Part shown: positions 1 through 41,125 of the stretch, one piece after another | Numbering within the stretch: position 1 is the stretch's first letter | Layout: each line of letters begins with the position of its first letter | Notes under the pieces: model-generated | Told to the model about the DNA's origin: nothing | The model's input: only the letters and a program-made list of their open reading frames with translations | Databases searched by the model: none | Assembly: GCA_017937135.1 (NCBI GenBank) | Contig: JAGBEE010000029.1 | Span: 1-41,125, forward strand | DNA: 41,125 nucleotides | From: Clostridia bacterium | GTDB taxonomy: Bacteria > Bacillota > Clostridia > Oscillospirales > CAG-272 | Direction: 5' to 3' | Program-made: the position numbers and the translations under genes

Positions 1-1
1 A

Positions 2-1984
2 GGAGACTTTGCATTCTATAATTGTACCTCACTTATAAGTGTAACAATACACAATAGTGTAAAATCAATAGGAGACTTTGCATTCTATAATTGTACCTCA
101 CTTATAAGTGTAACAATACCCAATAGTGTAAAATCAATAGGAGAATTTGCATTCTCTAGTTGCGACTCACTAAAATATAATGAATACGACAATGGATATT
201 ATTTAGGAAATGAAGAAAATCCATATTTAGTATTAGTACAAACAAAGGACATATTTATTACATCTTGTACTATACATGAAAATACAAAATTCATTGCTGA
301 TAAAGTATTCTATGATCACACTAACTTAACAGAAATAAAGTTCAATGCAACAGCTATGGATGATTTAAGCATAAATAACGATTTATTCTATAATGCAGGA
401 AAAGATGGAAACGGAATAAAGGTAACAATTGGCAATAATGTAACAAAAATACCTGCGTACTTATTCTATCCAAGTTTTAATTCACCAAAGATAACAAGCA
501 TAGAATTTGAAGAGGGAAGCGTCTGCGAAAGTATAGGAAAAGGTGCATTCCGTGATTGCACCTCACTAACAAGCATAACAATACCTGATAGCGTAACATC
601 AATGGGAAATAGTGCATTCTATGATTGCACCTCGCTTGTAAAAATCAATTTCAATGCAACAGCTATGGGTGATTTAAGTGAAGATAACAATGTATTCTAT
701 AATGCAGGAAAAGACGGAAACGGAATAAAGGTAACAATAGGTAAGAATGTAACAAAAATACCTGCTTATTTGTTTTATCCATGCAGTAGTCCATACTCTC
801 CAAAGATAACAAGTATAGAATTTGAGGAAGAGAGCGTATGCAATAGTATAGAAGAAAGTGTATTTTATAATTGTACCTCACTAACGAGCATAACAATACC
901 TAATAGTGTAACATCAATAGGAGGGTCTGCATTCTATAATTGCACCTCACTAATAGGTGTAACATTAGAAAATAGCGTAACCTCAATAGGAGACGGGGCA
1001 TTCTCTGGTTGTAATTCACTTGTATATAATGAATACGATAATGGATATTATTTAGGAAACGAAAACAATCCATATTTAGTATTAGTAGAAGCAAAGGATA
1101 CATCAATAACATCTTGTACCATACATGAGAATACAAGATTTATACATTCAAGCGCATTCTCTGGTTGCACCTCACTAACAAGTGTAACAATCGGAAATGG
1201 TGTAACATCAATAGGATACGCGGCATTCTATAAGTGCACTTCACTAACAAGTATAACTATACCTAATAGTGTAACCTCAATAGGAAGCAGTGCATTCTCT
1301 CGTTGCGACTCACTAACAAGTGTAACAATACCAGATAGTGTAACATCAATAGGAGACTATGCATTCTCTAATTGCGACTCACTAAAATATAACGAATATG
1401 ACAATGGATATTATTTAGGAAATGAAGAAAATCCATATTTAGTATTAGTAAAAGCAAAGGATACATCTATAACCTCTTGTAATATACATAGCAACACAAG
1501 ATTTATACTTAGCGATGCATTCTCTAATTGCATCTCGCTAACAAGCATAACCGTTGATGAAAACAATACGACCTATAAATCAATAGACGGTGTACTCTAT
1601 AGTAAGGATGGAGTAACTCTGATACTTTATCCGAGAGATAAAACTGATACAAGCTTTACAATTCCTGACAACGTAACTTCAATAGGAGAAGATGCATTCT
1701 TTGGTTGCACCTCACTAACAAGCATAACCATACCAAATAGCGTAACATCAATAGGAGACTCTGCATTCTCTTGGTGCTACTCACTGACAAGTATAACAAT
1801 ACCTAACAGTGTAACATCAATAGGATACAGTGCATTCTATGGTTGCGACTCGCTTACAAGTGTGGTGTTTAAAGATACGAGCTACTGGTATGTATCAAAT
1901 TATATGATTACCGTAACGAACTCCTCGAAGAATGTATTTTTTTTAACAGATACATATTGCGACGATAAATGGTACAAAAAATAA
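2..1984 (+). CDS. BspA-like leucine-rich repeat surface protein (5' end missing)
   Basis: The reading frame is open from the first bases of the window, so this is the 3' part of a longer gene. The first in-frame ATG at 356 is internal and should not be taken as the start. The visible ~660 residues are tandem 23-residue leucine-rich repeats of the BspA / LRR_5 (Treponema pallidum LRR) type, with the recurring core 'LTSITIPNSVTSIGxxAFxxC'. Two other modules are interspersed: a 'NEYDNGYYLGNE' block present three times and a 'YNAGKDGNGIKVTIG' block present twice. Proteins of this family are usually secreted and bind host or bacterial surfaces. Any signal peptide lies outside the window. The C-terminus ends shortly after an aromatic-rich tail (YWYVSNYM) with no LPXTG motif or membrane anchor. 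Function is inferred from family only. Confidence 0.85.
   Translation, partial: GDFAFYNCTSLISVTIHNSVKSIGDFAFYNCTSLISVTIPNSVKSIGEFAFSSCDSLKYNEYDNGYYLGNEENPYLVLVQTKDIFITSCTIHENTKFIADKVFYDHTNLTEIKFNATAMDDLSINNDLFYNAGKDGNGIKVTIGNNVTKIPAYLFYPSFNSPKITSIEFEEGSVCESIGKGAFRDCTSLTSITIPDSVTSMGNSAFYDCTSLVKINFNATAMGDLSEDNNVFYNAGKDGNGIKVTIGKNVTKIPAYLFYPCSSPYSPKITSIEFEEESVCNSIEESVFYNCTSLTSITIPNSVTSIGGSAFYNCTSLIGVTLENSVTSIGDGAFSGCNSLVYNEYDNGYYLGNENNPYLVLVEAKDTSITSCTIHENTRFIHSSAFSGCTSLTSVTIGNGVTSIGYAAFYKCTSLTSITIPNSVTSIGSSAFSRCDSLTSVTIPDSVTSIGDYAFSNCDSLKYNEYDNGYYLGNEENPYLVLVKAKDTSITSCNIHSNTRFILSDAFSNCISLTSITVDENNTTYKSIDGVLYSKDGVTLILYPRDKTDTSFTIPDNVTSIGEDAFFGCTSLTSITIPNSVTSIGDSAFSWCYSLTSITIPNSVTSIGYSAFYGCDSLTSVVFKDTSYWYVSNYMITVTNSSKNVFFLTDTYCDDKWYKK
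179..1509 (+). repeat. Intragenic module repeats in the LRR gene
   Basis: Three near-identical ~117-bp coding modules start at 179, 1028 and 1391. Each begins with the peptide NEYDNGYYLGNE and runs through NPYLVLV to a 'TSC-IH-NT-F' segment. A second module, about 110-130 bp with the peptide NAGKDGNGIKVTIG, occurs near 385-500 and 692-810. The copies are more alike at DNA level than the LRR units around them, which suggests duplication or gene conversion inside the gene. Confidence 0.7.
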
Positions 1985-2015
1985 CATTTTAATATTAAAA
2001 TTACAGGAGGCAAAA

Positions 2016-2228
2016 ATGGATAAGGATATTAAAGAATATATTCCACAGGAGCAAACATATATAGAACGTATTGCTGCTACTCGTGAAGCAGTTGATACCG
2101 CAACTAATATAGCGGAAGGTATCTTGAAATTTACAGAAAGAGCCTCTGAAAAATGTGGAAATATTTATAATGTAACGGTTGAAGCTCCATATGACCCACC
2201 CTCTAAAAAAGAAGAGGAAGAAAACTGA
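2016..2228 (+). CDS. Small acidic-tailed hypothetical protein (70 aa)
   Basis: A 70-residue protein with a strong ribosome binding site (ACAGGAGG, 7 bases before ATG). It lies 31 bases after the LRR gene and is followed by a strong terminator, so it is probably the last gene of the same transcript. The N-terminal half is predicted helical (ERIAATREAVDTATNIAEGI). The tail is charged and acidic (SKKEEEEN). It has no signal peptide, no membrane segment and no cysteine pair, so it is probably cytosolic. I do not recognise the family. Clean RBS, spacing and terminator support it being a real gene. Confidence 0.6.
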   Translation: MDKDIKEYIPQEQTYIERIAATREAVDTATNIAEGILKFTERASEKCGNIYNVTVEAPYDPPSKKEEEEN

Positions 2229-2247
2229 AAAATTAATTCTAAATAAT

Positions 2248-2286
2248 AAAAAGCCATCGCAGATGAATTTCTGCGATGGCTTTTTT
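2248..2286 (+). terminator. Intrinsic terminator, probably bidirectional
   Basis: A perfect 11-bp stem (GCCATCGCAGA at 2253-2263 pairing with 2270-2280) with a 6-base loop. It is flanked by an A-run on the left and six T on the right, so it can end transcription of the 70-aa gene on plus and of addA on minus. Confidence 0.9.
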
Positions 2287-2394
2287 ATTAAAGCTATAGT
2301 ATAAGCAATTAAAGTAATTTTGACACTTTTTCAAAACATATACTGGCATTCCTTGATATTATGCACATCAAAATTTAATTTTGTGCAAAAGAAA

Positions 2395-5300
2395 TCAAAT
2401 CTCAACATTTTTGCCAAGTGGCACAGAATAAATAATAACCTTTTTAATTTCGCGCTCAAACATAAGCTCGCACGCCTTTTTATAGTAAGAAAGCTGGGTG
2501 GAGTGTCGTTCTTTAAGCAATGAAGCATAATTTTCCTCGGTAACCTTATCAGTCTTGTAGTCAACCAAAATAAGCTCACCCTGTTCGTTTTCATAGATAC
2601 AGTCAACAACACCCTGTACAAGGATTTTTTCCTTCTTAATATCCTCGTTTGAGGAAAACTCCTCAGCATCAAGCATTATATTAAATCTAAACTCGCGTGT
2701 GATTTTCTTAGCATGTAAAAAATCATTGAAAAGAGAAGAGCTAATAAATTTCTTTATATGCGCACCAATAATTAAATACTGCGTGCTTTTGTGAATATAC
2801 GACTCTTGAATTAGCCTTTGTAGCTCATTTTCAAACCCGTTACTCTTTAAATTCTCAAAATTACAGAATTGTAAAAATACGTGTGTTGCAGTTCCGCGCT
2901 CTGCACCCGTTACTGCCTTGTCAGCTTCGAGCAAGAATTTTGGCAAAATATCAAGAGACGTGTCTAATTTTACCTCATCATTCTCATTTCCATCAAGTAT
3001 TTGTGGGTAGAGCTTAGATACGCTTAATTTCGACGGCATTTGACCTAAGTATTTATATTTATAATCAAATTCAAAGCGCTTTTTCAAAATCTCTGTATAT
3101 TTTTCGACTAATTCATTATCAATAATTGCTTCTTCGACCTTGTTAACAACAGCCTTTTCCTCAAGAGTCAATGGGTCTATTTCATTTATGTCAAGAAATT
3201 CGTTGCTAACACCGCTTGTTGCTCCAATTATATAATCAACTATCGAGCTATGCGAATAAAGCGTGTAAGGCGAAACAAAGTCCTTGTTATCCTTAGCATA
3301 CAGAAGCTTTTCACCAATTTTGTCCATACAAGCAGTAATAATGAGCTTGCTCCTTGCCCTTGTCATAGCAACGTATAAAACTCTCATTTCCTCCTCGCTC
3401 GTCGCGTTTGAAATAGCAGCAGATGCGCATCGTCTAAGTAGAGTATTATATTTTGCAATTCCACCACTCACTCCAACATATCCCGAGACACCAAGTGAGC
3501 GTTCAAAAAGCAGAGCAGACCTTGAGTCCTGAGTGTTAAATAGAGACTCTGTATCGCTCAAAAAGCAAATTTCAAATTCAAGTCCCTTTGAAGCGTGCAC
3601 AGACATTATCTTGACACTGTCCGTAGGATTTTCAGAAACGCTTTCCTTAACGCTTGAGCTTGAAATCTCATCTACATATCTTAAAAAGCAATAAAGCCCC
3701 TTATATGTATTTCTCTCATATTGTCTTGCGTGGTTATAGAGCTTAATTAAATCCTGCCTTTGATAAGGCTTGCACATTGAAATAAAGCCCGTCTTACCCA
3801 TCACATACGCAATAGCCTCATAAGCATTTAGCTTCCTTGTTTCGTCCTTTAGAGTGGACAGAGTGTCTAAAAATGCGCTAATTTTTTGACAAAGCTCTAC
3901 ATCTCCATCATAATTTAATACTGCTGAATAAAGAGGAATATTTTCGTCAGAAAACCTTCTTATCTTAATTAAGTCATCAAGAGAAAAGCCGAAAATCTCT
4001 GAGTGCATAGCACCCGCCAAATAAATGTCCTTAAACGGGTTATCAATTGCATTTAGAATAGAAATCATAAGAAGAATATGTGGCTTTTCAAAAAAACGGA
4101 CATCGTCGATATATTCTGACACAATATCGTATTTTTTCAGCGCATTTATATATCTATCTCTATTTTTCCCCTTTCTTAGAATAATTGCAATATCGTTACT
4201 TGTAATTTTTTTGCCATTTGGCAAAAATTCATTGTCTAACATATCGCGTATTCTTTTTGCAACGTATTCAGCCTGAACGTCATTCTCATAACCATTTCCT
4301 AAAGATTCAGCAGCCCCCTTGTCGATTAAGCATAGCTCGCACCTTTGGTCCTTCTGCTCAGGAGGCATTATTTTAGATGGTATTAAATCGTCATTTGAAT
4401 CATAGGGAATACCATTTGAATTTTGGAACATATAATTTGATACTAAATTAGTAAACCTAATTACATTTTTATCACATCTGAAATTTTCAGACATAAATAG
4501 CGTTTTGCCCACACCTGTGGTTGGATTTTCATCCCTTATATCCTCAAACGTGGTTCTATAATGAGAAAAAATCTCAGGCTCAGCGCTACGAAAACGATAA
4601 ATGCTTTGCTTTATATCACCAACCATAAAACGATTATTTTTAGATATAGCAATAAATATCCTGTCCTGCACAGAGTTAGTGTCTTGATATTCGTCTATGT
4701 ATATTTCATCATAGCTATTTGAAAATTCCTTTGCAATATCAGAAATATTGCCATTATCATCATACAAAAGATCAAGAGCATAGCGCTCGATATCATTAAA
4801 ATCGCAAAGACCGTTTTGCTTCTTTCTTTCCTTAAATTCTGTATCAAATTTTGAAAGAACATTGTAAATAGCAGTGCAAAGCCTTTCGTTTTGTATAGCG
4901 GTATTTAAAATAGCCTCATCGTAGAATTTAAAGAACTTTTTATCAATGTTTTGAATGCTTTCTTTGAAAATTGTACGTGTTTGCTTAATGTAATGGTCAT
5001 CAATCTCGCCACACTTATGCTTTGTTATTCTAATTGGGCTGTATGAATTAAATACCTTTTTTAATTCCGAATAGCTTGGCTTTTTCAAAACACATTTAAT
5101 ATCGATGATTAGATCAAAATCGCGAGAAAGCACTTCAAAATACTTCGCTTTAGCAAACGTATCAGTAGATACTAAGTCTATCGCATATTTAAAAAACGGC
5201 TCGAAGTGATTAACATTACGCCAAATCAAATCAAGTAGGATTTTTCCGTAGGGAGTGTCTATAAAATCGCCACTATATGTACAAGGCAACAATAAGGTGT

Positions 5301-5916
5301 TTAGAAAATCCTTAGTACTGCTAAGCTTGTCATAAAGCTCTATAAGCTTTTGCTCAAGCGCATCCTCTCTTGAAAAAAGAGAATAGCAGTCGCTGACTAA
5401 TAAAAACTCCTCATTTGATTTTTCAAGGTCATAAAAATAATCAACAACCTCGCTCATAACCTCGCCTTTGATTATTTTTATTTCATTTTCCTCGCCTATT
5501 CTAAAGTTGCCCTCAAGCGAAAGATGGTCAATATTTTGCTTAATAATTTTCAAGCAAAAGCTATGTATCGTCGAAATGTCAGCACTACCTATCTTGACAA
5601 TTTGTTCAGAAAGATGCTCAGTAAGTGGCTTTTCAATGACCATATTGCCAACTCTTGCTTTTACAATAGGATTTTTCTCATTTATAGCATCTTTTATTGC
5701 CTTGCCAAGCTTCGAAGTAATTCTTGACTTTAATTCATTTGCCGCTTCCTTAGTAAATGTGACAACAAGCATTCTTGAAATATCAGCGCCCGATAGAATA
5801 TTCGTTATTATTCTTTCAGTAAGGGTTGCAGTTTTTCCGCTTCCCGCACCAGCAGAAACAAGAAGGTCGGAGCCACTATGCTTAATAGCAAGCTCTTGCG
5901 ATGGTGTAAAACCCAT
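2395..5916 (-). CDS. addA: ATP-dependent helicase/nuclease subunit A (AddA)
   Basis: AddA is the 3'-5' helicase and 3'-strand nuclease subunit of AddAB, which resects double-strand breaks for RecA recombination in Bacillota. UvrD-like helicase motifs are in order: Walker A SAGAGSGKT near residue 20, Walker B DEYQDTN, GDIKQSIYRFRSAEP, motif V MSVHASKGLEF, and motif VI VAMTRARSK. The C-terminal RecB-type nuclease motif is present (GVVDCIYE ... LVDYKTDK). The length, 1173 residues, fits the family. I chose the ATG at 5916 because a strong GGAGGGAGC precedes it and the addB stop overlaps it by one base (TAATG), implying coupled translation; an in-frame upstream ATG would add 13 residues and has no RBS. 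It is the last gene of the gtrA-queG-addB-addA operon. Confidence 0.95.
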   Translation of the reverse strand: MGFTPSQELAIKHSGSDLLVSAGAGSGKTATLTERIITNILSGADISRMLVVTFTKEAANELKSRITSKLGKAIKDAINEKNPIVKARVGNMVIEKPLTEHLSEQIVKIGSADISTIHSFCLKIIKQNIDHLSLEGNFRIGEENEIKIIKGEVMSEVVDYFYDLEKSNEEFLLVSDCYSLFSREDALEQKLIELYDKLSSTKDFLNTLLLPCTYSGDFIDTPYGKILLDLIWRNVNHFEPFFKYAIDLVSTDTFAKAKYFEVLSRDFDLIIDIKCVLKKPSYSELKKVFNSYSPIRITKHKCGEIDDHYIKQTRTIFKESIQNIDKKFFKFYDEAILNTAIQNERLCTAIYNVLSKFDTEFKERKKQNGLCDFNDIERYALDLLYDDNGNISDIAKEFSNSYDEIYIDEYQDTNSVQDRIFIAISKNNRFMVGDIKQSIYRFRSAEPEIFSHYRTTFEDIRDENPTTGVGKTLFMSENFRCDKNVIRFTNLVSNYMFQNSNGIPYDSNDDLIPSKIMPPEQKDQRCELCLIDKGAAESLGNGYENDVQAEYVAKRIRDMLDNEFLPNGKKITSNDIAIILRKGKNRDRYINALKKYDIVSEYIDDVRFFEKPHILLMISILNAIDNPFKDIYLAGAMHSEIFGFSLDDLIKIRRFSDENIPLYSAVLNYDGDVELCQKISAFLDTLSTLKDETRKLNAYEAIAYVMGKTGFISMCKPYQRQDLIKLYNHARQYERNTYKGLYCFLRYVDEISSSSVKESVSENPTDSVKIMSVHASKGLEFEICFLSDTESLFNTQDSRSALLFERSLGVSGYVGVSGGIAKYNTLLRRCASAAISNATSEEEMRVLYVAMTRARSKLIITACMDKIGEKLLYAKDNKDFVSPYTLYSHSSIVDYIIGATSGVSNEFLDINEIDPLTLEEKAVVNKVEEAIIDNELVEKYTEILKKRFEFDYKYKYLGQMPSKLSVSKLYPQILDGNENDEVKLDTSLDILPKFLLEADKAVTGAERGTATHVFLQFCNFENLKSNGFENELQRLIQESYIHKSTQYLIIGAHIKKFISSSLFNDFLHAKKITREFRFNIMLDAEEFSSNEDIKKEKILVQGVVDCIYENEQGELILVDYKTDKVTEENYASLLKERHSTQLSYYKKACELMFEREIKKVIIYSVPLGKNVEI

Positions 5917-8900
5917 TATAGCTCCCTCCTTCTGCAAAATGGTTTGTTTTCGCAATAATCACAGGCAGATTTATTATTTCCTTCATCAAGTGGAACAGCA
6001 CTCGCCTCGCCACTGATAATAGCGGCTGATATATCGCCGATTAAAGAAGTTATTCCTTCATAAAGCTCATCAAATCCCTCGCTTGAAAGATAAGAGCTTG
6101 TCCTACCCTTACCATTACGAGACGGCAAAAAGCTCTTTTCCTCGCTCTTGTCCTGTGCGCAAATTATTTCCTCATCATCGAGAAATCTTCCGCTTGGCTT
6201 TATCTTTTCGTTTATTGCCTTTTTCTCAAGCTCCTCTGATTTTTCTGGGTCAAAAACGAAATCTGAATCTATTGATGCCTTGCCAAGATTAAGTGGCATA
6301 TAAAAAACACCGGCTGGCATCACTTTAGTAGTATCTTTAAGAAGCTTTTTCTTAAAATCGCAGTCCTTCATTTTACAAAGAGCAAAAAGATAAATAAGAA
6401 GCTGAAGTCCAATTCCATTTTCAACATCCTTCATTGAAAAGGTCTTATCCCCCGTCTTATAGTCAACTATTCTTATGTAGGTTGCGTCCTTATTTCTGTA
6501 TGTATCAACCCTGTCAGCAACACCATAAACCGTAACGACAGTGCCATTTTTTAGCTTTAATTCAAGAGGCTGTGGGTTATCGCTTCCACCATAGAAGGAT
6601 AACTCGAAAAACTCAGGAACAAAATCGCTTTGCTTAAATTCCTCAACCAATCTTTTAACATATACATAAAGATTGCTTCTTAATCTATCGAATAGATGCT
6701 TTAATCTATTTGAAACAACTGAATATTTGCAAATTGCAAGTATATAATCATCAACTATTTCATCAACTGTTTTCTTAATTTGCTCACTTGTGAGCGAAAC
6801 AAAGCCATCCTTATGGGATGTTATCATTTTAAGAAAATGCTCAAAAACAGAGTGTACAAGATTACCAACGTCAAGAGAAGAGAAAGAGATTTTATTGTTA
6901 GAATTGAGCTTTAAATGATATTTGCAATAATAGCTCAGCCTGCATTTTTGGAATGCCTCTATTCTTGACTGCGTCAAGCTAAGATGCTTGCCATAAAGCT
7001 CCTTAGCACTCTTTTCGCTTATAGAATCCCTGTCGTTTGAAAAATCTCTAAGCTCAGTATTTTTCACAGACGTGGTCTTGGCAATAGCTAACTTTAATTC
7101 CTCCGAGGAAGAACCGTAATATTCATTTGCAAGCTCCTTAGTGTATAGCTTGTCAATTATTCCATTATTAGACACATCTAAAACAGAAATATCATTAAAC
7201 AGCGCTTTAATTCTGTTAAAGGCAATAGAGGGCGCTTTTTTAGAGCCGTCTATTCCTGCTTTAAGCGTGGTTACAGTCGCACCTTGTGATGCAATAGCAA
7301 TAGCGTGCTTAAAGAACATAAGCTCATCATCTGAGCGCACATCGGTTTTCTCGGAAAGAAAAATATCGTGTGTTTCAAGTGTGATTTTGTCGCTATCAGA
7401 GAAGAATGAGCTATTTTTAATTTCCTGTGGAAATTCACCCTCGTTTGCCCCTAAAACAAACACGTGCTTGATGCTTTGCGCTCTTACAAGAGTCGCATCT
7501 GCAATTAAAACGTTATCCTCACCGGTTGGAATAGAGCCGACGGATGTATCTATTAAAGCGTAGTGTAAAAGAGAAGCAAACGTCTGCGCCGTTACAACCT
7601 CATCACCACAAATATCGCATACGGTATCAAGCGCATCTAAAATAGATTGCCATACCTGCACAATAACGTAAGCCTCGTCCCTTGAGGCATTTTTCTTTTC
7701 TTCCTCTAATTTATCAATTACCCCGTGTGCGCAAAGGAAGGAATAAACAGCACTAGCGCACTCTTTTACGCTTGCCCCTTTAATAAAAGGAGCCTCTAAA
7801 ATATCAAGCATTCTTAAAACGGTATCCTTGACAGAATGGACCCTTACCAAAGCATTTTCTTGCTCTTTAGAAAACTCCTTTACATATCCGTCAGGATTAG
7901 ATGCCCAATAGTCATCGTTTCTAAATTTCTTGCCATAAATATTCCAACGCGTGATGTAGTTTTCAAAATCACCAAGCGCACCCTTGTCTATATCAAGATA
8001 GCCACATTTGATATAGGAAATTATATCTGTTGCTTTATACGAGCTAATAGCATTAAGCGCAGAAAAAATCATCTTAACAAGAGGCTTAGTAAGGAGCTCG
8101 TCCTGAGTAGAGAGGAAATGGGGAATGTTAAATTTTTTAAACGTAAAATCCAAAATACCCCTATACGTGTTTATATCTCTTGCAATAACAGCTATATCTG
8201 AATATTTATTTCCTGCATAAATAAGCTCACATATTTTGCTTGCAACATATTCACATTCTGAAAATTCATTAGCGCACAAGGCGAGCGTAATTCCACTTTT
8301 ATCATCAATTTTCGGCGCACTAAAATTCCATAAGCTGCTACAAATATGTGCAAGGCTTTTGTTTTCGTGCTTGTAATCATTTTCAAACGATATAATGTTA
8401 GCGCTTGGCTTGCACATACCCTTTATTATCTCAGCGCTTTTGGCAATTTTCGCATACTGAATAGAGCTTGGCTTAGCATTTTTGGGGCAGTCAAATGCAA
8501 AAGTAACATTTTTTGCTGTTCTTATAATTTTTTCAATAACACTTAATTGACTTTTTGTAAAGTCATAAAAGGAGTCAAAATAAACGTTAACCCCATTAAA
8601 ATAGTCGTGCTTGTCAAGCTTTTGCCCTAAAATAAAAATATCGTCATAAGGGTCACAAAAGCGCTCCGACATAATTCTTTCATAAGCAGACCACACAGCG
8701 ATAATATCGCTAATTCTTCCTCTTAAGCGAGGATTTTCTATTTCATCGACAATACCTTTGAGCTTTTGTATATCGTTACTGTATGTTTTAAGCTCACCAA
8801 TAGCCTCAAGAAACACAGAAATAAGACCCTTTTCGTGTCCGCTTTTTACCTCGTATTCTGTTAAAATATCTCTGCACTCGCAAATAGCGCGATACATAAT

Positions 8901-9170
8901 GAGATTTTTTCCACTTTTAGTTACATAGTTGTATTTTAGTCCACCGTATTCACGGAAAACCTTGTTTGCAAGTCGAGTAAAATTTATAACCTCCGTGTAA
9001 AGCTGGGCACGAGGAGGCAATAAGGAGGCAACCTTTCTTTCACAAATAACGGTTTCTTGCTCTGGCACAATAAGAAATGAGCGCACTCCTGCCTTGTAGT
9101 CCGCTTCGATTTGGTTTAGGATATAGGTGCTTTTTCCACTTCCGTATTCGCCAAATAAAAGATTAACCAT
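5916..9170 (-). CDS. addB: ATP-dependent helicase/nuclease subunit B (AddB)
   Basis: AddB is the partner of AddA, carrying the second nuclease domain and an inactive helicase-like region. Visible features are an N-terminal Walker A (FGEYGSGKST, residues ~6-15), a C-terminal RecB-type nuclease motif (IVDYKTGDK), and the cysteines of the AddB Fe-S cluster: one in FQKCRLSYYC and three in CDYCENKPFC at the extreme C-terminus. The length, 1084 residues, is slightly shorter than Bacillus AddB. The start at 9170 has GGAGG inside the end of queG, which it overlaps by 8 bases. The stop overlaps the addA start by 1 base. The tight packing suggests the two subunits are made in equal amounts. Confidence 0.93.
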   Translation of the reverse strand: MVNLLFGEYGSGKSTYILNQIEADYKAGVRSFLIVPEQETVICERKVASLLPPRAQLYTEVINFTRLANKVFREYGGLKYNYVTKSGKNLIMYRAICECRDILTEYEVKSGHEKGLISVFLEAIGELKTYSNDIQKLKGIVDEIENPRLRGRISDIIAVWSAYERIMSERFCDPYDDIFILGQKLDKHDYFNGVNVYFDSFYDFTKSQLSVIEKIIRTAKNVTFAFDCPKNAKPSSIQYAKIAKSAEIIKGMCKPSANIISFENDYKHENKSLAHICSSLWNFSAPKIDDKSGITLALCANEFSECEYVASKICELIYAGNKYSDIAVIARDINTYRGILDFTFKKFNIPHFLSTQDELLTKPLVKMIFSALNAISSYKATDIISYIKCGYLDIDKGALGDFENYITRWNIYGKKFRNDDYWASNPDGYVKEFSKEQENALVRVHSVKDTVLRMLDILEAPFIKGASVKECASAVYSFLCAHGVIDKLEEEKKNASRDEAYVIVQVWQSILDALDTVCDICGDEVVTAQTFASLLHYALIDTSVGSIPTGEDNVLIADATLVRAQSIKHVFVLGANEGEFPQEIKNSSFFSDSDKITLETHDIFLSEKTDVRSDDELMFFKHAIAIASQGATVTTLKAGIDGSKKAPSIAFNRIKALFNDISVLDVSNNGIIDKLYTKELANEYYGSSSEELKLAIAKTTSVKNTELRDFSNDRDSISEKSAKELYGKHLSLTQSRIEAFQKCRLSYYCKYHLKLNSNNKISFSSLDVGNLVHSVFEHFLKMITSHKDGFVSLTSEQIKKTVDEIVDDYILAICKYSVVSNRLKHLFDRLRSNLYVYVKRLVEEFKQSDFVPEFFELSFYGGSDNPQPLELKLKNGTVVTVYGVADRVDTYRNKDATYIRIVDYKTGDKTFSMKDVENGIGLQLLIYLFALCKMKDCDFKKKLLKDTTKVMPAGVFYMPLNLGKASIDSDFVFDPEKSEELEKKAINEKIKPSGRFLDDEEIICAQDKSEEKSFLPSRNGKGRTSSYLSSEGFDELYEGITSLIGDISAAIISGEASAVPLDEGNNKSACDYCENKPFCRRREL

Positions 9171-10017
9171 TACATTCCTCCTTCATATATTTTTCATAAA
9201 GATTTACATTTCTAAGTATCGTCTCGTGTCCTCTCCAAGCGAAAGGACGCTTCTTAAATTCCTCGCTTGAAAGAGAGGAAAGAGTATTTATATCAAGACA
9301 AGAAATAATGTCACCTTGAAAATACTCAATAGGCGTAAAGCTTGCATTTACAGTATAAGGGCAGACGTTTTGACAAATATCGCAGCCCCAAATAGAACCG
9401 TTTTTTGTAATCAATTCTATTTCTTCGCTTGTAAGCTCACCCTTTTTCTGCGTAATTGCAGAAAGGCACTCTTTTTGTTTAATGCCACTTGGCATCTCAT
9501 CTCTTGACATAATACAGCCACAGGGACAAGCGTTTTTGCATTTTCCACAGTGTAAGCAGGTTTTAATTTCAATGTCGCCCGTATAATCAAGCCCCAATTC
9601 CTCTGGCGTAAGATTTGTAATACATTCACCAAGAAAAACAAAGGAGGAGTATTTTTCGTTTATAAGAAGACCATTATCCCCAATAAAGCCAAGACCAGAT
9701 ATACACGCAGCGTGCACCTCGTCAATTGGAGAGTGGTCAGCAAAAACCTTAAAAAGCGCCGAGGGGTATTTGCTTTTTATGTAATTTTGGAGCTTAATCT
9801 CAAGCTCCGAAACATAGTCGTGGTAGTCCTTAACCGAGGCATATACCGTAAGATTTATAGGCTTTATTTTGCTTCTATATGGAAAAAGCATCATAATAAC
9901 GCTTGCGTTATCTGAAAAGCCATTTTTGTCAAGTAAATACTTTTTAACCACCTTGCATTTAGACAATGGAATCAAGGAGTAAAATTCAATATTGTTGTCC
10001 TTAAAAAACTTCTTCAT
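9163..10017 (-). CDS. queG: Epoxyqueuosine reductase, short form (QueG-like)
   Basis: The likely activity is reduction of epoxyqueuosine to queuosine in tRNA, using cobalamin and two [4Fe-4S] clusters. The family signature region DHSPIDE...GLGFIGDNGLLI (around residues 93-120) corresponds to the QueG active-site segment. Two ferredoxin-like cysteine sets follow: CLHCGKCKNACPCGC and GCDICQNVCPYT. At 284 residues it is about 90 shorter than E. coli QueG and lacks the C-terminal helical repeats, as do many short bacterial members, so tRNA recognition may differ. It overlaps gtrA by 17 bases and addB by 8. No other queuosine gene is in the window. Confidence 0.85.
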   Translation of the reverse strand: MKKFFKDNNIEFYSLIPLSKCKVVKKYLLDKNGFSDNASVIMMLFPYRSKIKPINLTVYASVKDYHDYVSELEIKLQNYIKSKYPSALFKVFADHSPIDEVHAACISGLGFIGDNGLLINEKYSSFVFLGECITNLTPEELGLDYTGDIEIKTCLHCGKCKNACPCGCIMSRDEMPSGIKQKECLSAITQKKGELTSEEIELITKNGSIWGCDICQNVCPYTVNASFTPIEYFQGDIISCLDINTLSSLSSEEFKKRPFAWRGHETILRNVNLYEKYMKEECNG

Positions 10018-10438
10018 TTTTCTCCTTTTTCTTTCTGAAAACGATTAGCTCGGAGATAACGTAATTTAAAATCGTAACAACAATGGTAGAAAGAATTTTC
10101 ATTACCATATCATTAAATTCTAAGACGTCAACGAATAAATACATAATGCCCACATCTAAAAGACCGGTCAGAGTGCGCGCTAACACGAACGATGCGAGCT
10201 CTTTTATGAAAATAACAAATTCAAAGCTTTTACTTTCGAATACAAAGAGCTTATTCACAAAAAATGCAAAAAGCACGCTAAGCGCCCACGAGATAATAGT
10301 TGAAGGAACAACACCCATTCCAACCACTCTTGCAAAAATGTAGTACGAAACGAAATCAACGATAGTAGTCAAAACACCGGCGAAAACGTACAAAACTATT
10401 TTTTTGTTCTTTTTTATTAAATCAAAAATTTTCGACAT
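10001..10438 (-). CDS. GtrA-family membrane protein
   Basis: A 145-residue integral membrane protein with four predicted transmembrane helices (about residues 14-35, 42-63, 80-100 and 112-132) and a lysine-rich tail. The GtrA family is linked to flipping or transfer of polyprenyl-linked sugars for cell-surface polysaccharides. The motif NKLFVFESK between helices 2 and 3 is typical. It is the first gene of the minus-strand operon leading into queG, addB and addA, and has its own consensus promoter 40-70 bases upstream. There is no sugar transferase next to it, so its substrate cannot be inferred. The grouping with DNA repair genes may be only transcriptional. Confidence 0.8.
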   Translation of the reverse strand: MSKIFDLIKKNKKIVLYVFAGVLTTIVDFVSYYIFARVVGMGVVPSTIISWALSVLFAFFVNKLFVFESKSFEFVIFIKELASFVLARTLTGLLDVGIMYLFVDVLEFNDMVMKILSTIVVTILNYVISELIVFRKKKEKNEEVF

Positions 10439-10476
10439 TTTTTCTCCTACCTAACATTAGAGTATACACTATATTT

Positions 10477-10505
10477 AATATAACATTATAAAAAGTCTTT
10501 GTCAA
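10477..10505 (-). promoter_or_regulatory. Sigma-A promoter of gtrA-queG-addBA
   Basis: On minus, TTGACA (10505-10500), a 17-base spacer, then TATATT (10482-10477). The predicted start is near 10470, about 32 bases before the gtrA start codon. Confidence 0.7.
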
Positions 10506-10516
10506 GAAAAAGCCAC

Positions 10517-10545
10517 TTGCAAAATTATTTTTTATATGTTAGAAT
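10517..10545 (+). promoter_or_regulatory. Sigma-A promoter of gyrB-like/tadA
   Basis: TTGCAA (10517-10522), a 17-base spacer, then TAGAAT (10540-10545), with TG one base before the -10 (extended -10). It is divergent from the gtrA promoter, 12 bases away. The gene start is 31 bases downstream with RBS GGAGGG. Confidence 0.55.
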
Positions 10546-10575
10546 AATAATATTAAGTAAGTATGGAGGGTAATT

Positions 10576-12564
10576 ATGGCTTCAAAGGTATATACTGACC
10601 AAAGTATATCTTCATTAAAGGGCGCAGACCGTGTGCGTAAAAGACCTGCCGTAATTTTTGGCTCTGATGGTCTCGAGGGCTGTCAGCATTCATTTTTTGA
10701 GATACTATCTAACTCAATTGATGAGGCAAGAGAGGGCTACGGAAAGGAAATTACCATAACCGTATATAAGGATAGAACTATTGAGGTGGACGACCACGGA
10801 CGTGGAGTTCCTCTTGATTTTAACAAAAAAGAGGGGCGCTATAACTGGGAGCTTGTTTATTGCGAGCTTTACGCAGGTGGTAAATATGAAAACAACAACG
10901 CAAAGGGCGCTTATAAGTTTTCTCTTGGCTTAAACGGACTTGGTGCGTGTGCAACACAGTATTCATCTGAATTTATGGACGTTTACTCCTATAAGGGCGA
11001 CACAGTGTCTGAAATTCACTTTAAAAAGGGTAAGGCTATAAGTCAATTAAGCATTACTCCTCTTGAAAAAAAGGACAAGCGTACAGGAACTCTTACTCGT
11101 TGGAGACCTGACTTAGAGGTATTTACCGATACCAATATACCCAAGGATTACTATCTTGATGTATTACACAAGCAAGCAGTAGTAAATGCAGGACTAAAGC
11201 TCGTTTTGAAATACGAGGAGTCAAACGGTAAATTTGAAAAAACCGAGTTTTTATACAAGAATGGTATTAGCGACTATCTAAACGAAATTACCTGTGAAAC
11301 AGGAATGACTGCACCTGTATTTTGGGAAATGAGTGATAAGGGTAGAGATAGAGAGGACAAGGAGGATTACGAGCTTACAGCGCAAATATCCTTCTGCGTT
11401 TCAAATACTGTTAATGCTCTTGAATATTATCATAACTCAAGCTATTTGGAGCACGGTGGCTCACCCGATAAGGCTGTGAAGCGTGCGTTTGTTGCTGAGC
11501 TTGACAAATACCTTCGCTCAAACAACAAATACGCAAAAAATGAGAGCAGAATTACCTTTACCGATATACAGGACTGCTTAGTTCTTATAATCAATAGCTT
11601 TTCAACCAAAACCTCATATGAAAACCAGACAAAGAAGGCTATAACAAATAAATTTATTGAGGATTCACTTTGCGAGTTTATAAGAGGAAAGCTTGAAATT
11701 TATTTTCTTGAAAACCATTCTGAGTCCGAGATTTTTGCAAATCAGGTTTTAATAAACAAAAGGTCGAGAGAAAAGGCAGAAACTGCACGTCTTGATATTA
11801 AGAAAAAGCTCGCTACATCAAACGATGTTGCAAACAGAGTTGAAAAATTTGTTTCCTGTCGTTCAAAGGACCCAAATGAGAGAGAGCTTTATATTGTTGA
11901 GGGTGACTCAGCGCTTACATCCTGCAAGCTTGGTAGAAGCCCTGAGTTCCAAGCTATTATCCCCGTAAGAGGTAAAACCCTTAACTGCCTGAAAAGCTCC
12001 TATGACAAAATTTTCAAGAGCGACATAATAGTTGATCTTCTTAAGGTTATTGGCTGTGGAGTAGAGGTTAAAACCAAAAGCAAGGACAACGTGTCCACCT
12101 TTGACCTTGATAGCTTAAAGTGGCGCAGAATAATTATCTGTACCGATGCCGACGAGGACGGCTTCCAAATTAGAACACTTATTTTGACAATGTTCTATAG
12201 ACTCTTGCCAACTCTTATTAAAGAGGGCAAAATCTTTATTGCCGAATCTCCTCTTTATGAAATAACCACCTCTAAGGATAAGACCTATTTTGCATATAAT
12301 GAGCCTGAAAAGGCAGAAATCCTTGAAAAATTGGCAGGCGAAAAATATACAATTCAGCGTTCAAAGGGACTTGGTGAAAATACAGCAGATATGATGTGGC
12401 AAACAACAATGAATCCCGAAACAAGGCGCTTGATACAGGTTAGCCCTGCTGATGAGGAGGAAACCAGAATAATCTTTGAAACACTACTTGGTGACGACAT
12501 ACAGGCAAGAAAGGAATTTATTGCTGTAAACGGACCAAGATATATGGACCTTGCAGATATATGA
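10576..12564 (+). CDS. Type IIA topoisomerase B subunit (divergent GyrB/ParE-like)
   Basis: The ATPase and Toprim subunit of a gyrase or topoisomerase IV-type enzyme. The GHKL ATPase elements are visible: EILSNSIDEA, DDHGRGVP, and the GLNGLGA lid. The QTK loop is in SYENQTKKA. Toprim has E442 in IVEGDSA and D524/D526/D528 in TDADEDG. The C-terminal tail motif RSKGLGE is also present. It departs from standard GyrB, where the usual sequences are EGGTHE and DADVDGAHIRTL; here they read EHGGSPDK and DADEDGFQIRTL. No gyrA/parC follows; the next gene is tadA, overlapping by ATGA. It may be the ParE of this lineage with ParC elsewhere, or an extra paralogue. All catalytic residues appear intact. Confidence 0.85.
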   Translation: MASKVYTDQSISSLKGADRVRKRPAVIFGSDGLEGCQHSFFEILSNSIDEAREGYGKEITITVYKDRTIEVDDHGRGVPLDFNKKEGRYNWELVYCELYAGGKYENNNAKGAYKFSLGLNGLGACATQYSSEFMDVYSYKGDTVSEIHFKKGKAISQLSITPLEKKDKRTGTLTRWRPDLEVFTDTNIPKDYYLDVLHKQAVVNAGLKLVLKYEESNGKFEKTEFLYKNGISDYLNEITCETGMTAPVFWEMSDKGRDREDKEDYELTAQISFCVSNTVNALEYYHNSSYLEHGGSPDKAVKRAFVAELDKYLRSNNKYAKNESRITFTDIQDCLVLIINSFSTKTSYENQTKKAITNKFIEDSLCEFIRGKLEIYFLENHSESEIFANQVLINKRSREKAETARLDIKKKLATSNDVANRVEKFVSCRSKDPNERELYIVEGDSALTSCKLGRSPEFQAIIPVRGKTLNCLKSSYDKIFKSDIIVDLLKVIGCGVEVKTKSKDNVSTFDLDSLKWRRIIICTDADEDGFQIRTLILTMFYRLLPTLIKEGKIFIAESPLYEITTSKDKTYFAYNEPEKAEILEKLAGEKYTIQRSKGLGENTADMMWQTTMNPETRRLIQVSPADEEETRIIFETLLGDDIQARKEFIAVNGPRYMDLADI

Positions 12565-13010
12565 TAGCCGAAAAAGATAAAGAATATATGTCGCTTGCCA
12601 TAAATGAGGCAAAAAAAGCATATAATGAGGACGAGGTGCCTGTTGGTGCTATCATAGTGAGAAATGGCGAGGTTATTGCAAGCGCATATAATACTCGCGA
12701 ATATGGCAAAAATGCACTTTATCACGCAGAGATAAAGGCAATTGACCAAGCGTGCAAAAGGCTGGGTGGCTGGAGATTAGTTGGCTGTACAATGTACGTT
12801 ACCTTAGAGCCCTGTCCAATGTGTGCAGGCGCGATAATCAACGCGCGCATAGAAAGAGTAGTTTATGGCGCACCTGATAACAAGGCAGGAGCTTTTGGAA
12901 CTATGATAAATCTAACTGATTATCCACTCTATAAGCCACAAATACAAAATGGCGTATTAGAGGAAGAATGCTCAAAAATGCTAAGTGACTTTTTCAAATC
13001 CAAAAGATAA
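12561..13010 (+). CDS. tadA: tRNA adenosine(34) deaminase (TadA)
   Basis: The enzyme deaminates the wobble adenosine of tRNA-Arg(ACG) to inosine, an essential step for decoding CGN codons. Zinc-ligand and proton-shuttle residues are present: H55 and E57 in HAE, and C85 and C88 in PCPMC. At 149 residues it is of usual length. Its start overlaps the stop of the topoisomerase gene (ATGA), so the two are translationally coupled. A strong bidirectional terminator follows directly. Confidence 0.93.
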   Translation: MIAEKDKEYMSLAINEAKKAYNEDEVPVGAIIVRNGEVIASAYNTREYGKNALYHAEIKAIDQACKRLGGWRLVGCTMYVTLEPCPMCAGAIINARIERVVYGAPDNKAGAFGTMINLTDYPLYKPQIQNGVLEEECSKMLSDFFKSKR

Positions 13011-13013
13011 AAC

Positions 13014-13080
13014 AAAACGCACTGTATTTTAGCGTGATGTCCTTAAGGGACAAATCACGCTAAAATACAGTGCGTTTTTT
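13014..13080 (+). terminator. Very long bidirectional intrinsic terminator
   Basis: A perfect 25-bp inverted repeat (13014-13038 with 13054-13078) enclosing a small inner hairpin, TGTCC-TTAAG-GGACA. A-run and T-run ends let it serve tadA on plus and the aminotransferase on minus. Confidence 0.92.
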
Positions 13081-13082
13081 AT

Positions 13083-14261
13083 TTAAGCTTTATTTTTCAA
13101 GCTCTTAACAAATTCTTCAATTTTTTCGAGTGCTTGGCTAAGATGCTTAACGGAGTAAGCATATGAAATTCTTGCAAAGCCCTCACCGCTTTCACCAAAG
13201 GCAGTGCCAGGAACAATAGCGCATCTGTATTCATACAGAAGCCTTTCACAAAATTCCTCGCTTGAAAGACCAAATGGCGCAATGTTTGGATAAATATAAA
13301 AAGCACCCTCTGGCTCAAAGCATTCTATGCCAATTTTACGAAGTCCCTCTAAAATAAATACACGTCTGCGATTATATTCAGCGCGCATCATTTCAATGTC
13401 CTCATCACCATTTTTAAGCGCCTCTGTGGCTGCAAACTGTGACATAGTAGGAGCGCACATAATTGCATATTGGTGTATTTTGTGCATTTGAGAAACTAAC
13501 TCACGTGGAGCGCAAATGTAGCCTAAGCGCCAGCCTGTCATAGCATAAGCCTTAGAAAAACCACTTGCTATAATAGTTCTTTCTCTCATACCCTCAAGGC
13601 TTGCTATGGAAACGTGACGCTTGCCATAAGTAAGCTCAGCATAAATTTCATCAGAAAGAACAGCGATGTTCGTGTCTCTTAAAATCTTAGCAAGCTCTTT
13701 TAGCTCTTCACCTGTCAAAATAGCTCCTGTTGGATTATTAGGGAATGGGAGAATAAGTAGCTTCGTTTTTGGGGTTATTGCACTTTTTAGCTCCTCTGGT
13801 GTAATCTTAAACTTATTTTCGAGCTTTGTGTTTATATGCACAACCTTAGCACCAAGCATAGTAGCAATTGGCTCGTAGCAAACAAATGATGGCACAGGCA
13901 AAATAACCTCGTCACCAGGCTCTAAAATAGCACGCATAGCTACGTCAATAGCCTCACTACCACCAACTGTAACTAAAATTTCGTCCCTTGAGCTGTAGCT
14001 TAGGTCAAACCTGCGTTTCATATATTTTGAAATTTCTTCTCTTAGCTCGGTCATTCCTGCATTTGAGGTATAGTAGGTTTTACCCTTTTCCAAGCTTTCG
14101 ATAGCAGCCTCGCGAATATGCCAAGGCGTAATAAAGTCTGGCTGTCCAACCGTTAATGAAATGACATCATCCATCTCTGAAAGAATATCGAAAAATTTTC
14201 TAATACCGGAGGGCTTAATGTCGCACACGGTCTTAGACAGCATTTTTTCGTAGTCTATCAT
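13083..14261 (-). CDS. PLP-dependent class I/II aminotransferase
   Basis: A fold-type I aminotransferase of 392 residues. The PLP lysine is K237 in SGFSKAYAMTGWRLG. The substrate and cofactor-binding region FPNNPTGA, the GGSEAID element and the C-terminal arginine region (GFARISYA) are also present. It resembles the PatA/AspC-like group that acts on aspartate, aromatic or branched amino acids; the exact substrate cannot be read from the sequence. Its start overlaps the stop of the Lrp/AsnC regulator gene (ATGA). That pairing is common in Bacillota and suggests amino-acid-responsive control of this enzyme. Confidence 0.88.
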   Translation of the reverse strand: MIDYEKMLSKTVCDIKPSGIRKFFDILSEMDDVISLTVGQPDFITPWHIREAAIESLEKGKTYYTSNAGMTELREEISKYMKRRFDLSYSSRDEILVTVGGSEAIDVAMRAILEPGDEVILPVPSFVCYEPIATMLGAKVVHINTKLENKFKITPEELKSAITPKTKLLILPFPNNPTGAILTGEELKELAKILRDTNIAVLSDEIYAELTYGKRHVSIASLEGMRERTIIASGFSKAYAMTGWRLGYICAPRELVSQMHKIHQYAIMCAPTMSQFAATEALKNGDEDIEMMRAEYNRRRVFILEGLRKIGIECFEPEGAFYIYPNIAPFGLSSEEFCERLLYEYRCAIVPGTAFGESGEGFARISYAYSVKHLSQALEKIEEFVKSLKNKA

Positions 14262-14740
14262 ATAATAAGATTTCCTCTTTCATCAATTTCGCAAGCGCCG
14301 TAAATAACGCCCTTATCCTTGTATTTTCTTAATACAAAGTGTGTTGCTGTTGCAGTAACAGACTCAATAGGAGCAAGCTTTTGTGCAACGAAATAAGCAA
14401 CCTCTCTCATAGTCTTACCCTCAATAATGAGCGCCAAGTCAAAGCCACCCGAGGACATAAGATAAAGAGATTTTACCTCGGGATAGTTATAAATTTTCTC
14501 TGCAATATGGTCAAAGCCCTTATCACGCTGAGGCATAACCTTAACCTCAATAATAGCGCTTACGTATTCACGGTCAGTTTTATCCCAGTCAATAAGAGTC
14601 TTATAGCCGAGAATTACCCCGTCCTTTTCGTATTTATCAATAGATTTTTTAATTTCTCCAACCTCTTTTGAAAGCATAAGAGCAATTTGCTCAGGTGTTA
14701 GAGTTGCATCATCCTCAAGAAGCTTTAAAATTTTATCCAT
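14258..14740 (-). CDS. Lrp/AsnC-family transcriptional regulator
   Basis: A 160-residue regulator with an N-terminal winged helix-turn-helix (LLEDDATLTPEQIALML..., residues ~6-55) and a C-terminal RAM ligand-binding domain (VMPQRDKGFDHIAEKIYNYP ... GGFDLALIIEG). Such proteins form octamers and respond to amino acids. It overlaps the aminotransferase by 4 bases and is the likely local regulator of it. A consensus promoter lies just upstream, separating it from the GDPD gene. Confidence 0.9.
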   Translation of the reverse strand: MDKILKLLEDDATLTPEQIALMLSKEVGEIKKSIDKYEKDGVILGYKTLIDWDKTDREYVSAIIEVKVMPQRDKGFDHIAEKIYNYPEVKSLYLMSSGGFDLALIIEGKTMREVAYFVAQKLAPIESVTATATHFVLRKYKDKGVIYGACEIDERGNLII

Positions 14741-14774
14741 AGCTAAAACCTCACAAAAGTATTTTAATAGTTAA

Positions 14775-14803
14775 ATAATATCATAAAGTTATTTACGTGT
14801 CAA
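14775..14803 (-). promoter_or_regulatory. Sigma-A promoter of the lrp-aminotransferase pair
   Basis: On minus, TTGACA (14803-14798), a 17-base spacer, then TATTAT (14780-14775). The -35 is a perfect match. The start codon is about 30 bases downstream of the predicted start site. Confidence 0.75.
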
Positions 14804-14838
14804 TTATTATAGATTAAAAAAGTCTAAAAACAATATAA

Positions 14839-15678
14839 TTAAGCCTTATTTCTGCCTTGAATATAATTCTTTAGCATTAAGAGCCAGTCTGTTTGAATAA
14901 AGTCTGCACCCTTGTCAATTAGCCAGCCCCAGCCCATATCTGGTGAGACAGTCAAGGAAATATCATCAGTATGATGTGCCGAAATAACATCTCTTTCGTT
15001 GTATATGATAGAGTTCATCCAAATCAAAAGACCCTGGTCGTGCATTTTTTTGATATATTCTTTACTTATGCAATCGTCGCTTTCCTTACCAAAAAGAATT
15101 TCAGTGCCGATTAAATTGATACCTTGGCTAAGGAGTCTTTCGGAGACATCGTCCTTACCCCAAATAAGAGGAACAAACATAAAGTCGGATGCAAACTCCT
15201 TAACATAATTAAGGCTTTTTTCATCGGTATTCGTTTTAACAATTACTTGCTTTTCAACTCCCGCCTTGCGAATTTCATTTGAAATTCCTTCAACATCAGT
15301 CCAAAACTTATCAACATTTATGTAAACCTTGTCCTTTAAAAGAGCGAAAACCTCACTAAGAGTAGGAACTTTATAGCTTGTAGCAACGGAGTCCTGATTT
15401 ACAAGATACATATTATCAATTTCCTCCGAGGCAAGGTCACAAATGCCCTTAGAGCTTCTTAAAAAAACGTGCTCCATGCCTGGATGAAATACGTAAAATT
15501 TGCCATCCTTTGATTTTGCAACGTCTATTTCAACAACGTCAGCACCCTGTGCTAATGCAATTTTGTAAGCAGCAATTGAGTTGCATGGAATATTTGCGCC
15601 ACATACACCTCTGTGCGCCACTAAAAACGGACTTCCTTTTTCCTTCCTGTTTTCAAAAATACTTTTCTCAAAATTCAT
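14839..15678 (-). CDS. Glycerophosphodiester phosphodiesterase (GDPD) family protein
   Basis: Cleaves glycerophosphodiesters to glycerol-3-phosphate and an alcohol. The 279-residue protein has the TIM-barrel GDPD signature: H22-R23 in AHRG, E50 and D52 in VEIDV, and H65 in the position of the second catalytic histidine. The usual ENT motif after HRG reads CNS here. There is no signal peptide or membrane segment, so it acts in the cytosol. It is preceded by a possible promoter and a cre-like site, consistent with control by carbon source. Confidence 0.87.
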   Translation of the reverse strand: MNFEKSIFENRKEKGSPFLVAHRGVCGANIPCNSIAAYKIALAQGADVVEIDVAKSKDGKFYVFHPGMEHVFLRSSKGICDLASEEIDNMYLVNQDSVATSYKVPTLSEVFALLKDKVYINVDKFWTDVEGISNEIRKAGVEKQVIVKTNTDEKSLNYVKEFASDFMFVPLIWGKDDVSERLLSQGINLIGTEILFGKESDDCISKEYIKKMHDQGLLIWMNSIIYNERDVISAHHTDDISLTVSPDMGWGWLIDKGADFIQTDWLLMLKNYIQGRNKA

Positions 15679-15738
15679 ATTAGTACCTCTTTAAAATAAA
15701 TCTGTATTTCATATACTCACCAAACCACATAAGTAAAA

Positions 15739-15752
15739 AGCAAGCGCTTTCT
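15739..15752. promoter_or_regulatory. Possible CcpA cre site
   Basis: On minus it reads AGAAAGCGCTTGCT, close to the catabolite-responsive element consensus TGWAARCGYTWNCW, with one mismatch at the first base. It sits about 60 bases before the GDPD start codon and about 30 bases downstream of the predicted transcription start, where CcpA would block elongation. This rests on a consensus match only. Confidence 0.35.
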
Positions 15753-15785
15753 AAACTTAGTAGCCAATATTAGCCTATTTATTGT

Positions 15786-15814
15786 ATTTTAACATAAAAG
15801 CATAAAAAATACAA
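15786..15814 (-). promoter_or_regulatory. Possible promoter of the GDPD gene
   Basis: On minus, TTGTAT (15814-15809), a 17-base spacer, then TAAAAT (15791-15786) with an upstream TG. The match is moderate. The rest of the 335-base gap 15679-16013 is AT-rich; apart from this, the cre-like site and the HAD promoter I see nothing there. Confidence 0.4.
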
Positions 15815-15953
15815 CAATAGATGTAAAATAAAAAAGCGCCCTAAGGACACAAGTCATTATTTAAGCTCATAAAAAATCAAGCCAAAAGCCACAAAATGAT
15901 TAAATATATTCACATATGAACATTTAATAATATAACAAAAGCCGATTTTACAC

Positions 15954-15982
15954 TTGAAAAATCCATAAAAACCTGCTATAAT
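15954..15982 (+). promoter_or_regulatory. Sigma-A promoter of the HAD gene
   Basis: TTGAAA (15954-15959), a 17-base spacer, then perfect TATAAT (15977-15982). The start codon is at 16014 with RBS CGAGGA. Confidence 0.75.
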
Positions 15983-16013
15983 TATTTTAGAAACGCTTTT
16001 ACGAGGAAAAAAT

Positions 16014-16625
16014 ATGAGCATAAAAAACATAGTATTTGATTTTGGTCAGGTTTTAGTTCATTATGAGCCTGAATATATGACAGGAGTATATGTTACAAGC
16101 GAAGCGGACAAGGCACTTTTACAGAAGGTAGTTTTTGACCGTCTTTATTGGGATAGACTTGACGCTGGCACAATAGATGACGGTGAGGTAATCTCAGAGT
16201 GCAAAAAAAGGCTTCCAGAGCACTTATGGGATGTAGCTGAGAAAATTTATTATAATTGGATATACAATATTCCCGAAGTGGAGGGAATGAGAGAGCTTAT
16301 TATTTACTTAAAGGATAATTACGACGTAAAGCTCTATCTTTTATCTAACATTTCAAAATATTTTGCAGAGCACAAGGGAGAGATTTCTATTTTATCATTA
16401 CTTGATAATTGTGTATTCTCAGGACCCTTAGGCATAGTAAAGCCGAATAAGGAAATTTTTGAATATCTATGTAACACATATTCACTAATACCAGGCGAGT
16501 GTATTTTTGTAGATGACAACACAGCTAACATAAATTCAGCAAATTCATTTGGCATCAACGCATACTTATTTGACGGCGATGTAGAAAGGCTGAAAAAATA
16601 CCTCGAAGAAGCATTAAAACAATAG
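16014..16625 (+). CDS. HAD-superfamily (IA) hydrolase
   Basis: A 203-residue HAD phosphatase. Motif I is FDFGQVLV, where the usual second aspartate of DxD is glycine; this occurs in the YihX/epoxide-hydrolase-like branch of HAD-IA. Motif II is LLSN, motif III the lysine in KPNKEIF, and motif IV VDDNTANINSA. An alpha-helical cap occupies roughly residues 15-85. Sugar-1-phosphate phosphatase activity is plausible for this branch but not shown. It is a single gene between its own promoter and terminator. Confidence 0.85.
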   Translation: MSIKNIVFDFGQVLVHYEPEYMTGVYVTSEADKALLQKVVFDRLYWDRLDAGTIDDGEVISECKKRLPEHLWDVAEKIYYNWIYNIPEVEGMRELIIYLKDNYDVKLYLLSNISKYFAEHKGEISILSLLDNCVFSGPLGIVKPNKEIFEYLCNTYSLIPGECIFVDDNTANINSANSFGINAYLFDGDVERLKKYLEEALKQ

Positions 16626-16634
16626 AATAAGACT

Positions 16635-16670
16635 ACAATTCCGACATTATTTTGTTGGAATTGTTTATTT
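16635..16670 (+). terminator. Intrinsic terminator after the HAD gene
   Basis: An inverted repeat ACAATTCC...GGAATTGT (16635-16642 with the T-rich right arm ending near 16664), followed by TTTATTTT. Confidence 0.65.
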
Positions 16671-16754
16671 TATACTAAAAATTTTGCGTGCACAAAATAA
16701 AAATATATAATAATAACTATTTAATTTTGTCGAAATGTATGATATAATGTACGC

Positions 16755-16862
16755 ATAAATCCTTGCTTTGCAAGTCTTTGGCACTGCGTGCCTAGGATGC
16801 ATACGCATCCTGCGCTTCTTGAATCAGGTTATAAAAACGCACTTGCGAGCAAGCATTTTTTA
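16755..16862 (+). other. Hairpin-rich intergenic element, possible small RNA or leader
   Basis: Within about 100 bases there are three perfect short hairpins: CTTGC-TTT-GCAAG (16762-16774), GGCAC-TGC-GTGCC (16780-16792) and AGGATGC-ATAC-GCATCCT (16794-16811). A fourth hairpin, CTTG-CGAG-CAAG (16842-16853), is flanked by AAAAA and TTTTTT like a terminator. Just upstream is an extended -10, TGATATAAT (16740-16748), with only a poor -35. It could be a small RNA, an untranslated leader of the hdr operon, or a dispersed repeat element. Confidence 0.4.
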
Positions 16863-16866
16863 TTTA

Positions 16867-16875
16867 TGATATAAT
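16867..16875 (+). promoter_or_regulatory. Possible extended -10 promoter of the hdr operon
   Basis: TGATATAAT at 16867-16875 with no recognisable -35. It lies about 47 bases before the hdrB start codon. The same nine bases occur at 16740-16748. Confidence 0.4.
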
Positions 16876-16921
16876 ATCTTTTACAATGCAAATTGTAGCT
16901 TCAGTAGTTAGAGGTATAAAA

Positions 16922-17713
16922 ATGAAACTTAGTTATTTTCCAGGCTGTACTTTAAAAAATAAAGCAAAATCGCTTGATATCTACGCAAGAAAATCAAGCG
17001 AGCTTTTCGGTATTACCTTGGAAGAAATAGATAATTGGCAATGCTGTGGTGGAGTATATTCAACTGCAAAAAACGACGTTGCAACCAAGCTTGCCTCTGT
17101 GCGCGCCCTAAAGCAAGCATATGAAAAGGGACAGGCACTTGTGACTGTTTGCTCTGCGTGCCATAACGTAATAAAGCAAACAAACCATCTTATGAAAAAC
17201 GATACGGCAATTGCTAAGAAAATCGATAGATACATAAATGATGGCAGTATGTACACAGGACAAGCACAGGTATATCATTACTTAGAAATGCTACGTGACA
17301 TAGTTGGCTTTGACGAGATTAGAAAAAAGGTTGTAAATCCATTAAACGGCAAAAAAATAGGCGCATATTATGGCTGCTTACTATTAAGACCGAGCAGTGT
17401 AATGCAAATGGATAATCCCGAAAATCCAACAATAATGGAAGAGCTTATAAGCGCCCTCGGTGGACAGAGTATTATATACGCAAACAGAAATGAATGCTGT
17501 GGCGGCTATATTGCTATGGAAAGTGGCGAGCTTGCAAGAAAAAAGAGTAACCAAGTAATAGAAAATGCAAAAAAGGCAGGCGCTGAAATGATAATAACAG
17601 CATGCCCGCTTTGTCGCTACAATTTAATTAAAAACGGAAGCGATATACCAGTAGTTTATTTTACTGAGCTATTGGCACAGGCGCTTGGAATAAAGGGGGA
17701 TACAAATGAATAA
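16922..17713 (+). CDS. hdrB: Heterodisulfide reductase-like subunit B (HdrB)
   Basis: HdrB holds the noncubane [4Fe-4S] clusters that reduce disulfides, or pass electrons to a partner, in HdrABC complexes. The 263-residue protein has two CCG domains: C9, C41-C42-G-G, C77/C80, and the second C192-C193-G-G with C228/C231. I chose the ATG at 16922 (RBS GAGGT) over an in-frame ATG at 16886, because family members begin at MKLSYFPGC. It is the first gene of a ten-gene operon with gaps of at most 14 bases or small overlaps. No mtr, mcr or coenzyme M gene is near, so the substrate is not the methanogenic heterodisulfide. Confidence 0.88.
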   Translation: MKLSYFPGCTLKNKAKSLDIYARKSSELFGITLEEIDNWQCCGGVYSTAKNDVATKLASVRALKQAYEKGQALVTVCSACHNVIKQTNHLMKNDTAIAKKIDRYINDGSMYTGQAQVYHYLEMLRDIVGFDEIRKKVVNPLNGKKIGAYYGCLLLRPSSVMQMDNPENPTIMEELISALGGQSIIYANRNECCGGYIAMESGELARKKSNQVIENAKKAGAEMIITACPLCRYNLIKNGSDIPVVYFTELLAQALGIKGDTNE

Positions 17714-18092
17714 GGCGTATCCAACTGAGGAGTTACTTAGAATAAGTGGAGTAAACCCCAATAAATGTATGAAATGTGGAAAATGCTCAGCCACATGCCC
17801 GGCATACGATGAGATGGAATATCATCCTCATCAATTTGTAAGTATGGTAAATTCAGGGGACATAGAGCCACTTATGAATTCAGAGTCAATTTTCAAATGC
17901 CTATCATGCTTTGCGTGCGTTGATAGGTGTCCACGTGGTGTAGAGCCTGCTAAGCTAATAGAGGCAGTTAGAATAGCTGTAGTTAGAAAGCAGGGCAATA
18001 ACCACCTTTTAGCTGACGATGTGCCAAATATGCTTGATGATGAAATTCCTCAACAGGCAATAGTCAGTGCATTTAGAAAATATAGTAAGTAA
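17706..18092 (+). CDS. hdrC: Heterodisulfide reductase-like subunit C (HdrC)
   Basis: A small 128-residue electron-transfer subunit with two [4Fe-4S] ferredoxin motifs: C21-x2-C24-x2-C27-x3-C31-P, and C65-x2-C68-x2-C71-x3-C75-P. It links the flavin subunit HdrA with the CCG subunit HdrB. It overlaps hdrB by 8 bases and lies 14 bases before hdrA with RBS AAGGAGG. It is soluble; there is no membrane segment, and no HdrE/DsrM-type cytochrome in the operon. Confidence 0.88.
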   Translation: MNKAYPTEELLRISGVNPNKCMKCGKCSATCPAYDEMEYHPHQFVSMVNSGDIEPLMNSESIFKCLSCFACVDRCPRGVEPAKLIEAVRIAVVRKQGNNHLLADDVPNMLDDEIPQQAIVSAFRKYSK

Positions 18093-18106
18093 GGAGGAAG
18101 GGACAA

Positions 18107-20101
18107 ATGCAAAGAATAGGTGTTTTTGTATGCTGGTGTGGTAGCAATATTGCGAGCACAGTAGATGTTGAAAGAGTATCTGAGGCATTAAAAAATGAGC
18201 AAGGTGTTGTCTTTTCCACCAATTACCAATATATGTGCTCGCAGGCAGGACAGGATTTAATTAAGTCAGCAGTAAAGGAGCACAGGCTAACAGGAATAGT
18301 TGTATGCTCATGCTCTCCAAGAATGCACGAGGCAACCTTCCGTAAGGCAGCTCGCTCAGCGGGAATTAACCCTTATATGGTTGAAATTGCAAATATAAGA
18401 GAGCAATGCTCATGGGTACATAAGGACATTATAACGGGAACTGAAAAGGCGATAATTCTTGGCAAGGCGGCTATTGCAAAGGTTAATTTAAACGCACCCC
18501 TTATCCCAGGAGAATCACCTGTTACAAAGCGTGCGCTTGTAATAGGTGGTGGTATAGCAGGAATCCAAACTGCGCTTGATATAGCAGAAGCAGGGTTTTT
18601 AGTTGACATAGTTGAGAAGAAGCCAACCATAGGTGGAAAAATGGCTCAGCTTGACAAGACCTTCCCAACTCTTGACTGCTCAGCTTGTATTTTAACGCCC
18701 AAAATGGTTGACGTGGCACAGCACGAAAAAATCCGTATTTTTTCGTATAGCGAGGTAAGTAGCGTAAAGGGCTTTGTCGGTAATTTTGATGTAACTATAA
18801 AGAAAAAGGCGCGCTTCGTTAACGAGAATATTTGCACAGGCTGTGGCGCTTGTGTTGAAAAGTGCCCACAAAAGAAAATTCCAAACGAATTTAATCTTGG
18901 AATGGATAATCGTAGCGCAATTTATATACCATTTGCACAGGCTGTGCCAAAGGTAGCAACAATAGACCCAAATGCTTGTAATATGCTTAAAAATGGCAAA
19001 TGTGGACTGTGTGCAAGAGTGTGCACAGCAGGCGCTATTGACTATACGCAAAAGGATGAATATATTGAGGAAAAATATGGCGCAATAGTAGTTGCAACAG
19101 GCTTTAATCCTATCAGTATGGAAAAATTTGATGAGTACGCATACAGTCAGTCAAGGGATGTTATAACCTCGCTTGAATTTGAACGTCTTACGAATGCCGC
19201 AGGACCAACGGGTGGCAAGCTGCTTCGTCCATCTGATAACAAGCACCCCCATACTATTGTATTTGTACAATGTGTAGGCTCTCGTTGCTCAGTAGATAGC
19301 GAGAAGGGCAAGGAGTATTGCTCCAAAATTTGTTGCATGTACACAGCAAAGCACGCAATGCTTGTAAGAGATAAGTACCCCGATACAGAGGTATATGTAT
19401 TTTACATTGACGTAAGAACGCCGGGTAAAGCATTCGATGAGTTTTATCGTCGCGCAGTTGAGGAATATGGCGTTCATTACATAAAGGGTATGGTAGGAAA
19501 GGTTGTTCCCGAGGGTGAAAAGCTAAAGGTGCAAGCCTCTGACCTTATTGAAAATAAACAGCTTCATATAGATGCAGATTTAGTAGTATTAGCAGCAGCA
19601 ATTGAGCCTGATAAATCAGCAAGAGGCCTTGCTACTATGCTTACAGCAAGCATGGATACAAATGATTTCTTTACCGAGGCGCATCCAAAGCTTCGTCCCG
19701 TTGAAAGCCCAACTGCGGGAGTATTCCTCTCAGGCACATGCCAAGGACCAAAGGATATTCCCGAAACAGTATCGCAAGCAGGCGCAGCAGCCTCAAAGGT
19801 AATAGCACTGCTTAACAAGGATAAATTGCTTGGCAACCCCTGCGTAGCACACTCAAATGAAGAGATATGTAATGGTTGCTCTCAATGCGAAAGGGTATGC
19901 CCATATGGCGCAATTTCATATATAAATAAGGAATTTAAAATGCCAGACAGAAGCATTAAGACAAGAAGAATAGCAGTAGTTAATCCTGCTATTTGCCAGG
20001 GCTGTGGTGCTTGCACAGTTACTTGTCCCTCTGGCGCTATGGACTTGAAGGGCTTTACAAGCAAGCAAATAATGGCGGAGGTGGACGCAATATGCAGGTA
20101 A
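18107..20101 (+). CDS. hdrA: Heterodisulfide reductase-like flavoprotein subunit A (HdrA)
   Basis: HdrA is the FAD subunit that performs flavin-based electron bifurcation in HdrABC complexes. Over 664 residues it shows the N-terminal HdrA domain with CWCG near residue 9, a Rossmann FAD motif (V145-I-GGGIAG), and a Cys cluster (C191-S-A-C194 in FPTLDCSACILTPKM). Two mid-protein ferredoxin motifs are CTGCGACVEKCP and CGLCARVCTAG; two C-terminal ones are CNGCSQCERVCP and CQGCGACTVTCP. All expected clusters are present. Neighbouring FlxD and FlxA-like genes suggest the donor is NAD(P)H rather than H2 or formate. It overlaps the next gene by 10 bases. Confidence 0.92.
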   Translation: MQRIGVFVCWCGSNIASTVDVERVSEALKNEQGVVFSTNYQYMCSQAGQDLIKSAVKEHRLTGIVVCSCSPRMHEATFRKAARSAGINPYMVEIANIREQCSWVHKDIITGTEKAIILGKAAIAKVNLNAPLIPGESPVTKRALVIGGGIAGIQTALDIAEAGFLVDIVEKKPTIGGKMAQLDKTFPTLDCSACILTPKMVDVAQHEKIRIFSYSEVSSVKGFVGNFDVTIKKKARFVNENICTGCGACVEKCPQKKIPNEFNLGMDNRSAIYIPFAQAVPKVATIDPNACNMLKNGKCGLCARVCTAGAIDYTQKDEYIEEKYGAIVVATGFNPISMEKFDEYAYSQSRDVITSLEFERLTNAAGPTGGKLLRPSDNKHPHTIVFVQCVGSRCSVDSEKGKEYCSKICCMYTAKHAMLVRDKYPDTEVYVFYIDVRTPGKAFDEFYRRAVEEYGVHYIKGMVGKVVPEGEKLKVQASDLIENKQLHIDADLVVLAAAIEPDKSARGLATMLTASMDTNDFFTEAHPKLRPVESPTAGVFLSGTCQGPKDIPETVSQAGAAASKVIALLNKDKLLGNPCVAHSNEEICNGCSQCERVCPYGAISYINKEFKMPDRSIKTRRIAVVNPAICQGCGACTVTCPSGAMDLKGFTSKQIMAEVDAICR

Positions 20102-20526
20102 ACGAGTTTAAGCCACTAATAGTTGCATTTTGCTGTAATTGGTGCTCCTACGCAGGTGCTGACCTTGCAGGCAACAACCGTCTTAGCTATCCGGCAGACG
20201 TAAAAATAATTCGCGTGCCTTGCTCTTGTCGAGTTAACCCTATGTTTGTGCTTCGCGCATTTCAGAGAGGGGCAGACGGAGTCATAATTTGTGGATGTCA
20301 CCCAGGAGATTGTCACTACACCTCGGGAAACTATTATACACGTCGTAGAATGACACTTTTGTTTTCTATGCTCGACTACCTCGGCATAGAGAAGGAGCGC
20401 ACACGTGTAGAGTGGGTTTCAGCAGCTGAGGGTGCAAAATTTGCTTCTACAATGAATGATTTTGTAAGTAAAATAACACAGCTTGGTAAAAACAAGAGAT
20501 TGGAGGATTTAAGATGCAAAAAATAA
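20092..20526 (+). CDS. MvhD/FlxD-like [2Fe-2S] electron-transfer protein
   Basis: A 144-residue protein of the MvhD family, which connects the electron-donating module to HdrA. Conserved cysteines are C14, C15, C18, C44, C46 and the set C67-G-C69-H-P-G-D-C74-H. I chose the ATG at 20092 (RBS GGCGGAGG), overlapping the end of hdrA by 10 bases; reading further upstream in this frame only runs back into hdrA. No MvhA/MvhG hydrogenase genes are present, so this is the FlxD-type context. It overlaps the next gene by 13 bases. Confidence 0.88.
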   Translation: MQVNEFKPLIVAFCCNWCSYAGADLAGNNRLSYPADVKIIRVPCSCRVNPMFVLRAFQRGADGVIICGCHPGDCHYTSGNYYTRRRMTLLFSMLDYLGIEKERTRVEWVSAAEGAKFASTMNDFVSKITQLGKNKRLEDLRCKK

Positions 20527-21506
20527 GTCGTGATAAGCTAATAAAAAAGGCATCAAATCTTCTTAATAGTGGTATTGTAAGGTGCGTTCTTGGTTGGAAA
20601 AGAGGAGAATTTGACTACGATATTACCCCAAATGTCTTTACAACCGAGAAGGAGCTAATAGATGACTTTGTATGGAACGATTTTTGTGGAGCAAATCTAT
20701 CAAAATATCTTGTTTCCAAAACACAAGGCGTCGATGGAAAAATACTTGTATTTTTAAAGCCCTGTGATACATATAGCTTTAATCAGCTTTTAACCGAGCA
20801 TAGATTTGACAGAGAAAGGGCGTACGTAATAGCAGTGCCCTGTGAGGGAATGGCTGATATAAATAAAATCAAGCAAATCACAAACGAGGGAATTTCTTCA
20901 ATTGAATTTAACGAAGACACGCTATCTATTTCTACTCTTTATAATGAAGAGCCAATAAAAATCGCATACGACAGAGTGCTTAGCGAAAGATGCCTAAATT
21001 GCAAGAGCAAAAAGCACGTAGTCTATGATGAGCTTTTGGGAGATGATGGCGAGATTTTAGAATCAAATCGCTTTGACGAGGTTGAAAAAATCGAAAAAAT
21101 GTCAAGCGAGGAAAGATTTGAGTTTTGGCAAGGAGAGCTTTCTCGCTGTATTCGCTGTAATGCGTGCAGAGACGTATGTCCTGCTTGTACATGCGAAAAG
21201 TGCGTGTTTGACAATCCCGAATCAGGCGTAGAGAATAAAGCAAGCGCAAATAGCTTTGAGGAAAAGCTTTTCCATATAATAAGAGCATACCACGTTGCAG
21301 GGAGATGTACAGACTGTGGCGAATGCTCGCGCGTGTGTCCGCAAAATATTCCGCTTCACCTCTTGAACCGTAAATTTATAAAGGATATAAATGAATTTTA
21401 CGGTGAATTTCAAGCTGGCGAGAAAATAGGTATGCGCTCCCCCCTTATTGACTACACAACTGATGATATCGAGCCAAATGAGGCAGTTAACAGGAGGGAT
21501 AGCTGA
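20514..21506 (+). CDS. Iron-sulfur electron-transfer subunit, FlxC-like
   Basis: A 330-residue soluble protein. The N-terminal ~190 residues look like the FrhB/FdhB type of flavin/Fe-S protein (VFLKPCDTYSF, VIAVPCEG, and a cluster-like CLNC). The C-terminal half carries two [4Fe-4S] motifs, CIRCNACRDVCP with CTCEKC, and CTDCGECSRVCPQNIP. Position and domains match the 4Fe-4S subunits of FlxABCD of sulfate reducers. It probably carries electrons between the NAD(P)H-oxidising subunit and MvhD/HdrA. It overlaps the following gene by one base (TGATG). The exact subfamily name is uncertain. Confidence 0.75.
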   Translation: MQKISRDKLIKKASNLLNSGIVRCVLGWKRGEFDYDITPNVFTTEKELIDDFVWNDFCGANLSKYLVSKTQGVDGKILVFLKPCDTYSFNQLLTEHRFDRERAYVIAVPCEGMADINKIKQITNEGISSIEFNEDTLSISTLYNEEPIKIAYDRVLSERCLNCKSKKHVVYDELLGDDGEILESNRFDEVEKIEKMSSEERFEFWQGELSRCIRCNACRDVCPACTCEKCVFDNPESGVENKASANSFEEKLFHIIRAYHVAGRCTDCGECSRVCPQNIPLHLLNRKFIKDINEFYGEFQAGEKIGMRSPLIDYTTDDIEPNEAVNRRDS

Positions 21507-22528
21507 TGGTAAAATTCTCTTGCGAAAAAATTGATTTGGTTTTTGCTGAAATTGCAAAAACGGCAGCATTATATATCCCATCAAATGATAAAAATAACAA
21601 GGCTGTATTTACAAAATGGCAAAAGGGAACGAAGCTTTGTGATTCTCACAATACACAAATAGGGCCAAAGGATTTGTTCTTTCCTCAAACAGAGGATTTA
21701 ATGGCATTTAAAGCCTCAAATAAGAAAATTGAAATTATCGACACTCGCAAAGAGAGTGAGGATTTTGTCATTTTCGGTGTACGTGCGTGTGATGTAAAAA
21801 GCCTTGAAATATTAGATAGAGTGTTTTTAAGCGAGCCACGCGATAGCTATTATGCTATGCGTCGTGAGCACGGTATAATAATATCCTTAGCCTGTACAAG
21901 ACCATCTGAAGCCTGCTTTTGCACTACCTTTGGTATAGCACCAAGCGAGCCAGGAGCCGATATTTCAGTATGGAAAATTAACAATGAATTTTTCTGGCAG
22001 GCAAACACTAAAAGGGGCGAGGAGCTTCTTTTAAAAATTGAGCATTTCACAACTCCGGCAGAGCCAAGCGAGGTAGAGGGAGAAAAGCAAAGAATAAGCG
22101 TGCTTATGAAAAGGCTTCCACTTGCTAATTTAAGCACAAATGGCTTTGGTAAGGGCAAAACAAACGAGCTTTTTGAAAGAGAAGAATGGGCAAAATTAAG
22201 CGAGGCGTGTCTTGGCTGTGGAACCTGTACCTTTGTTTGTCCTACCTGTCAATGCTATGATATAAAGGACTTTAACACAGGCAACGGAGTAATTCGTTAT
22301 AGATGCTGGGACTCGTGTATGTATTCCGATTTTACAAAAATGGCACATGGAAACAACAGAAACACAAGAAAGGAGCGATTCCGTCAGCGCTTTATGCACA
22401 AGTTAGTTTATTTTCCCGAAAATAATAATGGCTTGTTTGGATGCGTAGGCTGTGGTCGTTGTATTTCAAAATGCCCCGTTTCTATGAACATAGTTAAGGT
22501 AATGAAAAAGCTTGGAGGTAATGTATGA
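21506..22528 (+). CDS. Sulfhydrogenase beta / AsrA-like Fe-S subunit (FlxB-like)
   Basis: A 340-residue protein. Its N-terminal region resembles the beta subunit of cytosolic sulfhydrogenase and anaerobic sulfite reductase subunit A (FFPQTEDLMAF, IFGVRACDVKSLEILD, ACTRPSEACFC). Two C-terminal [4Fe-4S] motifs follow: CLGCGTCTFVCPTCQC and CVGCGRCISKCPVSMN. These proteins partner with an FAD/NAD(P)H subunit, which here is the next gene, overlapping by 4 bases. No catalytic sulfite reductase or Ni-Fe hydrogenase subunit is present, supporting a Flx role. Confidence 0.8.
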   Translation: MVKFSCEKIDLVFAEIAKTAALYIPSNDKNNKAVFTKWQKGTKLCDSHNTQIGPKDLFFPQTEDLMAFKASNKKIEIIDTRKESEDFVIFGVRACDVKSLEILDRVFLSEPRDSYYAMRREHGIIISLACTRPSEACFCTTFGIAPSEPGADISVWKINNEFFWQANTKRGEELLLKIEHFTTPAEPSEVEGEKQRISVLMKRLPLANLSTNGFGKGKTNELFEREEWAKLSEACLGCGTCTFVCPTCQCYDIKDFNTGNGVIRYRCWDSCMYSDFTKMAHGNNRNTRKERFRQRFMHKLVYFPENNNGLFGCVGCGRCISKCPVSMNIVKVMKKLGGNV

Positions 22529-23358
22529 ATATCTATGAGGAAGCCCTGATACCTAAAATAGGTGTAGTAACAGATATACGTATAGATACCCCTGATATAA
22601 AAACCTTTAGAGTAGTAACACCCGATGGCAAAAAGGCTTTTGAGCACCAGCCTGGACAATGTGCAATGCTCTCAATCCCAGGTGTTGGAGAGGCTATGTT
22701 TTCAATTACCTCATCACCAACAAACAAGGACTTTATGGAGTTTTCTATAAAGAAATGTGGTTGCGTTACCGAGTGGCTACACAGCTTAGAGCTTGGGCAA
22801 GAAATAACGATAAGAGGCCCGTATGGCAAGCCATTTCCTGTTGACACAGACTTTTCGGGTAAAAGCCTGCTTTTCATAGCAGGTGGAGTAGGACTTGCCC
22901 CCCTTCGCTCCGTTATAAACTACTGTCGTCATTATCGTGACAGATATGGAAAAATAGATATAGTTTATGGCTCAAGAAGTAAGGAGGATTTGCTTGACTA
23001 CAAGGAAATAGTAGAGGAATGGGCAAATGATAATGGTGTTAACGTTTACTTAACCATAGATAACCCACAAAAAGAGTGGGACGGGCACGTTGGATTTGTC
23101 CCAAATTATGTTAAGGAGCTTAATTTTGACAGGGACAAAATCGCAGTATTGTGTGGACCACCAATTATGATTAAGTTTACCCTTGACGCATTACAGGCAC
23201 TTGGCTTTGACAAAAAGCAAATTTATACAACCTTAGAGCTTCGTATGAAATGTGGAATAGGAAAATGTGGCAGATGCAACGTAGGCGCAAAATACGTTTG
23301 CAAGGATGGACCAGTATTCCGTTGTGACGAGCTCAGCGAATTACCAGACGAATATTAA
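22525..23358 (+). CDS. FAD/NAD(P)H-binding oxidoreductase subunit (FlxA-like)
   Basis: A 277-residue ferredoxin-NADP reductase-like protein of the PyrK/AsrB/HydG group. The FAD domain includes MFSITSSP and RGPYGKPF. The NAD(P) domain has LFIAGGVGLAPLRS and CGPPIMI. A C-terminal [2Fe-2S] set is MKCGIGKCGRCN...C. It is the entry point for NADH or NADPH electrons in the complex, by analogy with FlxA; which nucleotide is used cannot be told from sequence. RBS GGAGG lies inside the end of the previous gene. Confidence 0.85.
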   Translation: MNIYEEALIPKIGVVTDIRIDTPDIKTFRVVTPDGKKAFEHQPGQCAMLSIPGVGEAMFSITSSPTNKDFMEFSIKKCGCVTEWLHSLELGQEITIRGPYGKPFPVDTDFSGKSLLFIAGGVGLAPLRSVINYCRHYRDRYGKIDIVYGSRSKEDLLDYKEIVEEWANDNGVNVYLTIDNPQKEWDGHVGFVPNYVKELNFDRDKIAVLCGPPIMIKFTLDALQALGFDKKQIYTTLELRMKCGIGKCGRCNVGAKYVCKDGPVFRCDELSELPDEY

Positions 23359-23370
23359 AGGAGAGATAAC

Positions 23371-24048
23371 ATGGAGAATAATATGGTAAATATTTATCTT
23401 TTTGGAAAGAAATATGAAGTACCCGAAAATTTAACAATTATGAGCGCCATGGAATATGCAGGTTATCAACTGGTAAGAGGCTGTGGCTGTCGTAATGGCT
23501 TTTGTGGTGCTTGCGCTACAATTTATCGTATTATGGGCAAAAGAGAATTAAAAACCTGTCTTGCTTGTCAGACAAAGGTTGAAGATAATATGTATATTGC
23601 AACCCTACCGTTTTTCCCACTTGTAAAGCAGGCATACGATATCGAAAAAATACCAACAACTGAGGCAGTTATGATGCAGCTTTATCCCGAAATATACGCA
23701 TGTATAGGCTGTAATGCTTGCACAAAAAGCTGCACACAGGGACTTAACGTAATGCAATATATTGCATACGCACAAAGAGGAGAATTTGACAAGTGTGCAG
23801 AGGAATCCTTTGACTGCGTAATGTGTGGAGTATGCTCAGCAAGATGTCCTGCTGGAATTTCACATCCACAGGTAGCAATGCTTGCACGTAGAATAAATGG
23901 CAAATACTTAGCTCCTGGCTCGGAGCATTTAAACAAGCGTGTTAAGGAAATTGAAAATGGCGATTTTAAGGAGCTTATAGAAGCTCTTATGGAAAAGCCT
24001 ATCGAGGAACTAAAGGAACTATATAACACGCGCGAAATTGAGAAATAA
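23371..24048 (+). CDS. Fumarate reductase/TfrB-like iron-sulfur subunit
   Basis: A 225-residue protein with an N-terminal plant-type [2Fe-2S] domain (CGCRNGFCGACA ... CLAC, residues ~37-70) and two C-terminal clusters, CIGCNACTKSC and CVMCGVCSARCP. This is the SdhB/FrdB layout, but both C-terminal motifs are four-cysteine and there is no quinone-site partner. It resembles the N-terminal part of methanogen thiol:fumarate reductase TfrB; the HdrB-like C-terminal part of TfrB would here be supplied by hdrB of the same operon. RBS AAAGGAGAG; 12 bases on either side to its neighbours. Confidence 0.75.
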   Translation: MENNMVNIYLFGKKYEVPENLTIMSAMEYAGYQLVRGCGCRNGFCGACATIYRIMGKRELKTCLACQTKVEDNMYIATLPFFPLVKQAYDIEKIPTTEAVMMQLYPEIYACIGCNACTKSCTQGLNVMQYIAYAQRGEFDKCAEESFDCVMCGVCSARCPAGISHPQVAMLARRINGKYLAPGSEHLNKRVKEIENGDFKELIEALMEKPIEELKELYNTREIEK

Positions 24049-24060
24049 GGGAGGGACAAT

Positions 24061-25665
24061 ATGTATTCTGAAAAGCTTCAAGCCTCTTTAAGATTAGTTG
24101 AAGAGGCAAGAGAACAAAATATAATATTTGAGCCTGACCGAATGAGCGCAAAGCAAAAGGAGGAGCTCTTATTAACCTATCATCCCGACTACAAGGCAGA
24201 CGAATTTGACACCTTAAAAATAGGGCCAAACAAGGGTGAAAGGGTTCCAAAGGAGCTTTGTGCAATATTACAGGCGCACAGTAGAATAAATGCAAATAGT
24301 GTTGATTTAACAAAGCCCGATTACGATACAGACGTGCTTATAATAGGTGGTGGCGGAGCAGGCTCAGCTGCCGCAATTGAAGCAAATGAGGCTGGCGCTA
24401 AGGTAATGATAGTTACCAAGCTACGTATAGGCGACTCAAACACTATAATGGCTGAGGGTGGAATACAAGCTGCCGATAAGGAAAACGATTCCCCAGCCAT
24501 ACACTTTATAGATGCCTTTGGGGGCGGACATTTTGCAGCCAAAAGAGAGCTTTTGTCAAAGCTTGTTTGCGATGCGCCCGAGGCTATAAAATGGCTCAGT
24601 AATTTAGGTGTTGAGTTCGACAAGGAAAAGGACGGCACAATGATTACAACCCATGGTGGTGGTACCTCTCGCAAGCGTATGCACGCTGCAAAGGACTACT
24701 CGGGTGCTGAGATTATGAGAACTCTGCGTGATGAGGTTTTCAACCGTCAAATACCCGTAATCGATTTCACCTCGGCAATTGAGCTCATTTTAGATGAAGA
24801 GGGCAAGGCAGCAGGCGCAGTTTTGATGAATATGGAAACAAAGGAGCTTCTTGTTGCAAGAGCAAAAACAGTTATTATCGCAACAGGTGGAGCAGGTAGA
24901 ATGCACTATCAGGGCTTCCCAACCTCAAATCACTATGGCGCAACTGCTGATGGCTTAGTTCTTGGCTATCGCGTAGGAGCAAGGCTTTTATATGCTGAAA
25001 CGCTACAATATCATCCAACAGGAGTAGCCTACCCTGAACAAATTTTTGGAGCTCTCGTTACCGAAAAGGTTCGTTCTCTTGGCGCAAAGCTCATAAATAA
25101 AAACGGTGAGGTATTTATGCACCCCCTCGAAACACGTGATGTAGCTGCTGCATCTATCATAAGAGAATGTAACGAAAGAGGTAACGGAGTAGAGACGGAT
25201 AGCTCCTTAGGTGTATGGTTAGATACACCAATGATAGAAAAAATAGGTGGAGAGGGAACAATAGAAAAGAGAATACCTGCAATGATGCGTATGTTTGGTA
25301 AATATGGCATAGATATTCGCAAGGAGCCAATTTTAGTTTATCCCACACTTCATTATCAAAATGGTGGCTTAGATATAACACCAGATGGTATGACTACCAA
25401 TGTAAAAAATCTGTTTGTAGCAGGTGAGGCAGTCGGTGGCATACATGGTAAAAATAGACTTATGGGTAACTCACTTCTTGATATCATTGTATTTGGTCGT
25501 AGTGCAGGAATTAATGCTGCAGAAATCGCAAAAAATACAACCGTAGGAAGACTTACCCTTGAGCACGTGGACAGATTTGAGAAGGAAATAAGCGAGGCAG
25601 GAATAAAGACAGAGCTTCGTTCTCCCAAGCTTCTTCCAAACTATACAAATAAAAAAGATATATAA
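24061..25665 (+). CDS. Fumarate reductase/TfrA-like flavoprotein
   Basis: A 534-residue flavoprotein of the SdhA/FrdA/NadB superfamily. A ~95-residue N-terminal extension precedes the FAD Rossmann motif IIGGGGAGSAAA. The substrate-site residues of fumarate reductases have clear counterparts: R338 (VRSLGAKLIN), H431 (TLHYQNGG) and R466 (GKNRLMGNSLL). The histidine that carries covalent FAD in membrane-bound SdhA/FrdA is asparagine here (S126-N127-T128, MAEGG follows). FAD is thus probably bound non-covalently, as in NadB. Fumarate reduction is the favoured role because of the FrdB-like partner 12 bases upstream; L-aspartate oxidase is less likely, since no nadA or nadC is near. No frdC/frdD anchor gene is present. 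Confidence 0.78.
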   Translation: MYSEKLQASLRLVEEAREQNIIFEPDRMSAKQKEELLLTYHPDYKADEFDTLKIGPNKGERVPKELCAILQAHSRINANSVDLTKPDYDTDVLIIGGGGAGSAAAIEANEAGAKVMIVTKLRIGDSNTIMAEGGIQAADKENDSPAIHFIDAFGGGHFAAKRELLSKLVCDAPEAIKWLSNLGVEFDKEKDGTMITTHGGGTSRKRMHAAKDYSGAEIMRTLRDEVFNRQIPVIDFTSAIELILDEEGKAAGAVLMNMETKELLVARAKTVIIATGGAGRMHYQGFPTSNHYGATADGLVLGYRVGARLLYAETLQYHPTGVAYPEQIFGALVTEKVRSLGAKLINKNGEVFMHPLETRDVAAASIIRECNERGNGVETDSSLGVWLDTPMIEKIGGEGTIEKRIPAMMRMFGKYGIDIRKEPILVYPTLHYQNGGLDITPDGMTTNVKNLFVAGEAVGGIHGKNRLMGNSLLDIIVFGRSAGINAAEIAKNTTVGRLTLEHVDRFEKEISEAGIKTELRSPKLLPNYTNKKDI

Positions 25666-25678
25666 CCGAGGTTAAAAA

Positions 25679-26005
25679 ATGACTATTGAAATGCTAACAG
25701 ACCTCTTTGAGGCACTAACAATTTTCTGCTTTGGTCTTTCATGGCCAATTTCCATTCGCAAATCATACGTAGCAAGAACAGCAAAGGGCAAGAGCTTATT
25801 TTTTGAGGTATTTCTACTTGTTGGATATGCCTTCGGTATAGCTCGTAAGATTATTCAAGTATCCGTTCTTGGAGCAACAGGCTTCATCTTCTATCTTAGC
25901 TTTTTCTTCTACGTGCTTAACTTTATTGAGATTTCTATTGATGTTGCACTCTATTTCCGCAACACAAAGCTTGATAAAGCAAGAGATGCAGGACAAAATG
26001 TATAA
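25679..26005 (+). CDS. Small three-helix membrane protein, PQ-loop/SemiSWEET-like
   Basis: A 108-residue hydrophobic protein with three predicted membrane helices (about 7-24, 40-60 and 66-94). Its first helix ends in the motif GLSWPISIRKSY followed by KGKS, resembling a PQ-loop half-transporter. It is the last gene of the operon, 13 bases after the flavoprotein and directly before a terminator, so it is co-transcribed. Its role beside soluble redox subunits is unknown. It has no histidine or quinone motif that would mark it as an Frd anchor, but membrane tethering of the complex cannot be excluded. Confidence 0.6.
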   Translation: MTIEMLTDLFEALTIFCFGLSWPISIRKSYVARTAKGKSLFFEVFLLVGYAFGIARKIIQVSVLGATGFIFYLSFFFYVLNFIEISIDVALYFRNTKLDKARDAGQNV

Positions 26006-26013
26006 TTACATAA

Positions 26014-26042
26014 CAAAAAGGTGTCGTAATGACACCTTTTTT
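26014..26042 (+). terminator. Bidirectional terminator, end of hdr-frd operon
   Basis: The stem AAAAAGGTGTC (26014-26024) pairs with GACACCTTTTT, with loop GTAAT. The T-run on plus serves the operon; the A-run on the left serves the converging CHR gene. Confidence 0.9.
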
Positions 26043-26607
26043 AATATAAAATTACTCCAAGAGCTCCAGAGATTATAATAAGTAAAATAAGTGAAAAGCC
26101 TTTTTTTCTTATTTGTGTATAGGCTGTAGCGATGATAGCAATTACTGCTAAAATAATTAAGGCTCTATAATCAAAGCTAAAAGAGCTGTGAATAGTCTTA
26201 ATTGAGAATAGCTGACTTAAAAGCATAGTTATAGTAACAGAAATAATAAGACCAACAATAGCAGGATGCATTGCTGTAAGAGTGGCTTTAACACCTGCAT
26301 ATTTAAGTAGATTTTTAGCAATCGAAGCGATAATAAGAATAATTATAAACGACGGTAAAACCACACCCAGTGTCGATAAAAGAGCACCAAGCATACCTGC
26401 TTGTGAAGAACCAACAAAGGTTGCGATGTTTACAGCAATAGGACCGGGCGTTGATTCAGCAACTGCAATAATATTAAGCAGCTCATTTTCAGTGAGCCAG
26501 CCTGAGGAAACGCACGTATCGTGTATTAAGGAAATCATACCAAGACCTCCGCCAAACGATAGGGCTCCTATCTTGAAAAATGATAAAAACAACTCAAGGT
26601 AAATCAT
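26041..26607 (-). CDS. Half-size CHR-family transporter (second of pair)
   Basis: A 188-residue membrane protein of the short CHR (chromate ion transporter) family. The signature GALSFGGGLGMISLI near the N-terminus and AESTPGPIAVNIATFVG in the middle match one half of ChrA. About five hydrophobic helices follow. Short CHR proteins work as heterodimers of two adjacent genes, as seen here, with 4 bases of overlap. Chromate efflux is the named activity of the family, but the natural substrate of the short forms is not settled. Confidence 0.88.
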   Translation of the reverse strand: MIYLELFLSFFKIGALSFGGGLGMISLIHDTCVSSGWLTENELLNIIAVAESTPGPIAVNIATFVGSSQAGMLGALLSTLGVVLPSFIIILIIASIAKNLLKYAGVKATLTAMHPAIVGLIISVTITMLLSQLFSIKTIHSSFSFDYRALIILAVIAIIATAYTQIRKKGFSLILLIIISGALGVILY

Positions 26608-27191
26608 TCCGACTTATCCCCCTTCGAGCTATTTTTACTATTTATATAACCTATAAGATAAATAATAAGACCCAATAAGCCACTTATTAAAATATAGAAA
26701 ATTGCAGAAAAGCTAATTGCAAAAATACTAAATAGAACAGACAGAACAACTGTTAACACAACAATTGTTATATTAAAAACGGATTTTTTTATGTTTTTTA
26801 GCATCATAATTGATGCTGACAAAATTACAAAAATAATACCAACCTGTATTCCCTTAAACGCAGAGGCAACCCATTCAATTTCAAGGAACTGATTAAAAAA
26901 CAGAGAAATAACATAGATGATTACAAATGATGGTATGCACATTCCAATTGTTCCCAAAAGAGCACCAAAAAAACCGCCAACCTTATATCCAATATATGTT
27001 GAACAGTTAATAGCAATAGGACCTGGTGTAGATTCCGCAATGGCTACGAGGTCCATAAACTCGTCAGAGCTAAGATATTTTCTTTTAGCAACAAATTCGT
27101 TTTCAAGCAGCGCAATCATTGCATATCCACCACCAAAGGTAAACAAGCCGATTTTAAACATTGTAATAAATAAGCTAATGTATTTTTTCAT
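26604..27191 (-). CDS. Half-size CHR-family transporter (first of pair)
   Basis: A 195-residue membrane protein with the same CHR signature as its downstream partner: GLFTFGGGYAMIALLE and AESTPGPIAINCSTYIG. The two proteins together equal one full-length ChrA. It starts 11 bases after the end of the MBL-fold gene, so the three genes form one minus-strand operon. The C-terminal tail is polar and lysine-rich (NSKNSSKGDKSE) and likely cytosolic. Confidence 0.88.
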   Translation of the reverse strand: MKKYISLFITMFKIGLFTFGGGYAMIALLENEFVAKRKYLSSDEFMDLVAIAESTPGPIAINCSTYIGYKVGGFFGALLGTIGMCIPSFVIIYVISLFFNQFLEIEWVASAFKGIQVGIIFVILSASIMMLKNIKKSVFNITIVVLTVVLSVLFSIFAISFSAIFYILISGLLGLIIYLIGYINSKNSSKGDKSE

Positions 27192-27202
27192 TGTATATAG
27201 AG

Positions 27203-27979
27203 CTATATTTCAATCACCTGACCACTTGAAATATAGTGTAGCTCCTTCATATTATTCTTCATAAATTCATATTGATTTATCCCTGTGCAGTGACAGGTGT
27301 AAAATACTGTATTAAGATTTTGTAAATATTCCGAATAGCTAAGAAGAGTATTATCAAGAGGTAATTTAGAAAAATGAAAGCCACCAATAATATAGTCAGC
27401 CTCAAACCAGGAGGCAATATTTAATATCCCCTTGTGTGAGCAGCCACTTATTAAAACTTTTTTGTTATCCTCTTCAATAAGCAAATATTGCTCGTGCCTG
27501 AAATCGTCTGGTAAATAGCTATCGTTTTCTAATATAGTAAGACCAAACGAGCCTAAGTTAAACTCTCGTTTTTTATCATTGCAAGAAAAAAGAGTCAATC
27601 CTGTGTCGATTTTTAATATATCATCAACAAAAATCAAACGATTGTTATTAACCAAGGATGTATCAAGCCCAATATACTTTTTGCATCCATTATAATGTGG
27701 CTCAAAGGCATATCTGCCCAAATAAACAGGCGATATAGAGTTAATCTCTAAAAATGCTTCAAGTCCTCCACCATGGTCGTAGTGACCGTGAGAAAGAATT
27801 GCAATATCAACTTGGCTTAAATCTATGCCAAGCTTTTTTGCATTCTTTATAAAGCTATCACCTTGTCCCATATCAAAAAGAATATTGTGTCCCCCTGCTT
27901 GTATATAAAGCGAAAGCCCATGCTCGCACAAAAAGTCCCCGTTATAAGACGTATTTTCTATTAAACAACTAATCCTCAT
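27203..27979 (-). CDS. MBL-fold metal-dependent hydrolase (COG1237-like)
   Basis: A 258-residue metallo-beta-lactamase-fold protein with the metal motif H-G-H-Y-D-H-G-G-G, a later SGCSHKGILNI, and a C-terminal YTCHCTGINQYEF. This pattern fits the group that includes the ribofuranosylaminobenzene phosphate synthase-like MBL proteins; the reaction in bacteria is unknown. I chose the ATG at 27979 (AGGT upstream); an in-frame TTG at 27985 would add two residues. It is first in the operon with the CHR pair. Confidence 0.82.
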   Translation of the reverse strand: MRISCLIENTSYNGDFLCEHGLSLYIQAGGHNILFDMGQGDSFIKNAKKLGIDLSQVDIAILSHGHYDHGGGLEAFLEINSISPVYLGRYAFEPHYNGCKKYIGLDTSLVNNNRLIFVDDILKIDTGLTLFSCNDKKREFNLGSFGLTILENDSYLPDDFRHEQYLLIEEDNKKVLISGCSHKGILNIASWFEADYIIGGFHFSKLPLDNTLLSYSEYLQNLNTVFYTCHCTGINQYEFMKNNMKELHYISSGQVIEI

Positions 27980-28047
27980 AATCAAACCTACATAAAATTA
28001 AAATATTAAAACTTGAACATCCTACCAATTCACTTAATCATATTGTA

Positions 28048-28056
28048 ATTATAACA
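28048..28056 (-). promoter_or_regulatory. Possible extended -10 promoter of the MBL-CHR operon
   Basis: On minus, TGTTATAAT (28056-28048), a perfect -10 with an upstream TG but no good -35. It lies about 69 bases before the MBL start codon. Confidence 0.4.
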
Positions 28057-28159
28057 TAAAAACAAACAACAGCATCCACAATAAATTTTTATTATATATT
28101 GAAAAGCAATAGGTATTATTATATAATAAAATAAAGATGTTGCGAAAATATCCAAAAAC

Positions 28160-28183
28160 AAAAAACCGCTAATGCGGTTTTTT
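28160..28183 (-). terminator. Terminator hairpin of the tracrRNA
   Basis: CCGC-ATTA-GCGG flanked by AAAAAA and TTTTTT. It is palindromic, so it also ends transcripts arriving from the left on plus. Confidence 0.9.
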
Positions 28184-28268
28184 GCTCACACAATGTGATT
28201 CGATAAACGATGTTTTCGCTAAAAGCTTATTTGAACTTTGTAGTGTAATTGTCTTAAGTAGTTTAGAC
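28160..28268 (-). ncRNA. tracrRNA of the type II-A CRISPR system
   Basis: A 109-base RNA on minus. Its 5' ~40 bases (28268-28229) are an anti-repeat: the plus strand here shares with the CRISPR repeat an 11-base identical block GTAGTGTAATT, plus AGTAGTT-AGAC and TTTGA on either side, so the RNA can pair along the whole 36-base repeat with internal bulges. After the anti-repeat come three hairpins: one around CGAAAAC-ATC-GTTTATCG, one TCACA-TTG-TGTGA, and a GC-rich terminator. A perfect sigma-A promoter ends 7 bases before the predicted first base. The location and divergent direction upstream of cas9 match the Streptococcus pyogenes layout. Confidence 0.88.
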
Positions 28269-28277
28269 AATTAGATT
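28249..28277 (+). promoter_or_regulatory. Weak candidate promoter of cas9
   Basis: TTGTCT (28249-28254), 17 bases, TAGATT (28272-28277): four of six matches in each box. If real, it lies inside the anti-repeat DNA and opposes the tracrRNA promoter. No better cas9 promoter was seen in 28184-28329. Confidence 0.25.
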
Positions 28278-28303
28278 ATAAACTAAAATCATTATTTTGT
28301 CAA
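28275..28303 (-). promoter_or_regulatory. Perfect consensus promoter of the tracrRNA
   Basis: On minus, TTGACA (28303-28298), exactly 17 bases, then TATAAT (28280-28275): twelve of twelve consensus bases. The predicted start, 7 bases downstream at 28268, is the first base of the anti-repeat (GTCTAAAC). Confidence 0.88.
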
Positions 28304-28329
28304 TACTAAATTTGAAAGAAGAGGTCATT

Positions 28330-31300
28330 ATGAAAAAGAATAAGAATAATATGGTGGATAAAGATTATTATATAGGCTTGGATGTAGGTACAAGCTCTGT
28401 CGGATTTGCAGTTACGGACAAGGAATACAACCTAAAAAAGCATTCAGGAAAGAGCATTTGGGGAGTTCGACTTTTTGATGAAGGAAAAACTGCGGAAGAG
28501 CGTAGGATGATTAGAACAAACAGACGTCGTCTTGAAAGAAGAAATCAAAGACTTGAACTTTTAAAAATGTTATTTGACAATGAAATAACAAAGGTTGATT
28601 TTGGCTTTTTTATGCGTTTGAAGGAAAGCTTTCTTAATGTTGAAGAAAAAACAAATGGTATAAAATACTCATTGTTTGCAGATCAAAATTTTACTGATAA
28701 GGATTATATGAAAAAATATCCTACAATCTATCATTTAAGAAAATCAATTGCAACATCGAGTGAACCATTTGATATGCGCTTGGTATATTTGGCAATAAGA
28801 CACATTTTGAAAAATAGAGGACACTTTTTGTTTGACATAGATAGTGATAATAATAGCTTTGAAGAAAACTTTGGAGCTTTTTTAGAGAGCCTAAATGAAA
28901 TTAAAGAAATATCATTGAATATAAACTCAATAGATGCTTATAATATTATAACAAAAAAAGCAAGCAAAGTTGATAGAGTAAAAGAACTTGTCAGCTTATG
29001 CAATCCAACGAAAGATAATAAGAAAGTTATAGAAAAATTATTTAGCTTAATTGTTGGAGGAACTGTTAAATTATGTGATATATGTGGGGGAGAAACAATA
29101 ATTTCAAATCTGTCTTTTGATATGGGAGATGATAAGTTATTGGAAGTAGCAGATGAAATTGGTGATGATTTCGATCTTATATATCGTGCAAAGGCGGTAT
29201 ATGACAGCATAATTCTTGAGAAAATCACAAAGGGATATAATTCAATATCGGAATATAAAATAGCAGAATATGAGCAGCATAAATTAGACATAAAACAATT
29301 AAAGATATTTATAAAACATATTCTTAAGGACAACGAGCTATACAAAGAAATATTTAAGGCAAAAAAGGAAAATTTAACAAACTATTCAGCTTATTCAGGA
29401 TACAAGAAGAGCGATAAAGAATGTCATGCTACTCAACAGGATTTTTGCAAGTATTTAAAGAGCAAGCTCCCAAAAGAGTATGAAAAAAACGAAAATTACT
29501 GTCAAATGTATCAAAGAATAAACGAGAGTATTTTTGCACCAAAGCTACGAAAAACAGAAAATGGAGTTATACCAAACAGCCTACACCGAAGTGAGCTTAT
29601 TGCAATTCTTGAAAAGGCATCAAGTTATCTTCCTTTTTTAAACGAAACTGATGAAAATAAAATAAGTGTAAAAGAAAAAATTATTTCTATTTTTGACTTT
29701 AAAATCCCATATTATGTTGGACCACTAAAAGATGGATGGGCTGTACGAAAAGAAAACGGAAAAATATACCCTTGGAATTTTGAAGAAAAAATAAATCTTG
29801 AAGAATCAGCAGAAAAATTCATAAATCAAATGACCTCTATTTGCACATATACAGGAGACGATGTGCTTCCTAAAGATTCGTTATTATATAGCGAATTTGA
29901 AGTTTTAAATGAAATAAATAATATTAAAATCAACGGAGAGCCTATATCTGTTGAATGTAAAAAACAAATTTACACAGACCTTTTCCAGAAAAATAAAAAG
30001 AAGGTTACTAAAAAGTCACTTGAAAGCTACCTTCGTTTAAACGGCTTGTTTGTAAATGGGGATATTTTAAGTGGAATTGATGATACAGTAAAGTCAAGTC
30101 TCGCATCATATCACAAATTAAAAAACATAATAGAAAAAACATCATATGAACAAACGGAAGAAATCATAAAACGAATAGTTTTATTCGGCGATGATAAAAA
30201 ACTTTTAAAAAAATATTTTGAGAGTGAAACACAGCTTGATAAAGAAGATATAAAGTATCTATTAAGGCAGAAGTTTACAGGCTGGGGAAGGCTTTCGAGA
30301 AAGCTTTTATCTGGTATAGAGGCAGTAAATACTCAGACAGGTGAATTAATGACAATTATTCAAATGTTAAGAGAAACAAACCTAAATCTTATGAAAATAT
30401 TGTCACAGGACTATAGCTTCAAGGAGCAAGCAGACGAGTATAAGGCGAAAAAGCTTGGTGTAAAGGGAACACCAAGAGAAATGGTGGACGCACTTTATGT
30501 ATCGCCAAAAATCCGTCGTAGCATATGGCAAACCCTTAGAATTCTTGATGAGATTGTTGATGTTGAGAAGGGTGCACCTAAAAAAATATTCATTGAAGTC
30601 GCAAGAGAGAATGAAGGAGAAGACAAAAAGAAAAGCAATTCTGCTTCAAGAAGGTCAAGAAAAGAACAATTAATTGCTTGGTATAAGGAATGCAAACAGA
30701 ATACAGGAGAGCTTTTTGAAAGATTAGCAAATGAAACCGAGGAAAAATTGCGTTCTAAAAAAATGTACTTATATTATTTGCAATTTGGAAAATGTATGTA
30801 TAGTGGACAGACAATAGATCTTGCCGAATTAGATAACAATTCAAAGTATGACATAGACCATATTTTACCTCGTTCTAAAATCAAGGACGACAGCTTTGAT
30901 AATTTAGTTTTAGTAAAAGCAGAATTAAATCGTGAAAAGACAAATGTTTATCCTATTTCAGAAGAAATAAGAGAAAAAATGGCAGGTTTTTGGGCTATGC
31001 TTAAGGACCGAGGAACAATTTCATCTAAAAAGTATGAAAGACTAAAAAGACACACACCACTAACACAGGATGAACTTACTGCATTCATAAATAGACAATT
31101 AGTAGAAACAAGACAATCAACCAAGGCGATAGCAGAGCTTTTAAAAATTATATATCCAAAAACGAAGGTGGTATATTCTAAAGCAGGCAATGTAACAGAC
31201 TTTAGAGAACGATACGATTTGATAAAATGTCGTGATGTTAACGACCACCATCATGCCAAGGATGCCTATTTGAATGTGGTTGTTGGGAATTTCTTTGATA

Positions 31301-32271
31301 CACACTTTACCTCGGAATTTATAAAAAACATTCTCACAAAGGAATACAGCTTAAATCCTAAAGCACTTTATAATATGGATGTAAAAGGAGCATGGAAAAG
31401 TGGAAACGAAGGAACAATTAAAAATGTGAGGAGAACAATGGCAAAAAACAATGTTTTATTTACCATAATGCCCAAGGAAGAGCATGGACAGCTTTTTGAT
31501 TTAACTATTATGAAAAAAGGTAGTGGACAAGTACCGATTAAAACAGGTCTTGATATTGAAAAATATGGTGGATATAACAAAGCATCTGGAGCCTATTTTG
31601 CCATAGTTGACCATAACGAAAAAGGAAAGAAGATCCGTTCTATCGAAGCAATACTAAAGCACCAAAAAAATGAATATGAAAACAATCCGGAAGCATTTGC
31701 AAAAAAATATTGGTATAATGATGCCAGAATAATTGTAAGCAAGATTTTATTTGGCTCTATATTTGAATTTGATGGAGTAAGATTGTCAATAAGAGGTAGG
31801 ACGGGTTCTAGAATTATATTCTCTCATACATATCAATTCGTAATGAATGAGGATGACCTTAGCTATGTGAAAAGCATAGTTAAGTATGTAGAAAAATGTA
31901 AGCAGGCAGGTGGAGAAATAGCTCCAAGTAGTTCATCAAATTTGACCATAGATAAAAATGTGCAAATGTATGATATGCTTATACAAAGAATTGATAATTC
32001 TATATATAAAAAGCTTTTCTCAAATATGTCAACAGATATGAAGAAGTATAGGAATAAATTTATGTCCCTGACCTTGTTAGAACAAAGTGATATTTTAAAG
32101 GAAATATTAAAAGCATTTAAATGCGATGCAACAAATCCGTCATTCAAATCATTGTGTGGAAAGGGTGTAGTTGGAACAATACTCAAGCCTAAAAAGCTCT
32201 TAGAAACTAGTAGAACATTTTTAATTAATCAATCAGTAACTGGAATTTTTGAAACAAAAAAGCCAGTTTAA
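28330..32271 (+). CDS. cas9: CRISPR-associated endonuclease Cas9, type II-A
   Basis: The RNA-guided double-strand DNA nuclease, 1313 residues. RuvC-I is D18 in YIGLDVGTSSVGFAV. An arginine-rich bridge helix follows near residues 58-85 (TNRRRLERRNQRLEL). RuvC-II is E756 in IFIEVAREN. HNH has H844 in YDIDHILPRS, with the N and second partner in DNLVLV...NREK. RuvC-III is H975 and D978 in NDHHHAKDAYLN. All catalytic residues are present, so the enzyme should be active. I chose the ATG at 28330 (AAGAGG upstream) over an in-frame codon at 28297, which lies in the tracrRNA promoter. By eye the locus is AT-rich (about 30-32% GC in two 60-base samples). Confidence 0.97.
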   Translation: MKKNKNNMVDKDYYIGLDVGTSSVGFAVTDKEYNLKKHSGKSIWGVRLFDEGKTAEERRMIRTNRRRLERRNQRLELLKMLFDNEITKVDFGFFMRLKESFLNVEEKTNGIKYSLFADQNFTDKDYMKKYPTIYHLRKSIATSSEPFDMRLVYLAIRHILKNRGHFLFDIDSDNNSFEENFGAFLESLNEIKEISLNINSIDAYNIITKKASKVDRVKELVSLCNPTKDNKKVIEKLFSLIVGGTVKLCDICGGETIISNLSFDMGDDKLLEVADEIGDDFDLIYRAKAVYDSIILEKITKGYNSISEYKIAEYEQHKLDIKQLKIFIKHILKDNELYKEIFKAKKENLTNYSAYSGYKKSDKECHATQQDFCKYLKSKLPKEYEKNENYCQMYQRINESIFAPKLRKTENGVIPNSLHRSELIAILEKASSYLPFLNETDENKISVKEKIISIFDFKIPYYVGPLKDGWAVRKENGKIYPWNFEEKINLEESAEKFINQMTSICTYTGDDVLPKDSLLYSEFEVLNEINNIKINGEPISVECKKQIYTDLFQKNKKKVTKKSLESYLRLNGLFVNGDILSGIDDTVKSSLASYHKLKNIIEKTSYEQTEEIIKRIVLFGDDKKLLKKYFESETQLDKEDIKYLLRQKFTGWGRLSRKLLSGIEAVNTQTGELMTIIQMLRETNLNLMKILSQDYSFKEQADEYKAKKLGVKGTPREMVDALYVSPKIRRSIWQTLRILDEIVDVEKGAPKKIFIEVARENEGEDKKKSNSASRRSRKEQLIAWYKECKQNTGELFERLANETEEKLRSKKMYLYYLQFGKCMYSGQTIDLAELDNNSKYDIDHILPRSKIKDDSFDNLVLVKAELNREKTNVYPISEEIREKMAGFWAMLKDRGTISSKKYERLKRHTPLTQDELTAFINRQLVETRQSTKAIAELLKIIYPKTKVVYSKAGNVTDFRERYDLIKCRDVNDHHHAKDAYLNVVVGNFFDTHFTSEFIKNILTKEYSLNPKALYNMDVKGAWKSGNEGTIKNVRRTMAKNNVLFTIMPKEEHGQLFDLTIMKKGSGQVPIKTGLDIEKYGGYNKASGAYFAIVDHNEKGKKIRSIEAILKHQKNEYENNPEAFAKKYWYNDARIIVSKILFGSIFEFDGVRLSIRGRTGSRIIFSHTYQFVMNEDDLSYVKSIVKYVEKCKQAGGEIAPSSSSNLTIDKNVQMYDMLIQRIDNSIYKKLFSNMSTDMKKYRNKFMSLTLLEQSDILKEILKAFKCDATNPSFKSLCGKGVVGTILKPKKLLETSRTFLINQSVTGIFETKKPV

Positions 32272-32285
32272 AAGGTGAGGAAAAA

Positions 32286-33161
32286 ATGAGTTGGCGTATC
32301 GTAGTTATCAAAAGCAAAACAAAGTTAGATTATAAAATGGAATATTTAGTTGTGAGGACAGAAGAAAAAACAACAAGAATTCATATAAGTGAAATATCGC
32401 TTTTGCTGATAGAATCAACCGCTGTTTCGTTAACAGCATATTTAATTGCAGAACTAGCCAAGAAAAAGGTAAAGGTTATATTCTGTGATGAAAAAAGCAA
32501 TCCAATAAGCGAACTGTGTAATTTGTATGGTAGCTACGATACAAGCAGAAAAATAAAAGAACAAATAAATTGGAAAGAAGAAACTAAAAAGCTGGTATGG
32601 GCAGATATTGTAAGGACTAAAATAAGAGGACAACTGTCAAATATACCTATATCATTTGAAAAAGAAAGACAACTTTTGAATGAATATATAAATCAAATAG
32701 AACCATTAGATATAACTAATCGAGAGGGTCATGCTGCAAAGGTTTATTTTAACGCACTTTTTGGTAAGAATTTTTCAAGAAGTGATGGTAATGTTATAAA
32801 TTCCGCTTTGAATTATGGTTATTCAATTTTACTATCAGTGTTTAACAGGGAAATTGTGTCAAGTGGATATCTTACGCAAATAGGCATTTTTCATAGTAAT
32901 ATGTTTAACAACTTCAATTTGTCATGTGATATGGTGGAACCATTTAGACCATTTGTAGATAGGGCTGTGTTGAGGTTGAATCCGACAAAATTAGAGCACG
33001 AGGAAAAGGTTAAGATTGTAAATGTGTTAAATGAAACGATACAGATAGGTGGACAAAATCATTACATATCTAATGCGATACATATTTATACATCAAGTGT
33101 TTTGGAAGCGTTACTTGAAAATGATGTTTCAAAAATAAAAAGTCCAAGCTATGAGTTATAG
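32286..33161 (+). CDS. cas1: CRISPR integrase Cas1, type II
   Basis: The spacer-integration nuclease, 291 residues. Metal ligands in the expected order are E147 ([10 protein letters not shown]), H203 (FHSNMFN) and the acidic set D215/E218 in [10 protein letters not shown]. The N-terminal beta-domain starts with SWRIVVI. It lies 14 bases after cas9 with RBS AGGTGAGG and overlaps cas2 by 11 bases. It acts with Cas2, and in type II-A also needs Csn2 and Cas9 to acquire spacers; all four genes are present. Confidence 0.96.
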
Positions 33162-33471
33162 ATTTATGAGAATAATTGTGTTTTTTGATTTACCAGTACT
33201 AACAACTCAAGATAGGAGAGAATATTCTCGATTTCATAGATTTTTAATAAAAAATGGATTTATGATGATGCAAGAATCCATATATTGCAAACTTGTATTA
33301 AATGCTACTGCGCAGAATTCTGTTTTAAATAATATCAGAAAACACAAACCACCCAAAGGAGTTGTACAAATATTAAATGTTACAGAAAAACAGTTTTCGA
33401 AAATAGAGTATTTAGTCGGGCAATATAATGGAGATATATTAAATTCTGATGAAAGGTTGGTTGAATTGTGA
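33151..33471 (+). CDS. cas2: CRISPR-associated Cas2
   Basis: The structural partner of Cas1 in spacer integration, 106 residues. The ferredoxin-like fold begins [15 protein letters not shown], with the conserved aspartate in FFDLP. I kept the ATG at 33151 since type II-A Cas2 proteins commonly begin MSYRYMR; an internal ATG at 33166 would drop five residues. It overlaps cas1 by 11 bases, and its TGA overlaps the GTG start of csn2. Confidence 0.95.
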
Positions 33472-34136
33472 AACTTGCTCATCCTATGTTAAATCATCCA
33501 ATAGAGTGGGAAAATGTGTATATAAATACATTCGTTATAGAAAATCCTTTTATGTACAGGAACTTTTTAAGAGAAATCATTGAACAAGAACAGGGGTTGC
33601 ATGGTGCGTTCGTTTTGTCTCACGGACTTGATATTTTGGATATATCTAAAAATATAGAAATTGTAAGTGATGTGCTGAAAATAGATACAGGATCTAATAA
33701 AAAAATTATAACGGGTATAATTAAAGAACTTACAAATATAGCAATTAATGAAAAACAATCACAAACGTATGAGCTTTATAGAAAAATAAACGAGTTCATT
33801 GCAGATACAATTTTTACATTGGATAATGAGTTGGTTTTTGATGATATAAATGATATATCTCAAATATTTAAGATATATAATGTAAGACCTGAGGAGGAAA
33901 ATTTAACTCTTGCGAAAAAAATATTATTACATATGGACCTTTGTGAGAAATATATTGGGAAGAAGCTTTTTGTATTTTTTAATTTACACTCGTATTTTAC
34001 GCAAGCAGAGTTGGAATCTCTTTTTAAAAATTTTATATATAGAAAATACAATGTTTTTATAGTTGAGCGATATGACCATAAAAGCGTACAATTTGAACAA
34101 AAGCGAATAATTGATATTGATCTTTGTGAAATATAA
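33468..34136 (+). CDS. csn2: Csn2, type II-A adaptation protein
   Basis: Csn2 forms a tetrameric ring on double-stranded DNA ends and is required for spacer acquisition in type II-A systems; its presence sets the subtype. It is 222 residues, the short Csn2 size, and begins [14 protein letters not shown], the usual N-terminus of the family. The start codon is GTG within GTGA, overlapping the cas2 stop. The stop is directly followed by the -35 box of the leader promoter. Confidence 0.92.
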
Positions 34137-34165
34137 TTGAAAAAAATGTATTTATATGATACAAT
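34137..34165 (+). promoter_or_regulatory. Leader promoter for pre-crRNA
   Basis: TTGAAA (34137-34142), 17 bases, TACAAT (34160-34165). The predicted start is near 34172, about 50 bases before the first repeat. The -35 begins at the base after the csn2 stop codon. Confidence 0.7.
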
Positions 34166-34214
34166 AAAGAAAACTATATTAAGTGCACGCGCAATTGTAG
34201 AGCGTTTTTTCAAA

Positions 34215-34221
34215 ATTTGAG
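34215..34221 (+). promoter_or_regulatory. Leader-anchoring sequence ATTTGAG
   Basis: ATTTGAG sits directly before the first base of repeat 1. This is the sequence known in streptococcal type II-A systems to direct new spacers to the leader-repeat junction. Confidence 0.8.
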
Positions 34222-35487
34222 GTTTGAGAGTAGTGTAATTTGATATAGTAGTTAGACCAGTAATCCCAAAACGTGATACCTTCCGCAGTTTGAGAGTAGT
34301 GTAATTTGATATAGTAGTTAGACGAAGGGTGTACAGGCTTAACATCATTACCCGTTTGAGAGTAGTGTAATTTGATATAGTAGTTAGACACCTTAAGGAA
34401 GCCGGCATGGAGGTTGAACGTTTGAGAGTAGTGTAATTTGATATAGTAGTTAGACTATAGTCCTTATAGCACTTGTAATTGATTAGTTTGAGAGTAGTGT
34501 AATTTGATATAGTAGTTAGACTACAAGCAAAAGATATAATGTTTTTTTCAAGTTTGAGAGTAGTGTAATTTGATATAGTAGTTAGACAGGAAATTAAGCG
34601 CAAAAAAGAGGCAAAATGTTTGAGAGTAGTGTAATTTGATATAGTAGTTAGACTTGGGGTATTGTAATAGTTTAATATCGTGTGTTTGAGAGTAGTGTAA
34701 TTTGATATAGTAGTTAGACCGGAACTATGCAAGGGCAATAGCAAAACGAGTTTGAGAGTAGTGTAATTTGATATAGTAGTTAGACCGCTTTTTGCCCTTG
34801 CTTGTAACACTATTAGTTTGAGAGTAGTGTAATTTGATATAGTAGTTAGACGCAAAGCAAAAAATCGAACCTGTCGCAAAAGTTTGAGAGTAGTGTAATT
34901 TGATATAGTAGTTAGACAAGCAAAATTATTGTTTCCTCATACTCCCCGTTTGAGAGTAGTGTAATTTGATATAGTAGTTAGACAAAGCCTGTCGATATAG
35001 CACCATTATTAAAGTTTGAGAGTAGTGTAATTTGATATAGTAGTTAGACTTAGCTTTACAATGGAAGGATATAGACTTCGTTTGAGAGTAGTGTAATTTG
35101 ATATAGTAGTTAGACGCTTTATATTCATGGTATTAAAATTAAGGAGTTTGAGAGTAGTGTAATTTGATATAGTAGTTAGACCTTTGTTTCATAAGTACCG
35201 TCTTCAAGGCTGTTTGAGAGTAGTGTAATTTGATATAGTAGTTAGAAACCACAACAGATAATACTTGTACTTTTTCGTTTGAGAGTAGTGTAATTTGATA
35301 TAGTAGTTAGACTCGAGATACAAGTTTGAAATAGGGACAGAGGTTTGAGAGTAGTGTAATTTGATATAGTAGTTAGACACTCCAAAAATGTTTGAGCTTT
35401 ACAGGACGGTTTGAGAGTAGTGTAATTTGATATAGTTGACTGCCTTAAGAATAGCCTGCTATCAAGGTGTGTTTGAGAGTAGTGTAA
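34222..35487 (+). CRISPR. Type II-A CRISPR array, 19 spacers
   Basis: 36-base repeats starting GTTTGAGAGTAGTGTAATTT and ending AGTTAGAC, at a strict 66-base period with 30-base spacers. Repeats begin at 34222, 34288, 34354, 34420, 34486, 34552, 34618, 34684, 34750, 34816, 34882, 34948, 35014, 35080, 35146, 35212, 35277, 35343, 35409 and 35471. Repeat 16 has its last base changed to A and is followed by a 29-base spacer. Repeat 19 is shortened to 32 bases, and the last is only the first 17 bases. The decay marks the right end as leader-distal, so the leader is on the csn2 side. Confidence 0.99.
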
Positions 35488-35558
35488 GGAATAAGCACTT
35501 TAAAGAACTCATGATGTTTCAGGACAGAGAATTTAATGATTAATAAAAATTAATAACT

Positions 35559-35593
35559 AACAAACAAGAGGAGCATTGCTCCTCTTGTTTGTT
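35559..35593 (-). terminator. Terminator of the liv operon
   Basis: A perfect 16-bp stem (35559-35574 with 35578-35593, GAGGAGC-ATT-GCTCCTC core), with T-rich sequence following on minus. It lies 10 bases after the livF stop. Its symmetry could also stop array transcripts arriving on plus. Confidence 0.85.
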
Positions 35594-35602
35594 TTATAAA
35601 TA

Positions 35603-36313
35603 CTAGCCACCTAAGTATGCCTTGCGTACCATTTCGCTTGAAGCAAGCTCATTGCCCGTACCAGAAAGAACAATACTACCATTTTCAAGCACGTAGGCTC
35701 TGTCGGATATAGCAAGTGATTTACCTGCATTTTGCTCAACTAACAAAATAGTAGTGCCGTCCTTATTTATATCCTTTATAATTTCAAACACTTGGTCAAC
35801 CAAAAGTGGGGATAAGCCCATCGAAGGCTCATCAAGCATAAGTAGCTTTGGATGGCTCATAATTGCTCGTCCCATAGCAAGCATTTGCTGCTCACCGCCC
35901 GAAAGAGTACCAGCGATTTGGTTTTTTCTTTCAGCAAGTCGTGGGAAACGAGTATAAATAGCCTCTAAATCACTTTTAAAGCTTGATTGGTTTTTCATAG
36001 AGTAAGCGCCCATAAGAAGATTATCATAAACTGATAGCTCTTGGAAAATACGGCGTCCCTCAGGAACCTGTGTCATGCCTAAGTGTACGATTTTATGACA
36101 AGGAGTTTTAGTAATATCGTGCCCGTCAAAAATAACTGAGCCCGACCTTTTAGGAATAAGACCAACAACGCTTTGCATAGTTGTAGTTTTTCCTGCACCG
36201 TTAGCACCAATAAGGGTAACGATTTCTCCTTTATTTACCTCGAAGCTAATGCCCTTTAAGGCTCTGATAACACCATAATATACCTCAAGGTCGTGAACCT
36301 CTAACATTGCCAT
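35603..36313 (-). CDS. livF: Branched-chain amino acid ABC transporter ATPase LivF
   Basis: The second ATPase of the Liv importer, 236 residues. Walker A is GANGAGKTTT, signature LSGGEQQMLAMGRA, Walker B LLMLDEPSMGLSP, and the switch region LVEQNAGKSL, which has Q in place of the usual histidine as is typical for LivF. The start at 36313 has AGGAGGT overlapping the end of livG, 4 bases away. It is the last gene of the operon. Confidence 0.95.
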   Translation of the reverse strand: MAMLEVHDLEVYYGVIRALKGISFEVNKGEIVTLIGANGAGKTTTMQSVVGLIPKRSGSVIFDGHDITKTPCHKIVHLGMTQVPEGRRIFQELSVYDNLLMGAYSMKNQSSFKSDLEAIYTRFPRLAERKNQIAGTLSGGEQQMLAMGRAIMSHPKLLMLDEPSMGLSPLLVDQVFEIIKDINKDGTTILLVEQNAGKSLAISDRAYVLENGSIVLSGTGNELASSEMVRKAYLGG

Positions 36314-36317
36314 AGCA

Positions 36318-37166
36318 TTAACCTCCTATATAAGCCTTAATAACATCGGGGTTGTTAAGGGCAGTTTTTGTATCGCCTTCTGCAAGAACAGTACCAAAGT
36401 TAAGAACTGTTATCTCATCACAAAGACCGGAAACAAATTTCATATCGTGCTCAATCAATAGTATAGTCATATCAAAATTGTCACGGATAGTCTTAATAGT
36501 ATTAACAAGGTCCTCAGTTTCATTTGGATTCATTCCCGCCGCAGGCTCATCAAGAAGCAAAAGCTTTGGATTTGTCGCTAAAGCTCTTGCGATTTCAAGC
36601 TTTCTTTGCTTACCGTAGGGAAGATTACAAGCTAAATTATTTCTCTCGTCCTCAAGATCGAAAATGCGAAGAATCTCCTTGGCTCTTTGGCGCATTGCCT
36701 TTTCAACCTTAAAATGTCGAGGCAAGCGGAAAATGCTTTCAAAAAGGCTACAGTTGTATTCTGGCTGATTAGCAAGACCAACCATAACGTTTCTAATAAC
36801 AGTCATGTTATTGAAAAGACGAATGTTTTGGAAGGTTCTTGCAATACCCTTATGATTAATTTTATCCTGAGGCAGAGCAGTTAAGTCCTCACCGTTTAGA
36901 TAAAAAGCACCCTCGGTAGGCTGATAAACGCCTGTTAATAGGTTAAACACCGTAGTTTTACCGGCACCATTAGGACCGATAAGACCATATATTTCATTCT
37001 TTTTAATTCTGAGATTGACATTTTGTGCCGCCTTAAGACCACCGAAGGAAATACCAAGACCTCTGGTTTCAAGCACAAAATCGCTTTGAATGTTTTCTCT
37101 TTTGTGAGTGTTTTTGAGGATTTTTTTATCAACAAAACTCTTAATTTTATCAAAAAGCTTCGCCAT
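36318..37166 (-). CDS. livG: Branched-chain amino acid ABC transporter ATPase LivG
   Basis: The first ATPase of the importer, 282 residues. It has Walker A GPNGAGKTTVF, signature LPYGKQRKLEIARA, Walker B LLLLDEPAAGMNP and the switch histidine in LIEHDMKFV. A ~30-residue basic N-terminal extension precedes the nucleotide-binding domain. It overlaps livM by one base (TAATG), so translation is coupled. Confidence 0.95.
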   Translation of the reverse strand: MAKLFDKIKSFVDKKILKNTHKRENIQSDFVLETRGLGISFGGLKAAQNVNLRIKKNEIYGLIGPNGAGKTTVFNLLTGVYQPTEGAFYLNGEDLTALPQDKINHKGIARTFQNIRLFNNMTVIRNVMVGLANQPEYNCSLFESIFRLPRHFKVEKAMRQRAKEILRIFDLEDERNNLACNLPYGKQRKLEIARALATNPKLLLLDEPAAGMNPNETEDLVNTIKTIRDNFDMTILLIEHDMKFVSGLCDEITVLNFGTVLAEGDTKTALNNPDVIKAYIGG

Positions 37167-38299
37167 TATTTATTTCCTCCTCTCTCACCGATGTCAGCGC
37201 TGTTATCACCTGTATTATCAACGATAATTTCGGTTGAAAGCACCTCATCCATTGAAATTTTTGTAGGAACAACGTCCCATCTTGTTGCGTCATCACGAAC
37301 AGTTGATGGGTCATTCTTATGCTTGAATATCTTTCTCCAAAGGTTTCCAAGGTTGTATTTTTCACGGAAATCCTTAAGTGCAGGAGCATTTTTGTAAATA
37401 ACAACAAGAATAAGAATAAGTGCGTATATAAGGTCCTTTGCAACAGCAAAGCTACCACCGAGCTTGGTTTGAAGAATAGTATTAAGAGCAGTAATAAGCG
37501 TCGCTGATATAATTGAGCCGTTTACCGTCATACCACCAAGAACGACTATAACAAGAATTTCAATAGAGTAGTTGTAGTCAAAGGTTATAGCTTGAATATT
37601 TGAACATGTAAAGCTATAAAGAGCGCCTGCAAGACCTGCGAAAACAGCAGATACAACAAAGCCCATAAGCTTGTATTTTGTTACATTTATTCCTGTGGCT
37701 TTAGCTGCAATTTCGTTATCACGTATAGCTGTAATTGCACGTCCGTGCTTACTCTTAATAATGTTTTGAATAACAAAGATAGTTAAAAGCACAACTAAAA
37801 ATCCAATTGTGAACAAAATAAATCTATTCTTTATAAATTGTGGTGATTTAAGACCGGTTTGACCACCAAAGAAATCACTGTTTTCAACAATATTCTTAAC
37901 AATTTCACCAAATGCAAGGGTTACAATTGCAAGGTAGTCACCTCTTAATCTAAGTGCAGGAAGACCTACAATAAAGCCACATATTCCAGCGCAAAGACCA
38001 CCTACAATAAGTGCTAAAATTACAGTTAAAATATTAGTTCCGCCAAGCGAGGAGCTAAGAAGAGCTGCTAATTTACCACCCATATATGCGCCAATGCACA
38101 TGAAGCCTGCGTGTCCAAGAGAAAGCTCTCCAAGAAAGCCGACAACCATATTAAGAGAAACCGCAAGAATAATAGCAATAGCTATTTTTTCGAGAAGCTC
38201 AGTAATAGAGAGGGGAAGTCCTACTATTCCTAAAATCATCATTATAAAGGCAACAGAACCAATTATAATGTAATTCAGATTCTTTTTTACAATTTTCAT
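37166..38299 (-). CDS. livM: Branched-chain amino acid ABC transporter permease LivM
   Basis: A membrane permease of 377 residues with about ten hydrophobic helices up to residue ~300 and the family motif LSLGHAGFMCIGAY. An unusual ~70-residue polar C-terminal tail follows, rich in acidic and serine/threonine residues (VDNTGDNSADIGERGGNK at the end). That tail is not part of the usual permease and is probably cytosolic. It overlaps both livH and livG by one base. Confidence 0.93.
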   Translation of the reverse strand: MKIVKKNLNYIIIGSVAFIMMILGIVGLPLSITELLEKIAIAIILAVSLNMVVGFLGELSLGHAGFMCIGAYMGGKLAALLSSSLGGTNILTVILALIVGGLCAGICGFIVGLPALRLRGDYLAIVTLAFGEIVKNIVENSDFFGGQTGLKSPQFIKNRFILFTIGFLVVLLTIFVIQNIIKSKHGRAITAIRDNEIAAKATGINVTKYKLMGFVVSAVFAGLAGALYSFTCSNIQAITFDYNYSIEILVIVVLGGMTVNGSIISATLITALNTILQTKLGGSFAVAKDLIYALILILVVIYKNAPALKDFREKYNLGNLWRKIFKHKNDPSTVRDDATRWDVVPTKISMDEVLSTEIIVDNTGDNSADIGERGGNK

Positions 38300-39198
38300 T
38301 ATACCTTCTCCCTTCTTTTCTTTCCGAGAATACCAGTAGGCTTAACAAGAAGCATAATGATAAGTAAGGAGAATTCAATTGTAACAGTATATGGTGCAAT
38401 TGCTGGCACAGCTTGTGCAAAGCATTCAACAAGACCAAGAATAATACCACCAAGCATAGCACCTGGAATAGAGCCTATACCACCGATAACAGCTGCCGCA
38501 AAGGCTTTAATTCCTGGGAGCGAGCCCATAGTTGTAGAAACCTTTGAGGCATCAAAGGTTGTAAGAATACTTGCAAGAGCAGCAAGAGCAGAGCCTATTG
38601 CAAAGGTAATCATAATAATATGATTAACGTTTATACCCATAAGCTGAGCAGCACCCTTATCCTCAGATACTGCAACCATTGCGCGACCGGTTCTTGTGTA
38701 CTTAACAAATAAAGTAAGAGCGGTCATAACTATAGCCACACAGATAAGAGTAATCAATGTGGATAGCTTGATGCTGAAGGAGCCAATGGTTATAATACCA
38801 TAGGTTGGCTCTCCCATAAATTCAGGGAAAAGCTTTGAAAGTGGATCTGGATAATAGGTGTTAGGACCTGCGATAATTTGCGCAAGGCTTTGCAAAAGAT
38901 AGCTTACACCAATAGCAGTAATGAGAACTGCAAGTGGAGATGCGCCACGAAGAGGCTTATATGCAATTTTTTCAATAAATATTCCAAGAATTGCACAAAG
39001 AATTATTGCAGCTATAATAGCAACAATAGGATTTATAGGTAGGAATAGCACAATTAAATATGCACCCACCATAATTATATCTCCGTGAGCGAAGTTAAGC
39101 ATCTTAGCAATACCATAAACCATTGTGTAGCCAAGGGCAATCATTGCATAAACGCCACCAACGCTTAATCCGTTTATAAATGTATTTAAAAATTCCAT
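38299..39198 (-). CDS. livH: Branched-chain amino acid ABC transporter permease LivH
   Basis: A membrane permease of 299 residues with about eight helices. The typical LivH N-terminus reads NTFINGLSVGGVYAMIALG, and NFAHGDIIMVGAY follows. I chose the ATG at 39198 with RBS AAGGAAC; an in-frame ATG at 39246 would add 16 residues and would lie inside the intercistronic hairpin. LivH pairs with LivM as the membrane channel. Confidence 0.93.
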   Translation of the reverse strand: MEFLNTFINGLSVGGVYAMIALGYTMVYGIAKMLNFAHGDIIMVGAYLIVLFLPINPIVAIIAAIILCAILGIFIEKIAYKPLRGASPLAVLITAIGVSYLLQSLAQIIAGPNTYYPDPLSKLFPEFMGEPTYGIITIGSFSIKLSTLITLICVAIVMTALTLFVKYTRTGRAMVAVSEDKGAAQLMGINVNHIIMITFAIGSALAALASILTTFDASKVSTTMGSLPGIKAFAAAVIGGIGSIPGAMLGGIILGLVECFAQAVPAIAPYTVTIEFSLLIIMLLVKPTGILGKKRREKV

Positions 39199-39221
39199 TT
39201 TTAGTTCCTTTGAGAATAAGT

Positions 39222-39247
39222 TTTGCCGACGAAAAAGCGTCGGCAAA
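39222..39247 (-). promoter_or_regulatory. Intercistronic hairpin between livJ and livH
   Basis: An inverted repeat TTTGCCGACG...CGTCGGCAAA with a 6-base loop, not followed by a T-run on minus, so it is not a classic terminator. Such hairpins after a binding-protein gene often protect its mRNA, giving more binding protein than permease. Confidence 0.6.
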
Positions 39248-39264
39248 GCCTATATTATTCAATT

Positions 39265-40476
39265 TTATTTACCTGTAACTTCCTTAACAGTATAGGAAAC
39301 AGGGGTCTTGTTAACGTGTCCGTTTGTTGACTGACCATCCTTATCTGTCCAGGTAATGGTTGACTTACCATCAGCCTCTGGAGCGCCTGTGATTCCTCTG
39401 TATGAGAAGTCCTTATCGTTAAATACAGCTGTAAGAATGTCGCAAAGGTCGCTTGGAGCAATATTTGCTGTGATTTGAGCGTTGTTCTTTTCAACAGCGT
39501 ACTTCATAGCATTGAAAATAGCATATACACAGTCATATGCAGCAGCACCAAACTGGTTGAGTGGAGCCTTGTCGCCAAATTTTGCAACATATGCATCAAT
39601 GTATGTCTTAGCTGCGCCTGTTGTAGCGCCTGAGTTGAAGTGTGAGAGATATGAAACGCCCTGTGTTATAGTATTAACATCAAATTTAGCATCAATACCA
39701 TCAAGACCGTCACAACCATAGTAGATAGCGTCAGCTTTAATAACGCCCTTGCCTTGCTTCATAAAGAGAGCAGCTGGTGCAGTATAGATAGGCATAAAGA
39801 TTACATCGCAATCCTTCAAATCTGATACCTGTTGTGTAAAGCTTGAAGCTGTTGCATCAGTAAATTGAGCGATAGTTACCTCGCCAAGGGAGTCGCCAAG
39901 CTCTTTAATGAAGTTGTTCTTAATACCAACAGAGTAGTCATCGTCAGCCTTAAAGAATACACCAATTTTCTTGCCTTGGAATTTCTTCTTGAATACGCCT
40001 GCAGAAACTGTACCTTGGTCAGAGTCAGCAAAGCACATCTGGAAGCCGTTTGCATACTCAGCGATATCGTCGCCTGTTGCAGAAGGTGTTAGGAAGAATA
40101 CATTGTCTGAATAAGCGTAGTTCTTAAACTCAAGACCTGGCTTTGTTGTTACAGTACCAAGAGATACCTGCATACCGCCTTCATAAAGGCTTGCATAGTT
40201 TGTTGAGATGTTGTTTGGATCGTGCTTATCATCAAGCATTTCTACATCTAACATAATTCCGTTAAGACCGCCAGCCTTGTTGATTTCTTCTATAGCCAGA
40301 AGAGCTGAATTCTGAACTGCAATACCGTATTCTGCAGCTTCGCCTGTGAGTGGACCGGAAAGACCGATCATAATTTTTGTGTTGTTCTCTGCATAGTTTC
40401 CACAAGAAGAGAACATAGCAACCATACCAAATGTAAGTATGATTGTAAGAATAAGAGCAAAAACTCTAATCTTCAT
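39265..40476 (-). CDS. livJ: Branched-chain amino acid substrate-binding lipoprotein LivJ
   Basis: The extracytoplasmic binding protein of the importer, 403 residues. A lipoprotein signal peptide is present: a basic start (MKIR), a hydrophobic core, and a lipobox FSSC with C25 as the lipidated cysteine. The mature part has the periplasmic-binding-protein type I fold (IMIGLSGPLTGEAAEYG, AIEEINKAGG, GATTGAAKTY). I chose the ATG at 40476 (RBS GGAGGT); an in-frame upstream ATG would spoil the signal peptide. It is the first gene of livJHMGF; the ligand may be leucine, isoleucine, valine or a related amide. Confidence 0.93.
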   Translation of the reverse strand: MKIRVFALILTIILTFGMVAMFSSCGNYAENNTKIMIGLSGPLTGEAAEYGIAVQNSALLAIEEINKAGGLNGIMLDVEMLDDKHDPNNISTNYASLYEGGMQVSLGTVTTKPGLEFKNYAYSDNVFFLTPSATGDDIAEYANGFQMCFADSDQGTVSAGVFKKKFQGKKIGVFFKADDDYSVGIKNNFIKELGDSLGEVTIAQFTDATASSFTQQVSDLKDCDVIFMPIYTAPAALFMKQGKGVIKADAIYYGCDGLDGIDAKFDVNTITQGVSYLSHFNSGATTGAAKTYIDAYVAKFGDKAPLNQFGAAAYDCVYAIFNAMKYAVEKNNAQITANIAPSDLCDILTAVFNDKDFSYRGITGAPEADGKSTITWTDKDGQSTNGHVNKTPVSYTVKEVTGK

Positions 40477-40506
40477 AGATTTTACCTCCAAAATATAATA
40501 TAGAAT

Positions 40507-40535
40507 ATAATATAACACTTTTATAAAAAAGTCAA
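40507..40535 (-). promoter_or_regulatory. Sigma-A promoter of the liv operon
   Basis: On minus, TTGACT (40535-40530), 17 bases, TATTAT (40512-40507). It lies about 24 bases from the livJ RBS region. Confidence 0.7.
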
Positions 40536-40706
40536 CATTTTTTCAATAAAATGTTATAATTATTCATTTTTTGTGGAAAATGACTAAAAAGCTACAGCAA
40601 CTTTAAAAGTGCAAAATGAATTGACTATATATTAATGATAGAACCTTCAAGCTTATGATAAAATATTCATACACATATTTTTGTTCGCAAAAAAATACGT
40701 AGGATA

Positions 40707-41125
40707 TGTCAAAAAATCAACATAATAAGAATTAGAGATACATTCCCTAAAGGGAATGAACTTCGGCGAGCCTTATGCTTGCAAGCAGACAACAGCTCTT
40801 GCCTCGTTTGCGCACTCTATTCACTACAAAGTCGTGAAGCAGAAGCTCGAACGATGATTCGTAGCCAACAAAAAAGACAGGTACAAGACCTGTCGAAAAA
40901 TAAACATAATGAGAATTGGAGATACATTCCCTAAAGTGAATGAACTTCGGCGAGCCTTATGCTTGCAAGCAGACAACAGCTCTTGCCTCGTTTGCGCACT
41001 CTATTTACTACAAAGTCGTGAAGCAGAAGCTCGAACGATGATTCGTAGCCAACAAAAAAGACAGGTACAAGACCTGTCGAAAAATCGACATAATAAGAAT
41101 TAGAGATACATTCCCTGAAGGGAAT
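40707..41125. repeat. 184-bp tandem repeat, 2.3 copies visible
   Basis: Units begin at 40707, 40891 and 41075, the last cut by the window end. Units 1 and 2 differ at about six positions (about 97% identity). Each unit holds a perfect hairpin CATTCCCT-AA-AGGGAATG, which in unit 2 has one mismatch and in unit 3 a changed loop. A second hairpin, GACAGGT-ACAAG-ACCTGTC, marks the unit boundary. Each unit contains an open stretch of about 55 codons, but 184 is not a multiple of three, so the frame is lost at each junction. The stretch 40536-40706 is AT-rich and holds nothing I recognise. Confidence 0.85.

What the first reader, a model, noticed from the sequence alone, without database searches (positions are those of the whole stretch)
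16922..26005. Hdr-Flx-Frd operon: candidate electron-bifurcating soluble fumarate reductase
Ten genes with overlaps or gaps of at most 14 bases combine three modules: FlxABCD-like NAD(P)H oxidation, HdrABC bifurcation, and an FrdAB/TfrAB-like pair. Known: HdrABC with FlxABCD oxidises NADH in sulfate reducers, and TfrAB in methanogens joins an SdhA/SdhB-like part to HdrB-like domains. Inference: here fumarate takes the high-potential electrons while ferredoxin takes the low-potential ones, which would save energy without a membrane enzyme. No dsrC, hydrogenase, formate dehydrogenase or frdC/D lies in the operon. I cannot say whether this exact set has been described.
Basis: partly seen in the sequence, partly recalled or inferred. 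Interest (0 to 1): 0.8.

Follow-up and report, generated by a model that had tools for sequence, protein, structure and literature searches.

The report
Flx-Hdr-linked soluble fumarate reductase operon
A bacterium related to gut Clostridia carries nine electron-transfer genes, already proposed as a unit in one cultured species, that probably reduce fumarate to succinate with NADH while also charging up ferredoxin.

Summary
Ten same-strand genes lie at 16922-26005 with gaps of at most 14 bases: hdrB-hdrC-hdrA-flxD-flxC-flxB-flxA-frdB-frdA plus a small membrane protein. The first nine are a real unit: in this order in 61 of 61 titled genome loci with enough upstream DNA, and in Ilyobacter polytropus. 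The tenth is optional. Fumarate as substrate is well supported: elsewhere the unit sits beside class II fumarase and an LDH-like malate dehydrogenase, class I fumarase, or aspartase. FrdA keeps the catalytic residues of fumarate reductase, lacks the aspartate-oxidase glutamate and the covalent-FAD histidine, and forms its own clade. HdrA keeps the lysine/glutamate pair linked to bifurcation. Bifurcation itself is inference, not measured. As a kind it is not new: seven Flx-Hdr genes followed by FrdAB were described in Pseudoclostridium thermosuccinogenes (2020 paper, citing a 2019 preprint) with the same proposal. What I add: breadth, residue evidence, and modularity (elsewhere FrdAB also occurs without Hdr-Flx). 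Oddities: frdA was not found in 28 same-genus genomes, and in the 94%-complete host assembly I found no fumarase, aspartase, ATP-PEPCK, RnfD/NqrB-type subunit or [NiFe] hydrogenase.

The parts
16843..16870 (+). promoter-like site upstream of hdrB; a terminator-like hairpin after the preceding gene lies at 16635-16664
   Evidence: consensus scan only, sequence read; 40 promoter-like sites against 25.9 in shuffles of the region, so weak evidence
16922..17713 (+). hdrB: two non-cubane [4Fe-4S] (CCG) motifs, 263 aa
   Evidence: PDB HdrB 8rvv_B E 1.4e-40; nine of the ten motif cysteines 81/81, Cys9 80/81
17706..18092 (+). hdrC: 2x[4Fe-4S]
   Evidence: 8 cysteines 84/84
18107..20101 (+). hdrA: presumed bifurcating flavoprotein; K415 and E359 equal K409 and E356 of Methanothermococcus HdrA
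   Evidence: PDB 5odc_A E 7.2e-202; both residues 86/86; their role from PMC12054007 passages
20092..20526 (+). flxD (MvhD/FlpD family)
   Evidence: PF02662 E 7.7e-56
20514..21506 (+). flxC: Fe-S protein, C-terminal part similar to FdhB of Hdr-formate dehydrogenase complexes
   Evidence: PDB 7bkb_E E 8e-22
21506..22528 (+). flxB: sulfhydrogenase-beta-like
   Evidence: PDB 9nez_B E 1.4e-44
22525..23358 (+). flxA: FAD / NAD(P)H-binding, [2Fe-2S], sulfhydrogenase-gamma-like; presumed entry of electrons
   Evidence: PDB 9nez_C E 1.3e-57
23371..24048 (+). frdB-like: [2Fe-2S] plus two [4Fe-4S] motifs; no [3Fe-4S] motif
   Evidence: motif cysteines in 98-99 of 99 sequences and alignment with E. coli FrdB/SdhB
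24061..25665 (+). frdA-like flavoprotein: 88-residue N-terminal extension, no C-terminal domain
   Evidence: residues and tree
25679..26005 (+). small hydrophobic protein (108 aa), optional; sits where most relatives have an AspT-family transporter
   Evidence: no family found

Best explanation
The nine genes encode a soluble NAD(P)H-dependent fumarate reductase. FlxA takes a hydride from NAD(P)H; FlxB, FlxC and FlxD pass electrons to the HdrA flavin; HdrA splits them. The high-potential electrons go through HdrC and HdrB (two non-cubane clusters) to FrdB and then to the non-covalent FAD of FrdA, which reduces fumarate to succinate. The low-potential electrons reduce ferredoxin: 2 NADH + fumarate + Fd(ox) -> 2 NAD+ + succinate + Fd(red). 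FrdB, HdrC and HdrB match successive parts of the fused TfrB of methanogens, so HdrB/HdrC are the likely docking partner of FrdB. Shown: gene set, order, conservation, residues. Inferred: complex formation, direction, NADH rather than NADPH, ferredoxin coupling.
For: Fixed nine-gene order. Fumarate context: among 102 operon loci, on the same strand, class II fumarase in 64 (in all 64 directly upstream of hdrB, gap at most 221 bases), an LDH-like malate dehydrogenase in 63, AspT-family transporter in 76, PEP carboxykinase in 7, class I fumarase in 10; aspartase upstream in Ilyobacter. FrdA catalytic residues H318, T334, E335, R359, H431, R466 in 102/102. NadB-type E121 absent and the family a separate clade, support 100. 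HdrA K415/E359 86/86, the pair proposed to separate bifurcating from non-bifurcating HdrA (PMC12054007, passages). Window proteins hit successive parts of the TfrB profile: FrdB 19-93, HdrC 134-220, HdrB 415-487. FrdA and HdrA pairwise distances correlate 0.96 over 80 loci that hold all nine proteins, 0.74 among close pairs (no control gene). Free energy estimate -49 to -18 kJ/mol, with ferredoxin potentials entered from memory. Published proposal and about 4-fold induction of the homologous-looking 'succinate operon' under CO2 limitation, not significant for all subunits (PMC7282089, passages).
Against: No activity data here, and none seen in the listings of eight paper searches. Outside the class one search gave 39 FrdA matches in 38 genomes; of 20 stretches that I fetched from these, only 2 hold the full set, so FrdAB does not need this donor. 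The window's operon lacks the adjacent mdh-fumC and transporter, and no fumarase, aspartase or ATP-PEPCK was found in its genome. N434 replaces a methionine that E. coli FrdA and SdhA both have in the substrate loop, so substrate specificity is not certain. The TfrB profile hits are far below its cut-off, and the stretch hit by HdrC is also hit by FlxC, so part of that match is general Fe-S similarity. The 80 titled loci are the closest ones, so their uniformity is partly relatedness.
Confidence: 0.72

Rival explanations
1. Flx-Hdr and FrdAB are a fumarate reductase without ferredoxin coupling: a plain NAD(P)H:fumarate oxidoreductase wired through Hdr clusters.
For: FrdAB is a module that occurs with other partners outside the class; in the host neither an RnfD/NqrB-type subunit nor a [NiFe] hydrogenase was found to harvest ferredoxin by ion pumping.
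Against: HdrA keeps the K/E pair, and its ferredoxin-domain cysteines and C389/C405/C409/C410 are 86/86, though a few other cysteines vary; a seven-subunit route would be costly for a plain NADH oxidase (inference); an [FeFe] hydrogenase that could use ferredoxin is present.
Confidence: 0.15
2. HdrB reduces a disulfide (thiol carrier), as proposed in sulfate reducers, and FrdAB reduces fumarate with the resulting thiol or by a separate route; the genes are only co-regulated, not one complex.
For: HdrB has both non-cubane cluster motifs in 81 sequences; methanogen TfrAB uses thiols (recalled); Hdr/flox in Desulfovibrio is proposed to reduce a heterodisulfide such as DsrC (PMC4215793, passages).
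Against: No dsrC or thiol-carrier gene in the operon; FrdB lacks the HdrB-like part that TfrB has; the host has no other HdrB-type CCG domain.
Confidence: 0.08
3. The complex runs in reverse: succinate oxidation driven by reduced ferredoxin (confurcation).
For: Such complexes are reversible in principle.
Against: The covalent-FAD histidine, recalled to be needed for succinate oxidation in E. coli Frd, is Asn in 101 of 102; neighbours in relatives form an oxaloacetate-to-succinate branch, with PEPCK in some and a transporter in many.
Confidence: 0.03
4. FrdA is an L-aspartate oxidase or acts on another fumarate-like acid.
For: NCBIfam NadB models match (267 bits against a cut-off of 453); N434 and H198 are family-specific in the comparison made; a divergent relative (56%, L215) lies next to an MmgE/PrpD gene.
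Against: Separate clade from labelled NadB, E121 absent; the host has another protein that passes one NadB model (577 over 472) though not another (411 under 453); fumarate enzymes next door in relatives.
Confidence: 0.02

Closest known systems
'Succinate operon' of Pseudoclostridium thermosuccinogenes (PMC7282089, passages read; cites Koendjbiharie and van Kranenburg, Preprints 2019, not read)
   Same: Seven Flx-Hdr genes followed by two fumarate reductase genes, then a hypothetical gene called a potential succinic acid transporter; same proposed coupling of succinate formation to ferredoxin reduction
   Different: There a fumarase gene is part of the operon; in the window none is. Sequence identity between the two was not tested (no named record at hand).
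tfrAB + flxABCD-hdrABC (+ korABCD) in reverse TCA clusters of tubeworm symbionts and Thioflavicoccus (PMC6315080, PMC11636981, passages read)
   Same: A Tfr-like fumarate reductase interspersed with Flx-Hdr, with the idea of direct electron transfer
   Different: Linked there to carbon fixation and an OGOR; a succinate branch in the relatives here. Not compared by sequence.
TfrAB thiol:fumarate reductase of methanogens
   Same: Best curated match of FrdA (TfrA, 350 bits); FrdB, HdrC and HdrB hit parts of TfrB
   Different: TfrB is one fused protein; FrdA is far below the TfrA cut-off (718 bits)
FlxABCD-HdrABC (Hdr/flox) of sulfate reducers (Desulfovibrio)
   Same: A seven-gene Hdr-Flx set by name (PMC4215793, passages); not compared by sequence
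   Different: No fumarate reductase genes in the set; proposed acceptor there is a heterodisulfide such as DsrC
Quinol:fumarate reductase FrdABCD (E. coli)
   Same: FrdA catalytic residues
   Different: No membrane anchors in the operon, no [3Fe-4S] motif, no covalent-FAD histidine, no C-terminal FrdA domain

Membership tests
Flx-Hdr-linked fumarate reductase as proposed for P. thermosuccinogenes | Seven Flx-Hdr genes directly followed by frdB/frdA-like genes | tested here: met
   against the gene list in PMC7282089
Flx-Hdr-linked fumarate reductase as proposed for P. thermosuccinogenes | Association with a fumarate-forming enzyme | tested here: inconclusive
   class II fumarase in 64 of 102 loci and class I in 10, not in the window or, by the searches made, its genome
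Flx-Hdr-linked fumarate reductase as proposed for P. thermosuccinogenes | Ferredoxin reduction coupled to fumarate reduction | not testable with these tools
   needs enzyme assay
Bifurcating HdrABC | HdrA lysine and glutamate at the flavin (K409/E356) | tested here: met
   K415, E359 in 86/86; role per PMC12054007
Bifurcating HdrABC | Two non-cubane cluster motifs in HdrB | tested here: met
Bifurcating HdrABC | Over the curated score of a named NCBIfam Hdr equivalog | tested here: not met
   HdrA 789.7 vs 1100 bits, HdrB 153 vs 345, HdrC 59 vs 160; those models are named for CoB-CoM enzymes, and the HdrA2 model includes the MvhD part (flxD hits its end)
Thiol:fumarate reductase TfrAB | TfrA above curated score | tested here: not met
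   350 vs 718 bits
Thiol:fumarate reductase TfrAB | TfrB with fused HdrC/HdrB-like part | tested here: not met
   FrdB 225 aa, no CCG domain
Quinol:fumarate reductase | Membrane anchor subunits next to frdAB | tested here: not met
   none recognised in the operon; the tenth gene is a membrane protein of no known family and is optional
Quinol:fumarate reductase | [3Fe-4S] site in FrdB | tested here: not met
   C152 present, giving a four-cysteine motif
Quinol:fumarate reductase | Catalytic His/Arg/Thr/Glu set in FrdA | tested here: met
L-aspartate oxidase | Glutamate E121 (role recalled) and NadB clade | tested here: not met
   the E. coli NadB E121 column reads G or H here depending on the alignment

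The most novel reading that the evidence does not exclude
FrdAB is a distinct, quinone-free class of soluble fumarate reductase (non-covalent FAD, one [2Fe-2S] and two [4Fe-4S]) that evolution plugs into different electron-splitting or electron-supply modules: Flx-Hdr, HdrA-MvhD, HdrBC alone, or none. The Flx-Hdr version is a major succinate-forming, ferredoxin-charging enzyme of animal-gut Clostridia. In the window's species it was gained by horizontal transfer and works as a sink for fumarate taken up or released by ArgH/PurB, since no fumarase or aspartase was found.
Probability: 0.4. Interest if true: 0.68.

Novelty: new member of a known kind. Interest (0 to 1): 0.45.

Why it matters
If fumarate really pulls NADH-driven ferredoxin reduction, these Clostridia gain reduced ferredoxin from succinate fermentation without membranes or quinones, which would change energy and hydrogen budgets for gut bacteria of this group (45 of the 80 record titles name a herbivore gut site) and for bio-succinate production. 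The proposal has been in print since 2019-2020; I found no biochemistry for it in the held library (eight searches). Ilyobacter polytropus DSM 2926 carries the full set, so it is directly testable.

Tried and rejected
Mis-binned contig: the window is the whole contig C41, so I checked. A flank gene (LivK, 39265-40518) has relatives of 43-80% identity in 23 of 28 same-genus genomes, the five closest all same-genus; the chrA-chrA-MBL order is shared with a same-genus contig (L222); tetranucleotide profiles of the two flanks correlate 0.984 and 0.965 with nine own stretches sampled. Rejected. The operon itself (correlation 0.948, GC 0.411) lies at the edge of, but within, the range of those own stretches (0.947-0.991, GC 0.355-0.414), so composition gives no clear sign of transfer.

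Empty site: searching the neighbouring chromate transporter in 57 relatives (26 with a match) gave no contig with both flanking genes adjacent and the operon absent, so transfer is inferred from patchy presence only.

L-aspartate oxidase: rejected by tree and residue. TfrAB membership: rejected by score and domain layout. No TfrA sequence was available for the tree, so nearness to TfrA rests on profile scores alone.

'Malate dehydrogenase' next to fumC: NCBIfam scores the L047 copy as L-lactate dehydrogenase (349 vs cut-off 339; 334 vs 304) at least as well as malate dehydrogenase (283.2 vs 283). The specificity residue (role recalled) is Arg in all 46 of 63 hits that my motif pattern caught; 17 escaped the pattern, L047 probably among them, whose printed sequence reads RKAGQSR. 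I call it LDH-like malate dehydrogenase.

Tenth gene: no Pfam match at a meaningful E-value for 13 members, only chance-level PDB hits. A resemblance to SemiSWEET/PQ-loop proteins is recalled and untested. Of 89 loci with >=1.7 kb downstream, the first recognised gene after frdA is AspT-type in 65, this small gene in 8, class I fumarase in 3, other in 13; 13 further loci were too short. That fumarase figure is an undercount of the script: with every match counted it is 6 within 1 kb. In three loci both AspT and the small gene occur.

Rfam: no match in the window at gathering score.

Full report
OBSERVATION. Family searches give HdrB, HdrC, HdrA, MvhD/FlpD, two Fe-S proteins, a FAD/NAD(P)-binding protein, an SdhB/FrdB-like and an SdhA/FrdA-like protein. 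Solved relatives: HdrA 5odc (E 7.2e-202), HdrB 8rvv (1.4e-40), FlxC like FdhB of an Fdh-Hdr complex, 7bkb (8e-22), FlxB/FlxA like sulfhydrogenase beta/gamma 9nez, FrdA best 7d6v SdhA (2.5e-64), FrdB only weak hits, RnfC and SdhB first.

CONSERVATION. FrdA relatives at 70-84% occur in five of 23 sampled genomes of other families of the same order, in 54 of 391 sampled genomes of the class, the window's own included, and at 49-63% in 38 of 398 genomes of the phylum sample apart from the window's own. Two same-order genomes share contig lengths with titled records there (G044 with L053, 'Clostridia bacterium'; G053 with L061, 'Oscillospiraceae bacterium'), which is why I place the host in the Clostridia. 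In the 80, all 61 loci with at least 7.3 kb upstream hold the nine genes in the window's order; of the 19 with less upstream sequence one still shows all nine. Of 16 further loci (Ilyobacter and 15 that I chose from the 54 class hits), all hold the nine, one (L160) with frdBA first.

SUBSTRATE. In 102 operon loci (window, 5 order relatives, 80 titled, Ilyobacter, 15 class) the same strand holds class II fumarase in 64, always directly upstream of hdrB with at most 221 bases between, LDH-like malate dehydrogenase in 63, AspT-family transporter in 76, PEP carboxykinase in 7 (profile checks; transporter family) and class I fumarase in 10. The closest relative, L047, reads mdh-fumC-hdrBCA-flxDCBA-frdBA-small protein-pck on one strand. 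Ilyobacter polytropus has aspartase upstream and an aspartate aminotransferase-family gene downstream; outside the class L206 has an aspartase-like gene (48% to E. coli AspA) and L209 a DcuB-like gene next to a frdBA-hdrBCA-flxDCBA set. Class II fumarase and aspartase share a superfamily; class I fumarase is unrelated. Three ways to make fumarate next to one unit is the strongest evidence for fumarate. The window itself has none of them.

ACTIVE SITE. Against E. coli FrdA, SdhA and NadB the six catalytic positions are invariant in 102 sequences. The covalent-FAD histidine is Asn in 101, His in 1. The NadB E121 column is not Glu. In a 45-sequence tree the 16 family members are one clade (support 100), apart from a 23-member clade that holds the four labelled NadB and from the four labelled Sdh/Frd. 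Family-specific residues in this comparison: N434 in the substrate loop (Met in E. coli Frd/Sdh), H198, C370. FrdB has four-cysteine motifs at both C-terminal clusters, so no [3Fe-4S] motif. HdrA K415/E359 match the pair proposed to mark bifurcating HdrA.

MODULARITY. Outside the class there are 39 FrdA matches in 38 genomes. Of 20 stretches that I fetched from these, 2 hold FrdAB with full Hdr-Flx (L206, L209), 3 hold it with HdrA, HdrB and MvhD but no recognisable FlxA or FlxB (L202, L203, L205; FlxC-like hits there are only 21-23%; L202 also has 2-oxoacid:ferredoxin oxidoreductase genes), 1 with HdrB/HdrC only (L216), and 14 show no convincing Hdr gene in the stretch, one of these on a contig of 8.8 kb (L210) and one with a weak HdrC-like hit at 26% (L219). 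Neighbours there include pyruvate carboxylase (L201; L204 by the same start of sequence), succinyl-CoA synthetase (L214) and class I fumarase with malic enzyme (L207). FrdAB is thus a portable soluble unit; Flx-Hdr is one of its donors.

HOST. None of 28 same-genus genomes has a close frdA (10 of them at least 90% complete by the rounded figures); 12 have only matches of 29-34%, which fall in the NadB clade. Absence of the rest of the operon there was not searched. The window's contig belongs to the genus, so gain by transfer is likely but inferred. In the 93.7% complete assembly the Lyase_1 family gives only two genes, which I read from neighbours and sequence as ArgH and PurB; class I fumarase, ATP-PEPCK, RnfD/NqrB and [NiFe] hydrogenase searches were empty; one [FeFe] hydrogenase with a HydB-like gene beside it is present. 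So fumarate would come from uptake or from ArgH/PurB, and ferredoxin might go to hydrogen. Absence in an incomplete assembly is not proof.

PRIOR ART. PMC7282089 (passages) names a 'succinate operon' in P. thermosuccinogenes with fumarate hydratase, seven Flx-Hdr genes, two fumarate reductase genes and a hypothetical gene, up about 4-fold under CO2 limitation (not significant for all subunits), and says that the coupling to ferredoxin was proposed before, citing a 2019 preprint that I could not read. PMC6315080 and PMC11636981 (passages) suggest Flx-Hdr feeding thiol:fumarate reductase in symbionts. Searches for further description or biochemistry; listings only, apart from passages of PMC5861303, PMC8578096, PMC12054007, PMC4215793 and PMC6037941, which gave no such enzyme.

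VERDICT. Real, conserved, most likely a Flx-Hdr-driven soluble fumarate reductase with ferredoxin coupling (0.72 for the whole mechanism; about 0.9 for fumarate reductase alone). New member of a known, as far as I found biochemically unproven, kind.

Noticed in passing
28333-35490: Type II-A CRISPR-Cas locus: Cas9 (1312 aa) and Csn2 by Pfam, two ORFs between them at the usual cas1/cas2 places (not tested), then an array with about 66-base spacing and a repeat containing GTTTGAGAGTAGTGTAA.
   Followed up: partly
25679-26005: Small conserved membrane protein that takes the place after frdA where 65 of 89 relatives have an AspT-family transporter; possibly involved in dicarboxylate export, family unknown.
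   Followed up: partly
L201:8278-14236, L204:9017-14818, L214:6678-11152, L202:6013-17592: FrdAB of the same family next to pyruvate carboxylase, succinyl-CoA synthetase, or 2-oxoacid:ferredoxin oxidoreductase with HdrA: different electron partners elsewhere in the phylum.
   Followed up: partly
G531 (L214, L215): A one-contig genome has two FrdA copies about 90 kb apart, one without a recognisable frdB and beside an MmgE/PrpD gene; it may act on another acid.
   Followed up: no
1-16625 and 26041-40518: Flanks: BspA-type LRR protein, AddA- and AddB-like helicase/nucleases, GyrB-like topoisomerase, deaminase, aminotransferase with AsnC-type regulator, paired chromate transporters, branched-chain amino acid type ABC transporter.
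   Followed up: no
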